From a virus: a DNA stretch of 64,000 nucleotides. The translations under genes and the position numbers were made by a program. The stretch spans positions 64,001-128,000 of IMG/VR virus record IMGVR_UViG_3300043410_001471. One strand, 5' to 3'. The notes beneath the pieces were generated by a model, which was not told where the DNA came from, did not search any database, and saw nothing but the letters and a program-made list of their open reading frames with translations. This document shows, piece after piece, positions 1 through 64,000 of the stretch. Position 1 is the first letter of the stretch; each line of letters opens with the position of its first letter.

Positions 1-1
1 T

Positions 2-1696
2 ACTATAACTATTTATCAATTATTACCGGCGGTTGGTAGTGGTGCAAGTAATGTTCCAGATGAAACATATTGTGTGAAAATAAAAGAAGGTATGGAAGTT
101 TCTTCTACTACCAACTCTAACATAATTTTTAGAACAATTGATTCGGTTGATTTTGGATTAATCGATGGTAGAGAAGTTGATGTATATGAAAGGGATTCCA
201 ATGGTGAACCAACTTTTTATTTATTAACTAAAAAGGTAAAAGCAATATCTGCTGTTCAAAAAGAAACTTCATTTACATTTGGTTCATATGAAGAATATCC
301 TAAAGTAGAATTAACTGATGAAAATATAATTTCAATAGTATCTGTTACGGATTCTAATAATAACAAATATTATGAAGTTCCATATCTAGCTCAAGAGAGT
401 ATTTTTATAGAGCAACCAAATATACAATCAAATTCGGATTTATATACAAATTCATCCGATGTTCCATATATTTTAGAAGTACAAAAAGTACCTCGTAGAT
501 TTTCTATAAAAGTAAATTCAGATAATACAATGGATTTACAATTTGGTAGTGGTGATACATCTATGAATGATGAGATAATTTTACCAAATCCAAAGAATGT
601 AGGATTGGGATTAGCAAATTCAATTAATAGATTGAATGATGGTATTGACCCATCTAATTTCTTAAAAACAAATACATTTGGAGTAGTACCAACAAATACA
701 ACATTGACTGTAAAATATTTAGTAGGTGGTGGGGTTAGTTCAAATGTGAATACGGGTGATTTAATTAAAATCAACAAAATAGAATTTGAAGAAGATTTGG
801 TTTCTATTACAAATCAAGCCTTATATGAATCTATGAAGCAATCTATTGCAGTTGAAAATTTAGAACCAGCAATAGGAGGTAGAGGTAGTGAATCAATCGA
901 AGAAATCAGACAAAATGCTTTAGCAATGTTTGGTTCTCAAAATAGAGCAGTAACGAGACAAGATTATGTTGTAAGAGCATTATCAATGCCAGAACGATAT
1001 GGTAGTGTTGCAAAAGTATATGTTTCACCTGATGGCGAAATAGATAATAATTCTCCTGCATCGATTCTTGCAAATCCTAAAAATATATCTGAATTTGTTG
1101 GTATAGTTGAATCATTAAAAGATAAATCTAAACAAGACATTCAAAAAGAATTAGTTAAATATCTTACTGAAAAGAAAACGGCAATTGCGGAGGTGAATAA
1201 TCCATTTGCGATAAATATGTATATATTGGGATACGATTCTAATAAGAATTTAACAAATATAAATGATGCTGTAAAGCAAAACCTTAAAACATATTTAGGG
1301 GAATATCGTATGATTACGGATGCAGTGAATATTATTAACGGATTTATTGTTAATATTGGGGTTGATTTTGATATCATATGTTATTCAAACTATAATAAAA
1401 ACGAAGTACTTGCAAATTGTTTAATAGAATTACAATCGTATTTCGATATAGATAATTGGACATTCAATAAACCAATCAATATTTCAGAAATAGAATTGAT
1501 ATTAGCAAATGTAGAAGGTGTAATGAGTGTTCCATCGGTTAAGATACACAATTTGTGTGGAGGGGATGGTAATTATTCAACAAATAAATATAACATAGAA
1601 CAGGCTACTAAAGGTAAGATTGTATATCCATCTTTAGACCCATCTATATTTGAAGTAAAATATCCAAACAAAGACATAAAAGGGAGGGCTTTATAA
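2..1696 (+). CDS. gp6: Baseplate wedge protein, gp6-like (5' end outside window)
   Basis: T4 gp6 and its P2 gpJ relatives form the wedge ring that links the baseplate hub to the outer wedge. The frame is open from base 2, so the GTG at 74 is only an internal codon and the gene starts upstream of the window. The strongest signature lies at about nt 873-970: an acidic segment with ESIEEIR followed by SQNRAVTRQDY, which is the conserved block of the gp6/baseplate-J family. The C-terminal part, with predicted alternating beta and helical segments, also fits. Its stop overlaps the next start (TAATG), so the genes are probably translationally coupled. I am confident of the family; the exact T4 equivalence is inferred from this block and from the structural neighbourhood. 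Confidence 0.85.
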   Translation, partial: TITIYQLLPAVGSGASNVPDETYCVKIKEGMEVSSTTNSNIIFRTIDSVDFGLIDGREVDVYERDSNGEPTFYLLTKKVKAISAVQKETSFTFGSYEEYPKVELTDENIISIVSVTDSNNNKYYEVPYLAQESIFIEQPNIQSNSDLYTNSSDVPYILEVQKVPRRFSIKVNSDNTMDLQFGSGDTSMNDEIILPNPKNVGLGLANSINRLNDGIDPSNFLKTNTFGVVPTNTTLTVKYLVGGGVSSNVNTGDLIKINKIEFEEDLVSITNQALYESMKQSIAVENLEPAIGGRGSESIEEIRQNALAMFGSQNRAVTRQDYVVRALSMPERYGSVAKVYVSPDGEIDNNSPASILANPKNISEFVGIVESLKDKSKQDIQKELVKYLTEKKTAIAEVNNPFAINMYILGYDSNKNLTNINDAVKQNLKTYLGEYRMITDAVNIINGFIVNIGVDFDIICYSNYNKNEVLANCLIELQSYFDIDNWTFNKPINISEIELILANVEGVMSVPSVKIHNLCGGDGNYSTNKYNIEQATKGKIVYPSLDPSIFEVKYPNKDIKGRAL

Positions 1697-2772
1697 TGCA
1701 TAAATTTTATACATCATCATACGATGCAAGTATCTACTTACAACAACCTGACCAGAATGCTGGTAGAGATGAAATATTGGAAGTAGGTAAATTATATTAT
1801 GGAGATATCAAAGATATATACAGAACTTTAATTAAGTTTGATGTATCATCCATATCATCATCAATAGCTAGTGGGGAGATAACAGGAAGTTGGAAAGCTT
1901 TCTTAAATCTTAAATCCGCAAATTCTGAAGAAATTCCTTTGGAATATACAATTTATGCAAACGCAGTTTCTCAAAGTTGGACTATGGGAACTGGTACTAA
2001 ATTTGATAATATTAGTACAGATGGTATTAGTTGGAAATATAGAAATGGTATAGATAAATGGGTTTCATATGATACTACGGGAGGAACGGCAGTTTATACA
2101 TCAAATACAACGGGTTCTGCTAACGCAGAAGGTGGTGTTTGGTATTTGAGTGGTTCTGCTTCACAATCATACTCATATGAGCCGGATGATGTTAGAATGG
2201 ATGTTACCGATATGGTTTCATTGTGGGTTAGTGGGTCTGTATTAAATAATGGTATGATTGTACATCATAGTTTAAATGCTGAAAATGATACAATCGATTA
2301 TGGTGTACTTAAATTTTTCTCAAAAGAAACACATACTATATATGAACCAAAATTAGAAATAGTTTGGGATGATTCATCATTTATCACAGGTTCTTTAACG
2401 GAAATACCATCTGAAAATTTTAAAATTGCTTTAACAAATTTAAAAGCAAAATACCAAAAAGATACAAAAGTAAAAATAAGAGTTAAGGGTAGAGAATTAT
2501 ATCCATTGAGAACTTTCTCCGGAACATTTGATTACGATAATACAAACTATTTACCTACTACATCTTATTATCAATTGGAAGATTATATAACAAATGAAAT
2601 TATATATCCATTTGGTGAATACACAAAATTAAGTTGTGATTCTTCTGGTAGTTATTTTATATTAGATTTGAATACTTTACCATCAAATAGAGTGTACAAA
2701 ATAAAAATAAAAGTAATTCAATCGGGTATCACATATATAATAGATGATAAATCAACATTTGAAATAGTATAA
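1696..2772 (+). CDS. Baseplate/tail structural protein with DNRLRE-like domain
   Basis: The protein begins with a YDASIYLQQPDQNAG segment followed by DEILEVGKLYYGD and IYRTLIKFD. Further on it has DVTDMVSLWVSG, LKFFSKE and EPKLEIVW. This order (position-marked strands, 'idVTd-V--W--G', 'ikFySrE', 'P-Lev') is the layout of DNRLRE-type beta-sandwich domains, which usually decorate secreted or surface proteins. The C-terminal 130 residues after the sandwich are not recognised. Position directly after gp6 and before other structural genes suggests a virion role, perhaps a wedge-attached or fibre-connecting protein. The domain call is by pattern only. Confidence 0.6.
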   Translation: MHKFYTSSYDASIYLQQPDQNAGRDEILEVGKLYYGDIKDIYRTLIKFDVSSISSSIASGEITGSWKAFLNLKSANSEEIPLEYTIYANAVSQSWTMGTGTKFDNISTDGISWKYRNGIDKWVSYDTTGGTAVYTSNTTGSANAEGGVWYLSGSASQSYSYEPDDVRMDVTDMVSLWVSGSVLNNGMIVHHSLNAENDTIDYGVLKFFSKETHTIYEPKLEIVWDDSSFITGSLTEIPSENFKIALTNLKAKYQKDTKVKIRVKGRELYPLRTFSGTFDYDNTNYLPTTSYYQLEDYITNEIIYPFGEYTKLSCDSSGSYFILDLNTLPSNRVYKIKIKVIQSGITYIIDDKSTFEIV

Positions 2773-2774
2773 TA

Positions 2775-3917
2775 ATGACTAATTTAGAAGCAATAGCATT
2801 AAAGTTAGAAGAAGAAAAGAAAGCAAAATTAGAATCGATATTAAGTATATCGGGTTCATCAGCTATTGCCAAAAATGAATATGGTGTAACTGTTGTAGAT
2901 GAAACAAATGCAGCATCTTCTTTACTATTCAAGCCATTAACTAAAACTAAATTAGATGATGTTGAATTAGTAAAAGCTATCGATGTTGAAGTAAAGGAAT
3001 TGAAGCCAGATATTCCTGCTATTAATCGTAATCTAGTTCCAAAACCATTATATGATGAAAAGGTAACCGAAAACGAAGATTTAAGAAAAGAGGTAGAGAA
3101 ACTTACAAATGATGTTGAAACTTTGACAAATGAGATATCATCTTTAAATAGTAAATTACTAAGTGAGATAAATCAAAAGTTAAATATAGAGCAAACAAAT
3201 GATTTATTAGTAAATCAGTTAGATACATTAGGTGGTACATTGGGAGATATAAGTGGGCAGATATCAACATCTTTACAAAAATCAGTTGATGAATCCATTT
3301 TAAGAGCATCTTTGCAATCACAAAATACGGGTTTCAAAGCTCAAATTAATGCTTTAATTAAACAAATTGATTCATTAAATGCAATTATCCGTGGTTTACA
3401 AGCACAATTAGGAGCAGTTCAACAACAACAAGCAATTCAACAATCAACTGTAAATTCGGCAGCAGCTAGTGGTGGTGATGTGATAAATAAAGTGGTGGTA
3501 TTAACATTTGAAGGACCTAAAGAAGAACCAAATTTTAAATTAGTTGGTAAATTAAATCCAGATAATGGTGATACCAAATTTGTAACAGGTGGTACTTTAA
3601 GATTTGTAAACAACGATACACAACCTGTTACGATTGAGTTAGCGGCACCTGTTGGTGGTGGAATGCAAAAGCCTTGGTTGATATTTCCAAAGTCAAATTT
3701 CCAAATAGAAGGTGGTAAAGATGATAGTTTGAAATTATCAATAAGTAAAAGTGCCGGGGATGGTATAGAACCTTCATACGGCGGATGGCTTAGTGGGTGG
3801 GGAAAAAGTAAAGGATACGATACAACTATGACTGTTAATGTTAAACGAACTGATGGTAGTACTGAATCAAAATCATATACGATTCATTTTGTAAAAAATC
3901 ATCCAAAATCATTTTAA
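2775..3917 (+). CDS. Coiled-coil structural protein of unknown function
   Basis: Not recognised by family. Residues about 95-150 form a heptad-like coiled coil (KVTENEDLRKEVEKL and onward), and a second helical stretch at 180-225 ends in a Gln-rich linker. The C-terminal 140 residues are beta-rich and Gly/Lys-containing, beginning at VVVLTFEGPKEEP, and could be an immunoglobulin-like or sandwich domain. An N-terminal coiled coil with a C-terminal globular domain is common in trimeric tail appendages. It starts 2 bases after the preceding stop and lies in the baseplate gene block, so a virion role is likely but inferred from position. Confidence 0.5.
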   Translation: MTNLEAIALKLEEEKKAKLESILSISGSSAIAKNEYGVTVVDETNAASSLLFKPLTKTKLDDVELVKAIDVEVKELKPDIPAINRNLVPKPLYDEKVTENEDLRKEVEKLTNDVETLTNEISSLNSKLLSEINQKLNIEQTNDLLVNQLDTLGGTLGDISGQISTSLQKSVDESILRASLQSQNTGFKAQINALIKQIDSLNAIIRGLQAQLGAVQQQQAIQQSTVNSAAASGGDVINKVVVLTFEGPKEEPNFKLVGKLNPDNGDTKFVTGGTLRFVNNDTQPVTIELAAPVGGGMQKPWLIFPKSNFQIEGGKDDSLKLSISKSAGDGIEPSYGGWLSGWGKSKGYDTTMTVNVKRTDGSTESKSYTIHFVKNHPKSF

Positions 3918-3923
3918 TAAATT

Positions 3924-5192
3924 ATGAGTATTAAAAAATATACAAACTTCGAAGCAGTAAATGCTAAGATAGATAATGAAGGTCGTTTTTTACAACCAGA
4001 AGATTTCTTTATTGTTTCTAAAAATGAGATAGAAGATACTGATTTTGGTGATTGTAAGTATGATGTTATGGAAGTATCTGTTTACGATATTAATAGTAAT
4101 TTATTACCACAAAAATCGGGAAACAATGTTGCTTATATAAAAAAGCAAGATATTAAAAATTATATGTATAGTTTAGTTAATGCAGGTGGTCAAAAGGAAA
4201 TTGCCATCAACATTGAAAAACTATTAAATGATTTAGGATTTAAAAATGGCATTCTTAAAGTTAATATAAATTTTGTTAGAAATAAAGTTGGTTCAGATAA
4301 TGAATTACAAAGAGTTTGGATACAAGAAATTTCTCCTTCAAGAGAGGAAGTTCGTATTATACCATTAAAAACAAAAGATGAAAATATAAATAATATTACA
4401 AAATCAGAATTTAAAAAAATTAATAATTTAAGTAAAGATTTTAAATATTACAAAAAAAATATATTAGATGCATTAGATAAATTTGAAGTTAATTCATTAT
4501 CAGTAATTGATGATGCATTAGTTGCTAAATTTGGAAATGATTTTAGAGCAACAATTAGAAAAGATTTTGGTTTAAGAGATTTAGATACTTTTAATAAGAG
4601 AGTATTCGAAAATTTCAGAGATAGTATTAAGCATTGGGTAAATAATAGATACTACGATATATCTCAATCCAATTTTGGAAAACCATCCGAAACTAGATTT
4701 GAAGATTGTGAACAATATGAATTTAATATGTTATTAACATCTATACAATCTATTTTAAATAACTGTATTTCATTTAATATAAAAACATTAAAAAGAAGAA
4801 GTGTAAATTATAACCAAGTTCCAAAAGAATTTGCAATAGTTGAATTGAGAAAACAAATACAAAATAATTTGGAATCATTCCAAACAAAGATTGATATTAA
4901 AAGAAATATTTATTCGCCTGATAGGGCAAATGTTGTAGTTGGTGGTACTAAGGAATTACCTCCAATAACAACTGTAATAGAGAAGGAAGTAGTAATTGAA
5001 ACTCCAAAGCCAGAACCTACTCCTATACCCGAACCTAAGCCTGAGCCGGTTATTGAACCGCCCAAAACTGCACCAGAACCATCTATACCATCTTATGGTG
5101 GAGGTGGCGGCGGAGGCGGTAGAGTTATGGATGATTATAGAAACTATAATGGTGGAATAATCGATAGACCTAATGTGCAAGAGTATACATAA
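3924..5192 (+). CDS. Unknown structural-region protein with Pro- and Gly-rich tail
   Basis: I do not recognise this protein. Residues 1-340 are mixed alpha/beta and rich in Asn, Lys and Ile, with a helical middle part. From about residue 345 the sequence becomes low complexity: a Pro/Glu/Lys repeat (PKPEPTPIPEPKPEP), then a run of eight glycines near residue 395, then an Asn/Tyr-rich end. Such Pro-rich spacers followed by Gly runs often tether domains or assembly factors. It is preceded by structural genes and followed by an ATATTTATA box and the large baseplate gene. Function unknown. Confidence 0.5.
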   Translation: MSIKKYTNFEAVNAKIDNEGRFLQPEDFFIVSKNEIEDTDFGDCKYDVMEVSVYDINSNLLPQKSGNNVAYIKKQDIKNYMYSLVNAGGQKEIAINIEKLLNDLGFKNGILKVNINFVRNKVGSDNELQRVWIQEISPSREEVRIIPLKTKDENINNITKSEFKKINNLSKDFKYYKKNILDALDKFEVNSLSVIDDALVAKFGNDFRATIRKDFGLRDLDTFNKRVFENFRDSIKHWVNNRYYDISQSNFGKPSETRFEDCEQYEFNMLLTSIQSILNNCISFNIKTLKRRSVNYNQVPKEFAIVELRKQIQNNLESFQTKIDIKRNIYSPDRANVVVGGTKELPPITTVIEKEVVIETPKPEPTPIPEPKPEPVIEPPKTAPEPSIPSYGGGGGGGGRVMDDYRNYNGGIIDRPNVQEYT

Positions 5193-5205
5193 AATTATCA
5201 TTAAG

Positions 5206-5214
5206 ATATTTATA
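5206..5214 (+). promoter_or_regulatory. ATATTTATA box before the 1659-residue baseplate gene
   Basis: A 9-base ATATTTATA lies in the 35-base gap, 13 bases before the TTG start at 5228. The same box recurs before other transcription units in the window. A phage-specific promoter element is inferred. Confidence 0.5.
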
Positions 5215-5227
5215 ATAAACAATTACT

Positions 5228-8200
5228 TTGGAAAAACCAATAGAACAACTTTTTGATTATCCTACATTCGATAGTAATAATGGAATTCCACTAGCTGTAT
5301 TAAACGATGCGGCTTCTGGATTTGATTATGGATTTCCAGCGCCATCACCGGCGCCGCCATATGTACCACCAGTTCCAACTAATCCAATGACTATTCATCT
5401 TATTGGTGAAGATTCTGTTGCATTAGAATTTTTAGAAGATGGTGCTTCAAAGGGATTTGGAAATGTAGTAGATGTAATCTATTCGAGTAATCTACAATTT
5501 AATGGACCAAAAACATATACGGCAAATTTAGCCAATGGTAAGGTATTATCTAAATTCGTAGTTGCTACAAAAAAATTACAATATATCAATGGTGAAATAG
5601 ATGGTATAGGTGTTACCGAATATAGATTGGTAAACGATAATTGGGAAGAGCAGGCAACTCAAAATTTTAATTTCGGAAGTATTGCATTACGATTTAAATC
5701 ATCAGTTTCTATACCAGTAAAACCAATAGAAACTATACAAATTGTACCAACTGTTATTTCAACTGCCAATCCCAATTCTCAAATTGAAATGGGATTCTTT
5801 TCAAATTTAGAAAATGAATTAAATAACAGTCTTAGATTATATTATCAAATTGTATACAACTCATCTATAATAGATTCGGGAGATGTTACATTGGGTAATA
5901 ATATATTTAAAGAGTTTTCAAATCAAATTTTAGATAATGCTTCTGTAAATTTTGAAGTTAGGGGTAATACGCCTGATGGAATTTTTGTAGAACAAATTTA
6001 TAGTGGTATTTCATCACAATATAATGGTGATTTTAGTAGATTAAATAAAGTACCATACGCATTTAGTGTACCGGCTTCTCAATTAAAAAATTCATTTTTA
6101 GTAATAGTAGATGCTGGTAAAGAAGTAAAATATGCAGAACCTAAGATAACATTAGGACAAACTCAATACAATGTTGCAGTAAAAGAATCCGATACCGAAA
6201 AACCTATTGCCATTTCATTTAATACTGAAAATGCAGATAGAGTTTTGGTTTATGTAGATTCTACTACAATAATAGAAGTACCTGCTTCCGATAAAAGTGT
6301 TACACTATATTTCCAAAAAGATTTTAAAGAAATTTACGGAACTAAAAAATTAATATTAGTAGCAGAAGGTAATAATTATGGAACTGGCCAAAAAGCAGAA
6401 GTATTAGTTACATTTACTGCTATAAACGATTTTCCATCAATAACCGAAACAACCTTTGCAGATGTGATTGATGTTCCTTCGTTTTCGGATTTCAACATCG
6501 AATATGAAATTAAATATTCTACATTTGCAGCAACTTCTGTAGATGTTTGGTTAAAACAAAAAGATGGTTCTAAGATTGGATTGTTAAGTAATCAATCTTC
6601 AAATGGAAGTATAAAAATAAATCTTAAAAAATTAAGAGAAACTTATCCAAATTGGGTTGGTAGTGATAATGTAACATTAGTATTAAAACCATACAATAGA
6701 GGAGGAGCTGAAGAATTAATTGGTAATGAATATGAAGTTGTTACTAAATTAATTTTACCAACTTTACAATTGGATGAAGATATTATATCTACTGCATTAT
6801 TTCAAGCATTTGCTGAAAAAATAAGTGTAGTAGAACCTGAACCAGATAGTAAATATTTAACACATCTTGCCAATTTTGGGAATGATGAACAAATTATAAT
6901 TTCTTCTTGGGAAAATGATAATTGGACATTATCTAAAAAATCAGAAGATGAATTGGGTAACATATTTGTTAAAGATTCCGATGTAGTTGAATCTATAATA
7001 TTAAAATTATATTCACCAATACCATCTAACATTGTAAACAATTCTACATTTTGGATTACAAAGTTAATGACGAATCCATTAATAGAAACTGTTATATTAA
7101 ATGAGCAAGATGAATTAACATGTCCTCCATTAAAAGGACCAAATTTTAATATAGATGTTGATTTTGTTAGTGGGCAATCTACTAATTATGAATCTTTAGA
7201 TAATTTAATTTTAAGTGGTTCTACATCATCTAATCAATTAGTAACTACATATTTAAGTTCATCTTTAATAGATACAACCGAACTTAATATAGAATATGTA
7301 AGTGGTTCTACATATGTATGGAATAATTTTGTACATTTTAGTTCTGCTAAAGAAAGAGTTGATAATTTTGTTTATAAAGTACAATTAATAGAAAGATACG
7401 AATCATTATATACATCGGCATCTACAAATAATACATATAACAATAGTATTTCAGCTGCAAACGAAAGAGAAAGACAGCTTATAAAAAAGAATCAAGTATT
7501 GCAAGGATTTGATGGATTTGAAAATTTCTTATATACATCATCTTCTCTAAGTTGGCCTTACAATGGTAATGATAGAAAATTAAGTACTTCATCCGAAGTA
7601 AGTGATTGGTATGATAATATAATTGATTTAGCTGAAACATTTGATATAGAAAATCCAAACTGGGTTCAAAACAATATACCACAATATATTGTTAATGATG
7701 AAAATAATGATAGTTTGTTGTTATTCTTCTCAATGATTGGACAGCATTTTGATAACATATATTATCACACAAAAGCAATTGAAAGAAGTAGAGGATTGGG
7801 ATACAAATCTAAAGATGGTATTTCTGATAAGTTATTATTTGATGTATTACAATCATTTGGTTGGGATGCAAAGAATTTAGCAACTGATACTCAATTATGG
7901 AATTATGTGTTCGGTTTGGATAAGGATGGTAATATAAAAAATGAAAATCCTGCAAAAGCTAGAACATATGAAGTTTGGAGAAGAATTGTAAACAACTTAC
8001 CTTATTTGTTAAAACACAAAGGTACGAGAAGAGGTGTGTATGCATTATTAAGTTGTTATGGTATTCCATCATCTAATCTTTCAATTTTGGAGTTTGGTGG
8101 ACCAGAAGTAACTGAAACTACTAAGAGTAAATTAGTAATGGATAACATTACAACTGCTCTTAAAATGAATAGTGGTTCATCTATTGAAATGGATTGGAAC

Positions 8201-10207
8201 ATAACTGACAAAGGTACTAAACCAAATACGATTGAATTATTTATAAAACCATCAAACTATACAAATTATCAAACTATAATTTCTGGTAGTGATTGGAGTT
8301 TACAATTGAGTGGTTCTACTAATAGTGAATATGGTAAAGTGGCTTTCAATTATTCGGGTTCAACGGCATTATCATCATCATTACTTCCAATATTCAATGG
8401 TGGATTTTTTGGTATAGCTATAAGTAGTGGTTCTAATGGGGTACAATTAAATGTAAGACAATCAGATAAAGAAAGAACTTTATTTGAAGAATCAATATCA
8501 TCGTCTGTATCTACAAATTGGAATAATGGTTCTACTATTAAATTAGGAGGAACTTATAGTGGTAGCGTTGATGAATTCCGTTTATGGTCTGATGTATTGG
8601 ATGCGCAAATATTTTATGAGCATGTTTCATTTCCTGAAATGATTAATGGTAATCATACATCATCTTCAACTGATGATTTATATTTCCGTTTAGATTTTGA
8701 ATATCCAAAGAATTTAGCAGAAACATCATCATTAATAAATGTTGATACTAATGTGTACTTTGAAAACGGATTGACACGAAACGATTATGAAAATGGAACA
8801 ACGGCATCTTTATATTCAATAAACGCATCACCATTATTGTCAGCATCGGCTAGTGGATTTAATTCAATCGGAGTATATCCATTTCAATTTGAACCAATAG
8901 ATAGAACTATTGTATTATCAATGCCAGATGCTGGTGTAGGTAGATATTCTACAAATAAAGTTAGATTTGAAGAACAAACATTGGTTTCAGATTTATCTTC
9001 AAAAAGTAGAGCAACTAAAAAAGCATACGACCAATCGCCGGTTGATTCAAACAGAGTTGGATTATTCTTCTCTCCTACAAAAGAGTTGAATATTGATATT
9101 GCAAAATCATTTGGTGGAATTAATTTGGATGATTACATTGGTGACCCATCTGATAACTACAAATCAAATTATAGTAGATTGGATTCATTGAGAAATTACT
9201 ATTTCCAAAGATTCGATGGTAGAGATATTTACGCATACATTAACTTAATCAAACTATATGAGAAATCTATGTTTGAAGATATTAAGAAAATGTTGCCGGC
9301 TAGAGTTAAAGCAACTACTGGTTTATTAATCGAACCGCATATTTTAGAAAGAAGTAAAATTGCTCAAAAGAAACCAACGGGCGAAGATTATCAAAAAGAA
9401 AGTGCTATCCATTATAGTGATACTACAATATTAAATTCTGAAAATATTCAAAAAGAAGTAACATTAGATACTACATTAGAATATAATTTAGTTTCAGAAA
9501 ATAATCAATATGATGCAACAATTTATTCATCATCTGTTGATAGAACCATTGGTGAAAATTATCAATATGAATCTACATACGATTATGTAGCTGATACTGA
9601 TACTTTTGGTGAAAGTTATCAAAAAGAAGTTGATATAAATGTAAGATTAGAAGAGCCAACGATACTTACTGAAATTGATATTATTAATAGTAATCAAATA
9701 GTTGGTCAAACTGATTATGAAAATATTGGATTTGGCATTTATGCACAAAGTGGTTCTGCAATTAGAACTTATTTTGATAAAGATGGTAGACGAGTTAAAG
9801 AAAGAGTTAGAGTTCAATTGGTAACGGAACAAAAGGAAAGAGAAGTTTCTAAGTTCAAAGTAGTAATTGATGGTAAGGGTGACCCACGTGGTGGTTATGA
9901 ATTGACATCATCGGTTTATACTGAAACTAAATTGAATATACAGCCATTTAGTGGTTCAACTCCGCCAGTTGTTGGTGGTGATATAATTGATGTAAAACCA
10001 TTAAACGGATATTTACCTACACATAATAAATTTACTTCGGATTTAACAACCGGATTAAAAAATTCTTATTATTTGGGAAGTAAAAATACAGCCGCAACAA
10101 CATTGGATGGTAGTTCTCCAATTGAAACATTTGTATCTAATCCAAATACATTGAAAGTAAATAAAGCAGGTAGAGCAGCTAACGAACCAATTTTGGAAGT
10201 AGAGTAA
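5228..10207 (+). CDS. Giant baseplate/tail protein with gpI-like KGT motif, LamG-like domain and 19-residue repeats
   Basis: The frame opens at a TTG 13 bases after an ATATTTATA box; no ATG precedes recognisable sequence. At residues 920-945 it has LPYLLKHKGTRRG followed by LLSCYGIP. This resembles the KGT region of P2 gpI-type tail proteins, the family linked to T4 gp7, which would suit a gene close to gp6. Residues about 985-1140 form a LamG/concanavalin-like sandwich (IELFIKP, SGSDWSLQL, VDEFRLW). Residues 1385-1479 hold five tandem 19-residue repeats. The N-terminal half is probably a string of beta domains. The protein is much longer than T4 gp7. The role as gp7 analogue is inference; virion location is likely. 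Confidence 0.65.
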   Translation: MEKPIEQLFDYPTFDSNNGIPLAVLNDAASGFDYGFPAPSPAPPYVPPVPTNPMTIHLIGEDSVALEFLEDGASKGFGNVVDVIYSSNLQFNGPKTYTANLANGKVLSKFVVATKKLQYINGEIDGIGVTEYRLVNDNWEEQATQNFNFGSIALRFKSSVSIPVKPIETIQIVPTVISTANPNSQIEMGFFSNLENELNNSLRLYYQIVYNSSIIDSGDVTLGNNIFKEFSNQILDNASVNFEVRGNTPDGIFVEQIYSGISSQYNGDFSRLNKVPYAFSVPASQLKNSFLVIVDAGKEVKYAEPKITLGQTQYNVAVKESDTEKPIAISFNTENADRVLVYVDSTTIIEVPASDKSVTLYFQKDFKEIYGTKKLILVAEGNNYGTGQKAEVLVTFTAINDFPSITETTFADVIDVPSFSDFNIEYEIKYSTFAATSVDVWLKQKDGSKIGLLSNQSSNGSIKINLKKLRETYPNWVGSDNVTLVLKPYNRGGAEELIGNEYEVVTKLILPTLQLDEDIISTALFQAFAEKISVVEPEPDSKYLTHLANFGNDEQIIISSWENDNWTLSKKSEDELGNIFVKDSDVVESIILKLYSPIPSNIVNNSTFWITKLMTNPLIETVILNEQDELTCPPLKGPNFNIDVDFVSGQSTNYESLDNLILSGSTSSNQLVTTYLSSSLIDTTELNIEYVSGSTYVWNNFVHFSSAKERVDNFVYKVQLIERYESLYTSASTNNTYNNSISAANERERQLIKKNQVLQGFDGFENFLYTSSSLSWPYNGNDRKLSTSSEVSDWYDNIIDLAETFDIENPNWVQNNIPQYIVNDENNDSLLLFFSMIGQHFDNIYYHTKAIERSRGLGYKSKDGISDKLLFDVLQSFGWDAKNLATDTQLWNYVFGLDKDGNIKNENPAKARTYEVWRRIVNNLPYLLKHKGTRRGVYALLSCYGIPSSNLSILEFGGPEVTETTKSKLVMDNITTALKMNSGSSIEMDWNITDKGTKPNTIELFIKPSNYTNYQTIISGSDWSLQLSGSTNSEYGKVAFNYSGSTALSSSLLPIFNGGFFGIAISSGSNGVQLNVRQSDKERTLFEESISSSVSTNWNNGSTIKLGGTYSGSVDEFRLWSDVLDAQIFYEHVSFPEMINGNHTSSSTDDLYFRLDFEYPKNLAETSSLINVDTNVYFENGLTRNDYENGTTASLYSINASPLLSASASGFNSIGVYPFQFEPIDRTIVLSMPDAGVGRYSTNKVRFEEQTLVSDLSSKSRATKKAYDQSPVDSNRVGLFFSPTKELNIDIAKSFGGINLDDYIGDPSDNYKSNYSRLDSLRNYYFQRFDGRDIYAYINLIKLYEKSMFEDIKKMLPARVKATTGLLIEPHILERSKIAQKKPTGEDYQKESAIHYSDTTILNSENIQKEVTLDTTLEYNLVSENNQYDATIYSSSVDRTIGENYQYESTYDYVADTDTFGESYQKEVDINVRLEEPTILTEIDIINSNQIVGQTDYENIGFGIYAQSGSAIRTYFDKDGRRVKERVRVQLVTEQKEREVSKFKVVIDGKGDPRGGYELTSSVYTETKLNIQPFSGSTPPVVGGDIIDVKPLNGYLPTHNKFTSDLTTGLKNSYYLGSKNTAATTLDGSSPIETFVSNPNTLKVNKAGRAANEPILEVE
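9380..9664 (+). repeat. Five tandem 57-base (19-residue) repeats inside the giant baseplate gene
   Basis: Within the preceding CDS, the motif (G/S)E-x-x-Q-(K/Y)-(E/D) recurs at residues 1385, 1404, 1423, 1442 and 1461, exactly 19 residues apart. The copies are diverged at DNA level, so this is an old protein repeat rather than a recent DNA duplication. Confidence 0.8.
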
Positions 10208-10225
10208 CGGATTTTTAAAATAATT

Positions 10226-10234
10226 ATATTTATA
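10226..10234 (+). promoter_or_regulatory. ATATTTATA box before the 207-residue structural gene
   Basis: ATATTTATA lies in the 48-base gap, 21 bases before the ATG at 10256. It is the same element as at 5206, and a promoter role is inferred. Confidence 0.5.
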
Positions 10235-10255
10235 AACAAAGAATAATAATATACT

Positions 10256-10879
10256 ATGGGATATTTAAGTAATACCGAATTAACAGTTGATGCTATCTTA
10301 ACTAAAAAAGGTAGAGAAAAATTGGCAGCTGGACAAGGATTAAACATCACTCAATTTGCATTAGCAGATGATGAGATTGATTATACTCTTTATGAACCAG
10401 CACATCCACTTGGTTCTGCATATTATGATGCAGCAATTAAGAATATGCCAGTTTTAGAAGCTAACCCTGATGAAACGCAGGTGATGAAATATAAATTAGT
10501 AACACTTCCTAAGAATACAACTCGTATTCCTGTGGTTGAATTTGGTGTTCCTAATGTTTCAGTTAATCAAAAAAGTGGTGAGGTAGCATTATCTCCAACA
10601 ACATCTCCAGCCGGAAATAGAAGTTTAGGATACACTATTGTGTTATCTAACAAAAATGCCGGTGATATCGTAGGTGAAGGTGTAACATCCGATGTAGGTT
10701 CAGTACCTGTATTTATTGGTGATGATGTATCTGCAACAGCAGCAATTGCTAAAGGATTAACATTTAAGTTTATTCCAAACCCATCTTTAACTTCGACTAT
10801 CAGAACAACTATAACTGTTTATGGTAACGAAACGGGTGGTTCTCAAACTATTCCTGTAACCGTAACATATGTACAATAA
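10256..10879 (+). CDS. Virion structural protein of marine T4-like type
   Basis: The N-terminus (GYLSNTELTVDAILTKKG, then ITQFALADDEIDYTLY) matches my memory of a conserved structural protein family in T4-like cyanophages and other marine myoviruses, where it is annotated only as a structural protein. The remaining 120 residues are beta-rich with Thr/Val strands (TIRTTITVYG), as in an Ig-like domain. It has its own upstream ATATTTATA box and is followed after 7 bases by another structural gene, so the two form one unit ending at the 12.14 kb terminator. Molecular role unknown. Confidence 0.6.
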   Translation: MGYLSNTELTVDAILTKKGREKLAAGQGLNITQFALADDEIDYTLYEPAHPLGSAYYDAAIKNMPVLEANPDETQVMKYKLVTLPKNTTRIPVVEFGVPNVSVNQKSGEVALSPTTSPAGNRSLGYTIVLSNKNAGDIVGEGVTSDVGSVPVFIGDDVSATAAIAKGLTFKFIPNPSLTSTIRTTITVYGNETGGSQTIPVTVTYVQ

Positions 10880-10886
10880 TTAAACT

Positions 10887-12104
10887 ATGGCATTAATAAG
10901 AGATAATAGAGGAGCCCTTTTAGCAAGTAATATATCACAATACTTAGCAGGCGCAGCGAATACCGCTGGTACTCCCGTTGATACTAACGAATTAGTTAGA
11001 ATAATGAACCAATTTTTGGGAACTGGTGAACAAATCAGTTCTGATTTAACTACCATTACAAATGGTATTTATAAGAAATTTGGGGCAATTGATAAAGTAA
11101 CTAATAGAACTGAAATAGTAACTTCAGGTATTTGGAGTGGTGATACAGGTTCGTTAAACGCATTTTATACTTCAGCCGTACAACTTAATGGTACGACTGG
11201 TAAGTATTACTTAGATGTTTATAACGCAGTAACATCATCTGATACAGCAGAGGTTCAGTTTTCAATCGCATATGGTGATGTAAACGGATATGGTGCACCA
11301 ACATTAACACAAGATGATTCATCTACACTTCCAACGAAGGCAGTATATAATCAATTAAAAAATGTATTATTGGATTCAGCTGATACATATTTTACTGATT
11401 ATGCTGGAAATGAAATGACATCTTTCTACGCAATTAATGTAAATAGAGCAAGATACAAAGAAAGATTAGACCCAGGTAATATTTCAATTAACTTATCAGG
11501 TTCAGTTGGAATGGTAACTTTGATTGATAATAGTGGTGGAACTGATGAAAATGTAACAACTGCTGGTAGAGTTTACTATTTAGCAAGTGGTTCACTAAAC
11601 ATTGGTTCAGCATTAACTGCATCAATCAATACATATACGGCATCAAACGGACAAGGTTTTGGATTATTCTATCCAGATATGGGTGTTATTTTATTAAACC
11701 CATCCGCATTATCAGCATCCGTTGGTGGTAATTTGATGGCAGCTGGTGGTTCAACTACTGCACAATATCATCAATCGGGTTCAGCATCTGGTTCATTGAA
11801 ATTATTTGATGCATTGGCTAAGGGAGCTGATTTCCAAGCGAGAAGAACTGAAAATGTTTCTACATCACATTATTTCGTAAGAGCAAACAATAGAGAATTC
11901 AACTTCTCAAATAACCCAACATTCGTAACGGGTTCAGTTGGAGCATTTGTAAATTCATCATTCGAAAAAGACCCACATGTTTATATTACAACTGTTGGTT
12001 TATACAATGATGCAAATGAATTATTAGCAGTAGCTAAAACTTCAAAACCAATTGAAAAATCATTCGATAAAGAAGTAGCAATAAAAGTAAAGTTAGATTT
12101 TTAA
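10887..12104 (+). CDS. Virion structural protein, paralogue of the 12177 gene
   Basis: This 405-residue protein ends in a conserved block, YITTVGLYNDANELLAVAK followed by SKPIEKSFDKE and IKVKLDF, which I recognise from structural proteins of marine T4-like phages. The next gene ends in a diverged version of the same block (FITTIGLYDDD, VAVAKLPQPIK, FIVRFDL), so the two share a C-terminal domain. The central part is rich in Ser/Gly/Thr strands. It is immediately followed by a strong intrinsic terminator, which makes it the last gene of its unit. A tail or baseplate location is inferred from neighbours. Confidence 0.6.
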   Translation: MALIRDNRGALLASNISQYLAGAANTAGTPVDTNELVRIMNQFLGTGEQISSDLTTITNGIYKKFGAIDKVTNRTEIVTSGIWSGDTGSLNAFYTSAVQLNGTTGKYYLDVYNAVTSSDTAEVQFSIAYGDVNGYGAPTLTQDDSSTLPTKAVYNQLKNVLLDSADTYFTDYAGNEMTSFYAINVNRARYKERLDPGNISINLSGSVGMVTLIDNSGGTDENVTTAGRVYYLASGSLNIGSALTASINTYTASNGQGFGLFYPDMGVILLNPSALSASVGGNLMAAGGSTTAQYHQSGSASGSLKLFDALAKGADFQARRTENVSTSHYFVRANNREFNFSNNPTFVTGSVGAFVNSSFEKDPHVYITTVGLYNDANELLAVAKTSKPIEKSFDKEVAIKVKLDF

Positions 12105-12120
12105 GAGAGAGTAACTAATT

Positions 12121-12156
12121 AAACTAACGGCCCACCTTTCGGTGGGTTTTTAGTTT
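12121..12156 (+). terminator. Strong intrinsic terminator
   Basis: CCCACC (12131-12136), loop TTTC, GGTGGG (12141-12146), then TTTTT. Flanking AAACTAA (12121-12127) and TTAGTTT (12150-12156) pair as well, so the stem could work in both directions. It sits 16 bases after the stop of the 405-residue gene. Confidence 0.9.
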
Positions 12157-12161
12157 CAAAG

Positions 12162-12170
12162 ATATTTATA
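12162..12170 (+). promoter_or_regulatory. ATATTTATA box directly after the terminator
   Basis: ATATTTATA follows the terminator and ends only 6 bases before the ATG at 12177. A new transcription unit must begin here, which makes this one of the better-placed copies of the box. Confidence 0.55.
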
Positions 12171-12176
12171 TACGAT

Positions 12177-13361
12177 ATGTTAAAAAGAATACCAAAATCG
12201 GATATTAGTATTAGGCCGTTTAAGGCATATAAAGAGTGGAACTTTTCAAGTGGTTCTACTCAAATAGATATATTGGAAGCATCTGATGTTTCATCATCCT
12301 TATCTATTGGAAATATTACATCTTTTGCAAAAAAATCAATATACGGACAACTTAGAGCACAATTTTATAATGGATATGAAGATAATCCATTTTTAAGATT
12401 TGGTGATAAAGAAAATATATACGAACCATCCGAAGGTGGTAGGGATAGATTTTTAAGTGGAAGTGCTAAAGTAATTTCTATTCCACAAATATATGTTGGT
12501 GAAGGAATTAAGAAAGGGTCTGTAACATTTTTAGATAATGGTAAAACATATATCGATGATACGCATGGTAACTTAATTGATGCGGATGGTGATACTATTA
12601 GTGTTGTATCAATCGATGTTGAAGCCAATAAAATAATATTTACCGATATCCTATCAAATGATTATACAGCTTCTTTTCAAACTGCGATAGGGGATTTTGA
12701 TATTGAATTAGAAACATTCAATTTGAGATATGAGGGGGTGAATTATGATATGAATATTCTTTCATTCGATATTGAATCGGGTGTGATGGTAGTTGATAAT
12801 ATACCATTCTTAGAAGGAGCAGCTGGTGTTAGTAGAATTGGTAATGTATTTTATACACAAGGATTGATAGTAATCACTAGGAATGTCAATGATTTATTAT
12901 TAGCAAATTGGGATTTAACATATAAATCTACAAAAACAATATATGAACACGAATATCTTCTTATAGTAAATCAAGATGAATTCAATGTTTCACAAAATCC
13001 ATCGGCAATAGTAGAAGTTGGTAAAGAAGTAGAATTTGTAAAAGGTTCGGATGGTAAGATATATAAAGCAATTACTAATGCAGGAACTAAATATATTCGT
13101 AAAAAAACTACATTAGATAATGGTGATGTTTTAGATTTCAGATTTACATCATCTGTAAGTTCATCTACACATTTTGCTGGATTTGAACATTATGATTTAA
13201 GTGGTTCAGTAGATTCAACTGGTTCATTCCTTTTACCATTTATTACAACAATTGGTTTATATGATGATGATATGGATTTAGTGGCAGTAGCAAAATTACC
13301 ACAACCAATTAAATCGGAACCAGATATTCCTATTAACTTTATTGTTCGATTTGATTTATAA
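12177..13361 (+). CDS. Virion structural protein, paralogue of the 10887 gene
   Basis: This 394-residue protein shares its C-terminal domain with the preceding structural gene: ITTIGLYDDD followed by LVAVAKLPQPIK. The N-terminal 330 residues differ and begin LKRIPKSDISIRPFKAYKEWN, a start I associate loosely with tail-associated proteins of related phages. Beta-rich segments with Asp/Gly turns dominate. The start ATG lies just behind an ATATTTATA box and the transcript is probably separate from the upstream unit. The shared terminus suggests both proteins dock to the same virion partner (inference). Confidence 0.6.
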   Translation: MLKRIPKSDISIRPFKAYKEWNFSSGSTQIDILEASDVSSSLSIGNITSFAKKSIYGQLRAQFYNGYEDNPFLRFGDKENIYEPSEGGRDRFLSGSAKVISIPQIYVGEGIKKGSVTFLDNGKTYIDDTHGNLIDADGDTISVVSIDVEANKIIFTDILSNDYTASFQTAIGDFDIELETFNLRYEGVNYDMNILSFDIESGVMVVDNIPFLEGAAGVSRIGNVFYTQGLIVITRNVNDLLLANWDLTYKSTKTIYEHEYLLIVNQDEFNVSQNPSAIVEVGKEVEFVKGSDGKIYKAITNAGTKYIRKKTTLDNGDVLDFRFTSSVSSSTHFAGFEHYDLSGSVDSTGSFLLPFITTIGLYDDDMDLVAVAKLPQPIKSEPDIPINFIVRFDL

Positions 13362-13364
13362 TTT

Positions 13365-13373
13365 ATATTTATA
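13365..13373 (+). promoter_or_regulatory. ATATTTATA box before a small gene
   Basis: ATATTTATA starts 3 bases after the stop at 13361 and ends 16 bases before the ATG at 13390. Same element as at 5206. Confidence 0.5.
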
Positions 13374-13389
13374 GTAAACAATAGATAAC

Positions 13390-13599
13390 ATGTCAAAGAT
13401 TTTAGAATTATACAAAGCTGCTCAATCGGCATTAGGTGTTGATAAAATTGGATTTGATGCAGGTGTTGCAGCAAAAACTCCATACACTACAAATGATTTA
13501 AAAAAAGTAGATGAGCAAGTATTAACAGCTGCAAAATATAAAGCAGGTAGAGGTGGTGAATTAAAAGCAGAAAAATATTCTGATAAAGCAAAAAAATAA
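13390..13599 (+). CDS. Small Lys/Ala-rich protein, unknown
   Basis: The 69-residue product is basic and Ala-rich, with a helical N-terminus (ILELYKAAQSALG) and a lysine-rich C-terminus. It has no membrane segment, cysteine pair or recognised motif. It has its own ATATTTATA box and sits at the border between the structural genes and the DNA-metabolism block. The clean ATG, the box upstream and the coding character support a real gene. Function unknown; a minor virion or DNA-associated protein is possible. Confidence 0.55.
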   Translation: MSKILELYKAAQSALGVDKIGFDAGVAAKTPYTTNDLKKVDEQVLTAAKYKAGRGGELKAEKYSDKAKK

Positions 13600-13608
13600 A
13601 CCAATTTA

Positions 13609-14013
13609 ATGGCTAAAAAAGTTACAAAGAAATCTAGCAGCTGGGTTGCTAGAAAATACGGGTTTAAATCTGGTCTTGAAGAGAATATATCAATACAAAT
13701 CGAAAGTAAAGGGATTGAGGTTAAATATGAGTCCGAAAAAGTGGATTATATTATACCTGCTTCTAAACATACTTACAATCCTGATTTTAAGTTGCCTAAT
13801 GGTATTTTCGTAGAAACGAAAGGAAGATTCCTTGCAGCAGATAGAAAAAAACACCTGTTAGTTAAACAACAAAACCCCAATTTGGATATACGATTCGTAT
13901 TTTCCAACTCAAAGAACAAAATAAGTAAAACTTCAAAAACTACTTACGCAGATTGGTGCGATAAGAACGGATTTAAGTATGCCGATAAGGTAATACCCGA
14001 AGATTGGTTCTAA
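13609..14013 (+). CDS. Endonuclease I, T7 gp3-type Holliday-junction resolvase
   Basis: The 134-residue protein aligns by eye along its whole length with T7 endonuclease I, a dimeric PD-(D/E)XK nuclease that cuts branched DNA. Shared blocks are SGLE, IPASKHTYNPDF, LPNGIFVETKG and DRKKHLL. The T7 catalytic residues E20, D55, E65 and K67 correspond to E24, D59, E69 and K71 here, with identical spacing between the last three. The C-terminus (ADKVIPEDW) also matches. T4 itself resolves junctions with the unrelated endonuclease VII (gp49). It lies just upstream of primase and the SbcCD fusion, so it belongs to replication and recombination. Confidence 0.93.
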   Translation: MAKKVTKKSSSWVARKYGFKSGLEENISIQIESKGIEVKYESEKVDYIIPASKHTYNPDFKLPNGIFVETKGRFLAADRKKHLLVKQQNPNLDIRFVFSNSKNKISKTSKTTYADWCDKNGFKYADKVIPEDWF

Positions 14014-14017
14014 AATA

Positions 14018-14049
14018 TTTGGAAATATAAAATATTTGTCGTATCTTTG
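14018..14049 (+). promoter_or_regulatory. Bacteroidota-type promoter for the primase/SbcCD unit
   Basis: TTTGG (14018-14022), 19 further bases, then TATCTTTG (14042-14049). The gap between TTG and TA is 20 bases. This matches the known Bacteroidota consensus (TTTG, about 20 bases, TAnnTTTG). Confidence 0.8.
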
Positions 14050-14053
14050 TTTT

Positions 14054-14995
14054 GTGTTGAAAAGTACTGACAAAAATATCGTAGTATCTACGCTTTCTAA
14101 TGCGTTGGGTAGTTATTCCAATTTAAGGGGTAACGAATTAGCATTTTATTGTCCATTTTGTAATCACCACAAACAAAAACTACAAGTTAATACCGAAACT
14201 CAAAAATGGCATTGTTGGACTTGTAATAGTGGTGGTAAGAAATTGACTTCTTTATTAAAGAGATTAGATGTTGATAGAAAAACTATATCCATCATTAGAG
14301 AAATATATGGAGATTCCCATTATAATCCTCAAAACGAAGATGAAGGTACAAAAGTATTCATTCAGTTACCAAAAGAATTTATTTCATTGATAGATGAACC
14401 AAAAGGATTTAACCCAGAATACAAACACGCTATTCATTACTTAAATGAAAGAGGTATCACACAAAAAGATATTGTAAAATATAATATAGGTTATTGTAAA
14501 GATGGATTGTATGCCAGAAGGGTTATAATCCCATCATACACTTCAGATGGACAATTAAACTATTTTGTTTCTCGTTCATATTATGCTGAAGAGAAAATGA
14601 AATACAAAAACCCACCAATCAGTAAGAATGTAATATGTTTGGAATCTCAAGTTAATTGGAACGAACCAATTATTCTTTGTGAGGGTGTATTTGATGCGAT
14701 TACAATTAAAAGAAATGCTATTCCACTTTTAGGTAAGTTTCCATCCAAACAATTGGTTGAGAAAATCTTTATGAGTGGAGTTAGTGATATCATCATTTCA
14801 TTGGATAATGATGCAATCAATGAAGCATTAAAAGCAGCTGAATATTTTAGAAAAAATGGTATCCATGTAAAAATGATGTATCTTAAAGATAAAGATGCAG
14901 CTGATATGGGATACGAAAAGTTTTATGAAGAACTAAAGAAAACTAAAGAGTTTTCATCGGAAGAGTTATTATTAAATAAGATTATGAGTCTATGA
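14054..14995 (+). CDS. Short DnaG-type primase (zinc finger plus TOPRIM)
   Basis: The protein makes RNA primers for replication. It has a CHC2-like zinc ribbon (CPFC and CWTC, about residues 33-57) and a TOPRIM core with ILCEGVFDA and ISLDNDA, the metal-binding Glu and Asp-x-Asp. At about 313 residues it lacks the C-terminal helicase-binding domain of bacterial DnaG. The frame extends back to a TTG at 14036, but that codon overlaps the promoter -7 box, so I place the start at GTG 14054 (TTG 14057 is an alternative). Transcription would start close to the start codon, giving a nearly leaderless mRNA. The stop overlaps the next ATG (ATGA). Confidence 0.85.
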   Translation: MLKSTDKNIVVSTLSNALGSYSNLRGNELAFYCPFCNHHKQKLQVNTETQKWHCWTCNSGGKKLTSLLKRLDVDRKTISIIREIYGDSHYNPQNEDEGTKVFIQLPKEFISLIDEPKGFNPEYKHAIHYLNERGITQKDIVKYNIGYCKDGLYARRVIIPSYTSDGQLNYFVSRSYYAEEKMKYKNPPISKNVICLESQVNWNEPIILCEGVFDAITIKRNAIPLLGKFPSKQLVEKIFMSGVSDIIISLDNDAINEALKAAEYFRKNGIHVKMMYLKDKDAADMGYEKFYEELKKTKEFSSEELLLNKIMSL

Positions 14996-17900
14996 GTTTA
15001 AAAAAGATTTACCACATCGCAGACGTCCATATTCGTAATGTTAAAAGGCATACTGAATATAGGCAAGTATTTGAAAAGATGTTTGAGGAAATCCGTAAAA
15101 GAGGTACGGAAGATTCAATCATTTATTTAGCAGGAGATATTGCTCATGCTAAATTAGAACTTTCGCCTGAATTGGTTAGAGAGATTAGTTGGTTATTTAC
15201 GGAATGTTCTAAGCATTGTGAAACTATCCTTATTACGGGTAATCACGATTGTAATATGAACAATTCTGATAGATTGGATGTACTTACTCCAATTGTAGAA
15301 GCCTTAAATCTACCAAACTTTACATATTTGAGAGATACGCAAGTTTATTCCATTGGTGGAGTAGATTTCGGTGTATTCAGTATTTTTGATGATAAATCAA
15401 ATTGGCCTAAAGCAGAAACTTTAAGTGGAAACAAAAAGATTGCTTTATTTCACGGACCAGTTGATAACTCACAAACCGATATTGGATATGTAGTATCTTC
15501 TCGTCATTTCACAACCGAAATGTTTGATGGATATGATTTAGCCTTATTAGGTGATATCCATAAAAGACAAGAGATGATTTCTCCAAAAGGATGTAAAGTA
15601 GTTTATGCCGGTTCATTGGTTCAACAAAACTTTGGTGAAACTTTGGATAAGCACGGATTCCTTGTTTGGGATTTAGATACTTTAACTTATGAAGCAATTG
15701 ATATTCCAAATGATTATGGATATTACACTATGGATATTGATAATGGAAAAGTTCCTATTGTAAGTGATATGCCAAAGAAACCTCGTTTGAGAGTTCGCTT
15801 ATCTAATACCGATTCTGCTGATACTAAAAGAGTAATGGCTGAAATTAAGATGAGATATGGTGTTGAGGATTTCACAATTATCAGAACTGATTCATTGGCT
15901 AAATCAAAGACAGGTAATCGATTAAACAAATTAGATTTTGAAGATATTACGGATGTAAACTATCAGAACTCACTTATCAATGAATATGTTGAGAGAATGA
16001 TGCCTTTCGTAGCAAAGGAAGATTTAGATAAATTACAAACAATCAATAGAGATATAAATAGTAGAATTGTAAATGAAGATGTTCAAAGAAATATTCAATG
16101 GAAACCAATTAAGTTTGAGTTTTCAAATATGTTTAGTTATGGAGAGGATAACAAAATTGATTTCACAAAGTTAGGTGGATTAATGGGATTATTTGCACCA
16201 AACGCAACGGGTAAATCATCCTTATTCGATTCAATTTCATTTTGTTTATACGATAAGAGTAGTAGAGCATTCAAAGCAGCTAACATTCTAAACAATCGTA
16301 AATCAGAATTCGCTTGTCATTTACACTTTCAAATCGATGGGTTAGATTATCACATCGAAAGAACTGCTAAGACAATTAACAAAGGTAAGAATGTTAAAGT
16401 TGATGTACAATTCTGGAGACAAGATGGTGATGAGAAAACATCTTTAAATGGAACGGAGAGAAGGGATACAAATCAAATTATCGAACAATATGTTGGTAAA
16501 TATGAGGATTTCGTATTAACCGCTTTATCTTTACAAGGTAACAATGCACTATTCATTGATAAATCTCAATCAGAAAGAAAGGATTTATTAGCACAATTTA
16601 TGGGATTAAATGTATTCGATAAATTGTATGAAACTGCAACCGAAGATATCAAAGAGGTATCCGTTTTAATTAAGAATTTTAAGAAAACCGATTTCACTAG
16701 TGAATTGGCTGATAAAGCAATTGAATTAAAGGATAAGAAGGTTGAATTAAAAGATTTAGAAAAAGAGTTGGGTAGATTGAATGGTGATTCTACCGATTTG
16801 AGTAATAGAATCGTTGGATTGAGTGCAGAACTTACTCCAATGGATGGTAATTTGGATTTAGATAGTTTAACTCAACAACAAAATAAAATTGGTAGAGATA
16901 TTTTACATATTCTTGCAGAAAAGAAAGCAAAGGTAGAAACTATTGAAACATATACAACTACTATTAATGAATTATCTGCATCTATGGAAGATAAAAAGAA
17001 ATTTTATCTTTCAGAAACGGAATACATTGATATCGATAAAGCAAATGAATCATATGTTCAAGCGGAAAAGGATTATAATGTAGCAAACAATATTTACTAT
17101 GTTGCTAAAAAACAATTGGAAGCAGCAGAAGAAAAGATTAAACATTTGGATTCACATCAATACGACCCTAATTGTAAATTTTGTTGTGATAATGTATTCG
17201 TAAAGGATGCGATGAAAGCAAAAGAAGATTTGCAATCATTGGAAGTTAATGTGGATGAAGCTATGAATGATGTGAGTGGTTTTTCTAATATTATGGGTAT
17301 GTTTGAAGATGCCAAATCTCAATATGATACTATGTTGGATTTGAGAGGTAAGTATAGTAAGGCAATTGTTATCAAAGAGAAAGCAGAAGCTGAATTAGAA
17401 GGATTGGATACTAAAGAAGAATTATTAGAACACCAATTGGAAGTAGTTAAGGGTAACATTCAAAAATATCACGATAATGAAGCAACTATTAAAAAGAATG
17501 CACAAATTAACGAAGCGATTGTTGGATTAAAAAGAACTAAATCAGAAATTGAAGAAGAGATTAAGAAAGTTACAAAGGATATAGCCGGTGTAAATGGTTC
17601 TATTTCTTCCATATCTTCGTTTATAGAGGGGATAAAGAGTAGGATGGATGAAGTTAAGGATTTAGAAGAAAAAAACCGATTATACACCTATTATTTAGAT
17701 GCAGTTAAGAGAGATGGTATTCCTTATGAGTTGATTTCCAAAGCATTGCCAGTAATTGAAAATGAAATAAATAATATTCTTTCACAAGTTGTTGATTTTG
17801 GAATTGTAATGGAAGTGGATGGTAAATCAATTAATGCAAAAATCGTTTACGATGACCAAGAATGGCCATTGGAAATGTGTAGTGGTATGGAGAAATTTGT

Positions 17901-18150
17901 AAGTGGATTAGCAATCAGAGTTGCACTTATTAATGTATGTAATTTACCTCGTCCAAACTTCTTAGTAATTGATGAAGGATTTGGTACATTAGATAGCGAT
18001 AATTTATCATCTTTATTTATGATGATGCAGTATCTTAAAACTCAATTTGATTTCATTTGGATGATTTCTCACTTAGATGCAATGAGAGATATCGTAGATG
18101 GATTAATAGAAATTAAAAAAGAAAATGGATTTAGTAAGATTGACTTCTAA
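14992..18150 (+). CDS. SbcD-SbcC (gp47-gp46) single-chain recombination nuclease
   Basis: In T4 and bacteria this complex is two proteins: a Mn-dependent nuclease (gp47/SbcD/Mre11) and an SMC-like ATPase (gp46/SbcC/Rad50). Here both lie in one 1052-residue frame. Residues 1-340 carry the calcineurin-like signature: D11-x-H13, GD at 48-49, GNHD at 83-86, then HGP and GDIH. Residues 399-410 are Walker A (APNATGKSS), followed by a long coiled coil, a zinc-hook C728-x-x-C731, the ABC signature near SGMEK (964-968) and Walker B at D994-E995. No stop or internal start interrupts the join near residue 360. Expected role: DNA-end resection and recombination-dependent replication. Its 3' end overlaps a minus-strand gene by 20 bases. 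Confidence 0.92.
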   Translation: MSLKKIYHIADVHIRNVKRHTEYRQVFEKMFEEIRKRGTEDSIIYLAGDIAHAKLELSPELVREISWLFTECSKHCETILITGNHDCNMNNSDRLDVLTPIVEALNLPNFTYLRDTQVYSIGGVDFGVFSIFDDKSNWPKAETLSGNKKIALFHGPVDNSQTDIGYVVSSRHFTTEMFDGYDLALLGDIHKRQEMISPKGCKVVYAGSLVQQNFGETLDKHGFLVWDLDTLTYEAIDIPNDYGYYTMDIDNGKVPIVSDMPKKPRLRVRLSNTDSADTKRVMAEIKMRYGVEDFTIIRTDSLAKSKTGNRLNKLDFEDITDVNYQNSLINEYVERMMPFVAKEDLDKLQTINRDINSRIVNEDVQRNIQWKPIKFEFSNMFSYGEDNKIDFTKLGGLMGLFAPNATGKSSLFDSISFCLYDKSSRAFKAANILNNRKSEFACHLHFQIDGLDYHIERTAKTINKGKNVKVDVQFWRQDGDEKTSLNGTERRDTNQIIEQYVGKYEDFVLTALSLQGNNALFIDKSQSERKDLLAQFMGLNVFDKLYETATEDIKEVSVLIKNFKKTDFTSELADKAIELKDKKVELKDLEKELGRLNGDSTDLSNRIVGLSAELTPMDGNLDLDSLTQQQNKIGRDILHILAEKKAKVETIETYTTTINELSASMEDKKKFYLSETEYIDIDKANESYVQAEKDYNVANNIYYVAKKQLEAAEEKIKHLDSHQYDPNCKFCCDNVFVKDAMKAKEDLQSLEVNVDEAMNDVSGFSNIMGMFEDAKSQYDTMLDLRGKYSKAIVIKEKAEAELEGLDTKEELLEHQLEVVKGNIQKYHDNEATIKKNAQINEAIVGLKRTKSEIEEEIKKVTKDIAGVNGSISSISSFIEGIKSRMDEVKDLEEKNRLYTYYLDAVKRDGIPYELISKALPVIENEINNILSQVVDFGIVMEVDGKSINAKIVYDDQEWPLEMCSGMEKFVSGLAIRVALINVCNLPRPNFLVIDEGFGTLDSDNLSSLFMMMQYLKTQFDFIWMISHLDAMRDIVDGLIEIKKENGFSKIDF

Positions 18151-18310
18151 CCTTGTCAACTTTCAACACACTCGATTGAGGTTTGGTTACACCAACGTGT
18201 TTCTTAATTAAGTTTTCTACTAAACTTCCCATTTTGAACCCGTGTTCTTCGCAATAATTTTTGAGAAGTTCATGGGTTTCTTTTTTGATTTGTAACATTG
18301 CGTATTTCAT
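18131..18310 (-). CDS. 59-residue ribbon-helix-helix-like protein, only minus-strand gene
   Basis: The minus strand from 18310 to 18131 encodes a 59-residue protein beginning MKYAMLQIKKETHELL, continuing with NYCEEHGFKMGSLVENLIKKHV. A short beta-like start (AMLQIK), then helix, turn and a second helix (GSLVENLIKK) is the pattern of ribbon-helix-helix DNA-binding proteins, which act as dimers. The basic tail ends QSY. It converges on the SbcCD fusion and overlaps its last 20 bases. An ATATTTATA box in minus orientation lies 49 bases upstream. A regulator of the divergent region is a reasonable guess; the fold is inferred from pattern only. Confidence 0.7.
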   Translation of the reverse strand: MKYAMLQIKKETHELLKNYCEEHGFKMGSLVENLIKKHVGVTKPQSSVLKVDKVRSQSY

Positions 18311-18359
18311 AACTCTTTAGTTTTCTTTAGTTTAATAAAGGAATCATTAGTTTTCTAAA

Positions 18360-18368
18360 TATAAATAT
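18360..18368 (-). promoter_or_regulatory. ATATTTATA box facing the minus-strand gene
   Basis: TATAAATAT on the + strand reads ATATTTATA toward the minus-strand gene and lies 49 bases before its ATG. The box therefore occurs in sense orientation for genes on both strands. Confidence 0.45.
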
Positions 18369-18371
18369 GAT

Positions 18372-18380
18372 ATATTTATT
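18372..18380 (+). promoter_or_regulatory. ATATTTATT box, distal copy before the fibre gene
   Basis: First of two ATATTTATT copies in the divergent gap 18311-18411. It is preceded by TTAGTTTTCTAAA, which also precedes the box at 63789. Confidence 0.4.
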
Positions 18381-18389
18381 TTTTTAAGA

Positions 18390-18398
18390 ATATTTATT
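18390..18398 (+). promoter_or_regulatory. ATATTTATT box, proximal copy before the fibre gene
   Basis: Second copy, 13 bases before the ATG at 18412, the same spacing as at 5206. The rest of the 101-base gap between the divergent genes is A/T-rich and shows only the minus-strand leader. Confidence 0.5.
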
Positions 18399-18411
18399 TA
18401 AAAAGAGAATA

Positions 18412-21400
18412 ATGGCCGTAATACAAAAAACTTTATTTGCTGAAAATTTAGATAGATATCAAACTCTTATAACTGATACAAATCCAAATAGTGAATATTT
18501 TAAAATAACAGAACTATCCGATACTCTAACGGGTGGTAAAAATGCATTTTTGATTCAAGGTTCAGAGTATTTAGTGCCTGATACTTTAATTAAAATTGAA
18601 ATTAAAGATGCAAATGGAGATATTATATATCACGAGCCAGGAGAAGGTATCGTTTCATCTTCAGTAAATGGTGAACCGATTGTAACCGAATATTATGAAG
18701 GTACATCAAAAGTAGTCGCGGTTCACATATACCCCGATACGGCATATGGACCTGCTACAATTACGATATTAGGAGAATTATCATCTTACAATAGTAACGG
18801 ATTAAATACACCAATACCAATTGATTGGGAAGGTAAGTATAATGTTAAATGGCAGAAGCAGGTAAATGTAAATCCATCTTTAGCCAATACTACAAAAATT
18901 CGTTTTTATCAAAGACCGGTTGCAAGTATTTCTGAAACACTTTCTCCAATTTATACAATTGTAGATGGAGTTAAAGTTGAGTCAAATGTAGTATCATCTT
19001 TTGCAAATGTTAGAATATCAAAAATGGAAACATTTGCAGGTGATGTTAAAAGAATAAAGGTATTTAGAACATCGTTGGGCGATATTTCCGATTCTGATTT
19101 GATACAAGATATATTGGTAGAATCTAAAGAATTGCTCACATCATATGAATTAAGTGGTAGCGTTGTTGGTAATAGTGGATTATTTACATCTGAAACTTTA
19201 AGTAAACTATGGAACGCTGATGGAGTTACTACTGAATTGACATCTAGTCGAATAGATAATGGGGTTAAATTAAATGGTAGTGGGTATTTTAGATATACTT
19301 CATCTTTGAATTTATCGGATGTAAGTGTTTATGAATTAGGTATTGATGCATTTTATTCATCTTCAACTGCAAGTAATTTAGGAATTTATATAAGTGGTTC
19401 TAATAATGGTGAATATTTAATTGGTACATTGAATGGTATAGTTCCTACGAAAAACTTAAAAGACCAAACAATTCAATTCACTTTACCTTTGACAGAGCCA
19501 ACCGCATCTTTATATTTTTCACAATCTCAAAGTGAATGGCATGTTGGTAATATTAGTTTAAAATTAACGCAAGATACAGCATTCTCTCCATCGGAAATTG
19601 AATTTGTAACATCAATGCCAACTGTAATTGGTAATGAGACTTATGAATTTAATTTTGAATTTTATGATGTAAATAATAACTATGTGCCGGTTGCAGTTAC
19701 TCAATCAGCATTATTTACGGGCGGTAATAATAATTTGGGTGGAACGATAACATTAATCAGTTCATCGGCATCTTCTTCGTTATCTCAATTATATGCAGTA
19801 TCATCTTCTATTAGTGGAACGATGACTGTATATAGTTCATCGGCAAGTAGTTCGGTTGGCATAGTCAGTAGTTCAATTTATACATTAAGTGGTTCGGTTA
19901 GTTCATCGATAGCAGCTGTAAGTTCATCTGTAAGCCAGAGTGTGTATAATGGATTATTAACCGCATTTACAAAAGTACAAGATTTAGCAGATGGAAATTA
20001 TAGTGGTTCATTTATAAGTGGTAATATAATGTATTCACCGGTTATAGGTGGGCAGACTGGATACTTTAGTACCTTATTTAAAGTGGGGGCTAGTAATTCA
20101 ATTTATTTAGATGCAAGAGCTAGTACTAAAAAAATATATATTGGAGGTGTAAATGATACTGGTTCATATAATAGTGGAAGTACTCCGGTTTATATGGATA
20201 GTGATGGTAAATTTTCATTAAAAGACCAATTAACTTGGGATGGTAGTTCTTTATCCGTAAATGGTACAATAAATGTTACAGGTGGAAATGCGGCAACTCA
20301 AACTTATGCAAATGGAGTTGGATTAAACGCAGCATTATCAGCATCGGCAGCATATACAAATGCAAAAGCAGTTGCGGATAGTATTGCAAACGGAAGTTAT
20401 AATGGTGGTACTTTAATAAGTAATGGTAGTATAATTTCACCAGTTATTGCTGGAGCTGATGGGTATATTTCAAATGTATTGAAAGTTGGCAGTGGTGGTA
20501 TCACATTGGATGGTACTAATAAAAAAATATATGTTGGCGTTGGTAGTTACAATAATGCAAATACTCCATTTTATTTTGCATCCGGCTCTTCGAATATATT
20601 CTCATTGGGAGATAAATTAACATTCGATGGTACTACATTGGGAATAAATGGTGGTATAACTGCAACATCATTAACATTAGCAAGTGGTGTTACTATTGCA
20701 AATACAAAAATTACGGGATTAGGTACATTATCTACATTGAATAGTGTAAACGCAACTTATATAGATGATAATTCAATTACGACTGGTAAAGTTGTTGCTA
20801 ATACATTGGATGCATCCCATATTTCTGCATTAAACTTTACAGGTAAAAATGCGGTATTTACAACTGGAACTATTGGTGGATGGACTATAAATCCCGATAA
20901 ATTATCTTCACCACCGGATGGTAGTGGATATAGTAGATTAACATTCTCACCATCGCCATTGATAGCAGTAAATGATACATCAGGTAATCCAAAACTAACC
21001 ATTAGAGCTGGTGATTTAACAAACTTAGGCGCTGGTACTAGTGTATCATTGAATTTTGGTAGCTATAATGTTAATTCTTGGTCTGATGCAATATATCAGG
21101 GTTCAACTACAATTAATGGTACTGCTTTTACATTTTCACCAAGCGCAGCTGGAACATATAGTGGTACGATATCAATGAGTGCCGTAGGCGGTATTGCAAC
21201 TACACCCGGCGGATGGAGTGGATATTTGTATGTGGGGGTAAGATGGGAAGTGGCATCTGATGCTGGATTTTCAAATATAATTGGCAATGGTACGATTGGT
21301 AGTGGTGGTATTAGTAGTGCAGGTACTGTTTCAATTTCAGCAGCAACGCAATCGATATCAATTTCAATACCATCGGCTGGAACATATTATGCGAGATTAT

Positions 21401-21960
21401 GTTGGACTAGAACACTTTATAGTAATACAACATCTACTACACAATTTTATCAAAAAAGTAGTAGTGTTTCCAATGTTTCATTGGGTTCATCAGTTGAAGC
21501 AACTGAATTAACTGATAAAGGTTTCCAAGTAGTAAACGCAACTGATACATATTTAAGAATTGATAGAAGTTCATTTTCCGGAGCATATGTTAAAGTTGGT
21601 GGCTCAATATCAGCAACGGGTAATATAACCGCATATGCATCATCGGATAAAAGATTAAAGGAAAACATTATTCCAATCGAAAATGCTTTAGATAAAATAG
21701 ATAAAATAGATGGAGTTGAATTTGATTGGACTGATGCTTATATGGAGAAAGAAGTTGGTGATGATAAAGATGCACAAAGTTTAATTAAAAAGCACGATAT
21801 TGGAGTTATTGCACAACAAATAGAAGAAGTTTTGCCAGAAGTTGTTATGAAAAGAGAAGATGGGTATTTGGCAGTTAGATATGAAAAAATAATTCCTTTA
21901 TTAATAGAATCTATAAAAGAATTGAAGAAAGAAATTATTGAATTAAAAAATAATAAATAA
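18412..21960 (+). CDS. Tail fibre with C-terminal S74 intramolecular chaperone
   Basis: This 1182-residue protein ends in a peptidase-S74 (endosialidase-type) chaperone domain at about 1077-1182, which begins SSDKRLKENI and continues with IGVIAQQIEEVLPE and VRYEKIIPLLIE. In known members this domain helps a trimeric fibre fold and then cuts itself off near the SD-x-x-LK motif. Residues 448-512 are a Ser-rich shaft (repeated SSSxSSS with Ile/Val between). N-terminal 160 residues form a baseplate-attachment-like region and the middle holds repetitive beta segments (GKIYVG-like and GLGTLSTLN). It is probably a receptor-binding or long fibre. Its stop overlaps the next start by one base (TAATG). 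Confidence 0.88.
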   Translation: MAVIQKTLFAENLDRYQTLITDTNPNSEYFKITELSDTLTGGKNAFLIQGSEYLVPDTLIKIEIKDANGDIIYHEPGEGIVSSSVNGEPIVTEYYEGTSKVVAVHIYPDTAYGPATITILGELSSYNSNGLNTPIPIDWEGKYNVKWQKQVNVNPSLANTTKIRFYQRPVASISETLSPIYTIVDGVKVESNVVSSFANVRISKMETFAGDVKRIKVFRTSLGDISDSDLIQDILVESKELLTSYELSGSVVGNSGLFTSETLSKLWNADGVTTELTSSRIDNGVKLNGSGYFRYTSSLNLSDVSVYELGIDAFYSSSTASNLGIYISGSNNGEYLIGTLNGIVPTKNLKDQTIQFTLPLTEPTASLYFSQSQSEWHVGNISLKLTQDTAFSPSEIEFVTSMPTVIGNETYEFNFEFYDVNNNYVPVAVTQSALFTGGNNNLGGTITLISSSASSSLSQLYAVSSSISGTMTVYSSSASSSVGIVSSSIYTLSGSVSSSIAAVSSSVSQSVYNGLLTAFTKVQDLADGNYSGSFISGNIMYSPVIGGQTGYFSTLFKVGASNSIYLDARASTKKIYIGGVNDTGSYNSGSTPVYMDSDGKFSLKDQLTWDGSSLSVNGTINVTGGNAATQTYANGVGLNAALSASAAYTNAKAVADSIANGSYNGGTLISNGSIISPVIAGADGYISNVLKVGSGGITLDGTNKKIYVGVGSYNNANTPFYFASGSSNIFSLGDKLTFDGTTLGINGGITATSLTLASGVTIANTKITGLGTLSTLNSVNATYIDDNSITTGKVVANTLDASHISALNFTGKNAVFTTGTIGGWTINPDKLSSPPDGSGYSRLTFSPSPLIAVNDTSGNPKLTIRAGDLTNLGAGTSVSLNFGSYNVNSWSDAIYQGSTTINGTAFTFSPSAAGTYSGTISMSAVGGIATTPGGWSGYLYVGVRWEVASDAGFSNIIGNGTIGSGGISSAGTVSISAATQSISISIPSAGTYYARLCWTRTLYSNTTSTTQFYQKSSSVSNVSLGSSVEATELTDKGFQVVNATDTYLRIDRSSFSGAYVKVGGSISATGNITAYASSDKRLKENIIPIENALDKIDKIDGVEFDWTDAYMEKEVGDDKDAQSLIKKHDIGVIAQQIEEVLPEVVMKREDGYLAVRYEKIIPLLIESIKELKKEIIELKNNK

Positions 21961-23504
21961 TGGCTATACCCTCAAGTGGTGAATTATCAATGAATTTATT
22001 TAATACCGATAGAGGAATCTCATCGGGTACTCAAATAGATTTAGCTGCAGCAGGAACTGCATATGCTATTTCCTATACAACGGATGGTTCAAATGATTTA
22101 CAAATGTATGAATTTTATGGTAAATCATCCCTATATTGGACAGCAACTCGAAGTGGTAATTTTACAAGAAACAATTGTTCAGCAGGATATGTAGCTAGTA
22201 CTGTTACTTATTCAAAAACATATACATCGTATATTTCTCAAGCAAATGCAAACGCTTTAGCAAGTGGTGATGCAAATTTTAATAGTGAAGGACAAACATA
22301 TGCAAATACATATGGAACTTGTACATTAACATTAAATGCGGCCGCTACTTATGGTTGCGAATCAAACGCACCAAATAAAGGATATATAAATGTATCAAGT
22401 TATAGTGGTGGAACGGGTACTGGATATGGATTTAGATATAAATTAGAATCGGCCGATGATTCAACCTATTCTGCTTGGATAAATGGTACAGGAACTACGG
22501 GTGGTATTTTAGCTAATGGAAATTGGATGTTACAAATCAGAGATAGTGCCAATAATTATATGTACAAATATAATTATGTTATCAATTGTAATTATCCATC
22601 ATTGACCGGAACAGTCACATCAGGTGGTTCATATAATGGAAACGCTTATATTAGAGTTACATCAATATCAGGAGGTAGTGGTTCAGGATATTATTGGTAT
22701 TTGAATACAGACCCAACCCATAGAGCAGTTAATGATTATGCATTAAATTTATCAAATGGAGAATACATCGTATTTATAGCAGATGGTGCTGGAAATGTTT
22801 CATCGTTTAATCCGATAACATTTAGTTACCCAGAACCACCAAATTATTTATCAGTTAGATTTAAAAGTGTTAATGATGGTTCGGCGCCATCGGGAACAAA
22901 TGGTGGATGTGATATAGGAACGAATATAACAGTAGAAATGCCATCGGGCGCAACTTTTGAAAACGCGAGTTCATTTATTAATACGATATTTGGTGGATAT
23001 CCATCTGGAAATGTTGGATGGTTATCATACAATGGAAGATATGTTCCGATTGGTAAATATACTTCCGGTAATTCTGTAGCACCATTTGGTTCTAGAGCAA
23101 ATTGCCCGGTGGCATGTACGGGATATAGTGCTGTTTCACCTGCTGAATATCAATGTGTTGGATATACTAAACAACAAAAATATCATGATGGTAATTGTGG
23201 ATATACTTGGGTAGATGTTGAAACCAATTCTTCTTATTGTGGATATTCTGCACCAACTTATGCATCTATATATTTATCAAGCGGATACGATGCTGCATCA
23301 GCGTGTGATGGATTTGGTGGATATTATACATACTACATACCATATGGGGATTCTTGGTCATATGCAACGGCATTATATAGTGATAATTCGGGAACAGTTG
23401 CTTCGGCTGGATTTTATTCGGATGGTACTATTGTTAAAGAATGGGATGGAGTTTCTGATTTTTATAGTACACAAATGTGTGGCGGTGGAGGAGGTATCGC
23501 ATAA
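21960..23504 (+). CDS. Cys-rich tail adhesin candidate with DUF5977-like domain
   Basis: The N-terminus (IPSSGELSMNLFNTDRG) resembles starts of tail-tip proteins. Residues about 59-122 (TRSGNFTRNNCSAGYV, then ISQANANALASGD and NTYGTC) match the DUF5977 pattern, a small repeat domain common in Bacteroidota proteins. Two Gly/Tyr-rich beta modules follow, then a Cys/Tyr-rich region near residues 395-435 (GYTKQQKYHDGNCGY) and a Gly-rich end. Unusually many cysteines for a virion protein suggest disulfides or metal binding outside the cell. It is coupled to the fibre gene, so a fibre tip or adhesin is the likely role. It is the last virion gene before the sugar-chemistry block. Confidence 0.7.
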   Translation: MAIPSSGELSMNLFNTDRGISSGTQIDLAAAGTAYAISYTTDGSNDLQMYEFYGKSSLYWTATRSGNFTRNNCSAGYVASTVTYSKTYTSYISQANANALASGDANFNSEGQTYANTYGTCTLTLNAAATYGCESNAPNKGYINVSSYSGGTGTGYGFRYKLESADDSTYSAWINGTGTTGGILANGNWMLQIRDSANNYMYKYNYVINCNYPSLTGTVTSGGSYNGNAYIRVTSISGGSGSGYYWYLNTDPTHRAVNDYALNLSNGEYIVFIADGAGNVSSFNPITFSYPEPPNYLSVRFKSVNDGSAPSGTNGGCDIGTNITVEMPSGATFENASSFINTIFGGYPSGNVGWLSYNGRYVPIGKYTSGNSVAPFGSRANCPVACTGYSAVSPAEYQCVGYTKQQKYHDGNCGYTWVDVETNSSYCGYSAPTYASIYLSSGYDAASACDGFGGYYTYYIPYGDSWSYATALYSDNSGTVASAGFYSDGTIVKEWDGVSDFYSTQMCGGGGGIA

Positions 23505-23517
23505 ATAAAATAAAAAT

Positions 23518-24492
23518 ATGATAGTATTCATAACAACGGGTTACGGGAAAAATATAGTGGGAGGTTCTGATATATGGTGTAATAACTTTATGGAGAATAT
23601 TTTACCATTAGTTACAGAGGATTACAAAATTGTAGTTGATGGTAGACCTTTATTGCCAGAAAAAGATGCAATATATACTTTCCAAAACGATGAAGAAATA
23701 GATAGGATATTAGATGAGTGTGATAAGATAGTTTTTCTACACCACGCATACAAACCAAATCCTATAATAAAAAAGTATATTCACAAAACTCACACAACTT
23801 TTGTTCATGCGTTTATTCCTGATATGTTAGGATTAAATGATGAGTACGAAAACTTAATGACACGATTGGATTGGCATTGGCAAAAGGATATTTTAGATAA
23901 TTCGGATAATATAGTATGGATAGGATATGAAAGGGATACAATACACACATACTTTCCAAATACAATAACAATACCAAATTATTACGAATGGAAAAATAAT
24001 AAACCATTTGAAGATGTTCGTAGTAATAAAATAGGATATGCGGCAAGATGTGAAACGAGAAAGAACGCACATTATTTAGATGCAATACCTGCTTTTATAT
24101 TCTCAAACAAATACGATTACAAACGAATGTTAGAAGGTAGTAAGATAAATGCAGATGTTCACCAATTTATAGAATTCGATTATCGTTTCCATAATAAATT
24201 CTTTCAAAAAGATTTTAAAATATTTCACGGATGTTATACTAAAGAACCATTTGGATATGCAATATTTGATGCAATTGATAATGGTAAATTACCTATAATA
24301 CATTCGGACTGGATGAGAGATATTAAATATCGATATAGAGCAATGAATAAAAAGCAATTTAATTATCAGTATCTAAGAATATTAGAAGATGGTTATGAAA
24401 AAAATAAAAAACAATTCGATAGATTGAAATTGGGTTTACAAAAATATACAAATAAAGAAAAATGGATTCAGCAAATATTGGAAATACTATAA
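23518..24492 (+). CDS. GT-B glycosyltransferase (GT4-like)
   Basis: The protein would transfer a sugar from a nucleotide-sugar donor. The N-terminal half has a GGSDIWCNNF segment, typical of the first Rossmann domain of GT4-type enzymes. The C-terminal half has K-EPFG at 242-246 followed by an acidic residue seven positions on (E243 to D251) and NGKLPII. This is the E-x7-E-like donor-site pattern of the GT-B fold. Length (324) is a little short for the family. It opens the enzyme block directly after the tail adhesin gene. The donor and acceptor cannot be read from sequence. Confidence 0.75.
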   Translation: MIVFITTGYGKNIVGGSDIWCNNFMENILPLVTEDYKIVVDGRPLLPEKDAIYTFQNDEEIDRILDECDKIVFLHHAYKPNPIIKKYIHKTHTTFVHAFIPDMLGLNDEYENLMTRLDWHWQKDILDNSDNIVWIGYERDTIHTYFPNTITIPNYYEWKNNKPFEDVRSNKIGYAARCETRKNAHYLDAIPAFIFSNKYDYKRMLEGSKINADVHQFIEFDYRFHNKFFQKDFKIFHGCYTKEPFGYAIFDAIDNGKLPIIHSDWMRDIKYRYRAMNKKQFNYQYLRILEDGYEKNKKQFDRLKLGLQKYTNKEKWIQQILEIL

Positions 24493-25634
24493 AAATACAT
24501 TGCGATTATACAGAATTAAAAGGAATATTTTATGATTGTGATATATCGAATTTTGAAATAATAGAGAATTCATATTTCAATACTCAAAAAAATGCGATTG
24601 TTTTATTGGATAGAACTCAATTAGAATATTTTTACAATTCATATAAAAATAATCAAAATGAATTTGATAGAATATGCCATATGTGGAAAAAAAATAATAA
24701 TTTAATTGTTTTTTGGAGATGTCACTTTGAACCAATGATATATAATTTGGAAAAGAAATTTATTTTAAATAAATGGGATTTTAAACATATATCAATAACC
24801 GATTCAGAAATATTTAAAAATGTAGAAGGATTTTATTTTGACCATTTTTCAAATTTAATTCATATGGTGGGTTGTGATAAAAATGGATTATATGAATGCT
24901 TAGAAGATACTATTGAACATACATTTGAAAAAAAATATGATTATTCTTTTTCATTTTTCACACCTAGAATTCAAAAAATTCATTTATTAAATAAAATAAT
25001 TGATAATAAATTGACTGAAAGATGTTTGATAAGAATGAACAAACCATTTTATGATAATGAACAAATATTAACTAATCCAGAATATATTGGATTGGTAAAA
25101 CCATCTATTAAAAAATTTTACAAAGAAAATATAATATTCAGAAATTTTGATGAATATAGACCGTATGTTAAGTTTAATAACGCTGAAATGAAAATGCATG
25201 AAACACATAGTAGTGCTTATATAAAAATAAAGGAATATGATACATCGTATATAGATTTAAACGCAGAAACACATTGTATATTCAATATTCCACCTGTAAA
25301 TACCGAAAAAGTCTATAAATCATTATTTACCGAAAAACCATTTATATGTATTGGTTCTCAAAAGGTTTACGAAGAGTTGGAAAAAATTGGAATAAATACA
25401 TATGTAGATGTATTCGATTTGCATATATTGAGAGATACGAATGAACCAATAGAACATATAGATGCTATAATAGAATTTCAGAAAAAAAACATTAACAATA
25501 TTCCCAAACTATTCAATGAGTTGGAGAGTATTAGAAAACAAAATAGAAAATTATTTTTAGAACATTATAAAAAGATAACGAGAGAGGTTTACGATTTCGT
25601 AATGGGTTATTATGCAGAGCTTATTAAATCTTAA
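24462..25634 (+). CDS. Unknown enzyme-like protein, member A of a three-paralogue family
   Basis: Not a family I can name. Its C-terminal third carries KSLFTEKPFICIGSQKVY followed by LEKIGINTY. The same 'EK-x-pfI-iG/S-...-L---G--T' block occurs in the genes at 38791 and 47987, so the three are paralogues. The block resembles the C-terminal donor-binding part of fucosyltransferase-like enzymes (TEK followed by PV--G), but this is weak. The start overlaps the preceding gene by 31 bases; no better in-frame ATG is nearby. It is Asn/Ile/Lys-rich like its neighbours. Glycosyltransferase-like function is a hypothesis. Confidence 0.55.
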   Translation: MDSANIGNTIKIHCDYTELKGIFYDCDISNFEIIENSYFNTQKNAIVLLDRTQLEYFYNSYKNNQNEFDRICHMWKKNNNLIVFWRCHFEPMIYNLEKKFILNKWDFKHISITDSEIFKNVEGFYFDHFSNLIHMVGCDKNGLYECLEDTIEHTFEKKYDYSFSFFTPRIQKIHLLNKIIDNKLTERCLIRMNKPFYDNEQILTNPEYIGLVKPSIKKFYKENIIFRNFDEYRPYVKFNNAEMKMHETHSSAYIKIKEYDTSYIDLNAETHCIFNIPPVNTEKVYKSLFTEKPFICIGSQKVYEELEKIGINTYVDVFDLHILRDTNEPIEHIDAIIEFQKKNINNIPKLFNELESIRKQNRKLFLEHYKKITREVYDFVMGYYAELIKS

Positions 25635-26376
25635 CATTATAAAAGATTATTTAACTAATAATCATACCATTGATGAAAATGGTAATTTAATTTATACACC
25701 TATAAATTATCGTTGGACTCATGGTGCAACTGATTTGCATTTGGGTGATGGATTAATGATATATTCACTCATTCAATTTAACAGAGCTAAAACATGCGTT
25801 TGTATTGGAACAGGTGGAGGATTTATTCCACGCCTTATGACTCAATCAAGAGTTGATTTGTGGCATCAAAAAATATTTGAAGGAAATCCATCGAATGAAT
25901 GGGGTGATATTGGAACTACCATAATAGTTGATGCTTCAAACGGAGTTGGCGGATTTACCGATTGGACTGAAGAAGATTCATTTTTAAGAAAACATTTTTC
26001 ACCACAAATTATATTGGAAACATCGGAAAAAGCATTTTATGATTATTTTGTAAGACAAGATATTAAAATAGATTACTTACATATTGATGGAGACCACTCA
26101 TACGAAGGTGTTAAAAAAGATTTTGAATTATATTCAACTATAATGTCTGAAAATGGAATTATTACAATTCACGATACAGACCAACTATATCACGATACAT
26201 TCGTTGTAACTGAAAATTCTAAAAAAGATTTTGCAACATTCGATGGACCTGCAAAATTTGTAAAAGAATTGCAAAATAATACCGAATGGGACTTGGTAAA
26301 TTTGAAAAATTTTCGTATATTTGAATCAAAAAGACCAACAACAACAGGATTGACACTACTAACAAGAAAAAGTTAA
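25612..26376 (+). CDS. Class I SAM methyltransferase (Methyltransf_24-like)
   Basis: Residues 62-74 (CVCIGTGGGFIP) are the glycine-rich SAM motif I, and IDYLHIDGDHSYEGVKKDF at about 150-170 is the signature of the Methyltransf_24 family often found in polysaccharide clusters. It is followed by IITIHDTD, also typical. Such enzymes methylate sugars or small phenolic hydroxyls. The start overlaps the previous gene by 23 bases. Within this cluster an O-methylation of a glycan sugar is plausible; the substrate is not visible. Confidence 0.75.
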   Translation: MQSLLNLNIIKDYLTNNHTIDENGNLIYTPINYRWTHGATDLHLGDGLMIYSLIQFNRAKTCVCIGTGGGFIPRLMTQSRVDLWHQKIFEGNPSNEWGDIGTTIIVDASNGVGGFTDWTEEDSFLRKHFSPQIILETSEKAFYDYFVRQDIKIDYLHIDGDHSYEGVKKDFELYSTIMSENGIITIHDTDQLYHDTFVVTENSKKDFATFDGPAKFVKELQNNTEWDLVNLKNFRIFESKRPTTTGLTLLTRKS

Positions 26377-26387
26377 AAATAAAGTTA

Positions 26388-27230
26388 ATGAAAAAAGTAA
26401 GATTAGTAACAGTGACAGGAAGTAGAACAAACACTCTCTGGCATATGTTAAATCACTACAAACACATAGTTGATGAAATTTATGTAGTAGTTTATGAATG
26501 GGAAGGTATGTCTACCTTAAAAGAAGTTGGAGATATACTTAAAAACTTTCCAACTGCAAAAATAGTTAGAGTTGAGAGTAAAGAAAAATTTAATTGGGAA
26601 TATGTTACTCAATTATATAATGAAACTAAATTAATGCATCCCGATGATTGGTGGGTAGTTTCAGATGATGATGAATTTCATATATACTCTATGCCATTAC
26701 CATTTATGATAGAAGATTGTGAAGAAAATGGATGGGATATAGTAAGAGGTGGGTTTTTGGATAGAATAGGTACATTTGGAAGTTTTCCTGAAATACAACC
26801 ATATAAAAATATATTTGAGCAATTCCCATTAGCAGGATTCTTTAGATATCCATTGAGTGGTGCTTGTCCTAATAAAGTATGTGTTATGAAAGGATATGTA
26901 GAAGTTACTTCAGGGCAACATTATGCAAAAATTAATGGAGAAGTTTTATGGGGAACGCAATCTGAAAATAAATTAATAGCACCAATAGATAAATATTATA
27001 CACAGGTTCATCATTTTAAATGGGATAGTACTTGTGTAGAAAGAATTAAAGCAGTAGCAGATATTAGAAAGGATTATGCATATTCTTCAGAATACTTAAA
27101 AATGTATCAAGCTATTAGAAGAAATAATTTTGAAATTGATATTGCTAATCCAGAATTCAATATGGAATTTATTGAGCAAGGTGAGTATTCAAAATGGTCG
27201 GAATTAATGCAAAAAATAATTACAATATAA
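26388..27230 (+). CDS. GT-A-like glycosyltransferase
   Basis: Residues 4-40 form a Rossmann-like start (RLVTVTGSRTN then YVVVYEW). The DWWVVSDDDEFH segment at 87-98 has the acidic metal-binding motif expected of GT-A enzymes, resembling GT2/GT92-like proteins with an SDDDEF box. A later VHHFKWDST supports a second catalytic His. Length (280) is ordinary. It is followed by a host-like promoter, so it ends the first part of the enzyme block. Donor and acceptor unknown. Confidence 0.65.
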   Translation: MKKVRLVTVTGSRTNTLWHMLNHYKHIVDEIYVVVYEWEGMSTLKEVGDILKNFPTAKIVRVESKEKFNWEYVTQLYNETKLMHPDDWWVVSDDDEFHIYSMPLPFMIEDCEENGWDIVRGGFLDRIGTFGSFPEIQPYKNIFEQFPLAGFFRYPLSGACPNKVCVMKGYVEVTSGQHYAKINGEVLWGTQSENKLIAPIDKYYTQVHHFKWDSTCVERIKAVADIRKDYAYSSEYLKMYQAIRRNNFEIDIANPEFNMEFIEQGEYSKWSELMQKIITI

Positions 27231-27262
27231 TTTGGAATTTTAAATAAAATATATTATCTTTA
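27231..27262 (+). promoter_or_regulatory. Bacteroidota-type promoter inside the enzyme block
   Basis: TTTGG (27231-27235), 19 further bases, then TATCTTTA (27255-27262). Spacing is identical to the primase promoter, with A for G in the last base. It precedes the ATG at 27279. Confidence 0.7.
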
Positions 27263-27278
27263 TAAAAATAATAGAGTT

Positions 27279-27491
27279 ATGGCTACATCAAAAAAACAAG
27301 AAGAAACGCAAGAAACATCCGAATTATTACTATTAGAAGCTAAGAAAGTTAAAGCATTGGAAAAAATTGCAAACTCTTTAGATGCACTTACTGTTTGGTT
27401 TGAAGAAATCGATAAAGAAGAGTGGGGAGAGAGATTGCAATGGTATTTAGCAGAATTTCATAAGAAGATAGTGGAGGAGGATGCAAACTAA
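27279..27491 (+). CDS. Small acidic helical protein, unknown
   Basis: The 70-residue product is acidic and helical, with a Leu-rich segment (SELLLLEAKKVKALEKIANSL) that could form a short coiled coil and an aromatic patch (WFEEIDKEEW). No known motif. It is the first gene behind a host-like promoter and overlaps the start of the galactosyltransferase-like gene by 11 bases. A leader or partner protein of the following enzyme is possible, but nothing in the sequence proves it. Confidence 0.5.
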   Translation: MATSKKQEETQETSELLLLEAKKVKALEKIANSLDALTVWFEEIDKEEWGERLQWYLAEFHKKIVEEDAN

Positions 27492-28893
27492 TCACAAATT
27501 AGGAATCATTGTACCTTATAGAAATCGATACGAACATTTAGAAACATTTAAACAATCAATTGTTAATTATTTCAATAATGGTCGTATCGATTATGAATTG
27601 ATAATAATTGAGCAAGATGATGCTAAATTATTCAATCGTGGTATGCTACTTAATATTGGATTCACATACGCAAAAAAATTAAAATGCGATTATGTAGTAT
27701 TTCACGATGTAGATATGATTCCTTTGAGTGTTGATTACTCATATTCGGATATTCCACTACATTTAGCAACCGATTTTCAATATTCTACTGATGAGAAAAA
27801 ACGTGAAGTATTTGATACATACTTTGGTGGTGTAACAATATTCCCAGTTAAAATGTTTGAATCAATTGATGGTTATTCAAACAAATATTGGGGATGGGGA
27901 TATGAAGATGATGATTTATTATTAAGATGTAAACATCACAATATACCACTTGATAGTAAAAATTTTAAAAATATAGGAAATCGAAAATATTTAAAATTAA
28001 ATGGAATTGATTCATACATTAAATTAAAAAATGTTATAGATTTTAATTATCATTTTACATTATCACTAACTTTTTGTCCAGATGATTTAAAATTAGACCA
28101 TAATAGAGAATCGGATGAGTTCACCATATTCAGTATACCTGGATATGATTTTGCTATTTCATATACATCTTTCCATCGTTATAATTTTTGTGCATTTGAT
28201 TACAAATTAAATTCACACTTTATAAATTCTGAAATAAAGCCAAACTATTTAACAAATATTACAATAACATACGATTGTGATGAGAAAGTTATAAGTGTTT
28301 ATCAGGATGGAATTCTTATAGGAAAAACCGATACTATTAGAAAGTTTTTAGTAGATTATAAAACAGCTAAAACAATTTATATAGGTGTTGGAAACCCTGA
28401 TAGAGAAGTTATACCCAATTGGTTTAAAGGATATTTCAAATCTTTTGCGTATTATGATGAAGTATTAGATGGTGATACTTTGTATAAATTGGGAACTGAA
28501 TTGGATACCATATTACCTAAATCAGAATCGTTATTAATGTACTATGATGCATCTAAAATATATGATTATAAATTAAAAGATTTATCAGGAAATAGAAATT
28601 ATGCTGAAATAGTTGCTTGTGAGATGGTAGATGTAAATGATTCGGAAGAAATTACTCATTTGATTCCATATAGAAGAAAAAGTAAATTCAAATCATTGAA
28701 GCATGATGAGAATGGATTTTTAGGAAACAAATGGAAAAATGAATGCACACGATGGAATCAATTGAGATTTATAAATGAAATTATTGATAATGAAGAATTA
28801 TTAAAAAATGATGGATTATCTACATTAGAATTCGTAGAGCATGGTGTAAAAAGAATTGATAAAAATATTAGAATAATAAATGTTGGTATATAA
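27481..28893 (+). CDS. GT7 galactosyltransferase interrupted by a LamG-like domain (copy 1)
   Basis: Residues 8-160 match beta-1,4-galactosyltransferases (GT7): VPYRNR (11-16), LFNRGMLLNIG (50-60), the HDVDM metal site (75-79), FGGV (115-118) and the hallmark WGWGYEDDD (137-145). The family's C-terminal lobe does not follow. Instead residues about 168-385 read as a LamG/concanavalin-like sandwich (YLKLNGIDSYIKL, FSIPGYDFAISY, VYQDGILIG, FKSFAYYDEVL). The GT7 ending resumes at about 391 with PYRRKSKFK and DGLSTLEF. So a carbohydrate-binding-type fold is inserted in the catalytic fold. The next gene has the same plan. A GGAGGAGG lies directly against the ATG, too close for a normal Shine-Dalgarno. 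Confidence 0.85.
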   Translation: MQTNHKLGIIVPYRNRYEHLETFKQSIVNYFNNGRIDYELIIIEQDDAKLFNRGMLLNIGFTYAKKLKCDYVVFHDVDMIPLSVDYSYSDIPLHLATDFQYSTDEKKREVFDTYFGGVTIFPVKMFESIDGYSNKYWGWGYEDDDLLLRCKHHNIPLDSKNFKNIGNRKYLKLNGIDSYIKLKNVIDFNYHFTLSLTFCPDDLKLDHNRESDEFTIFSIPGYDFAISYTSFHRYNFCAFDYKLNSHFINSEIKPNYLTNITITYDCDEKVISVYQDGILIGKTDTIRKFLVDYKTAKTIYIGVGNPDREVIPNWFKGYFKSFAYYDEVLDGDTLYKLGTELDTILPKSESLLMYYDASKIYDYKLKDLSGNRNYAEIVACEMVDVNDSEEITHLIPYRRKSKFKSLKHDENGFLGNKWKNECTRWNQLRFINEIIDNEELLKNDGLSTLEFVEHGVKRIDKNIRIINVGI

Positions 28894-30299
28894 TGAAATT
28901 AGGAGTTTGCGTACCATATAGAAATAGAGAAGAACATATGAAAGTGTTCGTTCCTCATGTTTCAAAGTTTTTAGAAGAAAGAGGTATTGAACATACTATT
29001 TATCTTGCACATCAATGCGATGATAAACTTTTCAATAGAGGATTAATGAAGAACATTGCTGCAAAGCATGCATTTGATGATGGATGCGATTATATAGTTT
29101 GGCATGATATTGATATGGTGCCCGAAGATGATAGTTGTGATTATTCATTTCCAGAAGTAAACCCACAACATATCGCTGTTCGTATCTCACAATCGGATTA
29201 TCAGTTAAAGTATGAGGAATACTTTGGTGGAGCAGTAATATTTTCAAAAGAACAAGTTGAAAGAACCAATGGGTACTCAAATGATTATTGGGATTGGGGA
29301 ATGGAAGATGATGATTTATTTTGGAGATGTGTAATGGAGGGATATGCTGAAAAAACTCAATTAGAATATAATAAAGAACAAATTGTAGCATATTTCAATG
29401 GTGTGGATTCTAAAATAGAATTTAGACCTTCAAGAGAACAAAAAAATTGTTTATCTAATTCACATACTGTTTCCATATTAGTTAAAGCTGAACAGCAAAT
29501 AGAGAAAGTTCCCATTTGGTTGATTGGTGATAACAATAGACAATTTATGGAATATCCAATTTTCAGAAAACCTGGATACGATTGGGGATTATCTTTTAAT
29601 AATAGTAGAGCATATACAATGCAACTTTGGGATAGAATGAAAGGACATTTGTATCAATGGATTAAACGATATGAGAATCAATGGAGTTGGATTACTATGG
29701 CAGTTGATGCTGAAAATAAAAAAATACATTTTTATTTGAATGGAAAAGAATCTGATGCACGATTAGGAACGGGAACTCAATCTCCATTGTTATACAATGA
29801 ACCATTAAAAAGATATGGTATGGAGCCATTTTATGTTGGGTATTCCAAATCCCCCGTTGAATCATATTTTAAAGGAGCGATTGCATCGATAGTAATGTGG
29901 GATAGATGTTTAAACCCTAAAGAAATTAAAAATATACACACTAAATTTCCAGAAGATGGATTAGTATTGGATTTATTTACAATGGCATTGGATTTTGGGG
30001 AATCTACAAATGTTGAAACTAAAAAGGAATTAATAGAAATTCCACATACGATTTTACCATATAGAAGAGATGGTAAGTTTAAATGTTTACCACATCAGAC
30101 AGAAGGATTAATCAAAGAAGGTGGAATTGATAAATGGGCCAAAGGAGAAACAACTGCACAAAATGAAAGAAGATATGTTTTACAAATGCAGCAAGGAAAT
30201 ATTGATTATAAATCCGATGGTATTAATTCTATGAAATACGAATTATTATCAATTGATACTATATATAATAAACATAAACTTATAAATGTTAAAGCATAG
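28893..30299 (+). CDS. GT7 galactosyltransferase interrupted by a LamG-like domain (copy 2)
   Basis: Tandem paralogue of the previous gene, joined by a TAATG overlap. GT7 motifs: VPYRNR (7-12), LFNRGLMKNI (47-56), HDIDM (71-75), FGGA (111-114) and WDWGMEDDD (133-141). A LamG-like insert spans about 163-375 (YFNGVDSKIEF, MEYPIFRKPGYDWGLSF, FYLNGKESD, AIASIVMWDRCL). The GT7 tail resumes near 386 with LPYRRDGKFKCLPH and ends DGINSMKYE. The first W of WGWG is retained and the middle G is D here. The two copies are quite diverged, so the duplication is not recent. A sugar-adding enzyme with its own lectin-like module is inferred. Confidence 0.85.
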   Translation: MKLGVCVPYRNREEHMKVFVPHVSKFLEERGIEHTIYLAHQCDDKLFNRGLMKNIAAKHAFDDGCDYIVWHDIDMVPEDDSCDYSFPEVNPQHIAVRISQSDYQLKYEEYFGGAVIFSKEQVERTNGYSNDYWDWGMEDDDLFWRCVMEGYAEKTQLEYNKEQIVAYFNGVDSKIEFRPSREQKNCLSNSHTVSILVKAEQQIEKVPIWLIGDNNRQFMEYPIFRKPGYDWGLSFNNSRAYTMQLWDRMKGHLYQWIKRYENQWSWITMAVDAENKKIHFYLNGKESDARLGTGTQSPLLYNEPLKRYGMEPFYVGYSKSPVESYFKGAIASIVMWDRCLNPKEIKNIHTKFPEDGLVLDLFTMALDFGESTNVETKKELIEIPHTILPYRRDGKFKCLPHQTEGLIKEGGIDKWAKGETTAQNERRYVLQMQQGNIDYKSDGINSMKYELLSIDTIYNKHKLINVKA

Positions 30300-30301
30300 T
30301 T

Positions 30302-31702
30302 ATGGCATATAAAAAACCACTTTACGAAGAAGTAAAGAATACATTGGATAATGTTGGTAAAGGAATGTGTTTGGCAAAATGGACACAGGTTACAACTCAC
30401 TTACATACGGGTCACAACCATTCTTGTCACCACCCTAATACACATAAAGTTTCCGAACAAGAAATTAAACGAAACCCATCGGCACTTCATAATACTTTGT
30501 TTAAAAAGCAGAGAAGAAAAGAAATGATGAATGGAGCTAGACCTACCGAATGTGATTATTGTTGGGGAGTTGAGGATAATTCGGATTTATATTCGGATAG
30601 AGTTTTTAAATCATCCGAAGATTGGAGTTGGCCATTGGCAGACCAAATCATTAATTCAAATTGGAGAGATGACTTTAACCCACGTTATGTAGAAGTTGCA
30701 TTCTCAAATGCTTGTAATTTCGCATGTTCATATTGTTCACCAACCTTTTCAACAAAATGGATGGAAGAAATACAACAATATGGAGCATATAATACTACCG
30801 ATAGTTTCAATGATTTAAAACATTTGGCAGCTGAACAAAAAATGCCAATACCATTAAGAGAACATAATCCATATGTTGAAGCATTTTGGAAGTGGTGGCC
30901 TGATTTATATAGAGATTTGCATACATTCCGTATTACAGGTGGTGAACCATTGATGCATAAAGATACTTGGAAGGTATTGGATTATATTATAGATGAACCA
31001 AACCCAAATAAGAATTTAGATTTCTCTATTAACTCTAATTTAGGTGTACCTGATGAATTAATCACCAAATTGATTGAAAAATTAAAAAGAATTACGGAAG
31101 AAGATAAGGTAAAGGGATTTGTACTATTTACATCTTGTGATGGATGGGGTGAACAAGCCGAATATATTCGTAATGGTTTGGAATTTAATCGTTTTTGGAA
31201 CAATGTGAATAGAATTTTGAGAGAAGTTCCTAGAATTACTATAACATTTATGGTAACATATAATATGTTATCAGTATTTAGTTTTGATAAATTAATTAAA
31301 GGTGTTTATGATTTAAAAAGAGAATATGCCGGGGATGATAGATATTGGTTATCACCCGTATTATTGGATACATCGTATTTAAGACACCCAAGACATCAAA
31401 CTGTTCAAATACTTCCACATCAATTTAAGCAAAACATATTTGACCAAGCTCAATTAGCATTTTATTATGGAATTCCATACTATTCAAAGGGATATGTTGG
31501 GTATTCTGACTTGGAAATTCAAAAATTAAAGAGAACATATGATTGGGCAATATCACCAATAGATAATGGTGAATTATTCAAAGCAAGATATAACTTTTAT
31601 CAGTTCTTTAGTGAGCATGATAAGAGAAGGGGAACTGATTTTTGTAAAACATTCCCAGAATTAGAAGAATTTTATCACTTTACAAAAGAAATTAAGTTAT
31701 AA
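30302..31702 (+). CDS. Radical SAM enzyme (twitch-type, phage family)
   Basis: The CNFACSYC segment provides C138, C142 and C145, the CxxxCxxC ligands of the SAM-binding [4Fe-4S] cluster, and RITGGEP is the SAM-contact GGE motif. The N-terminus (CLAKWTQVTTHLHTG with C23 and C42) and CDYCWG (C84, C87) match a radical SAM family I know from marine phages, described as twitch-domain proteins. Substrate unknown in that family. It lies between the LamG-GT7 pair and a free LamG protein. Reaction by a 5'-deoxyadenosyl radical is certain if the fold is right; the product is not deducible. Confidence 0.85.
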   Translation: MAYKKPLYEEVKNTLDNVGKGMCLAKWTQVTTHLHTGHNHSCHHPNTHKVSEQEIKRNPSALHNTLFKKQRRKEMMNGARPTECDYCWGVEDNSDLYSDRVFKSSEDWSWPLADQIINSNWRDDFNPRYVEVAFSNACNFACSYCSPTFSTKWMEEIQQYGAYNTTDSFNDLKHLAAEQKMPIPLREHNPYVEAFWKWWPDLYRDLHTFRITGGEPLMHKDTWKVLDYIIDEPNPNKNLDFSINSNLGVPDELITKLIEKLKRITEEDKVKGFVLFTSCDGWGEQAEYIRNGLEFNRFWNNVNRILREVPRITITFMVTYNMLSVFSFDKLIKGVYDLKREYAGDDRYWLSPVLLDTSYLRHPRHQTVQILPHQFKQNIFDQAQLAFYYGIPYYSKGYVGYSDLEIQKLKRTYDWAISPIDNGELFKARYNFYQFFSEHDKRRGTDFCKTFPELEEFYHFTKEIKL

Positions 31703-32436
31703 TGTATAAAGTATCACACAAAGCACCATTAATTTTAGCAGATTTGCCATGGTGGCCTCATAATGCATATGGTATCATAGATACATCGGCATTTTATGTA
31801 ATGAATGAATCAAGTTGGACAATAAGTGGAACTTGGAAACGAAGTGAAGATGATTCCAAAATAGATGATATGGCTGGAATCTTTATGAGAAGAGGACTTC
31901 ATACGGGCATTGTTTATAGAAAGCCTGATATGTTGATGCTTAATTTTTGGTATGTTGAAAATGAAGAAGAAAAATATGCAGATAAGATTCTTTTTTATAA
32001 AGATGAAGCATTTTGGAACGAACCACACTTATTTACATTAAATTGGGATGGTGAAACATTTACTTATGAATTTTGGATAGATGATGAGTTGGTATATTCA
32101 GAAACATTGGCTGGAAAATTAAGAGATTATATAAACGCACCTTATTTCATTGGGGCTGCCGATACGAAAGGTGATTTTAGTTGGGCGCAAGAATGTTATA
32201 CGGATTTTTTTATAGTTTCTAATAAAAAATTAGATGGTTCTACTATAAATGATTTTAGAAAAAACATAGATGAATATGTTGAAGAAAATAAACATGGATT
32301 CAGATGTTTAACAAAAAATGAATTGGGATTATTATGTTGTTTTGATTTTAAAACCGAAACTGATTATAAGTTTTGGGATATGACTGGAAATAATAATCAT
32401 TTAATGAAACATTGTAAGGATTTAGAAAAATTATAA
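31702..32436 (+). CDS. Stand-alone LamG/concanavalin-like protein
   Basis: The 244-residue sequence alternates beta segments typical of LamG sandwiches: WTISGTWKRSE, FTLNWDGETFTYEFWIDDELVY and LGLLCCFDF with TGNNNHL near the end. The last block (FDF, DMTGNNNH) mirrors the ends of the LamG inserts in the two GT7 genes upstream (YYDASKIYDY, DLSGNRN). It may be a separated relative of those inserts. No catalytic motif and no signal peptide. A carbohydrate-binding partner for the enzyme cluster is the likely role (inference). Confidence 0.6.
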   Translation: MYKVSHKAPLILADLPWWPHNAYGIIDTSAFYVMNESSWTISGTWKRSEDDSKIDDMAGIFMRRGLHTGIVYRKPDMLMLNFWYVENEEEKYADKILFYKDEAFWNEPHLFTLNWDGETFTYEFWIDDELVYSETLAGKLRDYINAPYFIGAADTKGDFSWAQECYTDFFIVSNKKLDGSTINDFRKNIDEYVEENKHGFRCLTKNELGLLCCFDFKTETDYKFWDMTGNNNHLMKHCKDLEKL

Positions 32437-32437
32437 T

Positions 32438-33403
32438 ATGAAAATATTAGTTACAGGAGGAGCAGGTTATTTAGGCTCTGTTATAGTTGATAAAATGTTA
32501 AACGCCGGTTATGAAGTTGTTGTATTGGATAAGTTATTATTTAATCAAACTTCATTATTACAATATACATCCAATCCAAAGTTCAAATTTATTTATGGAG
32601 ATGTTCGTAATGTAACAGAATTGGAAAGATTATGTAATGAATCGGATGTGATTATTCCATTAGCTGCAATTGTAGGATTTCCTGCATGTGCGGCAGACCC
32701 AAAGTTAGCAAAAGAAATTAACTTTGACCAAATTGTCAATATAGTAAGATTTGGTAAAGGTAAAAAGATTTTATATCCTAATACAAATAGTGGGTATGGA
32801 ATTGGTGAGGGACAAACGGAATGTACCGAAGATTCACCATTAACCCCTATTTCGGTATATGGGCAAACCAAATGTGATGCTGAAAACTTTTTAAGAACGA
32901 TGACTGATGCTATTACATTCAGATTGGCAACTGTATTTGGAGTATCACCGAGAATGAGAACGGATTTATTAGTAAACGATTTTACTTATAAAGCAATTAC
33001 GGATAAATACATAGTAGTATTTGAAAAGAATTTTAAAAGAAACTTTATTCATGTCGAAGATGTGGCATCCGCATTTCTTTTTATGTTACAAAATTACGAT
33101 ACATACAAAGGTGAAGTATTCAATGTAGGATTGAGTTCGGCAAACCTTTCAAAGCAAGAATTATTAGAAAAGATTCAATCGCATGTAAAGGATTTTGCGG
33201 TATCATACAACGACTTTTATGAGGACCCTGATAAAAGAGATTACATTGTATCAAACGCTAAAATAGAAGCGACTGGATGGATGCCAGAGTGGGATTTGGA
33301 TAGAGGTATTAAACAACTTATGATGGGATACCAAATGGTAGTTCCAAAAATGGGTTCTGAATTTAGAAACGGATTTCCTTTAGGTTACGCACAAAACTTT
33401 TAA
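32438..33403 (+). CDS. NAD-dependent sugar epimerase/dehydratase (extended SDR), canonical
   Basis: The N-terminal GGAGYLG (7-13) is the dinucleotide-binding loop and Y141-x-x-x-K145 (YGQTK) the catalytic pair of extended short-chain dehydrogenases acting on nucleotide sugars. A downstream RNFIHVEDV segment is the usual substrate-side motif. Length 321 is normal. It is followed after one base by an RmlC-like epimerase, the pairing expected in deoxysugar pathways. It is the only one of the three SDR proteins in this block with an intact YxxxK. Confidence 0.88.
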   Translation: MKILVTGGAGYLGSVIVDKMLNAGYEVVVLDKLLFNQTSLLQYTSNPKFKFIYGDVRNVTELERLCNESDVIIPLAAIVGFPACAADPKLAKEINFDQIVNIVRFGKGKKILYPNTNSGYGIGEGQTECTEDSPLTPISVYGQTKCDAENFLRTMTDAITFRLATVFGVSPRMRTDLLVNDFTYKAITDKYIVVFEKNFKRNFIHVEDVASAFLFMLQNYDTYKGEVFNVGLSSANLSKQELLEKIQSHVKDFAVSYNDFYEDPDKRDYIVSNAKIEATGWMPEWDLDRGIKQLMMGYQMVVPKMGSEFRNGFPLGYAQNF

Positions 33404-33404
33404 T

Positions 33405-33950
33405 ATGAGTAATAAGTGGGATGAATTTATAGAAACACCATCTAAGAAATTTGGATATCAAGTTCCATCATTTCAACCATCAGTATTCAGAGAATATAGA
33501 GGTGAAATATTTACAACTTTCCATTCGGAAGAACATCCGGTAATGAGACACATTCATTATGATAAAAGTGAGATATCAATTCACGGAAGATTTTCTCGTT
33601 CATACAAAGGAGTATTGAGAGGATTACATTGGGATAAAAAAACATGGAAGTTAGTTCAAGCAGTAGTAGGTGATATCTACTTAGTTGTATTGGATATGAG
33701 AGAAACTTCACCAACTTATGGAGATTGGGAATCGTACATCATATCCGAAAGATTAAGAAATCAAGTACTGATTCCACCGGGATTTGCAAATGGACATTAT
33801 GCATTAACTGATTGTATGTTTCACTATAACCTATTTTACAAAGATGGTTATGTAGATGCAGATGAGCAAGGTGTAGTTAAATGGAATGACCCGGAGTTTC
33901 AAATGGAATGGCCAACCGATAAACCTATATTACAAAAAAGAGATAGATAA
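33405..33950 (+). CDS. dTDP-4-keto-6-deoxysugar 3,5-epimerase-like cupin (RmlC family)
   Basis: RmlC enzymes epimerise C3 and/or C5 of dTDP-4-keto-6-deoxysugars. Here GVLRGLHW gives the catalytic His (H75), followed by WKLVQAVVGDIYLVVLDMR, SPTYGDW, the cupin-edge VLIPPGFANGH and, at the end, WNDPEFQMEWP and PILQKRDR. These are the family blocks in the right order and spacing. Length 181 is standard. Direct coupling to an SDR epimerase upstream supports a deoxysugar branch. I cannot tell whether it acts at C3, C5 or both. Confidence 0.88.
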   Translation: MSNKWDEFIETPSKKFGYQVPSFQPSVFREYRGEIFTTFHSEEHPVMRHIHYDKSEISIHGRFSRSYKGVLRGLHWDKKTWKLVQAVVGDIYLVVLDMRETSPTYGDWESYIISERLRNQVLIPPGFANGHYALTDCMFHYNLFYKDGYVDADEQGVVKWNDPEFQMEWPTDKPILQKRDR

Positions 33951-34783
33951 TGCCTACACTTTGGACATTTGGTGATTCGTTTACAGCGGGGCATGGTATG
34001 AATGGTGAGATACCAGAATATGAACATGCTGACAAGAATTACAAATGGACAAAATTATTATCAAATGAGTTACAATATGACTTAAAAGATTTCAGCCAAA
34101 ACGGAATTCCTAATGAAAGAATATTATTTAAACTTTTAGAAAATTTAGAAAATTTTGAGAAAGATGATATTGTAATTATACAAAGTAGTACAATAACGAG
34201 ATATGAATTTCCATTTTATGAAAAAAAGAAAAAATTAAAAGAACCCACCGATGGTTATATGTATTTTTTAAACGAAATGGATTCAATAACATATGATATG
34301 GTAAAAGATGATTATGAAACTTATGATGGGAACATAATAAGTGAAATGGAATATAAAGCCAGTAAAGATTTCATGCAATATATCGTACCATCCACATATT
34401 ATTATAGAAGAAATATAGTAAATCTTTCAAATATAGCAAAATATTTATACAATAAAAAATTAATAAAAAATGTTATATTTTGGAATTTGGAATCAATTAG
34501 AACCGATTCCATACCAAATAAACAGCCATTAGTATTTAATATATTTGATGATTATTCCGATATGTATGATTATTCTTTGTACGATATGAGTTATACTGGA
34601 ATCGATACATTTGATTATGGCTGGTTAAATATATTTCGTAAACTTAAATTGACAATATGGGATGATAGTCAGAAATCTATATATGATTTTCATTTATCAA
34701 AAAAAGGACATATATGGTTTACAAATGTTATTTTAGATAAATTAAATATTTCTAAACGAATTAAACCATTGAGTATATTATGA
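33950..34783 (+). CDS. SGNH/GDSL-type protein (1 of 5)
   Basis: WTFGDSFTAG at residues 5-14 is block I with the nucleophile S10. DFHLSKKGH at 246-254 is block V with the expected D246 and H248. SGNH proteins are esterases, or acetyl transferases on glycans when placed in surface-polysaccharide clusters. Length 277. It starts with a TAATG overlap to the epimerase gene and ends with an ATGA overlap to another SGNH gene. Acyl addition or removal on the predicted glycan is inferred from context. Confidence 0.72.
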   Translation: MPTLWTFGDSFTAGHGMNGEIPEYEHADKNYKWTKLLSNELQYDLKDFSQNGIPNERILFKLLENLENFEKDDIVIIQSSTITRYEFPFYEKKKKLKEPTDGYMYFLNEMDSITYDMVKDDYETYDGNIISEMEYKASKDFMQYIVPSTYYYRRNIVNLSNIAKYLYNKKLIKNVIFWNLESIRTDSIPNKQPLVFNIFDDYSDMYDYSLYDMSYTGIDTFDYGWLNIFRKLKLTIWDDSQKSIYDFHLSKKGHIWFTNVILDKLNISKRIKPLSIL

Positions 34784-35535
34784 AATACGATTTAATAGTA
34801 GGATTCGGATGTAGTTTTACAGAAGGAGGTGGTTTGGATAATCCAAATGTTTATAAGTTTATCAATAATATTGAAGATAGCACTATTGGATTTTTACACC
34901 CCGATATAATACAATTTAAATATGATAATAATTTTATATCGTATTTATCTGAATTGTATAAATGTGATTATATAAATTTTGGAGAATCGATGTCATCAAA
35001 TGATTTAATATTTCAAAAAATATATGATTATTTTAAAGAAAAAATTATAAACAAACGAATTCTATGTATTGGACAAGTCACAATGTTTACAAGACAAAAT
35101 GTTTATTATGATTTTACTAAGGAAACTTTAAAATTAAATAGAGTAGAATTTAGTGACCCACCATTTAATAATGATGATAAATACAAACCACTATATCAGT
35201 ATTATGAAAATTACTTATCATTTATTTATAATGAAGATGTAGTAGTTTCTAATTTAGAAAAAAATATTGAATTATATGATAATTGGTTAAGATATAAAGG
35301 CGTAGATACATTGTGGTTATCATATGATGGTAATCCAAATCAATTCATAGAATCGGATAAATTTATTAAATTTGATGGTGATAATTTGGGAGCATGGGCT
35401 GAAAAAAATAAATTGAGAATTATGGATATACCCAATTGCCCGGTGCCAGACCCACATCTGAATTTAGAAGGTCATATGGAAGTTGCAAAATTAATTTATC
35501 AAAAAGTAAAAAATAGAAAAACAAAAGTTATATGA
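34780..35535 (+). CDS. SGNH-type protein (2 of 5)
   Basis: GFGCSFTEG (8-16) is a block I variant with Cys before the nucleophile S12. Near the C-terminus CPVPDPHLNLEGH has the block V Asp-x-His. Length 251. The G-C-S-F/Y form of block I is shared with the genes at 41095, 42108 and 46110, which sets these four apart from the GDS form next door. It lies between an SGNH gene and the TPP-enzyme subunit, with ATGA overlaps on both sides. Substrate unknown. Confidence 0.68.
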   Translation: MKYDLIVGFGCSFTEGGGLDNPNVYKFINNIEDSTIGFLHPDIIQFKYDNNFISYLSELYKCDYINFGESMSSNDLIFQKIYDYFKEKIINKRILCIGQVTMFTRQNVYYDFTKETLKLNRVEFSDPPFNNDDKYKPLYQYYENYLSFIYNEDVVVSNLEKNIELYDNWLRYKGVDTLWLSYDGNPNQFIESDKFIKFDGDNLGAWAEKNKLRIMDIPNCPVPDPHLNLEGHMEVAKLIYQKVKNRKTKVI

Positions 35536-36167
35536 TACGAAATTTAGAAAACTACAATAAGGTAGAAAATGTGCATGAATCCTTTACACCACAAGATTTA
35601 ATTGATTTTGAAAATCTAATAGTAAAACATTGGGAAGATGCAAAAATCAGAGGACCTATACATTTATCGAATGGAAATGAAGAACAATTAATTGAAATAT
35701 TTAAAAGAATTTCAAAAAATGATTGGGTATTTAGTACATGGCGTTCTCATTATCATGCATTATTAAAAGGGGTATGTCCTGTTTGGATTGAAGAAGAAAT
35801 TCTAAAAGGTAAATCTATTACATTATGTAATTTAGATGAAAAATTTTATTCATCTGCTATTGTGGGAGGTACTCTATCAATTGCATTAGGAGTTGCAATG
35901 GGAATTAAAGCAAAAGGTAGTGATGAAAAGGTTTGGTGTTTTATTGGAGATATGTCTTTTGAAAGTGGTATATTCTACGAAGTTCATAAATATGCAAGAA
36001 ATTTTGATTTACCATTATATTTTGTAGTAGAAGATAATGGTGTTTCTACATATACACCAACCGCAGTAACTTGGAATACTAAAAGAGATATCCCATCGGA
36101 TGTTATACATTATAAGTATGATTCAAAATTTCCACATTACGGAACTGGTAAATGGATAGCATTTTAA
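35532..36167 (+). CDS. TPP-binding subunit, E1-alpha-like half enzyme
   Basis: The sequence resembles the PP domain of E1-alpha subunits of 2-oxoacid dehydrogenases. WRSHYHALLKG (70-80) matches the conserved R-x-H-x-x-x-L-x-x-G, GGTLSIALGVAMG the helix before the site, and GDM (139-141) with N169 the thiamine-diphosphate/Mg motif. At 211 residues it is about two-thirds of a normal alpha subunit and stops soon after the motif. The matching pyrimidine-domain subunit is encoded 11 kb away at 46826. Together they would form a minimal TPP enzyme for C-C bond chemistry; the substrate may be a sugar (inference). Confidence 0.78.
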   Translation: MIRNLENYNKVENVHESFTPQDLIDFENLIVKHWEDAKIRGPIHLSNGNEEQLIEIFKRISKNDWVFSTWRSHYHALLKGVCPVWIEEEILKGKSITLCNLDEKFYSSAIVGGTLSIALGVAMGIKAKGSDEKVWCFIGDMSFESGIFYEVHKYARNFDLPLYFVVEDNGVSTYTPTAVTWNTKRDIPSDVIHYKYDSKFPHYGTGKWIAF

Positions 36168-36168
36168 T

Positions 36169-37389
36169 ATGTTGTATAACAATAATTTGCACGGATTTGA
36201 TAAGTTTATTTCAGAATGGGACTTAAATACTGAATATGTTTTATTTGGTGCCAGTAAAGAGTGCGTACAATTTATTCGTAGTATGGATATTTTAATGGGA
36301 GAAGGTGTATTGAAAATAAAATACATAGTTGACCATTCTATAAAAGATAACGATACATTAGATAACATAAAAGAAATAAGTTCAGCATATCACGAATCAA
36401 AAGTAATTCAATCAAATAGAAATAATTTAAAGTTGGTTAATATGGATGAATATGATTTCAATCAAAACCAACAAATTATTATTACAACGGATGTATTTAA
36501 AAACAAATACAAAAAGTTGTTAGATGAAAAAAATATAAAATGGACTTGGTATAAACATATTGCTTCAATCTGGCCTTTTAAACATAAAAACAAAACTCAC
36601 ATATTTCAAACAGATGTGTTGGTTACTGAAAAATGTACATTGAATTGTTCACATTGTAATATGTTCATGCCACATTTTGAACAACCAATTCATAGAGAAG
36701 TTGATACAATAAAAAACGATATTGATTCATTTTTTAACAAAGTGGATTATGTTAGTATATTTCATTTAGTTGGTGGTGAACCAGTTTTATATCCAAATAT
36801 TGAAGATGTAGTTAGATATGTTATTACAAATTATATACACAAAATTGATAAATTAATAATTACAACCAACGGAACAATTTTACCAAAAGATAGTATGCTT
36901 AATTTATTAAAAGTAAATGATGTTATTTTGAGTGTAAGTGATTATACCGATAAGTTAGAAAATATAAAAAAGAAAGTTGTAAAGGTATTAGAAAAATATA
37001 AACAATTTGGAATCAATCATTATGTAAGAAATGAAATTGAATGGTATGATTTTGGTGATTTAAGAATAAAAGGTGGTAGAACAACGGAACAATTAATAAA
37101 TCATTTTGATAGTTGTACTGCACCATTTAGAGGATTAAATGATGGCAAATTTTATTATTGTCATTTAAACACATCGGCAGTTAGAACAAATTTATTTCCA
37201 TTAAATGAAAATGATTATGTTGATATAAACTCTATTTCGAAGGAAGAATTATTGAAGTTTGATTTGGGATATACCGATTTAGGATATATTACATTTTGTG
37301 ATAATTGTAACGGATGTAATACTGGAATTAAAATATCAGTTAGTTATGAAAAACAGGGTGTTAGAGATTTAAATTACGATGTACTATGA
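36169..37389 (+). CDS. Radical SAM enzyme with SPASM-like C-terminus
   Basis: C156, C160 and C163 in CTLNCSHC are the radical SAM cluster ligands and HLVGGEP supplies the GGE motif. The C-terminal part has further cysteines (CTAPFRGL, YYCHLN, then CDNCNGC), as in SPASM-type auxiliary clusters. Residues 1-140 look like a separate Rossmann-like module (VLFGASKEC, KIKYIVD), a layout I know from sugar-modifying clusters. It differs clearly from the radical SAM gene at 30302. It is coupled to a HAD gene by an ATGA overlap. Substrate unknown. Confidence 0.82.
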   Translation: MLYNNNLHGFDKFISEWDLNTEYVLFGASKECVQFIRSMDILMGEGVLKIKYIVDHSIKDNDTLDNIKEISSAYHESKVIQSNRNNLKLVNMDEYDFNQNQQIIITTDVFKNKYKKLLDEKNIKWTWYKHIASIWPFKHKNKTHIFQTDVLVTEKCTLNCSHCNMFMPHFEQPIHREVDTIKNDIDSFFNKVDYVSIFHLVGGEPVLYPNIEDVVRYVITNYIHKIDKLIITTNGTILPKDSMLNLLKVNDVILSVSDYTDKLENIKKKVVKVLEKYKQFGINHYVRNEIEWYDFGDLRIKGGRTTEQLINHFDSCTAPFRGLNDGKFYYCHLNTSAVRTNLFPLNENDYVDINSISKEELLKFDLGYTDLGYITFCDNCNGCNTGIKISVSYEKQGVRDLNYDVL

Positions 37390-37826
37390 AAGTAATAATT
37401 GATATAGATAATACATTATGTAATAGTAATGTAAGATTTGCTTTAGCAACAAAACCAAATGGAAAAATAGATTGGGAAGTAGCACATATTCCTAATAATA
37501 TTTTGATGGATGACCCATTTTATCCTATGATTGATTTAGCAAAAAGATATAAGAAAGATGGATTTGAGGTTATACTACTTACAGGTCGACCGGAATCGGT
37601 TAGAGGAGTTACAATTGAGTGGTTAAAAAAATATGATATAGAATATGACCAATTAATTATGAGAAGTTGGGAAGATAACTTTTTAAAGGCACCAATTTAT
37701 AAAAAGAAAATGTATGAAACTTATATCAAAGAAGGAGTATTTTGTGCATATGATGATGACCAACGAATAATTGATATGTGGGTTGAATTGGGAATACCTT
37801 GTTTTAAAGTTTATGTTATTGATTAA
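37386..37826 (+). CDS. HAD-superfamily phosphatase
   Basis: The DIDNT motif gives D6 and D8, the nucleophile and acid/base of HAD phosphatases. LLTGRP (64-69) provides motif II, and YDDD (122-125) motif IV for Mg. A 146-residue length fits the cap-less class that includes sugar-phosphate and polynucleotide 3'-phosphatases. Between a radical SAM gene and other sugar genes, dephosphorylation of a sugar phosphate is likely, but a nucleic-acid 3'-phosphatase cannot be excluded. Confidence 0.8.
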   Translation: MKVIIDIDNTLCNSNVRFALATKPNGKIDWEVAHIPNNILMDDPFYPMIDLAKRYKKDGFEVILLTGRPESVRGVTIEWLKKYDIEYDQLIMRSWEDNFLKAPIYKKKMYETYIKEGVFCAYDDDQRIIDMWVELGIPCFKVYVID

Positions 37827-38769
37827 TAGAAATCCGCAAACATTAGAAGAGTTGGGCTCAACTTATATTGGTCCTTTGGTATTCAATTACTTTAAATGGT
37901 TAATTGATAATCTAAATGATGCTGATTTAGTTTTATTTAATTCACGAGAAGGATATTTTCTAAAAGATATTTGGGAAATTTATAGAGATACATATAATCT
38001 ACCCAAAAGTGTATATTTTAAAACATCTCGTAAGTTGGCATCGATGGTTGCATTTACAAATGAAACCGAAATATATGAATCATTCAAATTACATAGATAT
38101 GAAGGTGATATTAATGATTTATTATTTGATAGATTTGGTATTAAAGTAAACACTGCAAATAAATGGGTAGATACTACGAAAGAACTACCAGATTTGAGTA
38201 AGTGGATTGAAATGATTGTAAGAAAATCAAATGAATTACGAATTGAGTATAAAAAATACATAGATGAAATAATTGGTTCAGCTAAAAACATTATAATGGT
38301 AGATAGTGGATATCAGGGTACTACTCAATACTATTTAGAAAAGGTTTATGGATATCAATTTAGAGGAATGTATTTTACATACAAAGGTAATTTAAATATA
38401 AAAAATGCTGAAGGGTTGTATCCATTCTATGAATCAAATTTAAAAGATAATTTAATATTTTTCGAATCCCTTTTTGTAGATAAGGTTGGTACATATACTG
38501 ATTTAATAAATGGTGAGTTTGTAAATAGTGATTGGGAAATGACTGAAGCTGATTTTAAAGATAAACAAGCTATAATAGCTGGAATAAAGCAATATATAAA
38601 ATCAAACATTTCGCTTCCACATTTATATTCACCGCAAATCCAATTTGGCGATTATATATTTGATAAAATGTGTCAATGGGGATATATAGAAAACGAATCC
38701 CTATTCGATAGTTTTAAGCACGATAATAAATTTGTTAGAAACAATATTAAAAAAGTAGATAGAAGATAG
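37813..38769 (+). CDS. HAD-related polysaccharide-cluster protein (COG5610-like), tentative
   Basis: The frame is open from 37771, but that would overlap the previous gene by 56 bases; ATG 37813 overlaps by 14 and precedes the first sensible sequence (NRNPQTLEELG). The segment YIGPLVFNYFKWLIDN followed by LVLFNSREGYFLKDIWEIY resembles a HAD-related family seen in capsule and O-antigen clusters, where the text reads 'YFLaREGyll'. IIMVDSGYQGT could be a second phosphate site. I am unsure of the catalytic status. Function in glycan assembly is inferred. Confidence 0.55.
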   Translation: MLLINRNPQTLEELGSTYIGPLVFNYFKWLIDNLNDADLVLFNSREGYFLKDIWEIYRDTYNLPKSVYFKTSRKLASMVAFTNETEIYESFKLHRYEGDINDLLFDRFGIKVNTANKWVDTTKELPDLSKWIEMIVRKSNELRIEYKKYIDEIIGSAKNIIMVDSGYQGTTQYYLEKVYGYQFRGMYFTYKGNLNIKNAEGLYPFYESNLKDNLIFFESLFVDKVGTYTDLINGEFVNSDWEMTEADFKDKQAIIAGIKQYIKSNISLPHLYSPQIQFGDYIFDKMCQWGYIENESLFDSFKHDNKFVRNNIKKVDRR

Positions 38770-38790
38770 TTATATAAAAGATATTTGGTT

Positions 38791-40107
38791 ATGCTACAAA
38801 GTGATGACACTTTATTTAATTTTTATTTTGAAAATGTTGATAAATTTGGAAGAATATTACCAAATAATTTATCAAAAGAAGAATTAAATCACTTTAATAG
38901 ATTATGTTCCGATAACTACGATTGGCAATCATTTGTTTCCGATGGATATTCTACAAAACTTTTAAGTTCATTTTACATAGCATATTGTAAGAATAAAAAA
39001 TTATCAACTACTAATATAAACGATGATAATTTAATTTATTTATGCGAAAGTTTTGAACCATCCCCATACATTAACTCATTTATAGAAAATATGAGTTCCG
39101 ATGTTTTCACTAAATTAAAAAATGGAAACATACGAATCGTATTTAATTGGGCTGGAGAAGCTTTATATGATGAACGAATTAATTCTAGTTTGGAATTGGA
39201 ATTTGCAAAATATAATTTGAATGTAAATTCAATTTTTATATTAACAAGTGCAAATAATATAAAAAATACATCTAATATAAATTATATATCAGACCATTTT
39301 TTCCTACAAAATTCAGCAAATTCTTTAAAATTATTTTTAACACAAACTAGTGCTAAAAATATGAATAATGATTTTGATTGGAATTCGGAAATTGTCAGTT
39401 ATGATATTTTTACAAAGTATAAATCTAAGCATTTCATTTCTTTAAATAGGCAAATAAGTAGACCTCATAGATATGCATTTGGATTATTTGTAGAAAAACA
39501 TAATTTATGGGATAAGGGGTATTTTAGTTTTTTACATATGATGGATAATGTTACACAATGTTTTGAAACGCTTTCTATGAATGATTTCAATTCATATGGA
39601 GATATACATGATTCATTTAAATCGAAGATACCAATACATTTGGATACGATACATCTTTTGGATAAAACTAAAATGCATAATTTTAGAGTATCTGAAATTT
39701 ACTATAAACCAGCTTACGAAGATTCTGTTATAAACATTGTTACGGAAACGGCATTTTCTAATAATAAAGTATTCATGTCAGAAAAAACATTTCATCCGAT
39801 TATTAATTTACAACCATTTATTATATTTTCATCAAATGGTCATTTAGCAGAATTAAAAAGATTGGGATTTAAAACATTCGATGGATTCATAGATGAAAGT
39901 TATGATATGGAGGAAAACTCACAAAAAAGATTTAAAATGGTATGTGATGAAATATTAAGATTATCTCAAATGGATATTTCAGAACTAAATAAATTATACT
40001 TATCTTATAAAGAAATTTACATTCATAATAGACAACATTTATTAAAATTTACCAATTATGATTATTACTACAATTGTTTACAAAAAATAAAAAAATATGG
40101 AATTTAA
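38791..40107 (+). CDS. Unknown enzyme-like protein, member B of the three-paralogue family
   Basis: I start it at ATG 38791 rather than the TTG at 38785. The C-terminal block FMSEKTFHPIINLQPFIIF followed by LKRLGFKTFDGFIDESYD and SQKRFKMV is shared with the gene at 47987 and, in shorter form, with 24462. KHFISLNRQISRPHRYAFG in the middle is an Arg/His-rich segment that would suit a donor phosphate site. Length 440. No family name can be given with confidence; the EK...PF block is distantly like fucosyltransferase C-termini. It overlaps the next gene by 11 bases. Confidence 0.6.
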   Translation: MLQSDDTLFNFYFENVDKFGRILPNNLSKEELNHFNRLCSDNYDWQSFVSDGYSTKLLSSFYIAYCKNKKLSTTNINDDNLIYLCESFEPSPYINSFIENMSSDVFTKLKNGNIRIVFNWAGEALYDERINSSLELEFAKYNLNVNSIFILTSANNIKNTSNINYISDHFFLQNSANSLKLFLTQTSAKNMNNDFDWNSEIVSYDIFTKYKSKHFISLNRQISRPHRYAFGLFVEKHNLWDKGYFSFLHMMDNVTQCFETLSMNDFNSYGDIHDSFKSKIPIHLDTIHLLDKTKMHNFRVSEIYYKPAYEDSVINIVTETAFSNNKVFMSEKTFHPIINLQPFIIFSSNGHLAELKRLGFKTFDGFIDESYDMEENSQKRFKMVCDEILRLSQMDISELNKLYLSYKEIYIHNRQHLLKFTNYDYYYNCLQKIKKYGI

Positions 40108-41095
40108 CGGAAAAAAAGTTTTAGTTACTGGAGCAAATGGATTAGTAGGATTACCAGCAGTTAAGAAATGTTTAGAAGAGGGTGCTGAAAAAGTATATGC
40201 GGTAGACCTTAAATTTGGTGATAATCTTAAATTATTACAATCACAATATAGTGATAAAATAGTTTTAGTACAAAGTGATTTAACATATCTTTCCCATTGT
40301 GAAAATTTATTCACATTGGATAAAATTGATATTGTACTACACATTGCAGGAGTCAAAGGTTCACCGGCTCGTTCATCTACACAACCTGCGGATTATCTAT
40401 TCCCAATGTTGATGTTCAATACCAATATGATTAAAGCATCATTTGATGCGAAGGTTGATTGGTTTGTATATCTTTCATCGGTTGGAGTTTATAAACCAGC
40501 AGATGTAATGAACGAAGAAGATATTTGGTCACAAGAAGAAACTTGGGCATCAACTCCATCTCGTTTAGATTGGCATCCAGGTTGGACAAAAAGAATGGGA
40601 GAACTTACTTTGGATTCATTACGAGTTCAATATGGTTGGGATAATTGGACTGTAATTAGACCTTCTAACATATATGGAACAAACGATAATTTTGCGCAAG
40701 ATGCAACGGTAATCTCTTCTAACATTTGGAAGTTATTCAATGTAGAGGGGGATGATATGATATGTTGGGGCGATGGTTCATCCAAAAGAGATTTTGTATT
40801 TGGTGATGATGTGGCACAAGCATCAATTGATGTAGTTAAAAAAGAAGTTAGAGATATTATCAACTTTGGATGTGCAGAAGCAGTATCAATCAAAGATACA
40901 ATTGAAACTATTGTTGAATGTTATACTGAAATTACGGGTAAAACTAAAAACATAGTTTGGGATTCTACAAAAACAAACGGAGACCCTATTAGATGTTTAG
41001 GTTCTAAAAAACAAAAACAATATGGTATTTTACCACAAACTACATTAAAAGAAGGATTAACAAAATCAATTTTAGAATATAAAAGTAGATTATAA
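40097..41095 (+). CDS. SDR epimerase-like protein lacking the catalytic tyrosine
   Basis: TGANGLVG (11-18) is the NAD-binding loop, and WTVIRPSNIYG and RDFVFGDDVAQA are normal for extended SDRs acting on nucleotide sugars. The catalytic YxxxK is replaced by P161-G-W-T-K165: the lysine is there, followed by the usual G-E four residues later, but the position of the tyrosine holds proline. LHIAGVKGSP and a Trp-rich insert (IWSQEETWASTPSRLDWHPGW) are unusual. It may use another residue or have a non-redox role. Length 332. Confidence 0.82.
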   Translation: MEFNGKKVLVTGANGLVGLPAVKKCLEEGAEKVYAVDLKFGDNLKLLQSQYSDKIVLVQSDLTYLSHCENLFTLDKIDIVLHIAGVKGSPARSSTQPADYLFPMLMFNTNMIKASFDAKVDWFVYLSSVGVYKPADVMNEEDIWSQEETWASTPSRLDWHPGWTKRMGELTLDSLRVQYGWDNWTVIRPSNIYGTNDNFAQDATVISSNIWKLFNVEGDDMICWGDGSSKRDFVFGDDVAQASIDVVKKEVRDIINFGCAEAVSIKDTIETIVECYTEITGKTKNIVWDSTKTNGDPIRCLGSKKQKQYGILPQTTLKEGLTKSILEYKSRL

Positions 41096-42111
41096 TGAAA
41101 CATTTAGTAGCAGCTGGTTGTTCGTTTTCATCGTTGGTAAAGCCAAATGTGGATATGCCAACCGAATACGATATACTTAAAAAAGATAAAACTACATGGA
41201 CTTGGATTGAATGGATACAATATTACGAAGGAGATTCTTATCAAATTCACAATTATGGATGCCCTACAAACGATAATGATACCATTGTAGAGAGTGTATT
41301 GTATGGTATTAATAAACTTATAAAGCAAGGAGTAGATAAATCCGATATAGAGGTGATAATTCAATGGTCTGCTGTGAGTAGAAATTCATTTTTTATACCA
41401 AAAGGAATGGTTGATAGAGCAAAACTGAATGTAACTACTCATACAAACGATTTTATTTCAGAAAAACGATATAAATACGAACATGGGTTCAAATATTTAA
41501 CGGGTGGGTATAATAGAACAAATAATTTAGATGAATTAAATGATATCGTATTTAATTATTTGGGGTTAGAATACTCAAATGAAGAAAGAATAATAAGTTT
41601 TCTAAAAAATATAATTTTTATATCAAGTTTTTGTAAATCAACTGGTATAAAGTATAAATTCTTTACTATGGGTAATAACTTTTCATCAAATATATTTACA
41701 AAATACGAAGATATAAATAAAACACTTAAAAGTCAGCAAGAACCACATATGGATATCAGACCTGATATTTTAGAGAAAAGACTTGTCGGAGAAAATTGGA
41801 ATGCATCTACATTAATCGATATCCCATATATTAATTACTTATTTGAATTAATTGATTTAAATGATTTTTGGTTTTATGAAATAGAAAATTATCATAAATT
41901 TGGAGGTGCAATTGAGTGGTCTGTTGGCGAATGGGGAAGTGGTGTTAAAGATGATTCTGGACTTGGATTAAGCGAATTGGTATATTTTGAAATGGAAGGA
42001 TTATCTGATGAAGAAAAAGCTGATTATTTTAAACATCGTTCTTATGGACATCCATCATCTTTAATGTGGAGGAAGTTTTATTTTGAAGTATTAAAACCAA
42101 ATTTTCTATGA
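41095..42111 (+). CDS. SGNH-like protein (3 of 5), long form
   Basis: AAGCSFS (6-12) is block I with S10. VIIQWSAVSRNSFF has the Asn-containing block III pattern in loose form, and HRSYGHPSSLMWRKF near the end supplies a block V His. The next gene shares FWFYE-EN-HKFGG-IEW and NEERIISFL/EERLLIFLEA segments, so the two are tandem paralogues. Length 338 is long for SGNH proteins and includes an inserted aromatic region. TAATG overlap with the upstream SDR gene. Catalytic competence is uncertain. Confidence 0.6.
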   Translation: MKHLVAAGCSFSSLVKPNVDMPTEYDILKKDKTTWTWIEWIQYYEGDSYQIHNYGCPTNDNDTIVESVLYGINKLIKQGVDKSDIEVIIQWSAVSRNSFFIPKGMVDRAKLNVTTHTNDFISEKRYKYEHGFKYLTGGYNRTNNLDELNDIVFNYLGLEYSNEERIISFLKNIIFISSFCKSTGIKYKFFTMGNNFSSNIFTKYEDINKTLKSQQEPHMDIRPDILEKRLVGENWNASTLIDIPYINYLFELIDLNDFWFYEIENYHKFGGAIEWSVGEWGSGVKDDSGLGLSELVYFEMEGLSDEEKADYFKHRSYGHPSSLMWRKFYFEVLKPNFL

Positions 42112-43193
42112 AATATATAATTACAAATGGTTGTTCTTTTACTAGAGCTGGTAGAATAAACATTGATGTAACCGATGATAATTTTATAAAGGAAGATGAT
42201 ATGTCTAATAATGGGGATTCATCGGAATTTAACTATTATCCGCATTGGATACAATTATTAAACCCTGAATTGAAAGTTATAAATTTGGGTAATGTTACTA
42301 ATGATAATCAAGTTATCGCTAGAAACATAATATACAAAATTGAAAAAATGAAAAAGGATGGAATCGAACCATCCGATATATCAGTTGTAGTACAATGGTC
42401 ATCTTTTTATAGAAATGCATATTTTGTATCACCATCCAAACAATTAGAAAATACAAAATTAAAATTACCACAACATCGTAAAAGATGGGATGATGATTAT
42501 GCACACATTAATGATTTTGTAGAAGAAAAGAATGAGGTGGGTGAATACGGATACTATTTCTTATCAGGGGGATTTGGGATGGACCATGTAAAAAATCCAA
42601 TGAAAGAATTCGCATATTTAAATTTAGGACATCTACATTCATATGAAGAAAGATTACTTATATTTTTGGAAGCAATAGTGATGTTACAAATGTATTTTAA
42701 ATCAAATGGTATAAAATATAAAATGTTTAATATAGCTAATAATTTTTCAGATGAATATGTTTTGAATTGTGTGAATGGTGGTGGATTTCCAATGTTTAAA
42801 CCTGATAATTCTAAAAACAATGAAATGTATGAAGTTATCAAAAACAAATACATACCAAACACTTGGAATTCTCAAATGCTATATTTTAAAAATCCACATT
42901 TATCCTATTATTATGATATGATTGACTGGAGTGGATTTTGGTTCTATGAAGAAGAAAATTTACATAAATTTGGTGGTGTAATTGAGTGGGGGATACGAAA
43001 TTTTGATATAAATTATAGAGATGGTATAAATGCAAACATATTATTTATGGAACAATATAGAAGAGATGTTATTCATACGGAAGAAAGTTTGATTGATATT
43101 TATCAAGACGGTCATTGTCCATTGGGGCACATATCATCTGCATTATATAGAAAATTTGTAAAAGAAATCGTATCAACATGGAATCTTTATTAA
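42108..43193 (+). CDS. SGNH-like protein (4 of 5), tandem paralogue
   Basis: TNGCSFT (6-12) is block I; VVVQWSSFYRNAYF corresponds to the VIIQWSAVSRNSFF of the preceding gene; GHISSALYRKF is the C-terminal His block. Conserved FWFYEEENLHKFGGVIEW links it to the gene before it. The pair overlaps by ATGA. The next gene, a 2OG oxygenase, starts 16 bases before its stop. As for its twin, an acyl-ester role on a glycan is a contextual guess. Confidence 0.6.
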   Translation: MKYIITNGCSFTRAGRINIDVTDDNFIKEDDMSNNGDSSEFNYYPHWIQLLNPELKVINLGNVTNDNQVIARNIIYKIEKMKKDGIEPSDISVVVQWSSFYRNAYFVSPSKQLENTKLKLPQHRKRWDDDYAHINDFVEEKNEVGEYGYYFLSGGFGMDHVKNPMKEFAYLNLGHLHSYEERLLIFLEAIVMLQMYFKSNGIKYKMFNIANNFSDEYVLNCVNGGGFPMFKPDNSKNNEMYEVIKNKYIPNTWNSQMLYFKNPHLSYYYDMIDWSGFWFYEEENLHKFGGVIEWGIRNFDINYRDGINANILFMEQYRRDVIHTEESLIDIYQDGHCPLGHISSALYRKFVKEIVSTWNLY

Positions 43194-43843
43194 AAAAAGA
43201 ATTATTTGAAAACGGATATGTATCATTTCATTTAAAAGATTTAGATGAAACTATTTATGAAAATCTTAAAAGTATATTTCCAATTGGTAATTTAAAGCCG
43301 GAAATGTTTAAAAACCTCAAACATGCTATACCAATGGATGTTGGATATGAATACGATAACAAATCATTGATGGATGTTTCATTCCAAAAACTTAATACTA
43401 TAAAGAGGAATATTTTAGATAAATTGGAAGAACATAATAATCAGTTGTGGTTTTATGGTTGGTTATATGAAGTCAATACTGAAAATAATCCATTTGATAA
43501 ACTTATAAAACCAATATTTAATAAATTTTACGATACAACGATAACAACAGCTAATTCACAAGTTACAATGTATAATGATGGGTGTTATCTTAGAAATCAT
43601 CGTGATGGTAATTATGAGTTTGATGGTGGTACTAGAAATTGTGTAATATTGATTTATCTATCTACCGATTATGAAAACGGAAAAGGTGGAGAGTTGGTAC
43701 TATCATCCGATAATGATAATGAATTAGTAGTAGAACCCATATATGGTAATGTTGCTGTAATGGATTTTACAAAACATGATGCCTGGCATAGAGTTGAAAA
43801 GGTTATAGATTACAATCGATATTGTTTTATAAATTTTTGCTAA
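43178..43843 (+). CDS. 2-oxoglutarate/Fe(II) oxygenase (1 of 3)
   Basis: The double-stranded beta-helix signature is present: H141-x-D143 (NHRDG) and distal H204 (DAWHRV), with R214 ten residues later for 2-oxoglutarate binding. VTMYNDGCYLRNH and VILIYLSTD are as in prolyl-4-hydroxylase-like enzymes. Length 221 is normal. The following two genes carry the same domain, so this is a local family. Hydroxylation of a sugar, a peptide or a small ligand is possible; substrate not visible. Confidence 0.85.
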   Translation: MESLLKKELFENGYVSFHLKDLDETIYENLKSIFPIGNLKPEMFKNLKHAIPMDVGYEYDNKSLMDVSFQKLNTIKRNILDKLEEHNNQLWFYGWLYEVNTENNPFDKLIKPIFNKFYDTTITTANSQVTMYNDGCYLRNHRDGNYEFDGGTRNCVILIYLSTDYENGKGGELVLSSDNDNELVVEPIYGNVAVMDFTKHDAWHRVEKVIDYNRYCFINFC

Positions 43844-43844
43844 T

Positions 43845-44462
43845 ATGAATGAATCGCATAAAATTCAATTATTTAAAGAAGGTTATACTACATTTAATTT
43901 ATACGAATTAAATGATTCAGAAATCAATCAATCTTTAAATGAATTGCAAACATTATCTAAAAAAGAATTTAAAAATTTAAGATATAAAACCATAAATAAT
44001 ACAAATGATGGTGTCTTTATAAAAGATTCTTTTGAAAATTTGGAAGAAATAAAAAATTCTATAAAAAAAACCAATCTTTACGAAATGTGGTATTATAACG
44101 ATGTAATACCAAAAAACAAATATAATAAGCAATTATTGAATAAAATAAAGCAATTTTTTTATAATGAAGATGTGAATGATTTTAATCATGCAACATATAT
44201 TACAATGTATAATGATGGGTGTGTTTTAATAGAGCATAATGATGGGTTTAATCCTAATTCAAAATATAAATGCGTAATACTAATTTATTTAAATGATGAA
44301 TCGGAAATTCAAACCGGTGGAGAATTGATATTAGATGGTAATATATTGATTAAACCTGTTATAGGAAATGTTGCTATAATGGATTTTACAAAGAATGATA
44401 TCAAACATGGTGTAAAAGAAGTTAGTGGATATCATAGAAAATGTTATCTAAATTTTTGTTAA
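43845..44462 (+). CDS. 2-oxoglutarate/Fe(II) oxygenase (2 of 3)
   Basis: Paralogue of the preceding gene. H131-N-D133 (EHNDG) and H188 (IKHGV) are the iron ligands, R198 the likely 2-oxoglutarate contact. TMYNDGCVLIEH, VILIYLNDE and GNVAIMDFTK correspond segment by segment to the first copy (GNVAVMDFTK). Length 205. Its last bases contain the TTTTTG element of the promoter that serves the next gene. Substrate unknown. Confidence 0.85.
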   Translation: MNESHKIQLFKEGYTTFNLYELNDSEINQSLNELQTLSKKEFKNLRYKTINNTNDGVFIKDSFENLEEIKNSIKKTNLYEMWYYNDVIPKNKYNKQLLNKIKQFFYNEDVNDFNHATYITMYNDGCVLIEHNDGFNPNSKYKCVILIYLNDESEIQTGGELILDGNILIKPVIGNVAIMDFTKNDIKHGVKEVSGYHRKCYLNFC

Positions 44463-44486
44463 TATCAAAAAAAATTAGTATCTTTA
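44453..44486 (+). promoter_or_regulatory. Bacteroidota-type promoter before the oxygenase-epimerase fusion
   Basis: TTTTTG (44453-44458) at the very end of the preceding gene, 20 bases, then TATCTTTA (44479-44486). Same spacing as the other three host-like promoters. ATG follows at 44503. Confidence 0.65.
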
Positions 44487-44502
44487 TAAATTAATATAAC
44501 AT

Positions 44503-46110
44503 ATGCAACAACCATTTAAAATATACACATTAGAATCAAATGACCAAAAGGTTTTAAAGAAAGTTTTGGAATCGTCTGTTAATATCGAAAATATACGAGC
44601 TTCATCAGAAGGAGTTGGTAATAGAAGTTATGAACTTCCAACCGATATGGTGAAAACATTGGAAAATTGTGAATTAGAAAAAACCAATATCATATCAAAT
44701 GATTCTAAATTAAGTCAAATTTGGTATACATTAAATAAGCCTGAAAATAAGATAGAAGTTGAAAAAATGTTAGAAAAGCATTTTAAACAATTATATCCCA
44801 ATATAACTTATCCTTTGGAAATTTTATGGAATGTTACAATGTATACAGAGGGGTGTTTTATTGAAGAACATATAGATGGTAGAGATGCCGATAGAATGGC
44901 TGGATTTTTATTTTATTTAAATGAAAGTTATGATAGTGATAATGGTGGTCTATTAAGAGTTATAGACCCAAATACAAATGAAATAACAAATATTGTTCCG
45001 GAATTCGGACAAGCAATATGTATAGATTATATAAACAATGAGGTATCACACGAAGTGACACCTGTTAAACAAGGAAAAAGATTAGCAATTTGCGCATTCA
45101 TTCATAAAAGAAATCATATGGGAAAAAGTTACAAAATTTTAGTTACTGGAGCAAGTGGATTTATAGGTTCACAATTGGTTAAAAGTTTAAAAGAAAGAGG
45201 ATATTGGAATTTACGAACAACTTCATTTAGTAGAGACTTACCAAATACAATCAAAGATAAGGAATCAATTGAACATTTTAAAGGAGATTTACAAGATGCA
45301 AACTTTTGTAAGGAAGTTTCCGAAGGTGTAGATGTAGTATTTCATTGTGCAGCAAATACATCAAACGCATTAGATACAAAACAAAATCCTTTATTACATG
45401 TTACTCCAAATGTAGAAATGAATGTAAATTTGATGGAACAAAGTTGGAGAAATGGAGTTAAGAAGTTTATGTTTATTTCATCTAATACTGTATACCCAGA
45501 TATGAAGGACGCATTTTGTACCGAAGATATAAATATCCATGCAACTCCTACATTTCCAATATATGGGGCGGTTGGTAATATGAAAAGATATGGTGAATTA
45601 CTTTGTGAATATTTTTCAAAACAAATCCATAATCCAATGCAATGTGTAATTATTAGACCATCAAATGCATTTGGACCAAATGATAAATTTGATTTCGAAA
45701 AGTGTCATGTTACACCTGCAAACATTCGTAAAGTTGCAGATGGTTTAAATCCAATTCCGGTATGGGGTGATGGTAGTGAGGTAAGAGATTTACTTCATGT
45801 TGAAGATATGGCGGATGGTATGATATTTTTAGCAGAAATGGTAGATAAATATTCTATTTACAATGTTTGTTATGGAGAAGGATTTAGTGTAAATGAAGTA
45901 TTAGGATGGATTAAAGAAGCTGATAATAATGATAATCCTGTCGAATATGTAAATAATAAAGCTCCAATGATTCCTGTTAGATTAATGTCATCTAAAAAAA
46001 TAAATGAGTTGGGGTGGAAACCAAAAAGAGATTTAAAGCAAGCTCTTAAAGAAACATTGGAATGGTATAAAGAACATAAACACTTATATAATCCAAACTC
46101 AAAACCATAA
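44503..46110 (+). CDS. Fusion: 2OG/Fe(II) oxygenase plus NAD-dependent SDR
   Basis: Residues 1-205 are a third 2OG oxygenase: H123-I-D125 (EEHIDG), H183 (SHEV) and R193. From residue 210 an extended SDR begins: KILVTGASGFIG (211-222), VFHCAANTS, FISSNTVYPD, VIIRPSNAFGP and VRDLLHVEDMADG. The two domains are joined by a short basic linker (HKRNHMGKS). An internal ATG at the linker could allow separate translation of the SDR. The YxxxK site is altered: tyrosine lies seven, not four, residues before the lysine (IYGAVGNMK). The fusion suggests consecutive oxidation and keto-sugar steps on one substrate (inference). Confidence 0.85.
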   Translation: MQQPFKIYTLESNDQKVLKKVLESSVNIENIRASSEGVGNRSYELPTDMVKTLENCELEKTNIISNDSKLSQIWYTLNKPENKIEVEKMLEKHFKQLYPNITYPLEILWNVTMYTEGCFIEEHIDGRDADRMAGFLFYLNESYDSDNGGLLRVIDPNTNEITNIVPEFGQAICIDYINNEVSHEVTPVKQGKRLAICAFIHKRNHMGKSYKILVTGASGFIGSQLVKSLKERGYWNLRTTSFSRDLPNTIKDKESIEHFKGDLQDANFCKEVSEGVDVVFHCAANTSNALDTKQNPLLHVTPNVEMNVNLMEQSWRNGVKKFMFISSNTVYPDMKDAFCTEDINIHATPTFPIYGAVGNMKRYGELLCEYFSKQIHNPMQCVIIRPSNAFGPNDKFDFEKCHVTPANIRKVADGLNPIPVWGDGSEVRDLLHVEDMADGMIFLAEMVDKYSIYNVCYGEGFSVNEVLGWIKEADNNDNPVEYVNNKAPMIPVRLMSSKKINELGWKPKRDLKQALKETLEWYKEHKHLYNPNSKP

Positions 46111-46829
46111 TGGATAGTATATTATTTTCAGGTTGTTCTTACACATATGGAGAGGGATTGTGGAGAGAAACAGGTGATACACATCAAAATTCTGAAAATC
46201 AAAAATATCTTTTAGAAAATAGATGGACAACAAAAGTTTCAAATCATTTTAATCTCAATCAAATTTCAAAAGGGTACAATGGTGGAAGTAACATTGGTTC
46301 TATTAAATTTGTAAGAGAAGAATTTGATGCAACTACTTGGAATGGGAATGATATTAAATTGATATTATTTCAAACTACGCAATTCAATAGACACAAATTT
46401 AGTATAGATGAACAAATATCCGAATTAGAAAAATTTGTAAAAGAATTTGAAAATAAAAATATACCTGTAAGATTTATACATTGGCAATGGGTTGATATAA
46501 CGGATGAAGAGATGGAAATATTCTTAAATAGAAAGCATGATTTTTTAGGAAAATTAAATCCATCATTTTTTCCAGATAAAACAATTCCACCATATGATGG
46601 TAATAAATTAACTTCTAAAATAATAAGAGATAGAACAATCAGAATTTTAGATAAATTTAATTTTCACGAAATGGTGTATCATAACGATGCACATAAAAAA
46701 GGAACATTATCTAACAAATATACATTGGCTGGAAAATTAAGATGTGAAGATTTCCATATGAATCAAGAAGGGCATGATATTTTAACAAATGAAATAATTA
46801 ATTATATAGAAAAAAATAAGTTATTATGA
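46110..46829 (+). CDS. SGNH-type protein (5 of 5)
   Basis: FSGCSYTYGEG (6-16) is block I with S10 and CEDFHMNQEGH near the end is block V with Asp and His, both in the expected places for a 239-residue SGNH hydrolase. IKLILFQTTQFNRHKF resembles a block III. Coupled by TAATG upstream and ATGA downstream to the fusion gene and the TPP-enzyme beta half. Acyl-ester chemistry is expected; substrate unknown. Confidence 0.68.
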   Translation: MDSILFSGCSYTYGEGLWRETGDTHQNSENQKYLLENRWTTKVSNHFNLNQISKGYNGGSNIGSIKFVREEFDATTWNGNDIKLILFQTTQFNRHKFSIDEQISELEKFVKEFENKNIPVRFIHWQWVDITDEEMEIFLNRKHDFLGKLNPSFFPDKTIPPYDGNKLTSKIIRDRTIRILDKFNFHEMVYHNDAHKKGTLSNKYTLAGKLRCEDFHMNQEGHDILTNEIINYIEKNKLL

Positions 46830-47365
46830 ATACACCTCAATATTCTCCTTACAAAGATGCACTAACAAATGCTATGACTGAATTAGCAAAATTAGATGAT
46901 AGTATCTTTATTGGACAACAAATAGTTTATGCTGGAAATCCTATGTCTACAACATTAGGAGAAGTTCCAAAAGAAAAAATGATTGAAGTTCCTGTTATGG
47001 AAGAAACTCAAATGGGAATGAGTTTAGGATTGGCAATGACTGGTAAACGAGTAATAACATTTTATCCTCGTTGGGATTTTATTATTTCAGCAACCAATCA
47101 ATTAGTAAATCATTTGGATAAGTTTGAAATAATGACTGGTAAAAAGCCAAATGTAATAATTCGTTTAGGTAAAGGTTCTGATAAACCATTAGACCCTGGT
47201 CATCAACATAAAGGAAATTATTTTGAAGAGTTTAAATCTTTATGCAAGAACATAGAATTTCACGATTTAAAAACTCCTTCGGATATCGAATCGGCATATA
47301 AATATGCTACAAAAGAAGGTGGTGTGCATTTATTAGTAGAATACCCCGAATTATATTATAGTTAA
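46826..47365 (+). CDS. Transketolase pyrimidine-domain protein, E1-beta-like half enzyme
   Basis: The 179 residues correspond to the pyrimidine-binding domain of E1-beta or transketolase. VPVMEETQMGMSLGLAMTG (56-73) contains the glutamate (E59 or E60) that activates thiamine diphosphate, and RVITFYPRWDFI follows as in E1-beta. The C-terminal transketolase domain of full-length beta subunits is missing. With the 211-residue alpha-like protein at 35532 it would give a complete active site. ATGA and TAATG overlaps tie it to its neighbours. Confidence 0.8.
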   Translation: MNTPQYSPYKDALTNAMTELAKLDDSIFIGQQIVYAGNPMSTTLGEVPKEKMIEVPVMEETQMGMSLGLAMTGKRVITFYPRWDFIISATNQLVNHLDKFEIMTGKKPNVIIRLGKGSDKPLDPGHQHKGNYFEEFKSLCKNIEFHDLKTPSDIESAYKYATKEGGVHLLVEYPELYYS

Positions 47366-47994
47366 TGAAAGAATTGATATTAGAAAATGGTAAAGTCGTT
47401 TATGATGAGATATACGATGGTGGTGGTAGCTCTTTTGGTGTAAATGCACTTAGAGATGAGAGAGTAAAATCCGTAATAAAAAGAGGAAACATATTGGAAA
47501 TGTGTTCTGGTCCAGGCTTTATGGGGTTTTTTTTAAATTTTGAAGGATTTGCAGATTATTTGGTTTTATCTGATATAAATGATGTACATGAATCATACAT
47601 TAGAGAAACTATTCTACAAAATAATTTGATGAATACTAAATTCATTCAATCAGATGGATTTAAATCATTCTATATACATAATGTGTTTGATACGATTGTT
47701 ATGAATGCACCACATTATGCATCTCCTAGAAATGGAGGATATGTTAGTAAAGAGGAAGAACTTATTTGTTTAGACCAAGATTTAGAATTCCACAAACATT
47801 TTTTTAAAACGGCAAAAAATTATTTAAAAAAAGATGGAGTTATCATATTAATTGGTAATATGGGCGGAATCCAACCACAAGAAATAATTGATATGGCTGG
47901 CGATGAATATTTATGTAATCTAATAGCATGTGAAAGATATGGTTGGATTAGAGATTCTAGGTTTTATGTTTTAGAAATAAAAGTAAATGGGTAG
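47365..47994 (+). CDS. Class I SAM methyltransferase (MTS/PrmC-like)
   Basis: LEMCSGPGFMG (44-54) is SAM motif I and NAPHY (114-118) replaces the NPPY motif of N-methylating enzymes such as PrmC. LVLSDIND at 66-73 gives the acidic residue of motif II. Length 209. The NPPY-type motif usually indicates amide or exocyclic amine methylation, so an amino-sugar or a protein Gln/Asn may be the target. It overlaps the next gene by 8 bases. Confidence 0.75.
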   Translation: MKELILENGKVVYDEIYDGGGSSFGVNALRDERVKSVIKRGNILEMCSGPGFMGFFLNFEGFADYLVLSDINDVHESYIRETILQNNLMNTKFIQSDGFKSFYIHNVFDTIVMNAPHYASPRNGGYVSKEEELICLDQDLEFHKHFFKTAKNYLKKDGVIILIGNMGGIQPQEIIDMAGDEYLCNLIACERYGWIRDSRFYVLEIKVNG

Positions 47995-49426
47995 TAAAGA
48001 AAAAATAGTAGTTGGGTATGATATATTGTTTCCATACAATGAAGTTCCCAATTGTCTAAATCCAAAATATTTAGAATTTGCATATCATACCGATTGGACC
48101 TTCGATACATCGGAACATTATTTTAAAAATAAATTAAAAGCCATATGGCCGGTATTCAATGCAAGATTCAATGTACAATTAAATGATGAAGATGGCAACC
48201 CTGGTTATTTTGGAATAGAAACCCGCTCGGTTCATAGTATTATCAGAGAAAGAGAAAGAGGTAATTGTTATGATTGGTATTATTTAATTGAACCATATGG
48301 TGATATTGCTAATTTTTTAGGATTGGATAAATTTTCAAATAATATACCATTTAGTAAATTAATTCCATCAAAAACATTAGAAGAAATACGAGATTGGGGT
48401 GGAAAATTAGTTATTAACTATGTAATAGATGGTAATATAAATAAATTTCAATTAATAAAATTGTATAAATGTTTATTAGATTTAAATATTCCATTTAATA
48501 AGATTATCATATGTCATAATGATTTTAATTTAGAAAAAATGATGAAGCCAATATTTGGTGAAGATTTTCCAAAATTGATTCATTTTTGTTGGTCATTAAA
48601 TTCGAAAGCTGAAGAATACTTTAAGAAATTAAATCAAGATGATTATAATTTTTGGCAAGATGAAAATAAAAAAGCATCTTATAACTTTCTAACAACTGAA
48701 GAAGTATCCAATTTTGATAATAAAATTTACAAATTCAATAATTTCAATAGAAGAATTAGATTTCATAGAGCTGAAGTTTTATATTTTTTATGGAAAAATA
48801 ATATGATTGAAAATAATTTAATTAGTTATGATATGAATTTGTTTTTGGATGGTCCATTGGATGATATGAAATCTAGATTGAATGAAAATGAGTATAATGA
48901 ATTCATAAATTATATTCAACAAACATCTCCAAGAATAATAGATTATGATAATTTGGATAATGTATGGGGGTACGGATTTGAAAATAAAGAAGTATATTTG
49001 AATTCATTGATATCAATTGTTTCAGAAACTTTATTTTATGAAGAGAGTGGATATCTATCCGAAAAGATATGGAAACCAATAGTTCATGGACATCCTTTCA
49101 TATTAATAGGACCTGCAAATTCTTTGAAATTTTTGAAAGAAGAATTTGGATTCAAAACATTTGAACCAATAATAAATGAAAATTATGATTCCGAAGAAAA
49201 TCCTAAAAAAAGATTAGAATTAGTTTTGAATGAAATAGCTAGATTAAATAGTTATTCAATAGATGAATTGAAGGAAATGATAAAAGAATTAATACCTATT
49301 ATAAAGCATAATAAAAAACTTATGTATGATATTGGTAGTAAACATATATCATTAGACCATTATCATTTTTTAAAATTAACAGGTAGAGAAAAGTTAATAC
49401 CAAAACCAAAAATATCAATATTATGA
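47987..49426 (+). CDS. Unknown enzyme-like protein, member C of the three-paralogue family
   Basis: YLSEKIWKPIVHGHPFILIGP followed by EEFGFKTFEPIINENYD and PKKRLELVLNEI is the clearest copy of the block shared with 38791 and 24462. The N-terminal half (CYDWYYLIEPYGD and FNRRIRFHRAEVLYFLW) is not recognised. Length 479. In other phage and bacterial clusters a similar block accompanies glycosyltransferase genes, to my recollection without assigned function. It closes the 26 kb block. Confidence 0.6.
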   Translation: MGSKEKIVVGYDILFPYNEVPNCLNPKYLEFAYHTDWTFDTSEHYFKNKLKAIWPVFNARFNVQLNDEDGNPGYFGIETRSVHSIIRERERGNCYDWYYLIEPYGDIANFLGLDKFSNNIPFSKLIPSKTLEEIRDWGGKLVINYVIDGNINKFQLIKLYKCLLDLNIPFNKIIICHNDFNLEKMMKPIFGEDFPKLIHFCWSLNSKAEEYFKKLNQDDYNFWQDENKKASYNFLTTEEVSNFDNKIYKFNNFNRRIRFHRAEVLYFLWKNNMIENNLISYDMNLFLDGPLDDMKSRLNENEYNEFINYIQQTSPRIIDYDNLDNVWGYGFENKEVYLNSLISIVSETLFYEESGYLSEKIWKPIVHGHPFILIGPANSLKFLKEEFGFKTFEPIINENYDSEENPKKRLELVLNEIARLNSYSIDELKEMIKELIPIIKHNKKLMYDIGSKHISLDHYHFLKLTGREKLIPKPKISIL

Positions 49427-49542
49427 TGAATCCATTCAAATATTTAAAAGAGTTGTACGAAAAGTACAAAATGAAGAAAAGAATTGCAAAAAAATTAGCA
49501 GAGCTTAAAAAAAGAGACCCATTTGTTTATAAAAACTTCTAA
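49423..49542 (+). CDS. 39-residue basic protein of a conserved phage type
   Basis: ATGATG overlaps the preceding stop; the frame runs for 39 residues: NPFKYLKELYEKYKMKK, then KLAELKKRDPFVYKNF. Very small proteins with NPFKYLKEL and a final RDPF-(I/V)-YK recur, as I remember, in T4-like marine phages. It is amphipathic, helical and strongly basic. It lies just before the ATATTTATA box of the 1562-residue gene. Function unknown. Confidence 0.6.
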   Translation: MMNPFKYLKELYEKYKMKKRIAKKLAELKKRDPFVYKNF

Positions 49543-49556
49543 AGTTAAGTTTTGGA

Positions 49557-49565
49557 ATATTTATA
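49557..49565 (+). promoter_or_regulatory. ATATTTATA box before the 1562-residue gene
   Basis: ATATTTATA ends 3 bases before the ATG at 49569, closer than other copies. If it is a promoter core the transcript would be leaderless, or translation begins further in. Confidence 0.4.
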
Positions 49566-49568
49566 TGT

Positions 49569-52500
49569 ATGAATTTAAGCGAAGTAGATAAACCAGAAGT
49601 TAAAAAGACCATAGTAGTATATTCAGGTCGTTTTCAACCATTTCACAAAGGGCATTATGTTTCTTATTTAAAACTTTGTAGTAAGTTTGGTAAGAATAAT
49701 GTCTATATTGGTACATCTAATGATACTTCCGGTCCAAAATCTCCATTTAACTTTAACGAAAAAGTTAAAATAATGAACACTATGTTCGGTATTCCATCGG
49801 ACAAGATAGTTCAGGTGAAAAATCCATATGCTCCAAAAGAAATTTTACAACAATTTGATGGTAAAACAACTCAATACATTGCAGCAGTTGGAGAAAAGGA
49901 TGCAAATAGATTACAAGGTAAATATTTTAAGCCATATAAAGGTAAAGCTGGATATGGTTACGATGAAATTGGTTATGTTTATCCCGTTCCTGCTGAAACT
50001 AACGCAATTAGTGGAACTGATGTTCGAAGTTGGTTAGGTAGTGATAGTAAAGATAAAGAAAAAGGATTTTTAAAAGCATATCCAAAATTTGATAAAGAAA
50101 TTTTTAAAATGATAACAGGTAAATTAAACGAATCGGTAAATACAAATCCATCATATACGATGAGGCCAGAACCACATCCAACTAGACATGAAACGGAACA
50201 CCCAACCGATGAACCTGATTGGCATAAAAAGGATGAACCATATGACCCTATTTCGGAATTAATAGGTAAAACTATGATGGAAGAAATGTTTCAAGACTTT
50301 TTAAGAGAATATTTGGATGAAGAATCCGAAGCTCAGAAAATGGGATTGATACACTTAGGTGGTGGGTATTATGGTAAGGAGCAAGGTAAACCAGCTACTC
50401 ATAAATCGGAAGATGGTAAAATTAGAGCATTAACACCCGCTGAAGTAGCTGCGGAAAAGCAAAAACAAATGGCTAAAGGTCCTTCGGATGCACCTGCAAA
50501 CGAACCTAAACCATCTCAACCAGGTCAACCTGTTAATAAAGGAGCAACTGCTCAAGGTAAAGTTGATAAAGCAAAGGAAGAACCAACTAATAAAAAAGTA
50601 GGTGGAGAACAGCCTGGTCAACAAGCGCCTCCGCCTGAACAAAAGTTAAGTGGAGCAGAATTGAAATCATCTGCCGAAATGTCTCCAGATGAAAAGAAAC
50701 AAGCCGAAGTAAAAGAAAAATTACATCATGCAATGGCTGATTTATCAGATGATGATAAAAAAGTAGTAGATGATGTTAATAACCCGGATTCAGAAATGAG
50801 AAAGGGTTGGTATGAAAAATTAAATGATTGGACTGGAGATAAACTACATAAAGTTGGTAAAGCAGTTGGGCATGTAATTGCACATAAAGTAGACCAATAT
50901 AAAGAATTTGGTAAGGGTATGTACTCATTAGCAACTTCAGGTAAATTGGGTACAATTACAGATGAAGAAACTGGTAAAAAAGTACATTGGTCTGATTATA
51001 CACAGGGAGGTTCATCCAAAGAAGGATGGGGAGATAAAATGAAAGATGTGCCTGTTTATAAAAAAGATAGTCATGGACATCCTATACATGATGAAGAAGG
51101 TAATCCGGTTCAAGATAAAGATTGGAGGGGTAGACCTAAAACACAAAAAGAACCTGTATTTAGAGAAGATTTATCACCAAGAGAATTGGCATTAGCAAAG
51201 AAATCTTGGTATGAAAGAAATGAACAAATAAAAGGTTTAAAAGGAACTGCTATGGATGCCGCTCTTATTGCTGGTAGTATGATGACAGCAGGGGCTGCAA
51301 CTGGGGCATTAGCTGCAAAGGGTATCGGTACTACTGCAAATGTTGCATCGTATGCGGGGCAAACATTGGGACATGCAATTCAACATGGAGCTGTTCACTC
51401 ATTCACATCGGGGGCGAGTTATTTTGGAATTCACTTAGGAAAGGATATGGCTAAACACGTTGCAATTGAAGCAACGGGATTAGGTGCGATGGGAACAACT
51501 ACTGCTGGAACTGTTTTAAGTGTTGCAACGGGTGGTATTTTGGAAGGAATTGGTAATGATTCAAATCAGCCAAATCCACAAGATATGATGATGAACCTAA
51601 TAAAGAAAATAGGTGAAAGAATGCAAACATTTAAAATGAGTGATGAACAAATGTTGGCATCTATTGAATCATATAAAAAAAATAAACCAGAATCCGATTT
51701 AGCAAACGCTGCAAAGGATTTAATGAAAGAAGATTTATCAGATTCTAAAAAAGCAAATATACAACACTTTGTAGAATTTGCAACTAAGAGATTAAAACTA
51801 CAAGAAACTCCAAAAGTAACTTTGGTAGGTGGAAAAGAATATGGTAATGTAAAATCTTCATTAGGTGGATACAGCCCAGAAGATAAAACAATATATGTTG
51901 CAACTGAAGGTAGATTGACAGCAGATATCCTAAGAACTCTTGCGCATGAGATGGTTCATAGAAAGCAAGATGAGATGGGATACATCAAAGATTCGGTACA
52001 AGATGGTGCGGATGGTTCTCCAATAGAAAACCAAGCACATTCAATTGCTGGAATCTTAATGAGAGAATATGGTAGAATCAACAAACAAATTTACAACGAA
52101 GATGTTAATGTAGATGTTGATAAAGGTGATGAAGTTTTAATGGGTAAATTTAAAAACAAAAAAGTTACCGTTAAAGATATTGGAACTGATGACCATGGGA
52201 TGCCAACAATCAATGGTAAGCAAGCAACTACATTCAGAATTCCACGAGGTGAAAGTGTAAACGAAGTTGGTTCAAATGATTGGAGATTCAAAGCAATTAT
52301 GAAATTGTGGGATAAAGCATCTACATTTGGTAGAAAGAAAATTGCAGCAGCAGTTTGTAAAGACCCAAATGCGGATAGAAATGATGTTGCAAGAGAATTG
52401 AGAAGTTTTGGATATAGAGATATAACATCGGTTGGTGACCAATTAGGATTAGACGAAAAAAAAAATCTTAAAGAAAAATTATCACACTCCAATTTAGATA

Positions 52501-54257
52501 GTGTAGAGAAATATGCGGATAGAGAATTATCTCCTGCTGATATTGAATTTAGTAATCATTTCTTTGATAGATTAAATGACCCAAGAAATGGTAAAGAAAT
52601 TTCAGAACCAGAATTAACTGGGTTTTTCAAAAGATTAGCAAGACACAAAAAAGAATTTTTAGATTTTTTAGATAAGTACAATCAAATCGTAGTTAAAGAT
52701 ACGAGAAGTGATATCAATATCCCATTTGTAAAAATGGCAAATAAAGTTATCGCTAAGACTGTAATGAGAAAGGGCGAATTTCAAACATCATCTCATACAA
52801 TCGTAAATGAAGCACAGGCCGTTAGTGGTGGCAAGGTTCATAAATTCATTACTGGTAAAAATTTAGGATTCAAAGGTAAAAAGTATTCTGAAATTGAATT
52901 TGAAACATTAGGAATCGATAATAGAAATCAGACTGTTAGATTGAAAATTATAGCACCAAAAGAAATTGGTGGTAATGAAATGAGTTTAGATTTCAGAACA
53001 ATTAGAAGAGGTCCTTTTTTCAAAACCGATACTCATTCTCACTCAATACATGAAGGATTGATATTAGAAGGTGGTGCATACGGGCACATGTCACATCCAT
53101 TTGATGATATGGATTTAACTTTTGGTGATTTGAAAAAGATTATCAAAGGAGCATTGACGGGTAATTTAGAATTGACAAGAGAGAAAACTGATGGGCAAGC
53201 ATTGGCAATCAGTTGGAAGAATGGTAGATTAATTGCAGCAAGAAATAAATCACATTTAGCTAATGGTGGAGCCGGTGCAATGGGTATCGAAGATGTAGCA
53301 AATAAGTTTGGTGGTAGAGGTGGTTTAACCGATGCATACAATTTCGCAATGAAGGATTTGACAGCAGCAATCCAATCATTATCAGAAGCACAAAGAAAAA
53401 AGATATTTAACGAAGGACAATGTTTTATGAATTTGGAAGTAATATGGCCAACTTCAGTAAATGTTATTCCTTACGGACAGGCTTTATTAGTATTCCACAA
53501 TACAACTTGTTATGATGAAAAGGGTGTAGCAGTTGGAGCAAATCAGGGAGCAGCAACAATGTTAGCAGGAATGATTAAGCAAGTAAACGCTGATGTTCAA
53601 TCAAAGTATACAATACAAGGTCCACCTGTAACAGAACTACCTAAAAATGAGGAGTTAAGTTCGAAGCAAACAAAATACCTAACTCAATTACAAAAGATTC
53701 AATTTCAATTCCAATTATCCGATAAGGATGGTGTTTCTGAATATCATCAAGCATGGTGGGAAGATTTTGTGAACAAAGGTGGAGTTAAATTACAAAAATT
53801 AGAAAAGGAAGCATTAGTAAGAAGATGGGCATTTGGCGATAAATCATTTCGTTTAAACACTATCGCTGATAAAGATGCTCAAAAATGGGCAATCGATAAT
53901 GATAAAGTAAATGTAGCTAAACAACAAAAAGAAAATGTTAGACAATTTGAAGAAATATTTTTGGGGGTTGGTGCAGACGTTCTCTCATTTATGGGTTCAG
54001 TTTTAACAGCAAACCCAGATGCAGCAGTTCGTAATATGAAAGATAGATTAAAATCAACTGCGGAGAAAGTTAGAGGAAGTGGTGACCCATCTAAAATAGC
54101 TAAATTGAAAATGGAATTAAGTAGATTGGCTAGTATTGGTGGTAAAGACAAGATAGTTCCAAACGAAGGTATTGTATTTGTTTATAAAGGAAACACTTAC
54201 AAACTTACAGGTACATTCGCACCATTAAATCAAATTTTAGGTATATTTTACGAATAA
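49569..54257 (+). CDS. 1562-residue multidomain protein: nucleotidyltransferase, HExxH, KxDG ligase-like domain
   Basis: Residues 14-190 are a cytidylyltransferase-type fold: GRFQPFHKGH (20-29, with the HxGH site) and ISGTDVR (147-153). Residues 200-400 are disordered and rich in Pro, Gln, Lys and Glu. Residues 559-660 are Ala/Gly-rich and hydrophobic and could insert into a membrane. HEMVH (793-797) is a zinc-metalloprotease motif in a TLAHEMVHRKQDE context. Near 1206-1209, EKTDGQALAISW holds a K-x-DG motif like that of ATP-dependent DNA/RNA ligases, followed by RLIAARNK and FMNLEVIWP, which could be motifs III/IIIa. The order is unusual. It may be a virion-packaged, host-injected protein (inference). 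Confidence 0.7.
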   Translation: MNLSEVDKPEVKKTIVVYSGRFQPFHKGHYVSYLKLCSKFGKNNVYIGTSNDTSGPKSPFNFNEKVKIMNTMFGIPSDKIVQVKNPYAPKEILQQFDGKTTQYIAAVGEKDANRLQGKYFKPYKGKAGYGYDEIGYVYPVPAETNAISGTDVRSWLGSDSKDKEKGFLKAYPKFDKEIFKMITGKLNESVNTNPSYTMRPEPHPTRHETEHPTDEPDWHKKDEPYDPISELIGKTMMEEMFQDFLREYLDEESEAQKMGLIHLGGGYYGKEQGKPATHKSEDGKIRALTPAEVAAEKQKQMAKGPSDAPANEPKPSQPGQPVNKGATAQGKVDKAKEEPTNKKVGGEQPGQQAPPPEQKLSGAELKSSAEMSPDEKKQAEVKEKLHHAMADLSDDDKKVVDDVNNPDSEMRKGWYEKLNDWTGDKLHKVGKAVGHVIAHKVDQYKEFGKGMYSLATSGKLGTITDEETGKKVHWSDYTQGGSSKEGWGDKMKDVPVYKKDSHGHPIHDEEGNPVQDKDWRGRPKTQKEPVFREDLSPRELALAKKSWYERNEQIKGLKGTAMDAALIAGSMMTAGAATGALAAKGIGTTANVASYAGQTLGHAIQHGAVHSFTSGASYFGIHLGKDMAKHVAIEATGLGAMGTTTAGTVLSVATGGILEGIGNDSNQPNPQDMMMNLIKKIGERMQTFKMSDEQMLASIESYKKNKPESDLANAAKDLMKEDLSDSKKANIQHFVEFATKRLKLQETPKVTLVGGKEYGNVKSSLGGYSPEDKTIYVATEGRLTADILRTLAHEMVHRKQDEMGYIKDSVQDGADGSPIENQAHSIAGILMREYGRINKQIYNEDVNVDVDKGDEVLMGKFKNKKVTVKDIGTDDHGMPTINGKQATTFRIPRGESVNEVGSNDWRFKAIMKLWDKASTFGRKKIAAAVCKDPNADRNDVARELRSFGYRDITSVGDQLGLDEKKNLKEKLSHSNLDSVEKYADRELSPADIEFSNHFFDRLNDPRNGKEISEPELTGFFKRLARHKKEFLDFLDKYNQIVVKDTRSDINIPFVKMANKVIAKTVMRKGEFQTSSHTIVNEAQAVSGGKVHKFITGKNLGFKGKKYSEIEFETLGIDNRNQTVRLKIIAPKEIGGNEMSLDFRTIRRGPFFKTDTHSHSIHEGLILEGGAYGHMSHPFDDMDLTFGDLKKIIKGALTGNLELTREKTDGQALAISWKNGRLIAARNKSHLANGGAGAMGIEDVANKFGGRGGLTDAYNFAMKDLTAAIQSLSEAQRKKIFNEGQCFMNLEVIWPTSVNVIPYGQALLVFHNTTCYDEKGVAVGANQGAATMLAGMIKQVNADVQSKYTIQGPPVTELPKNEELSSKQTKYLTQLQKIQFQFQLSDKDGVSEYHQAWWEDFVNKGGVKLQKLEKEALVRRWAFGDKSFRLNTIADKDAQKWAIDNDKVNVAKQQKENVRQFEEIFLGVGADVLSFMGSVLTANPDAAVRNMKDRLKSTAEKVRGSGDPSKIAKLKMELSRLASIGGKDKIVPNEGIVFVYKGNTYKLTGTFAPLNQILGIFYE

Positions 54258-54303
54258 AAAATAATATATATACATATATACAAAGGTTATTAATAAAAGA
54301 ATT

Positions 54304-54972
54304 ATGGTAAAAAGAACAAGTTTTGAACAAAAAAATAAACACATTCACAAATCTCGTAAACTAATTATCGATACGGTATTTGGTAGAACCGATGATAATC
54401 AAAATGTGTTTGGTTATGAAAAAGAAGCAGAACAAAAAAGAGAAGTAGGTGAGAAGTGGGTTGATAAAGATGGTAAGGAGTGGGAACAAAAAGAAGGATT
54501 TAAAATCAACACTACTAAAATGGATGAGGTTAGAGAATATCTAAAAAAGATAACAACTTGCTCATCCGATGATTGTAAAACAATTCAATATAGTACTGCT
54601 GATAAGAAGTTAATTGCTAAAACGGGGTTATGTACAACTTGTTTGGCAAAGCAAGAAAGTATATTGAGAGGTGATGGAACTTGGCCTTTTTATGAAGATT
54701 ATAAAATAACTTTAAACAAGTTAGATTATGTTAGAGATGTTAAAGCACAATTAGAAGAGGCTTTAGAAGGTGTCAAGCAGCAAGTTGAAATGATTAATGA
54801 AGATGGTACTATAAGCAAATGGCAATGGGATATTGATATTCAAAAAGTAAAATCTGATTTAAAAAATGATATTGCTGGAGCTTACAACGCAATTGAAGAA
54901 TTGTTAGAGCGTAAGTTGGCATTAGAAAATAAGTTACAGGAATTAAATCATTCAGAATTAATAAAAAACTAA
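54304..54972 (+). CDS. Zinc-ribbon plus coiled-coil protein, unknown
   Basis: Four cysteines, C86, C91, C110 and C113, form a likely zinc ribbon. The last 90 residues are a coiled coil (VRDVKAQLEEALEGVKQQ and ELLERKLALENKLQEL). The N-terminus is basic. It lies next to the terminase genes, so a role in packaging or DNA binding is possible, but I recognise no family. The 46-base gap upstream is nearly pure A/T; no clear promoter box. Next gene starts 3 bases after the stop. Confidence 0.55.
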   Translation: MVKRTSFEQKNKHIHKSRKLIIDTVFGRTDDNQNVFGYEKEAEQKREVGEKWVDKDGKEWEQKEGFKINTTKMDEVREYLKKITTCSSDDCKTIQYSTADKKLIAKTGLCTTCLAKQESILRGDGTWPFYEDYKITLNKLDYVRDVKAQLEEALEGVKQQVEMINEDGTISKWQWDIDIQKVKSDLKNDIAGAYNAIEELLERKLALENKLQELNHSELIKN

Positions 54973-54975
54973 ATT

Positions 54976-55623
54976 ATGAAAAAATTCTTAAACATTAAGA
55001 ACATTGCAATTGCAGTATTAGTTGTAATTGTATTATTAGAACTTTGGAACCCAGGTGGAGTTATGCCAGGTAAAACTATCAGAATCGATGGTAAAAAATA
55101 CGAAGTTATCAAACATGAAATTGATACAATCGATGTAATCAAAACAAAAGTAGTTACTAAAAAAGGTGAAGATATCTATCACGAAACAATTGTTGAAAAG
55201 GAAGTACAAATTCCAGCAGTAGTAGATACTATGGCTTTATTGAAAGATTACTATTCAAAAGTATTATACAAAGATGTATTAGTATTGCCTGATTCATTGG
55301 GAACAGTAGCTGTAACTGATACAATTTCACAAAATAAAATCTTAGGTAGAACTTTCAATGCAAATGTTAAACAAAGAACTATTAAAGAAACTACAATTGT
55401 AAAAGAATTACCTAAAACAAAAGTATTCTACGGATTCGAAGGTGGATTCAATAAATCAGATGTTGTATCTCATATTGGAGCAGGTGTTATCTTAAATACT
55501 AAAAAGGATAAATTATATCACTTAGGTATTGGAGTAGCTAATAGAGTAGTAGATGGTACAAATGGTTCTCTTTCTCCTTACATCAATGGTGGTGTATATT
55601 GGAAGATTAGATTAAAAAAATAA
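54976..55623 (+). CDS. Membrane-anchored protein, possible DUF6808-like or lysis protein
   Basis: A single transmembrane anchor at residues 8-24 (KNIAIAVLVVIVLLELW) is followed by a mostly beta, charged periplasmic-side segment (IDTIDVIKTKVVTKKGED) and a C-terminal part with alternating hydrophobics (GFEGGFNKS, HIGAGVILNT, LGIGVANRV, YINGGVYWKI) like beta-hairpins of an outer-membrane or spanin-type protein. DUF6808-like proteins of Bacteroidota phages have this layout. An i-spanin-like lysis role is a guess. Located immediately before terminase. Confidence 0.5.
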   Translation: MKKFLNIKNIAIAVLVVIVLLELWNPGGVMPGKTIRIDGKKYEVIKHEIDTIDVIKTKVVTKKGEDIYHETIVEKEVQIPAVVDTMALLKDYYSKVLYKDVLVLPDSLGTVAVTDTISQNKILGRTFNANVKQRTIKETTIVKELPKTKVFYGFEGGFNKSDVVSHIGAGVILNTKKDKLYHLGIGVANRVVDGTNGSLSPYINGGVYWKIRLKK

Positions 55624-55624
55624 T

Positions 55625-57235
55625 ATGGCAGTTCAAGGGAAACCAACGAAAAGTCTAAAAGAAATAATTGCTGAAGAATATCGTAAATGTGCGGCTGACC
55701 CCATTTACTTTATGAAGAAGTATTGTGTTATTCAACATCCGGTGAGAGGGAAAATTCCCTTTCACCTTTATCCTTTCCAGGAAGATTGTTTAACGGATTT
55801 TAAAGACCATCGGTTTAACATCATCCTTAAATCTCGTCAATTGGGTTTATCAACTCTTTCGGCAGGATTTATTCTTTGGAAAATGATTTTCAATCAGGAC
55901 TTTAATGCATTGGTTATCGCAACAAAAGTTACGGTAGCAAAAAACCTTGTAGAGAAAGTAAGGGTTATGCACGATTTACTTCCTATATGGTTGAGAGATG
56001 GTGGAACTGCGGCAGCAGAAGATAACAAACTCTCACTTAAATTAAAAAATGGTTCGCAAGTAAAAGCAATCGCATCTTCTCCAGATGCAGGTCGTTCAGA
56101 AGCCTTATCACTATTAGTTGTGGATGAGGCAGCTTTCATTAGAGATATTGATGAGATTTGGTTATCAGCGCAATCTACCTTATCAACGGGTGGTAGTGCT
56201 ATTGTATTATCTACACCAAATGGTATTGGTAACTGGTTTCATAAAATGTGGGTTGAAGGTGAAAGTGGAACAAATGGTTTTAATTGTATAAATCTCCATT
56301 GGACTGTACACCCTGAAAGAAATCAGGCTTGGAGAGATGAACAAACTCGTATCTTAGGAGTTAAGGGAGCAGCACAAGAATGTGATTGTGACTTTATCGG
56401 TTCAGGAGATACTGTATTTGAACCAGCTCTACTGACTTGGTATAAAGATACCTATGTAATGGAGCCGGTTGAGAAAAGAGGATTTGATAACAATCTATGG
56501 GTATGGGAATATCCAAATTATAATAAACAATATATTGTTGTAGCGGACGTTGCCCGTGGAGATGGTTCTGACTACTCTACGGCTCATATTATTGATATAG
56601 AAGATTGTGTTCAAGTTGCAGAATATAGAGGTAAAGTTGATACAAAGGATTTTGGAAACTTTTTAACCTCATTGGCAACTGAATATAATACGGCACTTTT
56701 GATTATTGAAAATGCAAATGTGGGATGGGCTTGTATTCAGCAAGTAATCGATAGAAATTATAGTAATTTATTCTATATGAGTAATGATTTGAAATATATC
56801 GATGTTGAAAGACAAATGTCAAACAAATATTATAGAGATGAAAGACAAATGGTTGCTGGATTCTCTACTACATCTAAAACTCGTCCTTTAATCATATCAG
56901 CATTGGATACTTATATGAATGATAAAGATATCATTATTCGTTCTCAAAGAACAATTGATGAGATGTTTACATTTATCTGGAGTGGAGGTAGAGCTGAAGC
57001 GATGAAAGGGTATAATGATGACTTGATTATGGCATTGGGTATTGGACTTTGGGTTCGTAATACCGCACTTCGTTTAAGACAAGAAGGTATAGACTTAACA
57101 AAAAGTATGTTGAATTCAACTACTATCCAAAATAACACCGGAGTATATGCTACAAACTGGCAGCAAGGTAGAAATCCGTATGAAATGGAGGTAGGAAAAG
57201 GTCAAACCGAAAATTTAACTTGGTTACTTCAATAA
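55625..57235 (+). CDS. gp17: Terminase large subunit
   Basis: The ATP-driven DNA packaging motor. ATPase: KSRQLGLST (69-77) is the variant Walker A, D167-E168 in LLVVDEAAF the Walker B, and STPNGIG the coupling motif. Nuclease: D308 (VVADVARGDGSDYS), a central acidic/Asn segment, and D465-D466 (GYNDDLIMALG) are the RNase H-fold metal ligands that cut concatemers. Length 536 is typical of T4 gp17-like proteins. A membrane protein gene precedes it, and the portal lies 600 bases downstream after one small gene. Confidence 0.95.
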   Translation: MAVQGKPTKSLKEIIAEEYRKCAADPIYFMKKYCVIQHPVRGKIPFHLYPFQEDCLTDFKDHRFNIILKSRQLGLSTLSAGFILWKMIFNQDFNALVIATKVTVAKNLVEKVRVMHDLLPIWLRDGGTAAAEDNKLSLKLKNGSQVKAIASSPDAGRSEALSLLVVDEAAFIRDIDEIWLSAQSTLSTGGSAIVLSTPNGIGNWFHKMWVEGESGTNGFNCINLHWTVHPERNQAWRDEQTRILGVKGAAQECDCDFIGSGDTVFEPALLTWYKDTYVMEPVEKRGFDNNLWVWEYPNYNKQYIVVADVARGDGSDYSTAHIIDIEDCVQVAEYRGKVDTKDFGNFLTSLATEYNTALLIIENANVGWACIQQVIDRNYSNLFYMSNDLKYIDVERQMSNKYYRDERQMVAGFSTTSKTRPLIISALDTYMNDKDIIIRSQRTIDEMFTFIWSGGRAEAMKGYNDDLIMALGIGLWVRNTALRLRQEGIDLTKSMLNSTTIQNNTGVYATNWQQGRNPYEMEVGKGQTENLTWLLQ

Positions 57236-57242
57236 ATTTTAT

Positions 57243-57251
57243 ATATTTATA
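57243..57251 (+). promoter_or_regulatory. ATATTTATA box before the 167-residue head-region gene
   Basis: ATATTTATA in the 41-base gap, 25 bases before ATG 57277. Confidence 0.5.
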
Positions 57252-57276
57252 TGTTGAAACTATTAAAAATACAAAA

Positions 57277-57780
57277 ATGAGATTATTAGACTTAATTCCT
57301 TTGAAAGAAATGGAAAATCCTTGTTGGAAAGGATATGAAATGGTAGGAACTAAAACAAAAGATGGTAAAGAAGTACCAAATTGTGTACCCGTAAGTGAAG
57401 ATATCGATTCGGATGATGATGTAAACTATGGTTTAGTTGAACCAGAAGAATACGATGTTGAAGATGAGGATATGGAAGATTTTATCTCATTTATGCGAGG
57501 ATATGATAAATCTTTAAATGAAGGATGTCAATGTTTAAGAGAAGCTGAATATCAAGGTAGACAAGTTCAGTTGGGTAAACCAATGGCTGGGGATGTTAAA
57601 AAATTCAAAGTGTATGTTAAAAACCCAGCTGGTAATGTAGTTAAGGTAAATTTTGGACAGAAGGGAGTTAAAATTAAAAAGAACAATCCAGATAGAAGAA
57701 GAAGTTTCAGAGCAAGACATAATTGTGACCAACCCGGCCCAAGACATAAAGCTAGATACTGGTCTTGTAGAAAGTGGTAA
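57277..57780 (+). CDS. Conserved head-region protein, T4-like cyanophage type
   Basis: The open frame reaches back to a TTG at 57220, but that lies in the terminase gene and before the ATATTTATA box; ATG 57277 (MRLLDLIPLKEMENP) is the start. Two conserved blocks: NPCWKGYEMVGTK followed by EVPNC near the N-terminus, and FKVYVKNPAGNVVKVNFG with RRSFRARHNCDQPGP and ARYWSCRKW at the end. I know these from proteins near packaging genes of T4-like cyanophages, function unknown. The cysteines could bind zinc. The middle is strongly acidic (DIDSDDD, EEYDVEDEDMED). Length 167. Confidence 0.7.
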   Translation: MRLLDLIPLKEMENPCWKGYEMVGTKTKDGKEVPNCVPVSEDIDSDDDVNYGLVEPEEYDVEDEDMEDFISFMRGYDKSLNEGCQCLREAEYQGRQVQLGKPMAGDVKKFKVYVKNPAGNVVKVNFGQKGVKIKKNNPDRRRSFRARHNCDQPGPRHKARYWSCRKW

Positions 57781-57782
57781 AA

Positions 57783-57814
57783 TTTGGAAATACAAAAAAT
57801 TTTACTTATCTTTG
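57783..57814 (+). promoter_or_regulatory. Bacteroidota-type promoter before the portal gene
   Basis: TTTGG (57783-57787), 19 bases, then TATCTTTG (57807-57814): the same sequence and spacing as the primase promoter. The portal ATG follows at 57836. Confidence 0.78.
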
Positions 57815-57835
57815 TAAATTAATATAAATTAAAAA

Positions 57836-59578
57836 ATGGCAGATAAATCAATATTCGGTAGGTTACAAAAATTATTTTCAACGAATACTATAATTCGTAA
57901 AACGCAGCAAGGTGTTAAAGTAATTGATACAGATGAGTATCAAAATATGACAACTAATCTTGTAGACCGTTATATGAAATTAAAGATTAGTAATTATGGA
58001 GTTGGTTCATTGGAATCATCTTTGGCATATCAACAAGTTAGAATTGATTTGTTCAGAGATTATGATTCAATGGATATGGACCCGATTTTAGCATCTGCAT
58101 TGGATATTTACGCTGATGAATGTACACCTACAAACGAACATGGTAATGTTTTGAAAATACATCACGAAGATGATAATATCAAACAAATATTAGAAAATTT
58201 ATTCTACGATATTCTTAATGTGGAATTTAATTTATGGCCTTGGACTAGAAATTTAGTTAAATATGGTGATTTCTTTTTACAATTAGAAATTTCACCTGAA
58301 TTGGGTATTATTAATGTAATGCCAATGTCTACTTATGAAATGAGTAGAGTTGAGGGATTTGACCCTGAAAATCCTCAAAGAGTAAAATTTGTATATTCAC
58401 CATATCAGAATCCATATACAACTGGATTACAATCTACAAAAACTGAATATGAAAACTATGAAATTGCACATTTTCGTTTAAATGGTGATGCAAACTTCTT
58501 ACCTTATGGAAAATCTATGATTGAAGGTGGTAGAAGAGTTTGGAAGCAATTACAATTGATGGAAGATGCTATGTTAATTCATAGAGTGATGAGAGCTCCC
58601 GAAAAAAGAATCTTTAAAGTGGATGTGGGTAATATTCCACCAAACGAAGTAGATAACTACATGCAAAAGATTATCAACGCATCGAAGAAAGTTCCATTCG
58701 TTGATGAAAGAACAGGTGAATATAATTTAAAATACAATATTCAAAACTTAATAGAAGATTATTATATGCCAGTTCGTGGTAGCGATAATGGTACTTCTAT
58801 TGATACATTAAAAGGTTTAGAATATAATATGATTGATGACCTTAACTACTTAAAAGGTAAGTTAATGGCAGCATTGAAAATTCCAAAAGCATATTTAGGA
58901 TTTGAAGAAGATACCAATGGTAAAGCAACATTGGCATCGATGGATATCCGTTTCGCAAAGACAATCGAAAGAATTCAAAAAGTATTAATTTCAGAATTAA
59001 CAAAGATAGGAATCATTCACTTATATGCGCAAGGTATAGATGATGATAGATTGACTAACTTTACATTGGAACTTACAATCCCATCTAAAATCTACGAACA
59101 AGAGCAAGTTGAATTATATACTTCTAAAGTAGCATTGATTCAACAAATGCAACAAACAAAGATGTTCTCTAAAGAATGGATGTATGATTCAGTAATGAAG
59201 ATGGCTAAAGATGAGCAAGATGAATTGACATTGCAAGTATTGGAAGATACTAAGCAAATGTTTAGATTGACATCAATTGAAACGCAAGGTGTAGACCCTG
59301 CTAAGGAAACGGGAGTAGAAGGCGGCCCAACCAATGTAGAAGAAGAATTAAATAAATTAAAATTGGAATTGGATGGCGATGTTGGTAGACCAAAAGACCC
59401 GGTTAGATATGGTAAAGATGACCATCCGGAAGGAAGAGACCCGTTGGGAATAAAGACTCTAAAGCAAAGAGAAGGTTCTGTGGCTTATAAACCGAGAAAA
59501 AATTCATATTTGGAGATATTTAAGGATATGAATGGTAATAAAAAGACTATTTTGACAGAAGATTTAACAAAAGAGTAA
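57836..59578 (+). CDS. gp20: Portal protein
   Basis: The dodecameric ring through which DNA enters the head and to which terminase and tail attach. FRDYDSMDMDPILASALDIYADE (about 68-90), NLVKYGDFFLQLE (about 140-152) and IDDLNYLKGKLMAALKIPKAYLGF (about 333-356, quoted in part as DDLNYLKGKL) are conserved T4 gp20 blocks. The C-terminus is acidic and disordered. Length 580 is close to the family norm. It follows a host-like promoter and is followed by an ATATTTATA box. Confidence 0.93.
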   Translation: MADKSIFGRLQKLFSTNTIIRKTQQGVKVIDTDEYQNMTTNLVDRYMKLKISNYGVGSLESSLAYQQVRIDLFRDYDSMDMDPILASALDIYADECTPTNEHGNVLKIHHEDDNIKQILENLFYDILNVEFNLWPWTRNLVKYGDFFLQLEISPELGIINVMPMSTYEMSRVEGFDPENPQRVKFVYSPYQNPYTTGLQSTKTEYENYEIAHFRLNGDANFLPYGKSMIEGGRRVWKQLQLMEDAMLIHRVMRAPEKRIFKVDVGNIPPNEVDNYMQKIINASKKVPFVDERTGEYNLKYNIQNLIEDYYMPVRGSDNGTSIDTLKGLEYNMIDDLNYLKGKLMAALKIPKAYLGFEEDTNGKATLASMDIRFAKTIERIQKVLISELTKIGIIHLYAQGIDDDRLTNFTLELTIPSKIYEQEQVELYTSKVALIQQMQQTKMFSKEWMYDSVMKMAKDEQDELTLQVLEDTKQMFRLTSIETQGVDPAKETGVEGGPTNVEEELNKLKLELDGDVGRPKDPVRYGKDDHPEGRDPLGIKTLKQREGSVAYKPRKNSYLEIFKDMNGNKKTILTEDLTKE

Positions 59579-59595
59579 TAAACCAATATAAAAAT

Positions 59596-59604
59596 ATATT
59601 TATA
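59596..59604 (+). promoter_or_regulatory. ATATTTATA box before the 289-residue head-region gene
   Basis: ATATTTATA in the 47-base gap, 21 bases before ATG 59626 (the same spacing as at 10226). Confidence 0.5.
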
Positions 59605-59625
59605 TCTGACAAATTATAAAAATTG

Positions 59626-60498
59626 ATGAAAAAAATAAAACATTCAAAGTTTAAAAATACGGGATTTATATTCGAATTATTAGTAAGACAAATTACATCT
59701 GAAATAATGTCTGCTAACAAATCAATAGCAGAAGGTATTTTAAAAGAACATTTCAATTCGAAAAAAGAATTGTCAAAAGAATTAAAGTTATATCAGTATT
59801 TGATAAATGAGAAATACAATTCAGAAGCAAAAGCTGAGAAATTTATTGATACTATCTTAGAAGCTCGTAAAAGATTAGATGAGAAAAAACTTACAAAAGA
59901 AAAGTATAATCTTATCAAACAAATTAAAGAAACTTACGGATTGGATGAATTTATTAAATCTCCAATTTCGAATTATAAAACATTAGCATCTATTTATAAA
60001 ATATTTGAAGTAGTAACAACCGAAGAACAATACGAACCAACTGATATCGTAAATTCTCGTTTTACTATTGCAGAAAGTATTATAAATTCTTCTATTCAAA
60101 ATAAAGAAGCAAAAGTTAAAGATGCAGTTTTAGAAGAATATAGAAAACAAGATGAAGATTTAAGAGCTATTTCTTACAAAATATTAGTAGAGAATTTTAA
60201 TTCAAAATATAAAAATTTATCTAAAGAACAAAAGGGATTATTGAAAGAATATATCAATAATATCAATAATACAGGTAAATTAAATGAATATGTTTCAAAC
60301 GAAGTAACTGATTTAGTAAATTCTTTAAAAGAAATCGGTTCTAAAATTTCAGATAAAGTTACTAAGATTAAATTGGCTGAAACTATATCTAACATACGAA
60401 AAATAAAATCAGTTAAGAAAGTTAGAGAGCAACACTTATCAGCGATGATGATGAGTTATGAATTATTAAAGGAATTAAAAGATAGTTTAAATAAATAA
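59626..60498 (+). CDS. Lys-rich helical head-region protein, unknown
   Basis: I choose ATG 59626 over the TTG at 59623. The 290-residue product is almost entirely helical and Lys/Glu-rich with no cysteine or membrane segment. The start KHSKFKNTGFIFELLVRQIT and the end LSAMMMSYELLKELKDSL resemble a conserved protein found between portal and protease in related marine myoviruses, to my recollection without a known role. Position suggests a prohead core or assembly factor. Confidence 0.6.
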   Translation: MKKIKHSKFKNTGFIFELLVRQITSEIMSANKSIAEGILKEHFNSKKELSKELKLYQYLINEKYNSEAKAEKFIDTILEARKRLDEKKLTKEKYNLIKQIKETYGLDEFIKSPISNYKTLASIYKIFEVVTTEEQYEPTDIVNSRFTIAESIINSSIQNKEAKVKDAVLEEYRKQDEDLRAISYKILVENFNSKYKNLSKEQKGLLKEYINNINNTGKLNEYVSNEVTDLVNSLKEIGSKISDKVTKIKLAETISNIRKIKSVKKVREQHLSAMMMSYELLKELKDSLNK

Positions 60499-60501
60499 AA
60501 A

Positions 60502-60747
60502 ATGGTAAATTATAGAGCATTTAATGCAAAATTGGTAACATCTGGTTCTACCGCATTAGTAGATAGAGCATGGGGTGTATTGCCTGTAAGTGGGGTAACT
60601 GGTACAATTACATTGGAAGGGTTTGGAACAGGTAGTACTGTTCATCCAACTATTGCATTGGAACATTTAGTAGCAGGACAACCATTTCCTTGTCACCTTA
60701 GAAATATATCAGTAACCAATGGTGGTTCTGTTTATGTATTAGCTTAA
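60502..60747 (+). CDS. Small beta-rich head-region protein, unknown
   Basis: The 81-residue protein alternates Thr/Val/Gly beta segments (GVTGTITLEGFGTG) and ends SVYVLA. No motif that I know. Such small beta proteins may decorate the capsid. It starts 3 bases after the previous stop and 12 bases before the next gene, within the portal-to-protease run. Confidence 0.5.
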   Translation: MVNYRAFNAKLVTSGSTALVDRAWGVLPVSGVTGTITLEGFGTGSTVHPTIALEHLVAGQPFPCHLRNISVTNGGSVYVLA

Positions 60748-60759
60748 ATCATATAACAA

Positions 60760-61302
60760 ATGCCAGCAGTATCAAAAGCACAACAACGATTTATGGGCAT
60801 GGTTCATGCAGCTGATAAAGGAGAAACTCCTGCATCACCTGAAGTAGCAAAAGTAGCAGCTTCTATGGATGATAAAGATGCTAAAGATTTTGCATCAACA
60901 TCTCATAAAGGATTGCCTGATAAAATCAAAGAATTTATAGTAAGAGAAGCTAGAGGTGTTAAATCAATCCAAAATGATTATATGAAAACAGTTAATGCTA
61001 TTGCACAAACTTTGGAATCATATAAGCAGGCTAAAGGAACTTCAAATGAAAAGAAATTTGTTGAAAGATTGAAACAACTACAAACTTTAAAAAAGAAATT
61101 TGCTAAAGAATTGGATGATAAGGTTAGTGGATTGTATAAAGATGTTGAGTTAAAAGCCGATGTGGATGAAATGAACACAAGTGGTGCAGCTGGAGAATAC
61201 AATACTCCATTTGCATTTGGTAAAAAAGAAGATGAGAAATCCAAAGGTAAAAGACAAGCAGATTTGACTGGATATTCGGTAGTTAAGGAAATTAAAAAAT
61301 AA
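60760..61302 (+). CDS. DUF3008-like protein
   Basis: The N-terminal 55 residues (PAVSKAQQRFMGMVHA, GETPASPEVAKVA, DAKDFASTSHKGLP) match the DUF3008 signature almost word for word. The DUF is widespread in phages and bacteria and of unknown function. The remaining part is a basic, helical extension (IQNDYMKTVNAIAQTLESY, QTLKKKFAKEL), longer than the minimal domain, ending in a charged tail. Its place between portal and protease suggests a head protein. Confidence 0.8.
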   Translation: MPAVSKAQQRFMGMVHAADKGETPASPEVAKVAASMDDKDAKDFASTSHKGLPDKIKEFIVREARGVKSIQNDYMKTVNAIAQTLESYKQAKGTSNEKKFVERLKQLQTLKKKFAKELDDKVSGLYKDVELKADVDEMNTSGAAGEYNTPFAFGKKEDEKSKGKRQADLTGYSVVKEIKK

Positions 61303-61304
61303 TC

Positions 61305-61313
61305 ATATTTATA
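61305..61313 (+). promoter_or_regulatory. ATATTTATA box before the frameshift gene
   Basis: ATATTTATA in the 31-base gap, 20 bases before ATG 61334. Confidence 0.5.
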
Positions 61314-61333
61314 CAATATAAAGTATATTATAA

Positions 61334-61648
61334 ATGAAATTACATCAATTAAGAGAATTTGTTAAGCAAGTTGTAAAAGAAGAGCAAGATTATCAGCAAT
61401 TATTCAAACATATGTTGGATAAGACTGGTAAAGATATCAACTCTATGAGTGATGAAGATAAAAAGAAATTCTTCAGTGCCGTAGATACTGCTTACAAAGC
61501 AAAATCGGAGGGTAGATTAAGAGGGTATAACGAAGCTGAATTAACTGCTGGACAAAAGAAAATTGATGTGGATAATGATGGTGAGATTGAAGGTTCGGAT
61601 TTAGCAGCATTGAGAGCCAAAAATGAAGGGGCTCAAAAAAAAAAGTAA
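61334..61648 (+). CDS. Small head-region protein with EF-hand-like loop (frame 0 product)
   Basis: The 104-residue product has a helical N-terminus (KLHQLREFVKQVVKEE) and a loop VDNDGEIEGSDLAAL that looks like an EF-hand or dockerin-type calcium site. It ends at a run of ten A's: CAA AAA AAA AAG TAA. This contains the dnaX-like heptamer A AAA AAG in the correct phase directly before the stop. A -1 slip would extend it into the following frame to make about 242 residues. Role unknown; probably prohead-associated from position. Confidence 0.65.
   Translation: MKLHQLREFVKQVVKEEQDYQQLFKHMLDKTGKDINSMSDEDKKKFFSAVDTAYKAKSEGRLRGYNEAELTAGQKKIDVDNDGEIEGSDLAALRAKNEGAQKKK
61626..61645 (+). other. Candidate -1 ribosomal frameshift site
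   Basis: AAGGGG (61626-61631) lies 7 bases before the heptamer A AAA AAG (61639-61645), inside A10 (61635-61644). The zero-frame codons are AAA AAG followed by TAA (61646-61648). The -1 frame continues with Val-Asn-Glu-Asn-Leu and stays open to 62061. This resembles the E. coli dnaX arrangement, though no strong downstream hairpin was seen. Confidence 0.5.
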
Positions 61649-61692
61649 ATGAAAATTTAGCAATTGATATAGTAGCTACATTAGGTACTATT

Positions 61693-62061
61693 ATGGTTGC
61701 TAAAATTATATTTTATTATTTAGTGGATTTGGCAATTAAAGGAATGAAATATTTCCAAGGAAAGTCGGAACACAAAAAAGAAGTTAAAAAGATTTTAGAT
61801 TATATATCGGATGATACAAAAGTAATATCAGATATAGCTAAAATGGTAGACCCGAAAAAAGGAATTGATAACACAACGGCTGATAAAATTGTAAATTTAC
61901 CAAGAGTAAAAACTCAAATAATAAAAGTGAGTGATTCTACAAATGGTGAATTGAGTGAAACCGAATTAGAAAATGAATTAAAGACAATTATAATTAAGTC
62001 TTGGAACGATTCATCGATAATTGATAACGCAGTTGAAAAGGTAAAAAAAGATATAAAATAA
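61693..62061 (+). CDS. Membrane-segment protein, alone or as the -1 frameshift extension
   Basis: The frame is open from 61627, after the stop at 61624, but has no ATG before 61693. The codons before it read sensibly (NENLAIDIVATLGTI) and extend a hydrophobic segment that spans the first 17 residues from ATG 61693 (VAKIIFYYLVDLAIKG). This suggests the natural product includes upstream codons reached by the -1 slip. The remainder is a charged helical domain (KKEVKKILDYISDDTKV). If the A-run were miscounted by one, the two frames would simply be one gene of about 242 residues. Confidence 0.55.
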   Translation: MVAKIIFYYLVDLAIKGMKYFQGKSEHKKEVKKILDYISDDTKVISDIAKMVDPKKGIDNTTADKIVNLPRVKTQIIKVSDSTNGELSETELENELKTIIIKSWNDSSIIDNAVEKVKKDIK

Positions 62062-62062
62062 G

Positions 62063-62653
62063 ATGAGTAAAGGATTATTGATAGAAACCCATTTATTTGA
62101 AGCCAAACTTGTAGAACAAGATAATGGTACTTATTTAGTTAAGGGTATCCTACAAAGAGCAGGAGCTGCAAACCAAAATGGTAGAAGATATCCAAAAGAA
62201 ATCTTAATGAGAGAGTGTGAGAAATACCAACAACTTATTAAAGAAAGAAGAGCATTGGGTGAATTAGACCATCCGGATTCTCCAGTTATCAACTTAAAAA
62301 ATGTATCTCATAATATCAGAGAAATTTATTGGGAAGGTGATGATGTTTGTGGTGTAGTAGAAATTCTTTCAACTCCATCTGGTAATATCCTTAGAGAATT
62401 ATTAAAGAACAATATTCGTTTAGGTATCTCTTCAAGAGGTTTAGGTTCAGTAAAAGAATTGAGAGATGGAACTGTAATGGTTCAGGAAGATTTTGAATTG
62501 GTAGGTTGGGATTTTGTATCAAACCCATCAACGCATGGAGCATTTATGGCACCAATGAACGAATCTAAACAATGGGCAAAAATAGCAGAAGAATGTGGAA
62601 AGTTCTGCAAAGCACAAGATTTAATGAGAGAAATTATAATTGAATTAAACTAA
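62063..62653 (+). CDS. gp21: Prohead core protease
   Basis: The T4 gp21 family serine protease that cleaves the scaffold and capsid precursors during head maturation. LGELDHP carries the catalytic His (H70), and GISSRGLGSV the nucleophile Ser (S123 or S124), with the acidic third residue not obvious. NQNGRRYPKEIL near residues 37-48 is another family block, and GWDFVSNPSTHGAFM is the usual C-terminal motif. Length 196 is typical. It starts 2 bases after the previous stop. Confidence 0.93.
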   Translation: MSKGLLIETHLFEAKLVEQDNGTYLVKGILQRAGAANQNGRRYPKEILMRECEKYQQLIKERRALGELDHPDSPVINLKNVSHNIREIYWEGDDVCGVVEILSTPSGNILRELLKNNIRLGISSRGLGSVKELRDGTVMVQEDFELVGWDFVSNPSTHGAFMAPMNESKQWAKIAEECGKFCKAQDLMREIIIELN

Positions 62654-62658
62654 AACAT

Positions 62659-62913
62659 ATGGCAAAGTTAGTAAATCTAATACCAAAAAATAACATTGTA
62701 GTTAAAGAATCTTTAGATGATATGGATACAACATTACCATCTCAAGTAGAAAGATTTTTAGACAAAGCAGTAAATGCAATAAAAGGATATAATTTAACAA
62801 AGAAAAAAGAACAATTAGTAATTGCTAAGATTATAGATGCATTGAATTTAGATAAACAACAACTAATGACTGCTATTCAAAAAATTAAGAAAAACGATAT
62901 TTTAAAAAAATAA
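62659..62913 (+). CDS. Small helical protein next to the prohead protease, unknown
   Basis: The 84-residue basic protein has three predicted helices (SQVERFLDKAVNAIKGY, EQLVIAKIIDALNL, QLMTAIQKIKKNDIL). No named domain recognised. In T4 small prohead-core proteins (gp67, gp68) lie beside gp21, so a similar job is possible, though the sequence does not show it. It starts 6 bases after the protease. Confidence 0.5.
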   Translation: MAKLVNLIPKNNIVVKESLDDMDTTLPSQVERFLDKAVNAIKGYNLTKKKEQLVIAKIIDALNLDKQQLMTAIQKIKKNDILKK

Positions 62914-62914
62914 T

Positions 62915-63352
62915 ATGATACGTCTAAAAGATTTATTAAGTGAAGCTGAAGAACTTCAACAACTTCCAACGGAATTAAAAAGACATTTCTTAGAAATCAT
63001 TTCTACATATGGACAACATAGAGAGGGAATGGCTAGAAAATCGGATATCAGACAGGTTGCGGAAACTTTGGGTGGAATCGCAGATGCAGCGCAAGAATAT
63101 ACTTTAAGAGAAGGTGGTGATTGGTTTGACAGAGTTACGATTAAGCGTAATATGGGTGAACTTAAAAAATTACAAGCTGCATTTGAAAAAGAAGCAGTTG
63201 AAGCAAAAGCACAAGAACAAAGATTAGAATCATTATATGAAGATATGGGGCATGTGTTAGGAAGATATTTTGAAATAGCAGATGTATCTGAAGATGTAAT
63301 GAAGCAAAGATTAGGATTACAAGAATGTAAAACTTGCAAAAAATTAAAATAA
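62915..63352 (+). CDS. Helical head-region protein with C-terminal CxxC, unknown
   Basis: The 145-residue protein is helical, begins IRLKDLLSEAEELQQLPTEL and has EGGDWFDRVTIKRNM in the middle, followed by a long charged helix. It ends QECKTCKKLK, a lone CxxC. I associate the WFDRVTIKRNM pattern with a conserved protein of marine T4-like phages, function unknown. It abuts the following Dps-like gene (stop followed at once by ATG). Confidence 0.55.
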   Translation: MIRLKDLLSEAEELQQLPTELKRHFLEIISTYGQHREGMARKSDIRQVAETLGGIADAAQEYTLREGGDWFDRVTIKRNMGELKKLQAAFEKEAVEAKAQEQRLESLYEDMGHVLGRYFEIADVSEDVMKQRLGLQECKTCKKLK

Positions 63353-63724
63353 ATGGAAGAATTAGCATCGTTATTATTACAAAGTAGAACTCAATCACAT
63401 TCATTTCATTTAGGAGTTAGGGGAGTTGGAGCACACTCTGCTCATTTGGCATTAGGTGATTACTATAATTCCATTGGTGATTTAATTGATGGATTGGTTG
63501 AAACATATCAAGGTAAAGAAGGATTGATTCAAATTTCAGGTATTGGAACATTGGATAAAAATAATGATATTAAAAACATTATTAAATATTTCGAAACACT
63601 TTGTGGTATGGTAGCTAGACTAAGACAGAATCCAAAATTACAAGATAGTTGGATTCAAAATGATATCGATACAGTTGTATCTTTATTATATAGAACAAAA
63701 TATAAGTTGGTAAATCACCAATAA
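63353..63724 (+). CDS. Dps/ferritin-like protein (DUF5856-like)
   Basis: LLQSRTQSHSFHLGVRG followed by SAHLALGDYYNSIGDLIDGLVETYQG is the DUF5856 pattern, a four-helix-bundle family of phages that resembles Dps-type DNA-protection proteins. H15 and H18, an acidic D/E pair in the second helix and YYN are in the positions where ferroxidase-like ligands could lie, but iron binding is not proven. Length 123 is standard. Last gene of its unit: a strong terminator starts 17 bases after the stop. Confidence 0.75.
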   Translation: MEELASLLLQSRTQSHSFHLGVRGVGAHSAHLALGDYYNSIGDLIDGLVETYQGKEGLIQISGIGTLDKNNDIKNIIKYFETLCGMVARLRQNPKLQDSWIQNDIDTVVSLLYRTKYKLVNHQ

Positions 63725-63740
63725 AATAAAAAAAAATTAA

Positions 63741-63768
63741 AAACCTCAAAGAAATTTGGGGTTTTTCT
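63741..63768 (+). terminator. Strong intrinsic terminator
   Basis: AAACCTCAAA (63741-63750), loop GAAA, TTTGGGGTTT (63755-63764) with one G-T pair, then a T-rich tail. A ten-pair stem with a tetraloop ends the portal-to-Dps unit. Confidence 0.88.
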
Positions 63769-63788
63769 TTAGTTTTCTAAAAAACTAT

Positions 63789-63797
63789 ATATTTATT
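63789..63797 (+). promoter_or_regulatory. ATATTTATT box of the capsid-region unit
   Basis: ATATTTATT directly after the terminator, preceded by TTAGTTTTCTAAA (63769-63781), which also precedes the box at 18372. No gene lies between 63725 and 63942. Confidence 0.5.
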
Positions 63798-63942
63798 CTC
63801 AAATATCCTTTCTCATAAAGGATTTAAAAACTAATAGTTGATTAATGAATACCCTTCTCTATAAGGTGTGACCGAACAATCAACATAATTCTATTGGAGT
63901 TTCCTACAAATAACTTCACAATCAAAACAAGGAGAAAACAAG
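63798..63942 (+). promoter_or_regulatory. Structured 5' leader with a real Shine-Dalgarno site
   Basis: Hairpin 1: ATCCTTT (63805-63811), loop CTCAT, AAAGGAT (63817-63823). An outer stem, GTTGATT (63837-63843) with AATCAAC (63878-63884), encloses a second, weaker hairpin of similar sequence (CCTTCTCTATAAGG). AAGGAG (63929-63934) lies 8 bases before the ATG at 63943. It is the clearest Shine-Dalgarno in the window. Confidence 0.6.
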
Positions 63943-64000
63943 ATGGCAAATTCAAAATTATTGAAAGAAGCAATCGCTGATGCCAAAGCCGTTAAAGAAA
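63943..64000 (+). CDS. Start of a capsid-assembly gene, probably prohead scaffold (gp22-like); 3' end outside window
   Basis: Only 19 codons are visible: ANSKLLKEAIADAKAVKE. The helical LKEAIADAKAVKE repeat is what I expect at the start of T4-like prohead core (gp22) proteins, and in T4 the order is gp21, gp22, gp23. A major capsid protein is the alternative. The strong ribosome binding site and structured leader suggest high expression. Too little sequence for a firm call. Confidence 0.5.
   Translation, partial: MANSKLLKEAIADAKAVKE

Follow-up and report, generated by a model that had tools for sequence, protein, structure and literature searches.

The stretch of DNA analysed here, the window, comprises 64,000 nucleotides (bases 64001-128000 of a 245,436-base IMG/VR virus record) and also encodes a T4-type portal protein and a terminase. 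The features considered, all on the + strand, are listed below with the evidence for each.

18412..21960, + strand: tail-fibre type protein with a Peptidase_S74 (endosialidase chaperone) C-terminus (Pfam, E 1.5e-16)
25612-26376, + strand: methyltransferase, a constant upstream neighbour (Pfam; synteny in most of 97 loci)
26388-27230, + strand: GT2-like protein, a constant upstream neighbour (Pfam; synteny in most of 97 loci)
27279..27491, + strand: S, a 70-residue protein; 11-base overlap with the start of A
27481..28893, + strand: A, GT7 glycosyltransferase with LamG insert, 470 residues (Pfam, AlphaFold2, IMG/VR family of 176)
27481..27957, + strand: N-terminal GT7 part of A, residues 1-159, with the motifs DxD (D76, D78), Y114 and WGWGYEDDD (137-145) (conservation; PDB alignment with beta4GalT1)
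27958..28656, + strand: inserted LamG domain of A, about residues 160-392 (alignments of insert-less GT7s, Laminin_G_3, fold match)
28657..28893, + strand: C-terminal GT7 part of A, residues 393-470, with PYRRxxKFKxLxH including the invariant H408, RWNQLRF and DGL (hhalign; second stretch on beta4GalT1)
28893..30299, + strand: B, GT7 glycosyltransferase with LamG insert, 468 residues (Pfam, AlphaFold2)
28893..29354, + strand: N-terminal GT7 part of B, residues 1-154, with DxD (D72, D74), Y110 and WDWGMEDDD
29355..30044, + strand: inserted LamG domain of B, about residues 155-384 (Laminin_G_3, E 2.7e-10; conservation)
30045..30299, + strand: C-terminal GT7 part of B, residues 385-468, with invariant H401, N424 and G443 (hhalign)
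30302..31702, + strand: radical SAM protein, a constant neighbour downstream of B (Pfam, phrog_14086)
31702..32436, + strand: free-standing LamG-like protein (hhalign of its family against the inserts)
32438..33950, + strand: NAD epimerase/dehydratase and dTDP-4-dehydrorhamnose 3,5-epimerase family protein, sugar-nucleotide genes (Pfam)

The reading frames of A and B are both intact and lie where an earlier note on this DNA placed them. S was missing from that note, as were the obligate pairing of A with B and the free-standing relative of the LamG insert. The ~250 bases before A might be taken for a non-coding gap but this was rejected as they contain the 70-residue reading frame of S. Three scans of IMG/VR gave hundreds of relatives, all from loci of uncultured viruses. 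Sorted by type, the loci collected comprised 176 A and 174 B, together with 30 of C, a third paralogue that lies upstream of A. Seven phage GT7s of ~245 residues each had no insert. With families of 176 and 174 members, chance was rejected as the origin of the architecture.

Fold and catalytic residues of A and B

Both Glyco_transf_7N and Glyco_transf_7C were found by Pfam in A (E 2e-21/5e-17) and in B (E 2e-19/2e-19), well above the cut-offs, and the GT7 identity given to the two proteins in the earlier note is thus borne out. Using the curated cut-offs, both domains were also matched by every member of the A family (89/89) and of the B family (75/75). End-to-end alignment of A with B gave 28% identity with the inserts in register, so that the insert does sit at the same point in both, as had been claimed. 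Some details required correction. The motif WGWGxEDDD was said to be shared but only A has WGWG, B having WDWG instead, and the LamG-like insert, which is present in both proteins, is about 230 residues long and not about 200.

Structure prediction, which had been proposed as a check, gave confident AlphaFold2 models for A (pLDDT 93.8, pTM 0.89, using an alignment of 89 natural relatives) and for B (pLDDT 92.2, pTM 0.85, using 75 natural relatives); in both models the middle was rich in beta structure and the joints were not disordered. Comparison using Foldseek showed the N-terminal ~150 residues of A and B to have the GT-A fold of beta4GalT1/T7 (E 1e-13 to 1e-11; for B, rmsd 1.3-2.4 A over ~150 columns). 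The middle region matched pentraxin/LamG folds with a TM-score, normalised by target length, of up to 0.72. Each of the BFVD matches listed was either GT7-like or LamG-like and none of them combined GT7 and LamG in one named protein.

As full-length hhalign mis-threaded the C-terminus across the 230-residue gap, the C-terminal segment was aligned alone with controls. Residues 385-470 of A (E 6e-11) and 375-468 of B (E 7.7e-10) aligned with the C-terminus of insert-less GT7s; the controls, pieces of the insert and reversed segments, gave E-values no better than 0.06. The PDB alignment of the A-family profile also contained a second aligned stretch on beta4GalT1. The profile alignment indicates that the last ~75-80 residues complete the GT7 domain, as anticipated in the earlier note, and the PYRRxxKFK segment identified there is the C-terminal GT7 strand, with R-x-G-x-F-x-x-L-x-H as its counterpart in cellular GT7s.

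The insertion point lies between the helix following WGWG/WDWG-x-EDDD and the strand with the invariant metal-ligand-type His. In insert-less relatives the two GT7 halves are joined by a turn of 0-3 residues, e.g. '...RIPTGRRKGRFQPLDH...'. We take this point to be about a dozen residues before His347 of beta4GalT1, just ahead of the lid loop. The lid loop of beta4GalT1 forms the acceptor site. It is as good as certain that A and B each have a complete GT7 catalytic domain into which a LamG sandwich is inserted.

The DxD metal motif is present in 100% of the 89 A and 75 B sequences. The second motif is equally well kept, with W139, G140, E142 and D143 at 100% in A and W135, G136, E138, D139 and D141 at 100% in B. 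The His before the lid (H408 in A, H401 in B), in the place of the third metal ligand, is present in 100% of both families and the DGL segment is also found. Going by the alignment, this His presumably corresponds to His347 of bovine beta4GalT1, the third metal ligand. The donor-specificity Tyr, at the position of Y289 in bovine beta4GalT1, is kept in 99-100% of both families. Judged by these residues, A and B look like active enzymes, and the Tyr hints, by analogy, that UDP-Gal is their favoured donor. As this Tyr is kept in both A and B, the donor may be the same for both.

Overall, A and B share with the metazoan GT7s (beta4GalT1 and beta4GalT7; PDB 1FR8, 6FWT, 4IRQ, 4LW3) the GT-A fold over ~150 N-terminal residues, the DxD, the WGWGxEDDD-type motif, the donor Tyr, the His before the lid and the C-terminal DGL segment. 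They differ from them in having ~230 extra residues before the lid, which no solved GT7 has, in the absence of a long N-terminal stem and in being encoded as a pair together with a small protein. The bacterial GT7s (Azospirillum, Pelagibacteraceae, Parachlamydiaceae and others; L192-L218) have the same catalytic core and the C-terminal RxGxFxxLxH...DGL but, unlike phage A and B, have no LamG insert, no S and no paired gene, the catalytic part being about 220-310 residues.

The inserted domain

Pfam found Laminin_G_3 in B and in most members of both families (82/89 for A and 71/75 for B), and no LamG match in the sequence of A itself. The inserts of A and B aligned with each other as profiles with E 7e-35. 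The profile match and the fold together identify the inserts as LamG / concanavalin A-like sandwiches. Their nearest solved sequence relatives were an S-layer LamG protein, the lectin domains of the sialidases NanB/NanC, CBM40s and pentraxins. The matches of CBM40 type are weak, those of the A insert having E 1e-6 to 1e-3 with only ~80-100 residues covered and those of the B insert to sialidases having E 0.04 or worse over a similar ~80-100 residues. The likeness to known LamG domains (NanB/NanC lectin, R. gnavus CBM40, CRP, PTX3) is one of fold and of part of the sequence. In A and many of its relatives, D-L-S-G-N is located at the C-terminal end of the LamG domain and an F-N-G strand at its start. 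This is the opposite of the order seen in the LamG domains of the tail proteins of these phages and suggests that the register is circularly permuted.

The insert evolves faster than the GT7 core, according to a comparison of conservation, and none of the full-length A, B and C relatives collected lacks it. In the B insert, 27 positions are conserved at ≥95% (that is, in at least 95% of 73 sequences, the C-type paralogue L130 being left out of the count); polar or aromatic residues occupy 17 of these and hydrophobic ones 4. Conserved residues are H191, T192, Q201, Q202, K205, E220, R225, S234, N236, N237, S238, R239, Y254, K258, W264, T268 and N283, and a putative binding site in the B insert is plausible. 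The A insert has 9 near-invariant positions as opposed to the 27 of the B insert. Since the A insert is far less conserved, the idea of one specific ligand common to both inserts is unsupported.

Gene unit, neighbours and distribution

B starts within 700 bases after A in 170/176 cases. Most of the exceptions were at contig ends or involved a fusion. In 90% of 84 distinct loci there is an overlap of 1 or 4 bases between the stop codon of A and the start codon of B, compared with overlap in 0-67% for other neighbouring pairs in the same clusters. In the window the junction is TAATG, with one base common to the two codons. S has the conserved core LExRKVKALEKIANSLDALTxWFEEIDKxEWSxRIQYYLxEWH, and a homologue of it was found upstream of A in 93/95 distinct loci (81 by the strict motif and 12 by eye). 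S matched no Pfam or PHROG family. It is under purifying selection, with dN/dS of about 0.14 and a mismatch of 0.34/0.23/0.49 at the three codon positions. A search from S alone gave 80 places, and a GT7 of type A followed in 79/79 of those that could be tested; many of the contigs had already come up in the earlier scans, which means that the counts are not independent of each other, though the search from S was not selected for A. S-A-B is a fixed unit in uncultured T4-like phages. From this we infer that S is a dedicated partner of A/B, recalling that gene pairing can reflect co-transfer instead of a complex.

The usual gene order is [tail-fibre genes] - GT-like - methyltransferase - GT2-like - (C) - S - A - B - radical SAM - free LamG - epimerase - RmlC-like. 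The radical SAM protein fell just under the cut-off for Pfam Radical_SAM and matched phrog_14086 with E 5e-21; its family is present in 92/97 distinct loci at a median of 2.9 kb after the start of A. The free-standing LamG-like protein alone had no Pfam match. Using hhalign, its family (solo6) aligned with the A insert with E 1.4e-12 and with the B insert with E 1.1e-6, negative controls being no better than 0.03, and by this measure the protein is distantly related to the inserted domain. The cluster adjoins the tail-fibre genes, the Peptidase_S74 protein marking the start of the host-recognition region. A similar arrangement is found in pelagimyophages, where the host-recognition cluster has glycosyltransferases and radical SAM cassettes by the tail-fibre genes (PMC7029224). 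Its authors linked these transferases to altering the host O-chain and reported GT8 as the main glycosyltransferase family (PMC7029224). The two systems thus resemble each other in having transferases and radical SAM cassettes beside tail-fibre genes in T4-like aquatic phages, but differ in that no galactosyltransferase, lectin or LamG is mentioned for the pelagimyophages (PMC7029224).

The statement in the earlier note that the insert is lacking in GT7s of animals and bacteria held in the samples studied. The 15 distinct GT7 sequences from the PDB have 251-288 residues, which leaves no room for it, and it was absent from 27/29 bacterial loci. Of the remaining two, L219 is a fragment of 121 residues and was not judged, and L191 has an insert. 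L191 has the phage gene order and comes from a phage-like contig of 23 kb that was placed in a Pelagibacterales MAG by binning. Searching 349 Pseudomonadota and 346 Bacteroidota genomes with the B profile gave GT7 by itself or LamG by itself and never both together, except in the MAG containing L191. An insert common to cellular GT7s was rejected for these samples, the sole exception being L191 on its phage-ordered contig. Among the isolate phages of INPHARED, nothing was found by tblastn using A, B or an insert-less phage GT7. The distribution of the architecture within the collections searched is well supported. Being common in aquatic virus metagenomes and absent from INPHARED, it marks a glycan pathway of phages that has yet to be explored.

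In a tree of GT7 cores, a single branch separated all of the insert-bearing sequences from the rest (91/70; 92% of bootstrap trees); the tree is unrooted and excludes a long-branch Saprospiraceae sequence, with which the separation is weak. Going by this tree, the sequences suggest a single insertion event, after which duplication gave rise to A, B and C. A GT7 with LamG was not described in the open-licence literature searched, although such absence is no proof. The enzymes are true GT7 members, and it is the domain architecture and the gene unit for which no earlier description was found.

Possible roles of the inserts and of S

The features above can be brought together in a tentative proposal, to which we give slightly less than even odds. 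S, A and B would form one enzyme complex, in which A and B would transfer sugar in consecutive steps, most likely galactose from UDP-Gal given that the Tyr matching Y289 of bovine beta4GalT1 is kept. The target would be a glycan or glycoprotein produced through the adjacent genes for sugar nucleotides and transferases, and the acceptor would be either the tail fibre of the phage itself or the surface of the host. Each LamG insert would hold the acceptor, either the glycan or its carrier protein, beside the active site, and S would be a dedicated small subunit assembling or regulating the A/B pair. Recognition of the acceptor glycan by the inserts, as put forward in the earlier note, is something we too infer, from the site just before the lid, the kinship with sialidase modules and pentraxins and the polar and aromatic residues of the B insert, all of which are circumstantial. 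Counting against it, LamG domains often bind proteins and not sugars.

It is quite possible that the inserts are docking or assembly domains, joining A, B, S, the free LamG protein or the tail fibre without binding any glycan. In favour of this are the tight coupling of S, A and B, the nearby gene for a free-standing protein related to the insert, the occurrence of LamG-type domains in structural proteins that this genome also encodes and the difference in conserved residues between the A and B inserts. The nearest solved relatives are, however, carbohydrate-binding sialidase modules and pentraxins, even if the similarity is weak and covers part of the fold. Acceptor binding and protein docking both fit the observations, with acceptor binding slightly ahead. 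A neutral or structural ornament, lodged in a tolerant loop, hard to remove and leaving ordinary GT7 chemistry, appears unlikely. The faster evolution of the insert than of the core and its position at what is a turn in the insert-less relatives speak for such an ornament, but its retention in every full-length relative and the excess of polar and aromatic over hydrophobic residues near-invariant in the B insert do not look like a constraint from folding only.

The pairing of A with B can be read in another way, as a two-enzyme polymerase adding alternating sugars to a polysaccharide of repeating units, the growing chain being gripped by the LamG domains for processivity. Animal chondroitin synthases pair GT7-type with other domains, 3/89 members of the A family weakly match the CHGN family, and the two diverged GT7 paralogues are fixed side by side with translation likely to be coupled. 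Nevertheless, this is unlikely as no genes for polymer export were identified in the cluster, and the UDP-Gal-linked Tyr in both A and B perhaps indicates the same donor.

Returning to an S-A-B complex that holds its acceptor, a stronger version, which we regard as doubtful, would make S-A-B an obligate three-subunit glycosyltransferase found in a large group of uncultured phages and nowhere else, coating the tail fibres or the host with a phage-made glycan. The LamG domains would be lectins holding the acceptor before the lid and S would govern A/B, making it in principle the phage counterpart of alpha-lactalbumin, which controls beta4GalT1. A three-gene unit as fixed as this one makes partner and function directly testable.

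A domain placed inside the catalytic domain of a glycosyltransferase, ahead of the mobile lid, would provide a natural example of a built-in acceptor-recognition module in an enzyme that is well understood, and a site in GT7 that tolerates a domain of 230 residues is of interest for enzyme design. A sugar-binding module within a transferase is known from the polypeptide GalNAc-transferases, which are GT27 enzymes with a C-terminal ricin-type lectin. In those enzymes the lectin is attached at the end, whereas the phage LamG interrupts the catalytic domain, and the two families are unrelated.

Genes around the tandem GT7 galactosyltransferases

The 70-aa protein gene S (window 27279-27491), which the earlier note had passed over, is short and conserved and overlaps the start of GT7-A. 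It is now counted as part of the S-A-B finding.

The GT7-LamG family has a third member, the paralogue C (~490 aa), which lies about 1.5-2 kb upstream of A in relative loci that include L113, L117, L118, L138, L144, L148, L154 and L181, amongst others. Given that the EDDD motif is changed in several of these proteins (ExLDL, ADLDL), C may be inactive or of different specificity.

The radical SAM protein usually encoded downstream of B was joined in frame to B at one relative locus (L018:4175-6916, on a contig shared with L096), the fused B being without about 25 C-terminal residues. This fusion is either natural or an assembly error, and it hints that B and the radical SAM protein act together.

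LamG domains inside and outside the GT7 enzymes

The insert of A (window 27958-28656) has the order FNG...DLSGN whereas a tail-protein LamG domain (L038:1730-2494) has DLTGN...FDG. This reversed order makes the insert look like a circular permutation of the LamG domains that these phages carry in their tail proteins. A LamG-like domain below the Pfam cut-off was also seen at residues 996-1127 of a 1659-aa protein (window 5228-10207), probably a baseplate or tail protein. Elsewhere in the virus record, near base 151,000, a 575-aa protein (L232:259-1986) has a Hint/intein-looking segment and then a LamG domain.

Further genes of the sugar cluster

Pfam identified an E1 dehydrogenase-type TPP protein at window 35532-36167, and a 179-aa ORF at 46826-47365 resembles its matching partner half. 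The two lie about 10 kb apart, both inside the sugar cluster, for which such a pair is unusual cargo. Five proteins (window 33950-35535, 41095-43193 and 46110-46829) resemble SGNH/GDSL hydrolases when judged by eye, one with a weak Pfam match; these are possibly deacylases or acyltransferases acting on the glycan.
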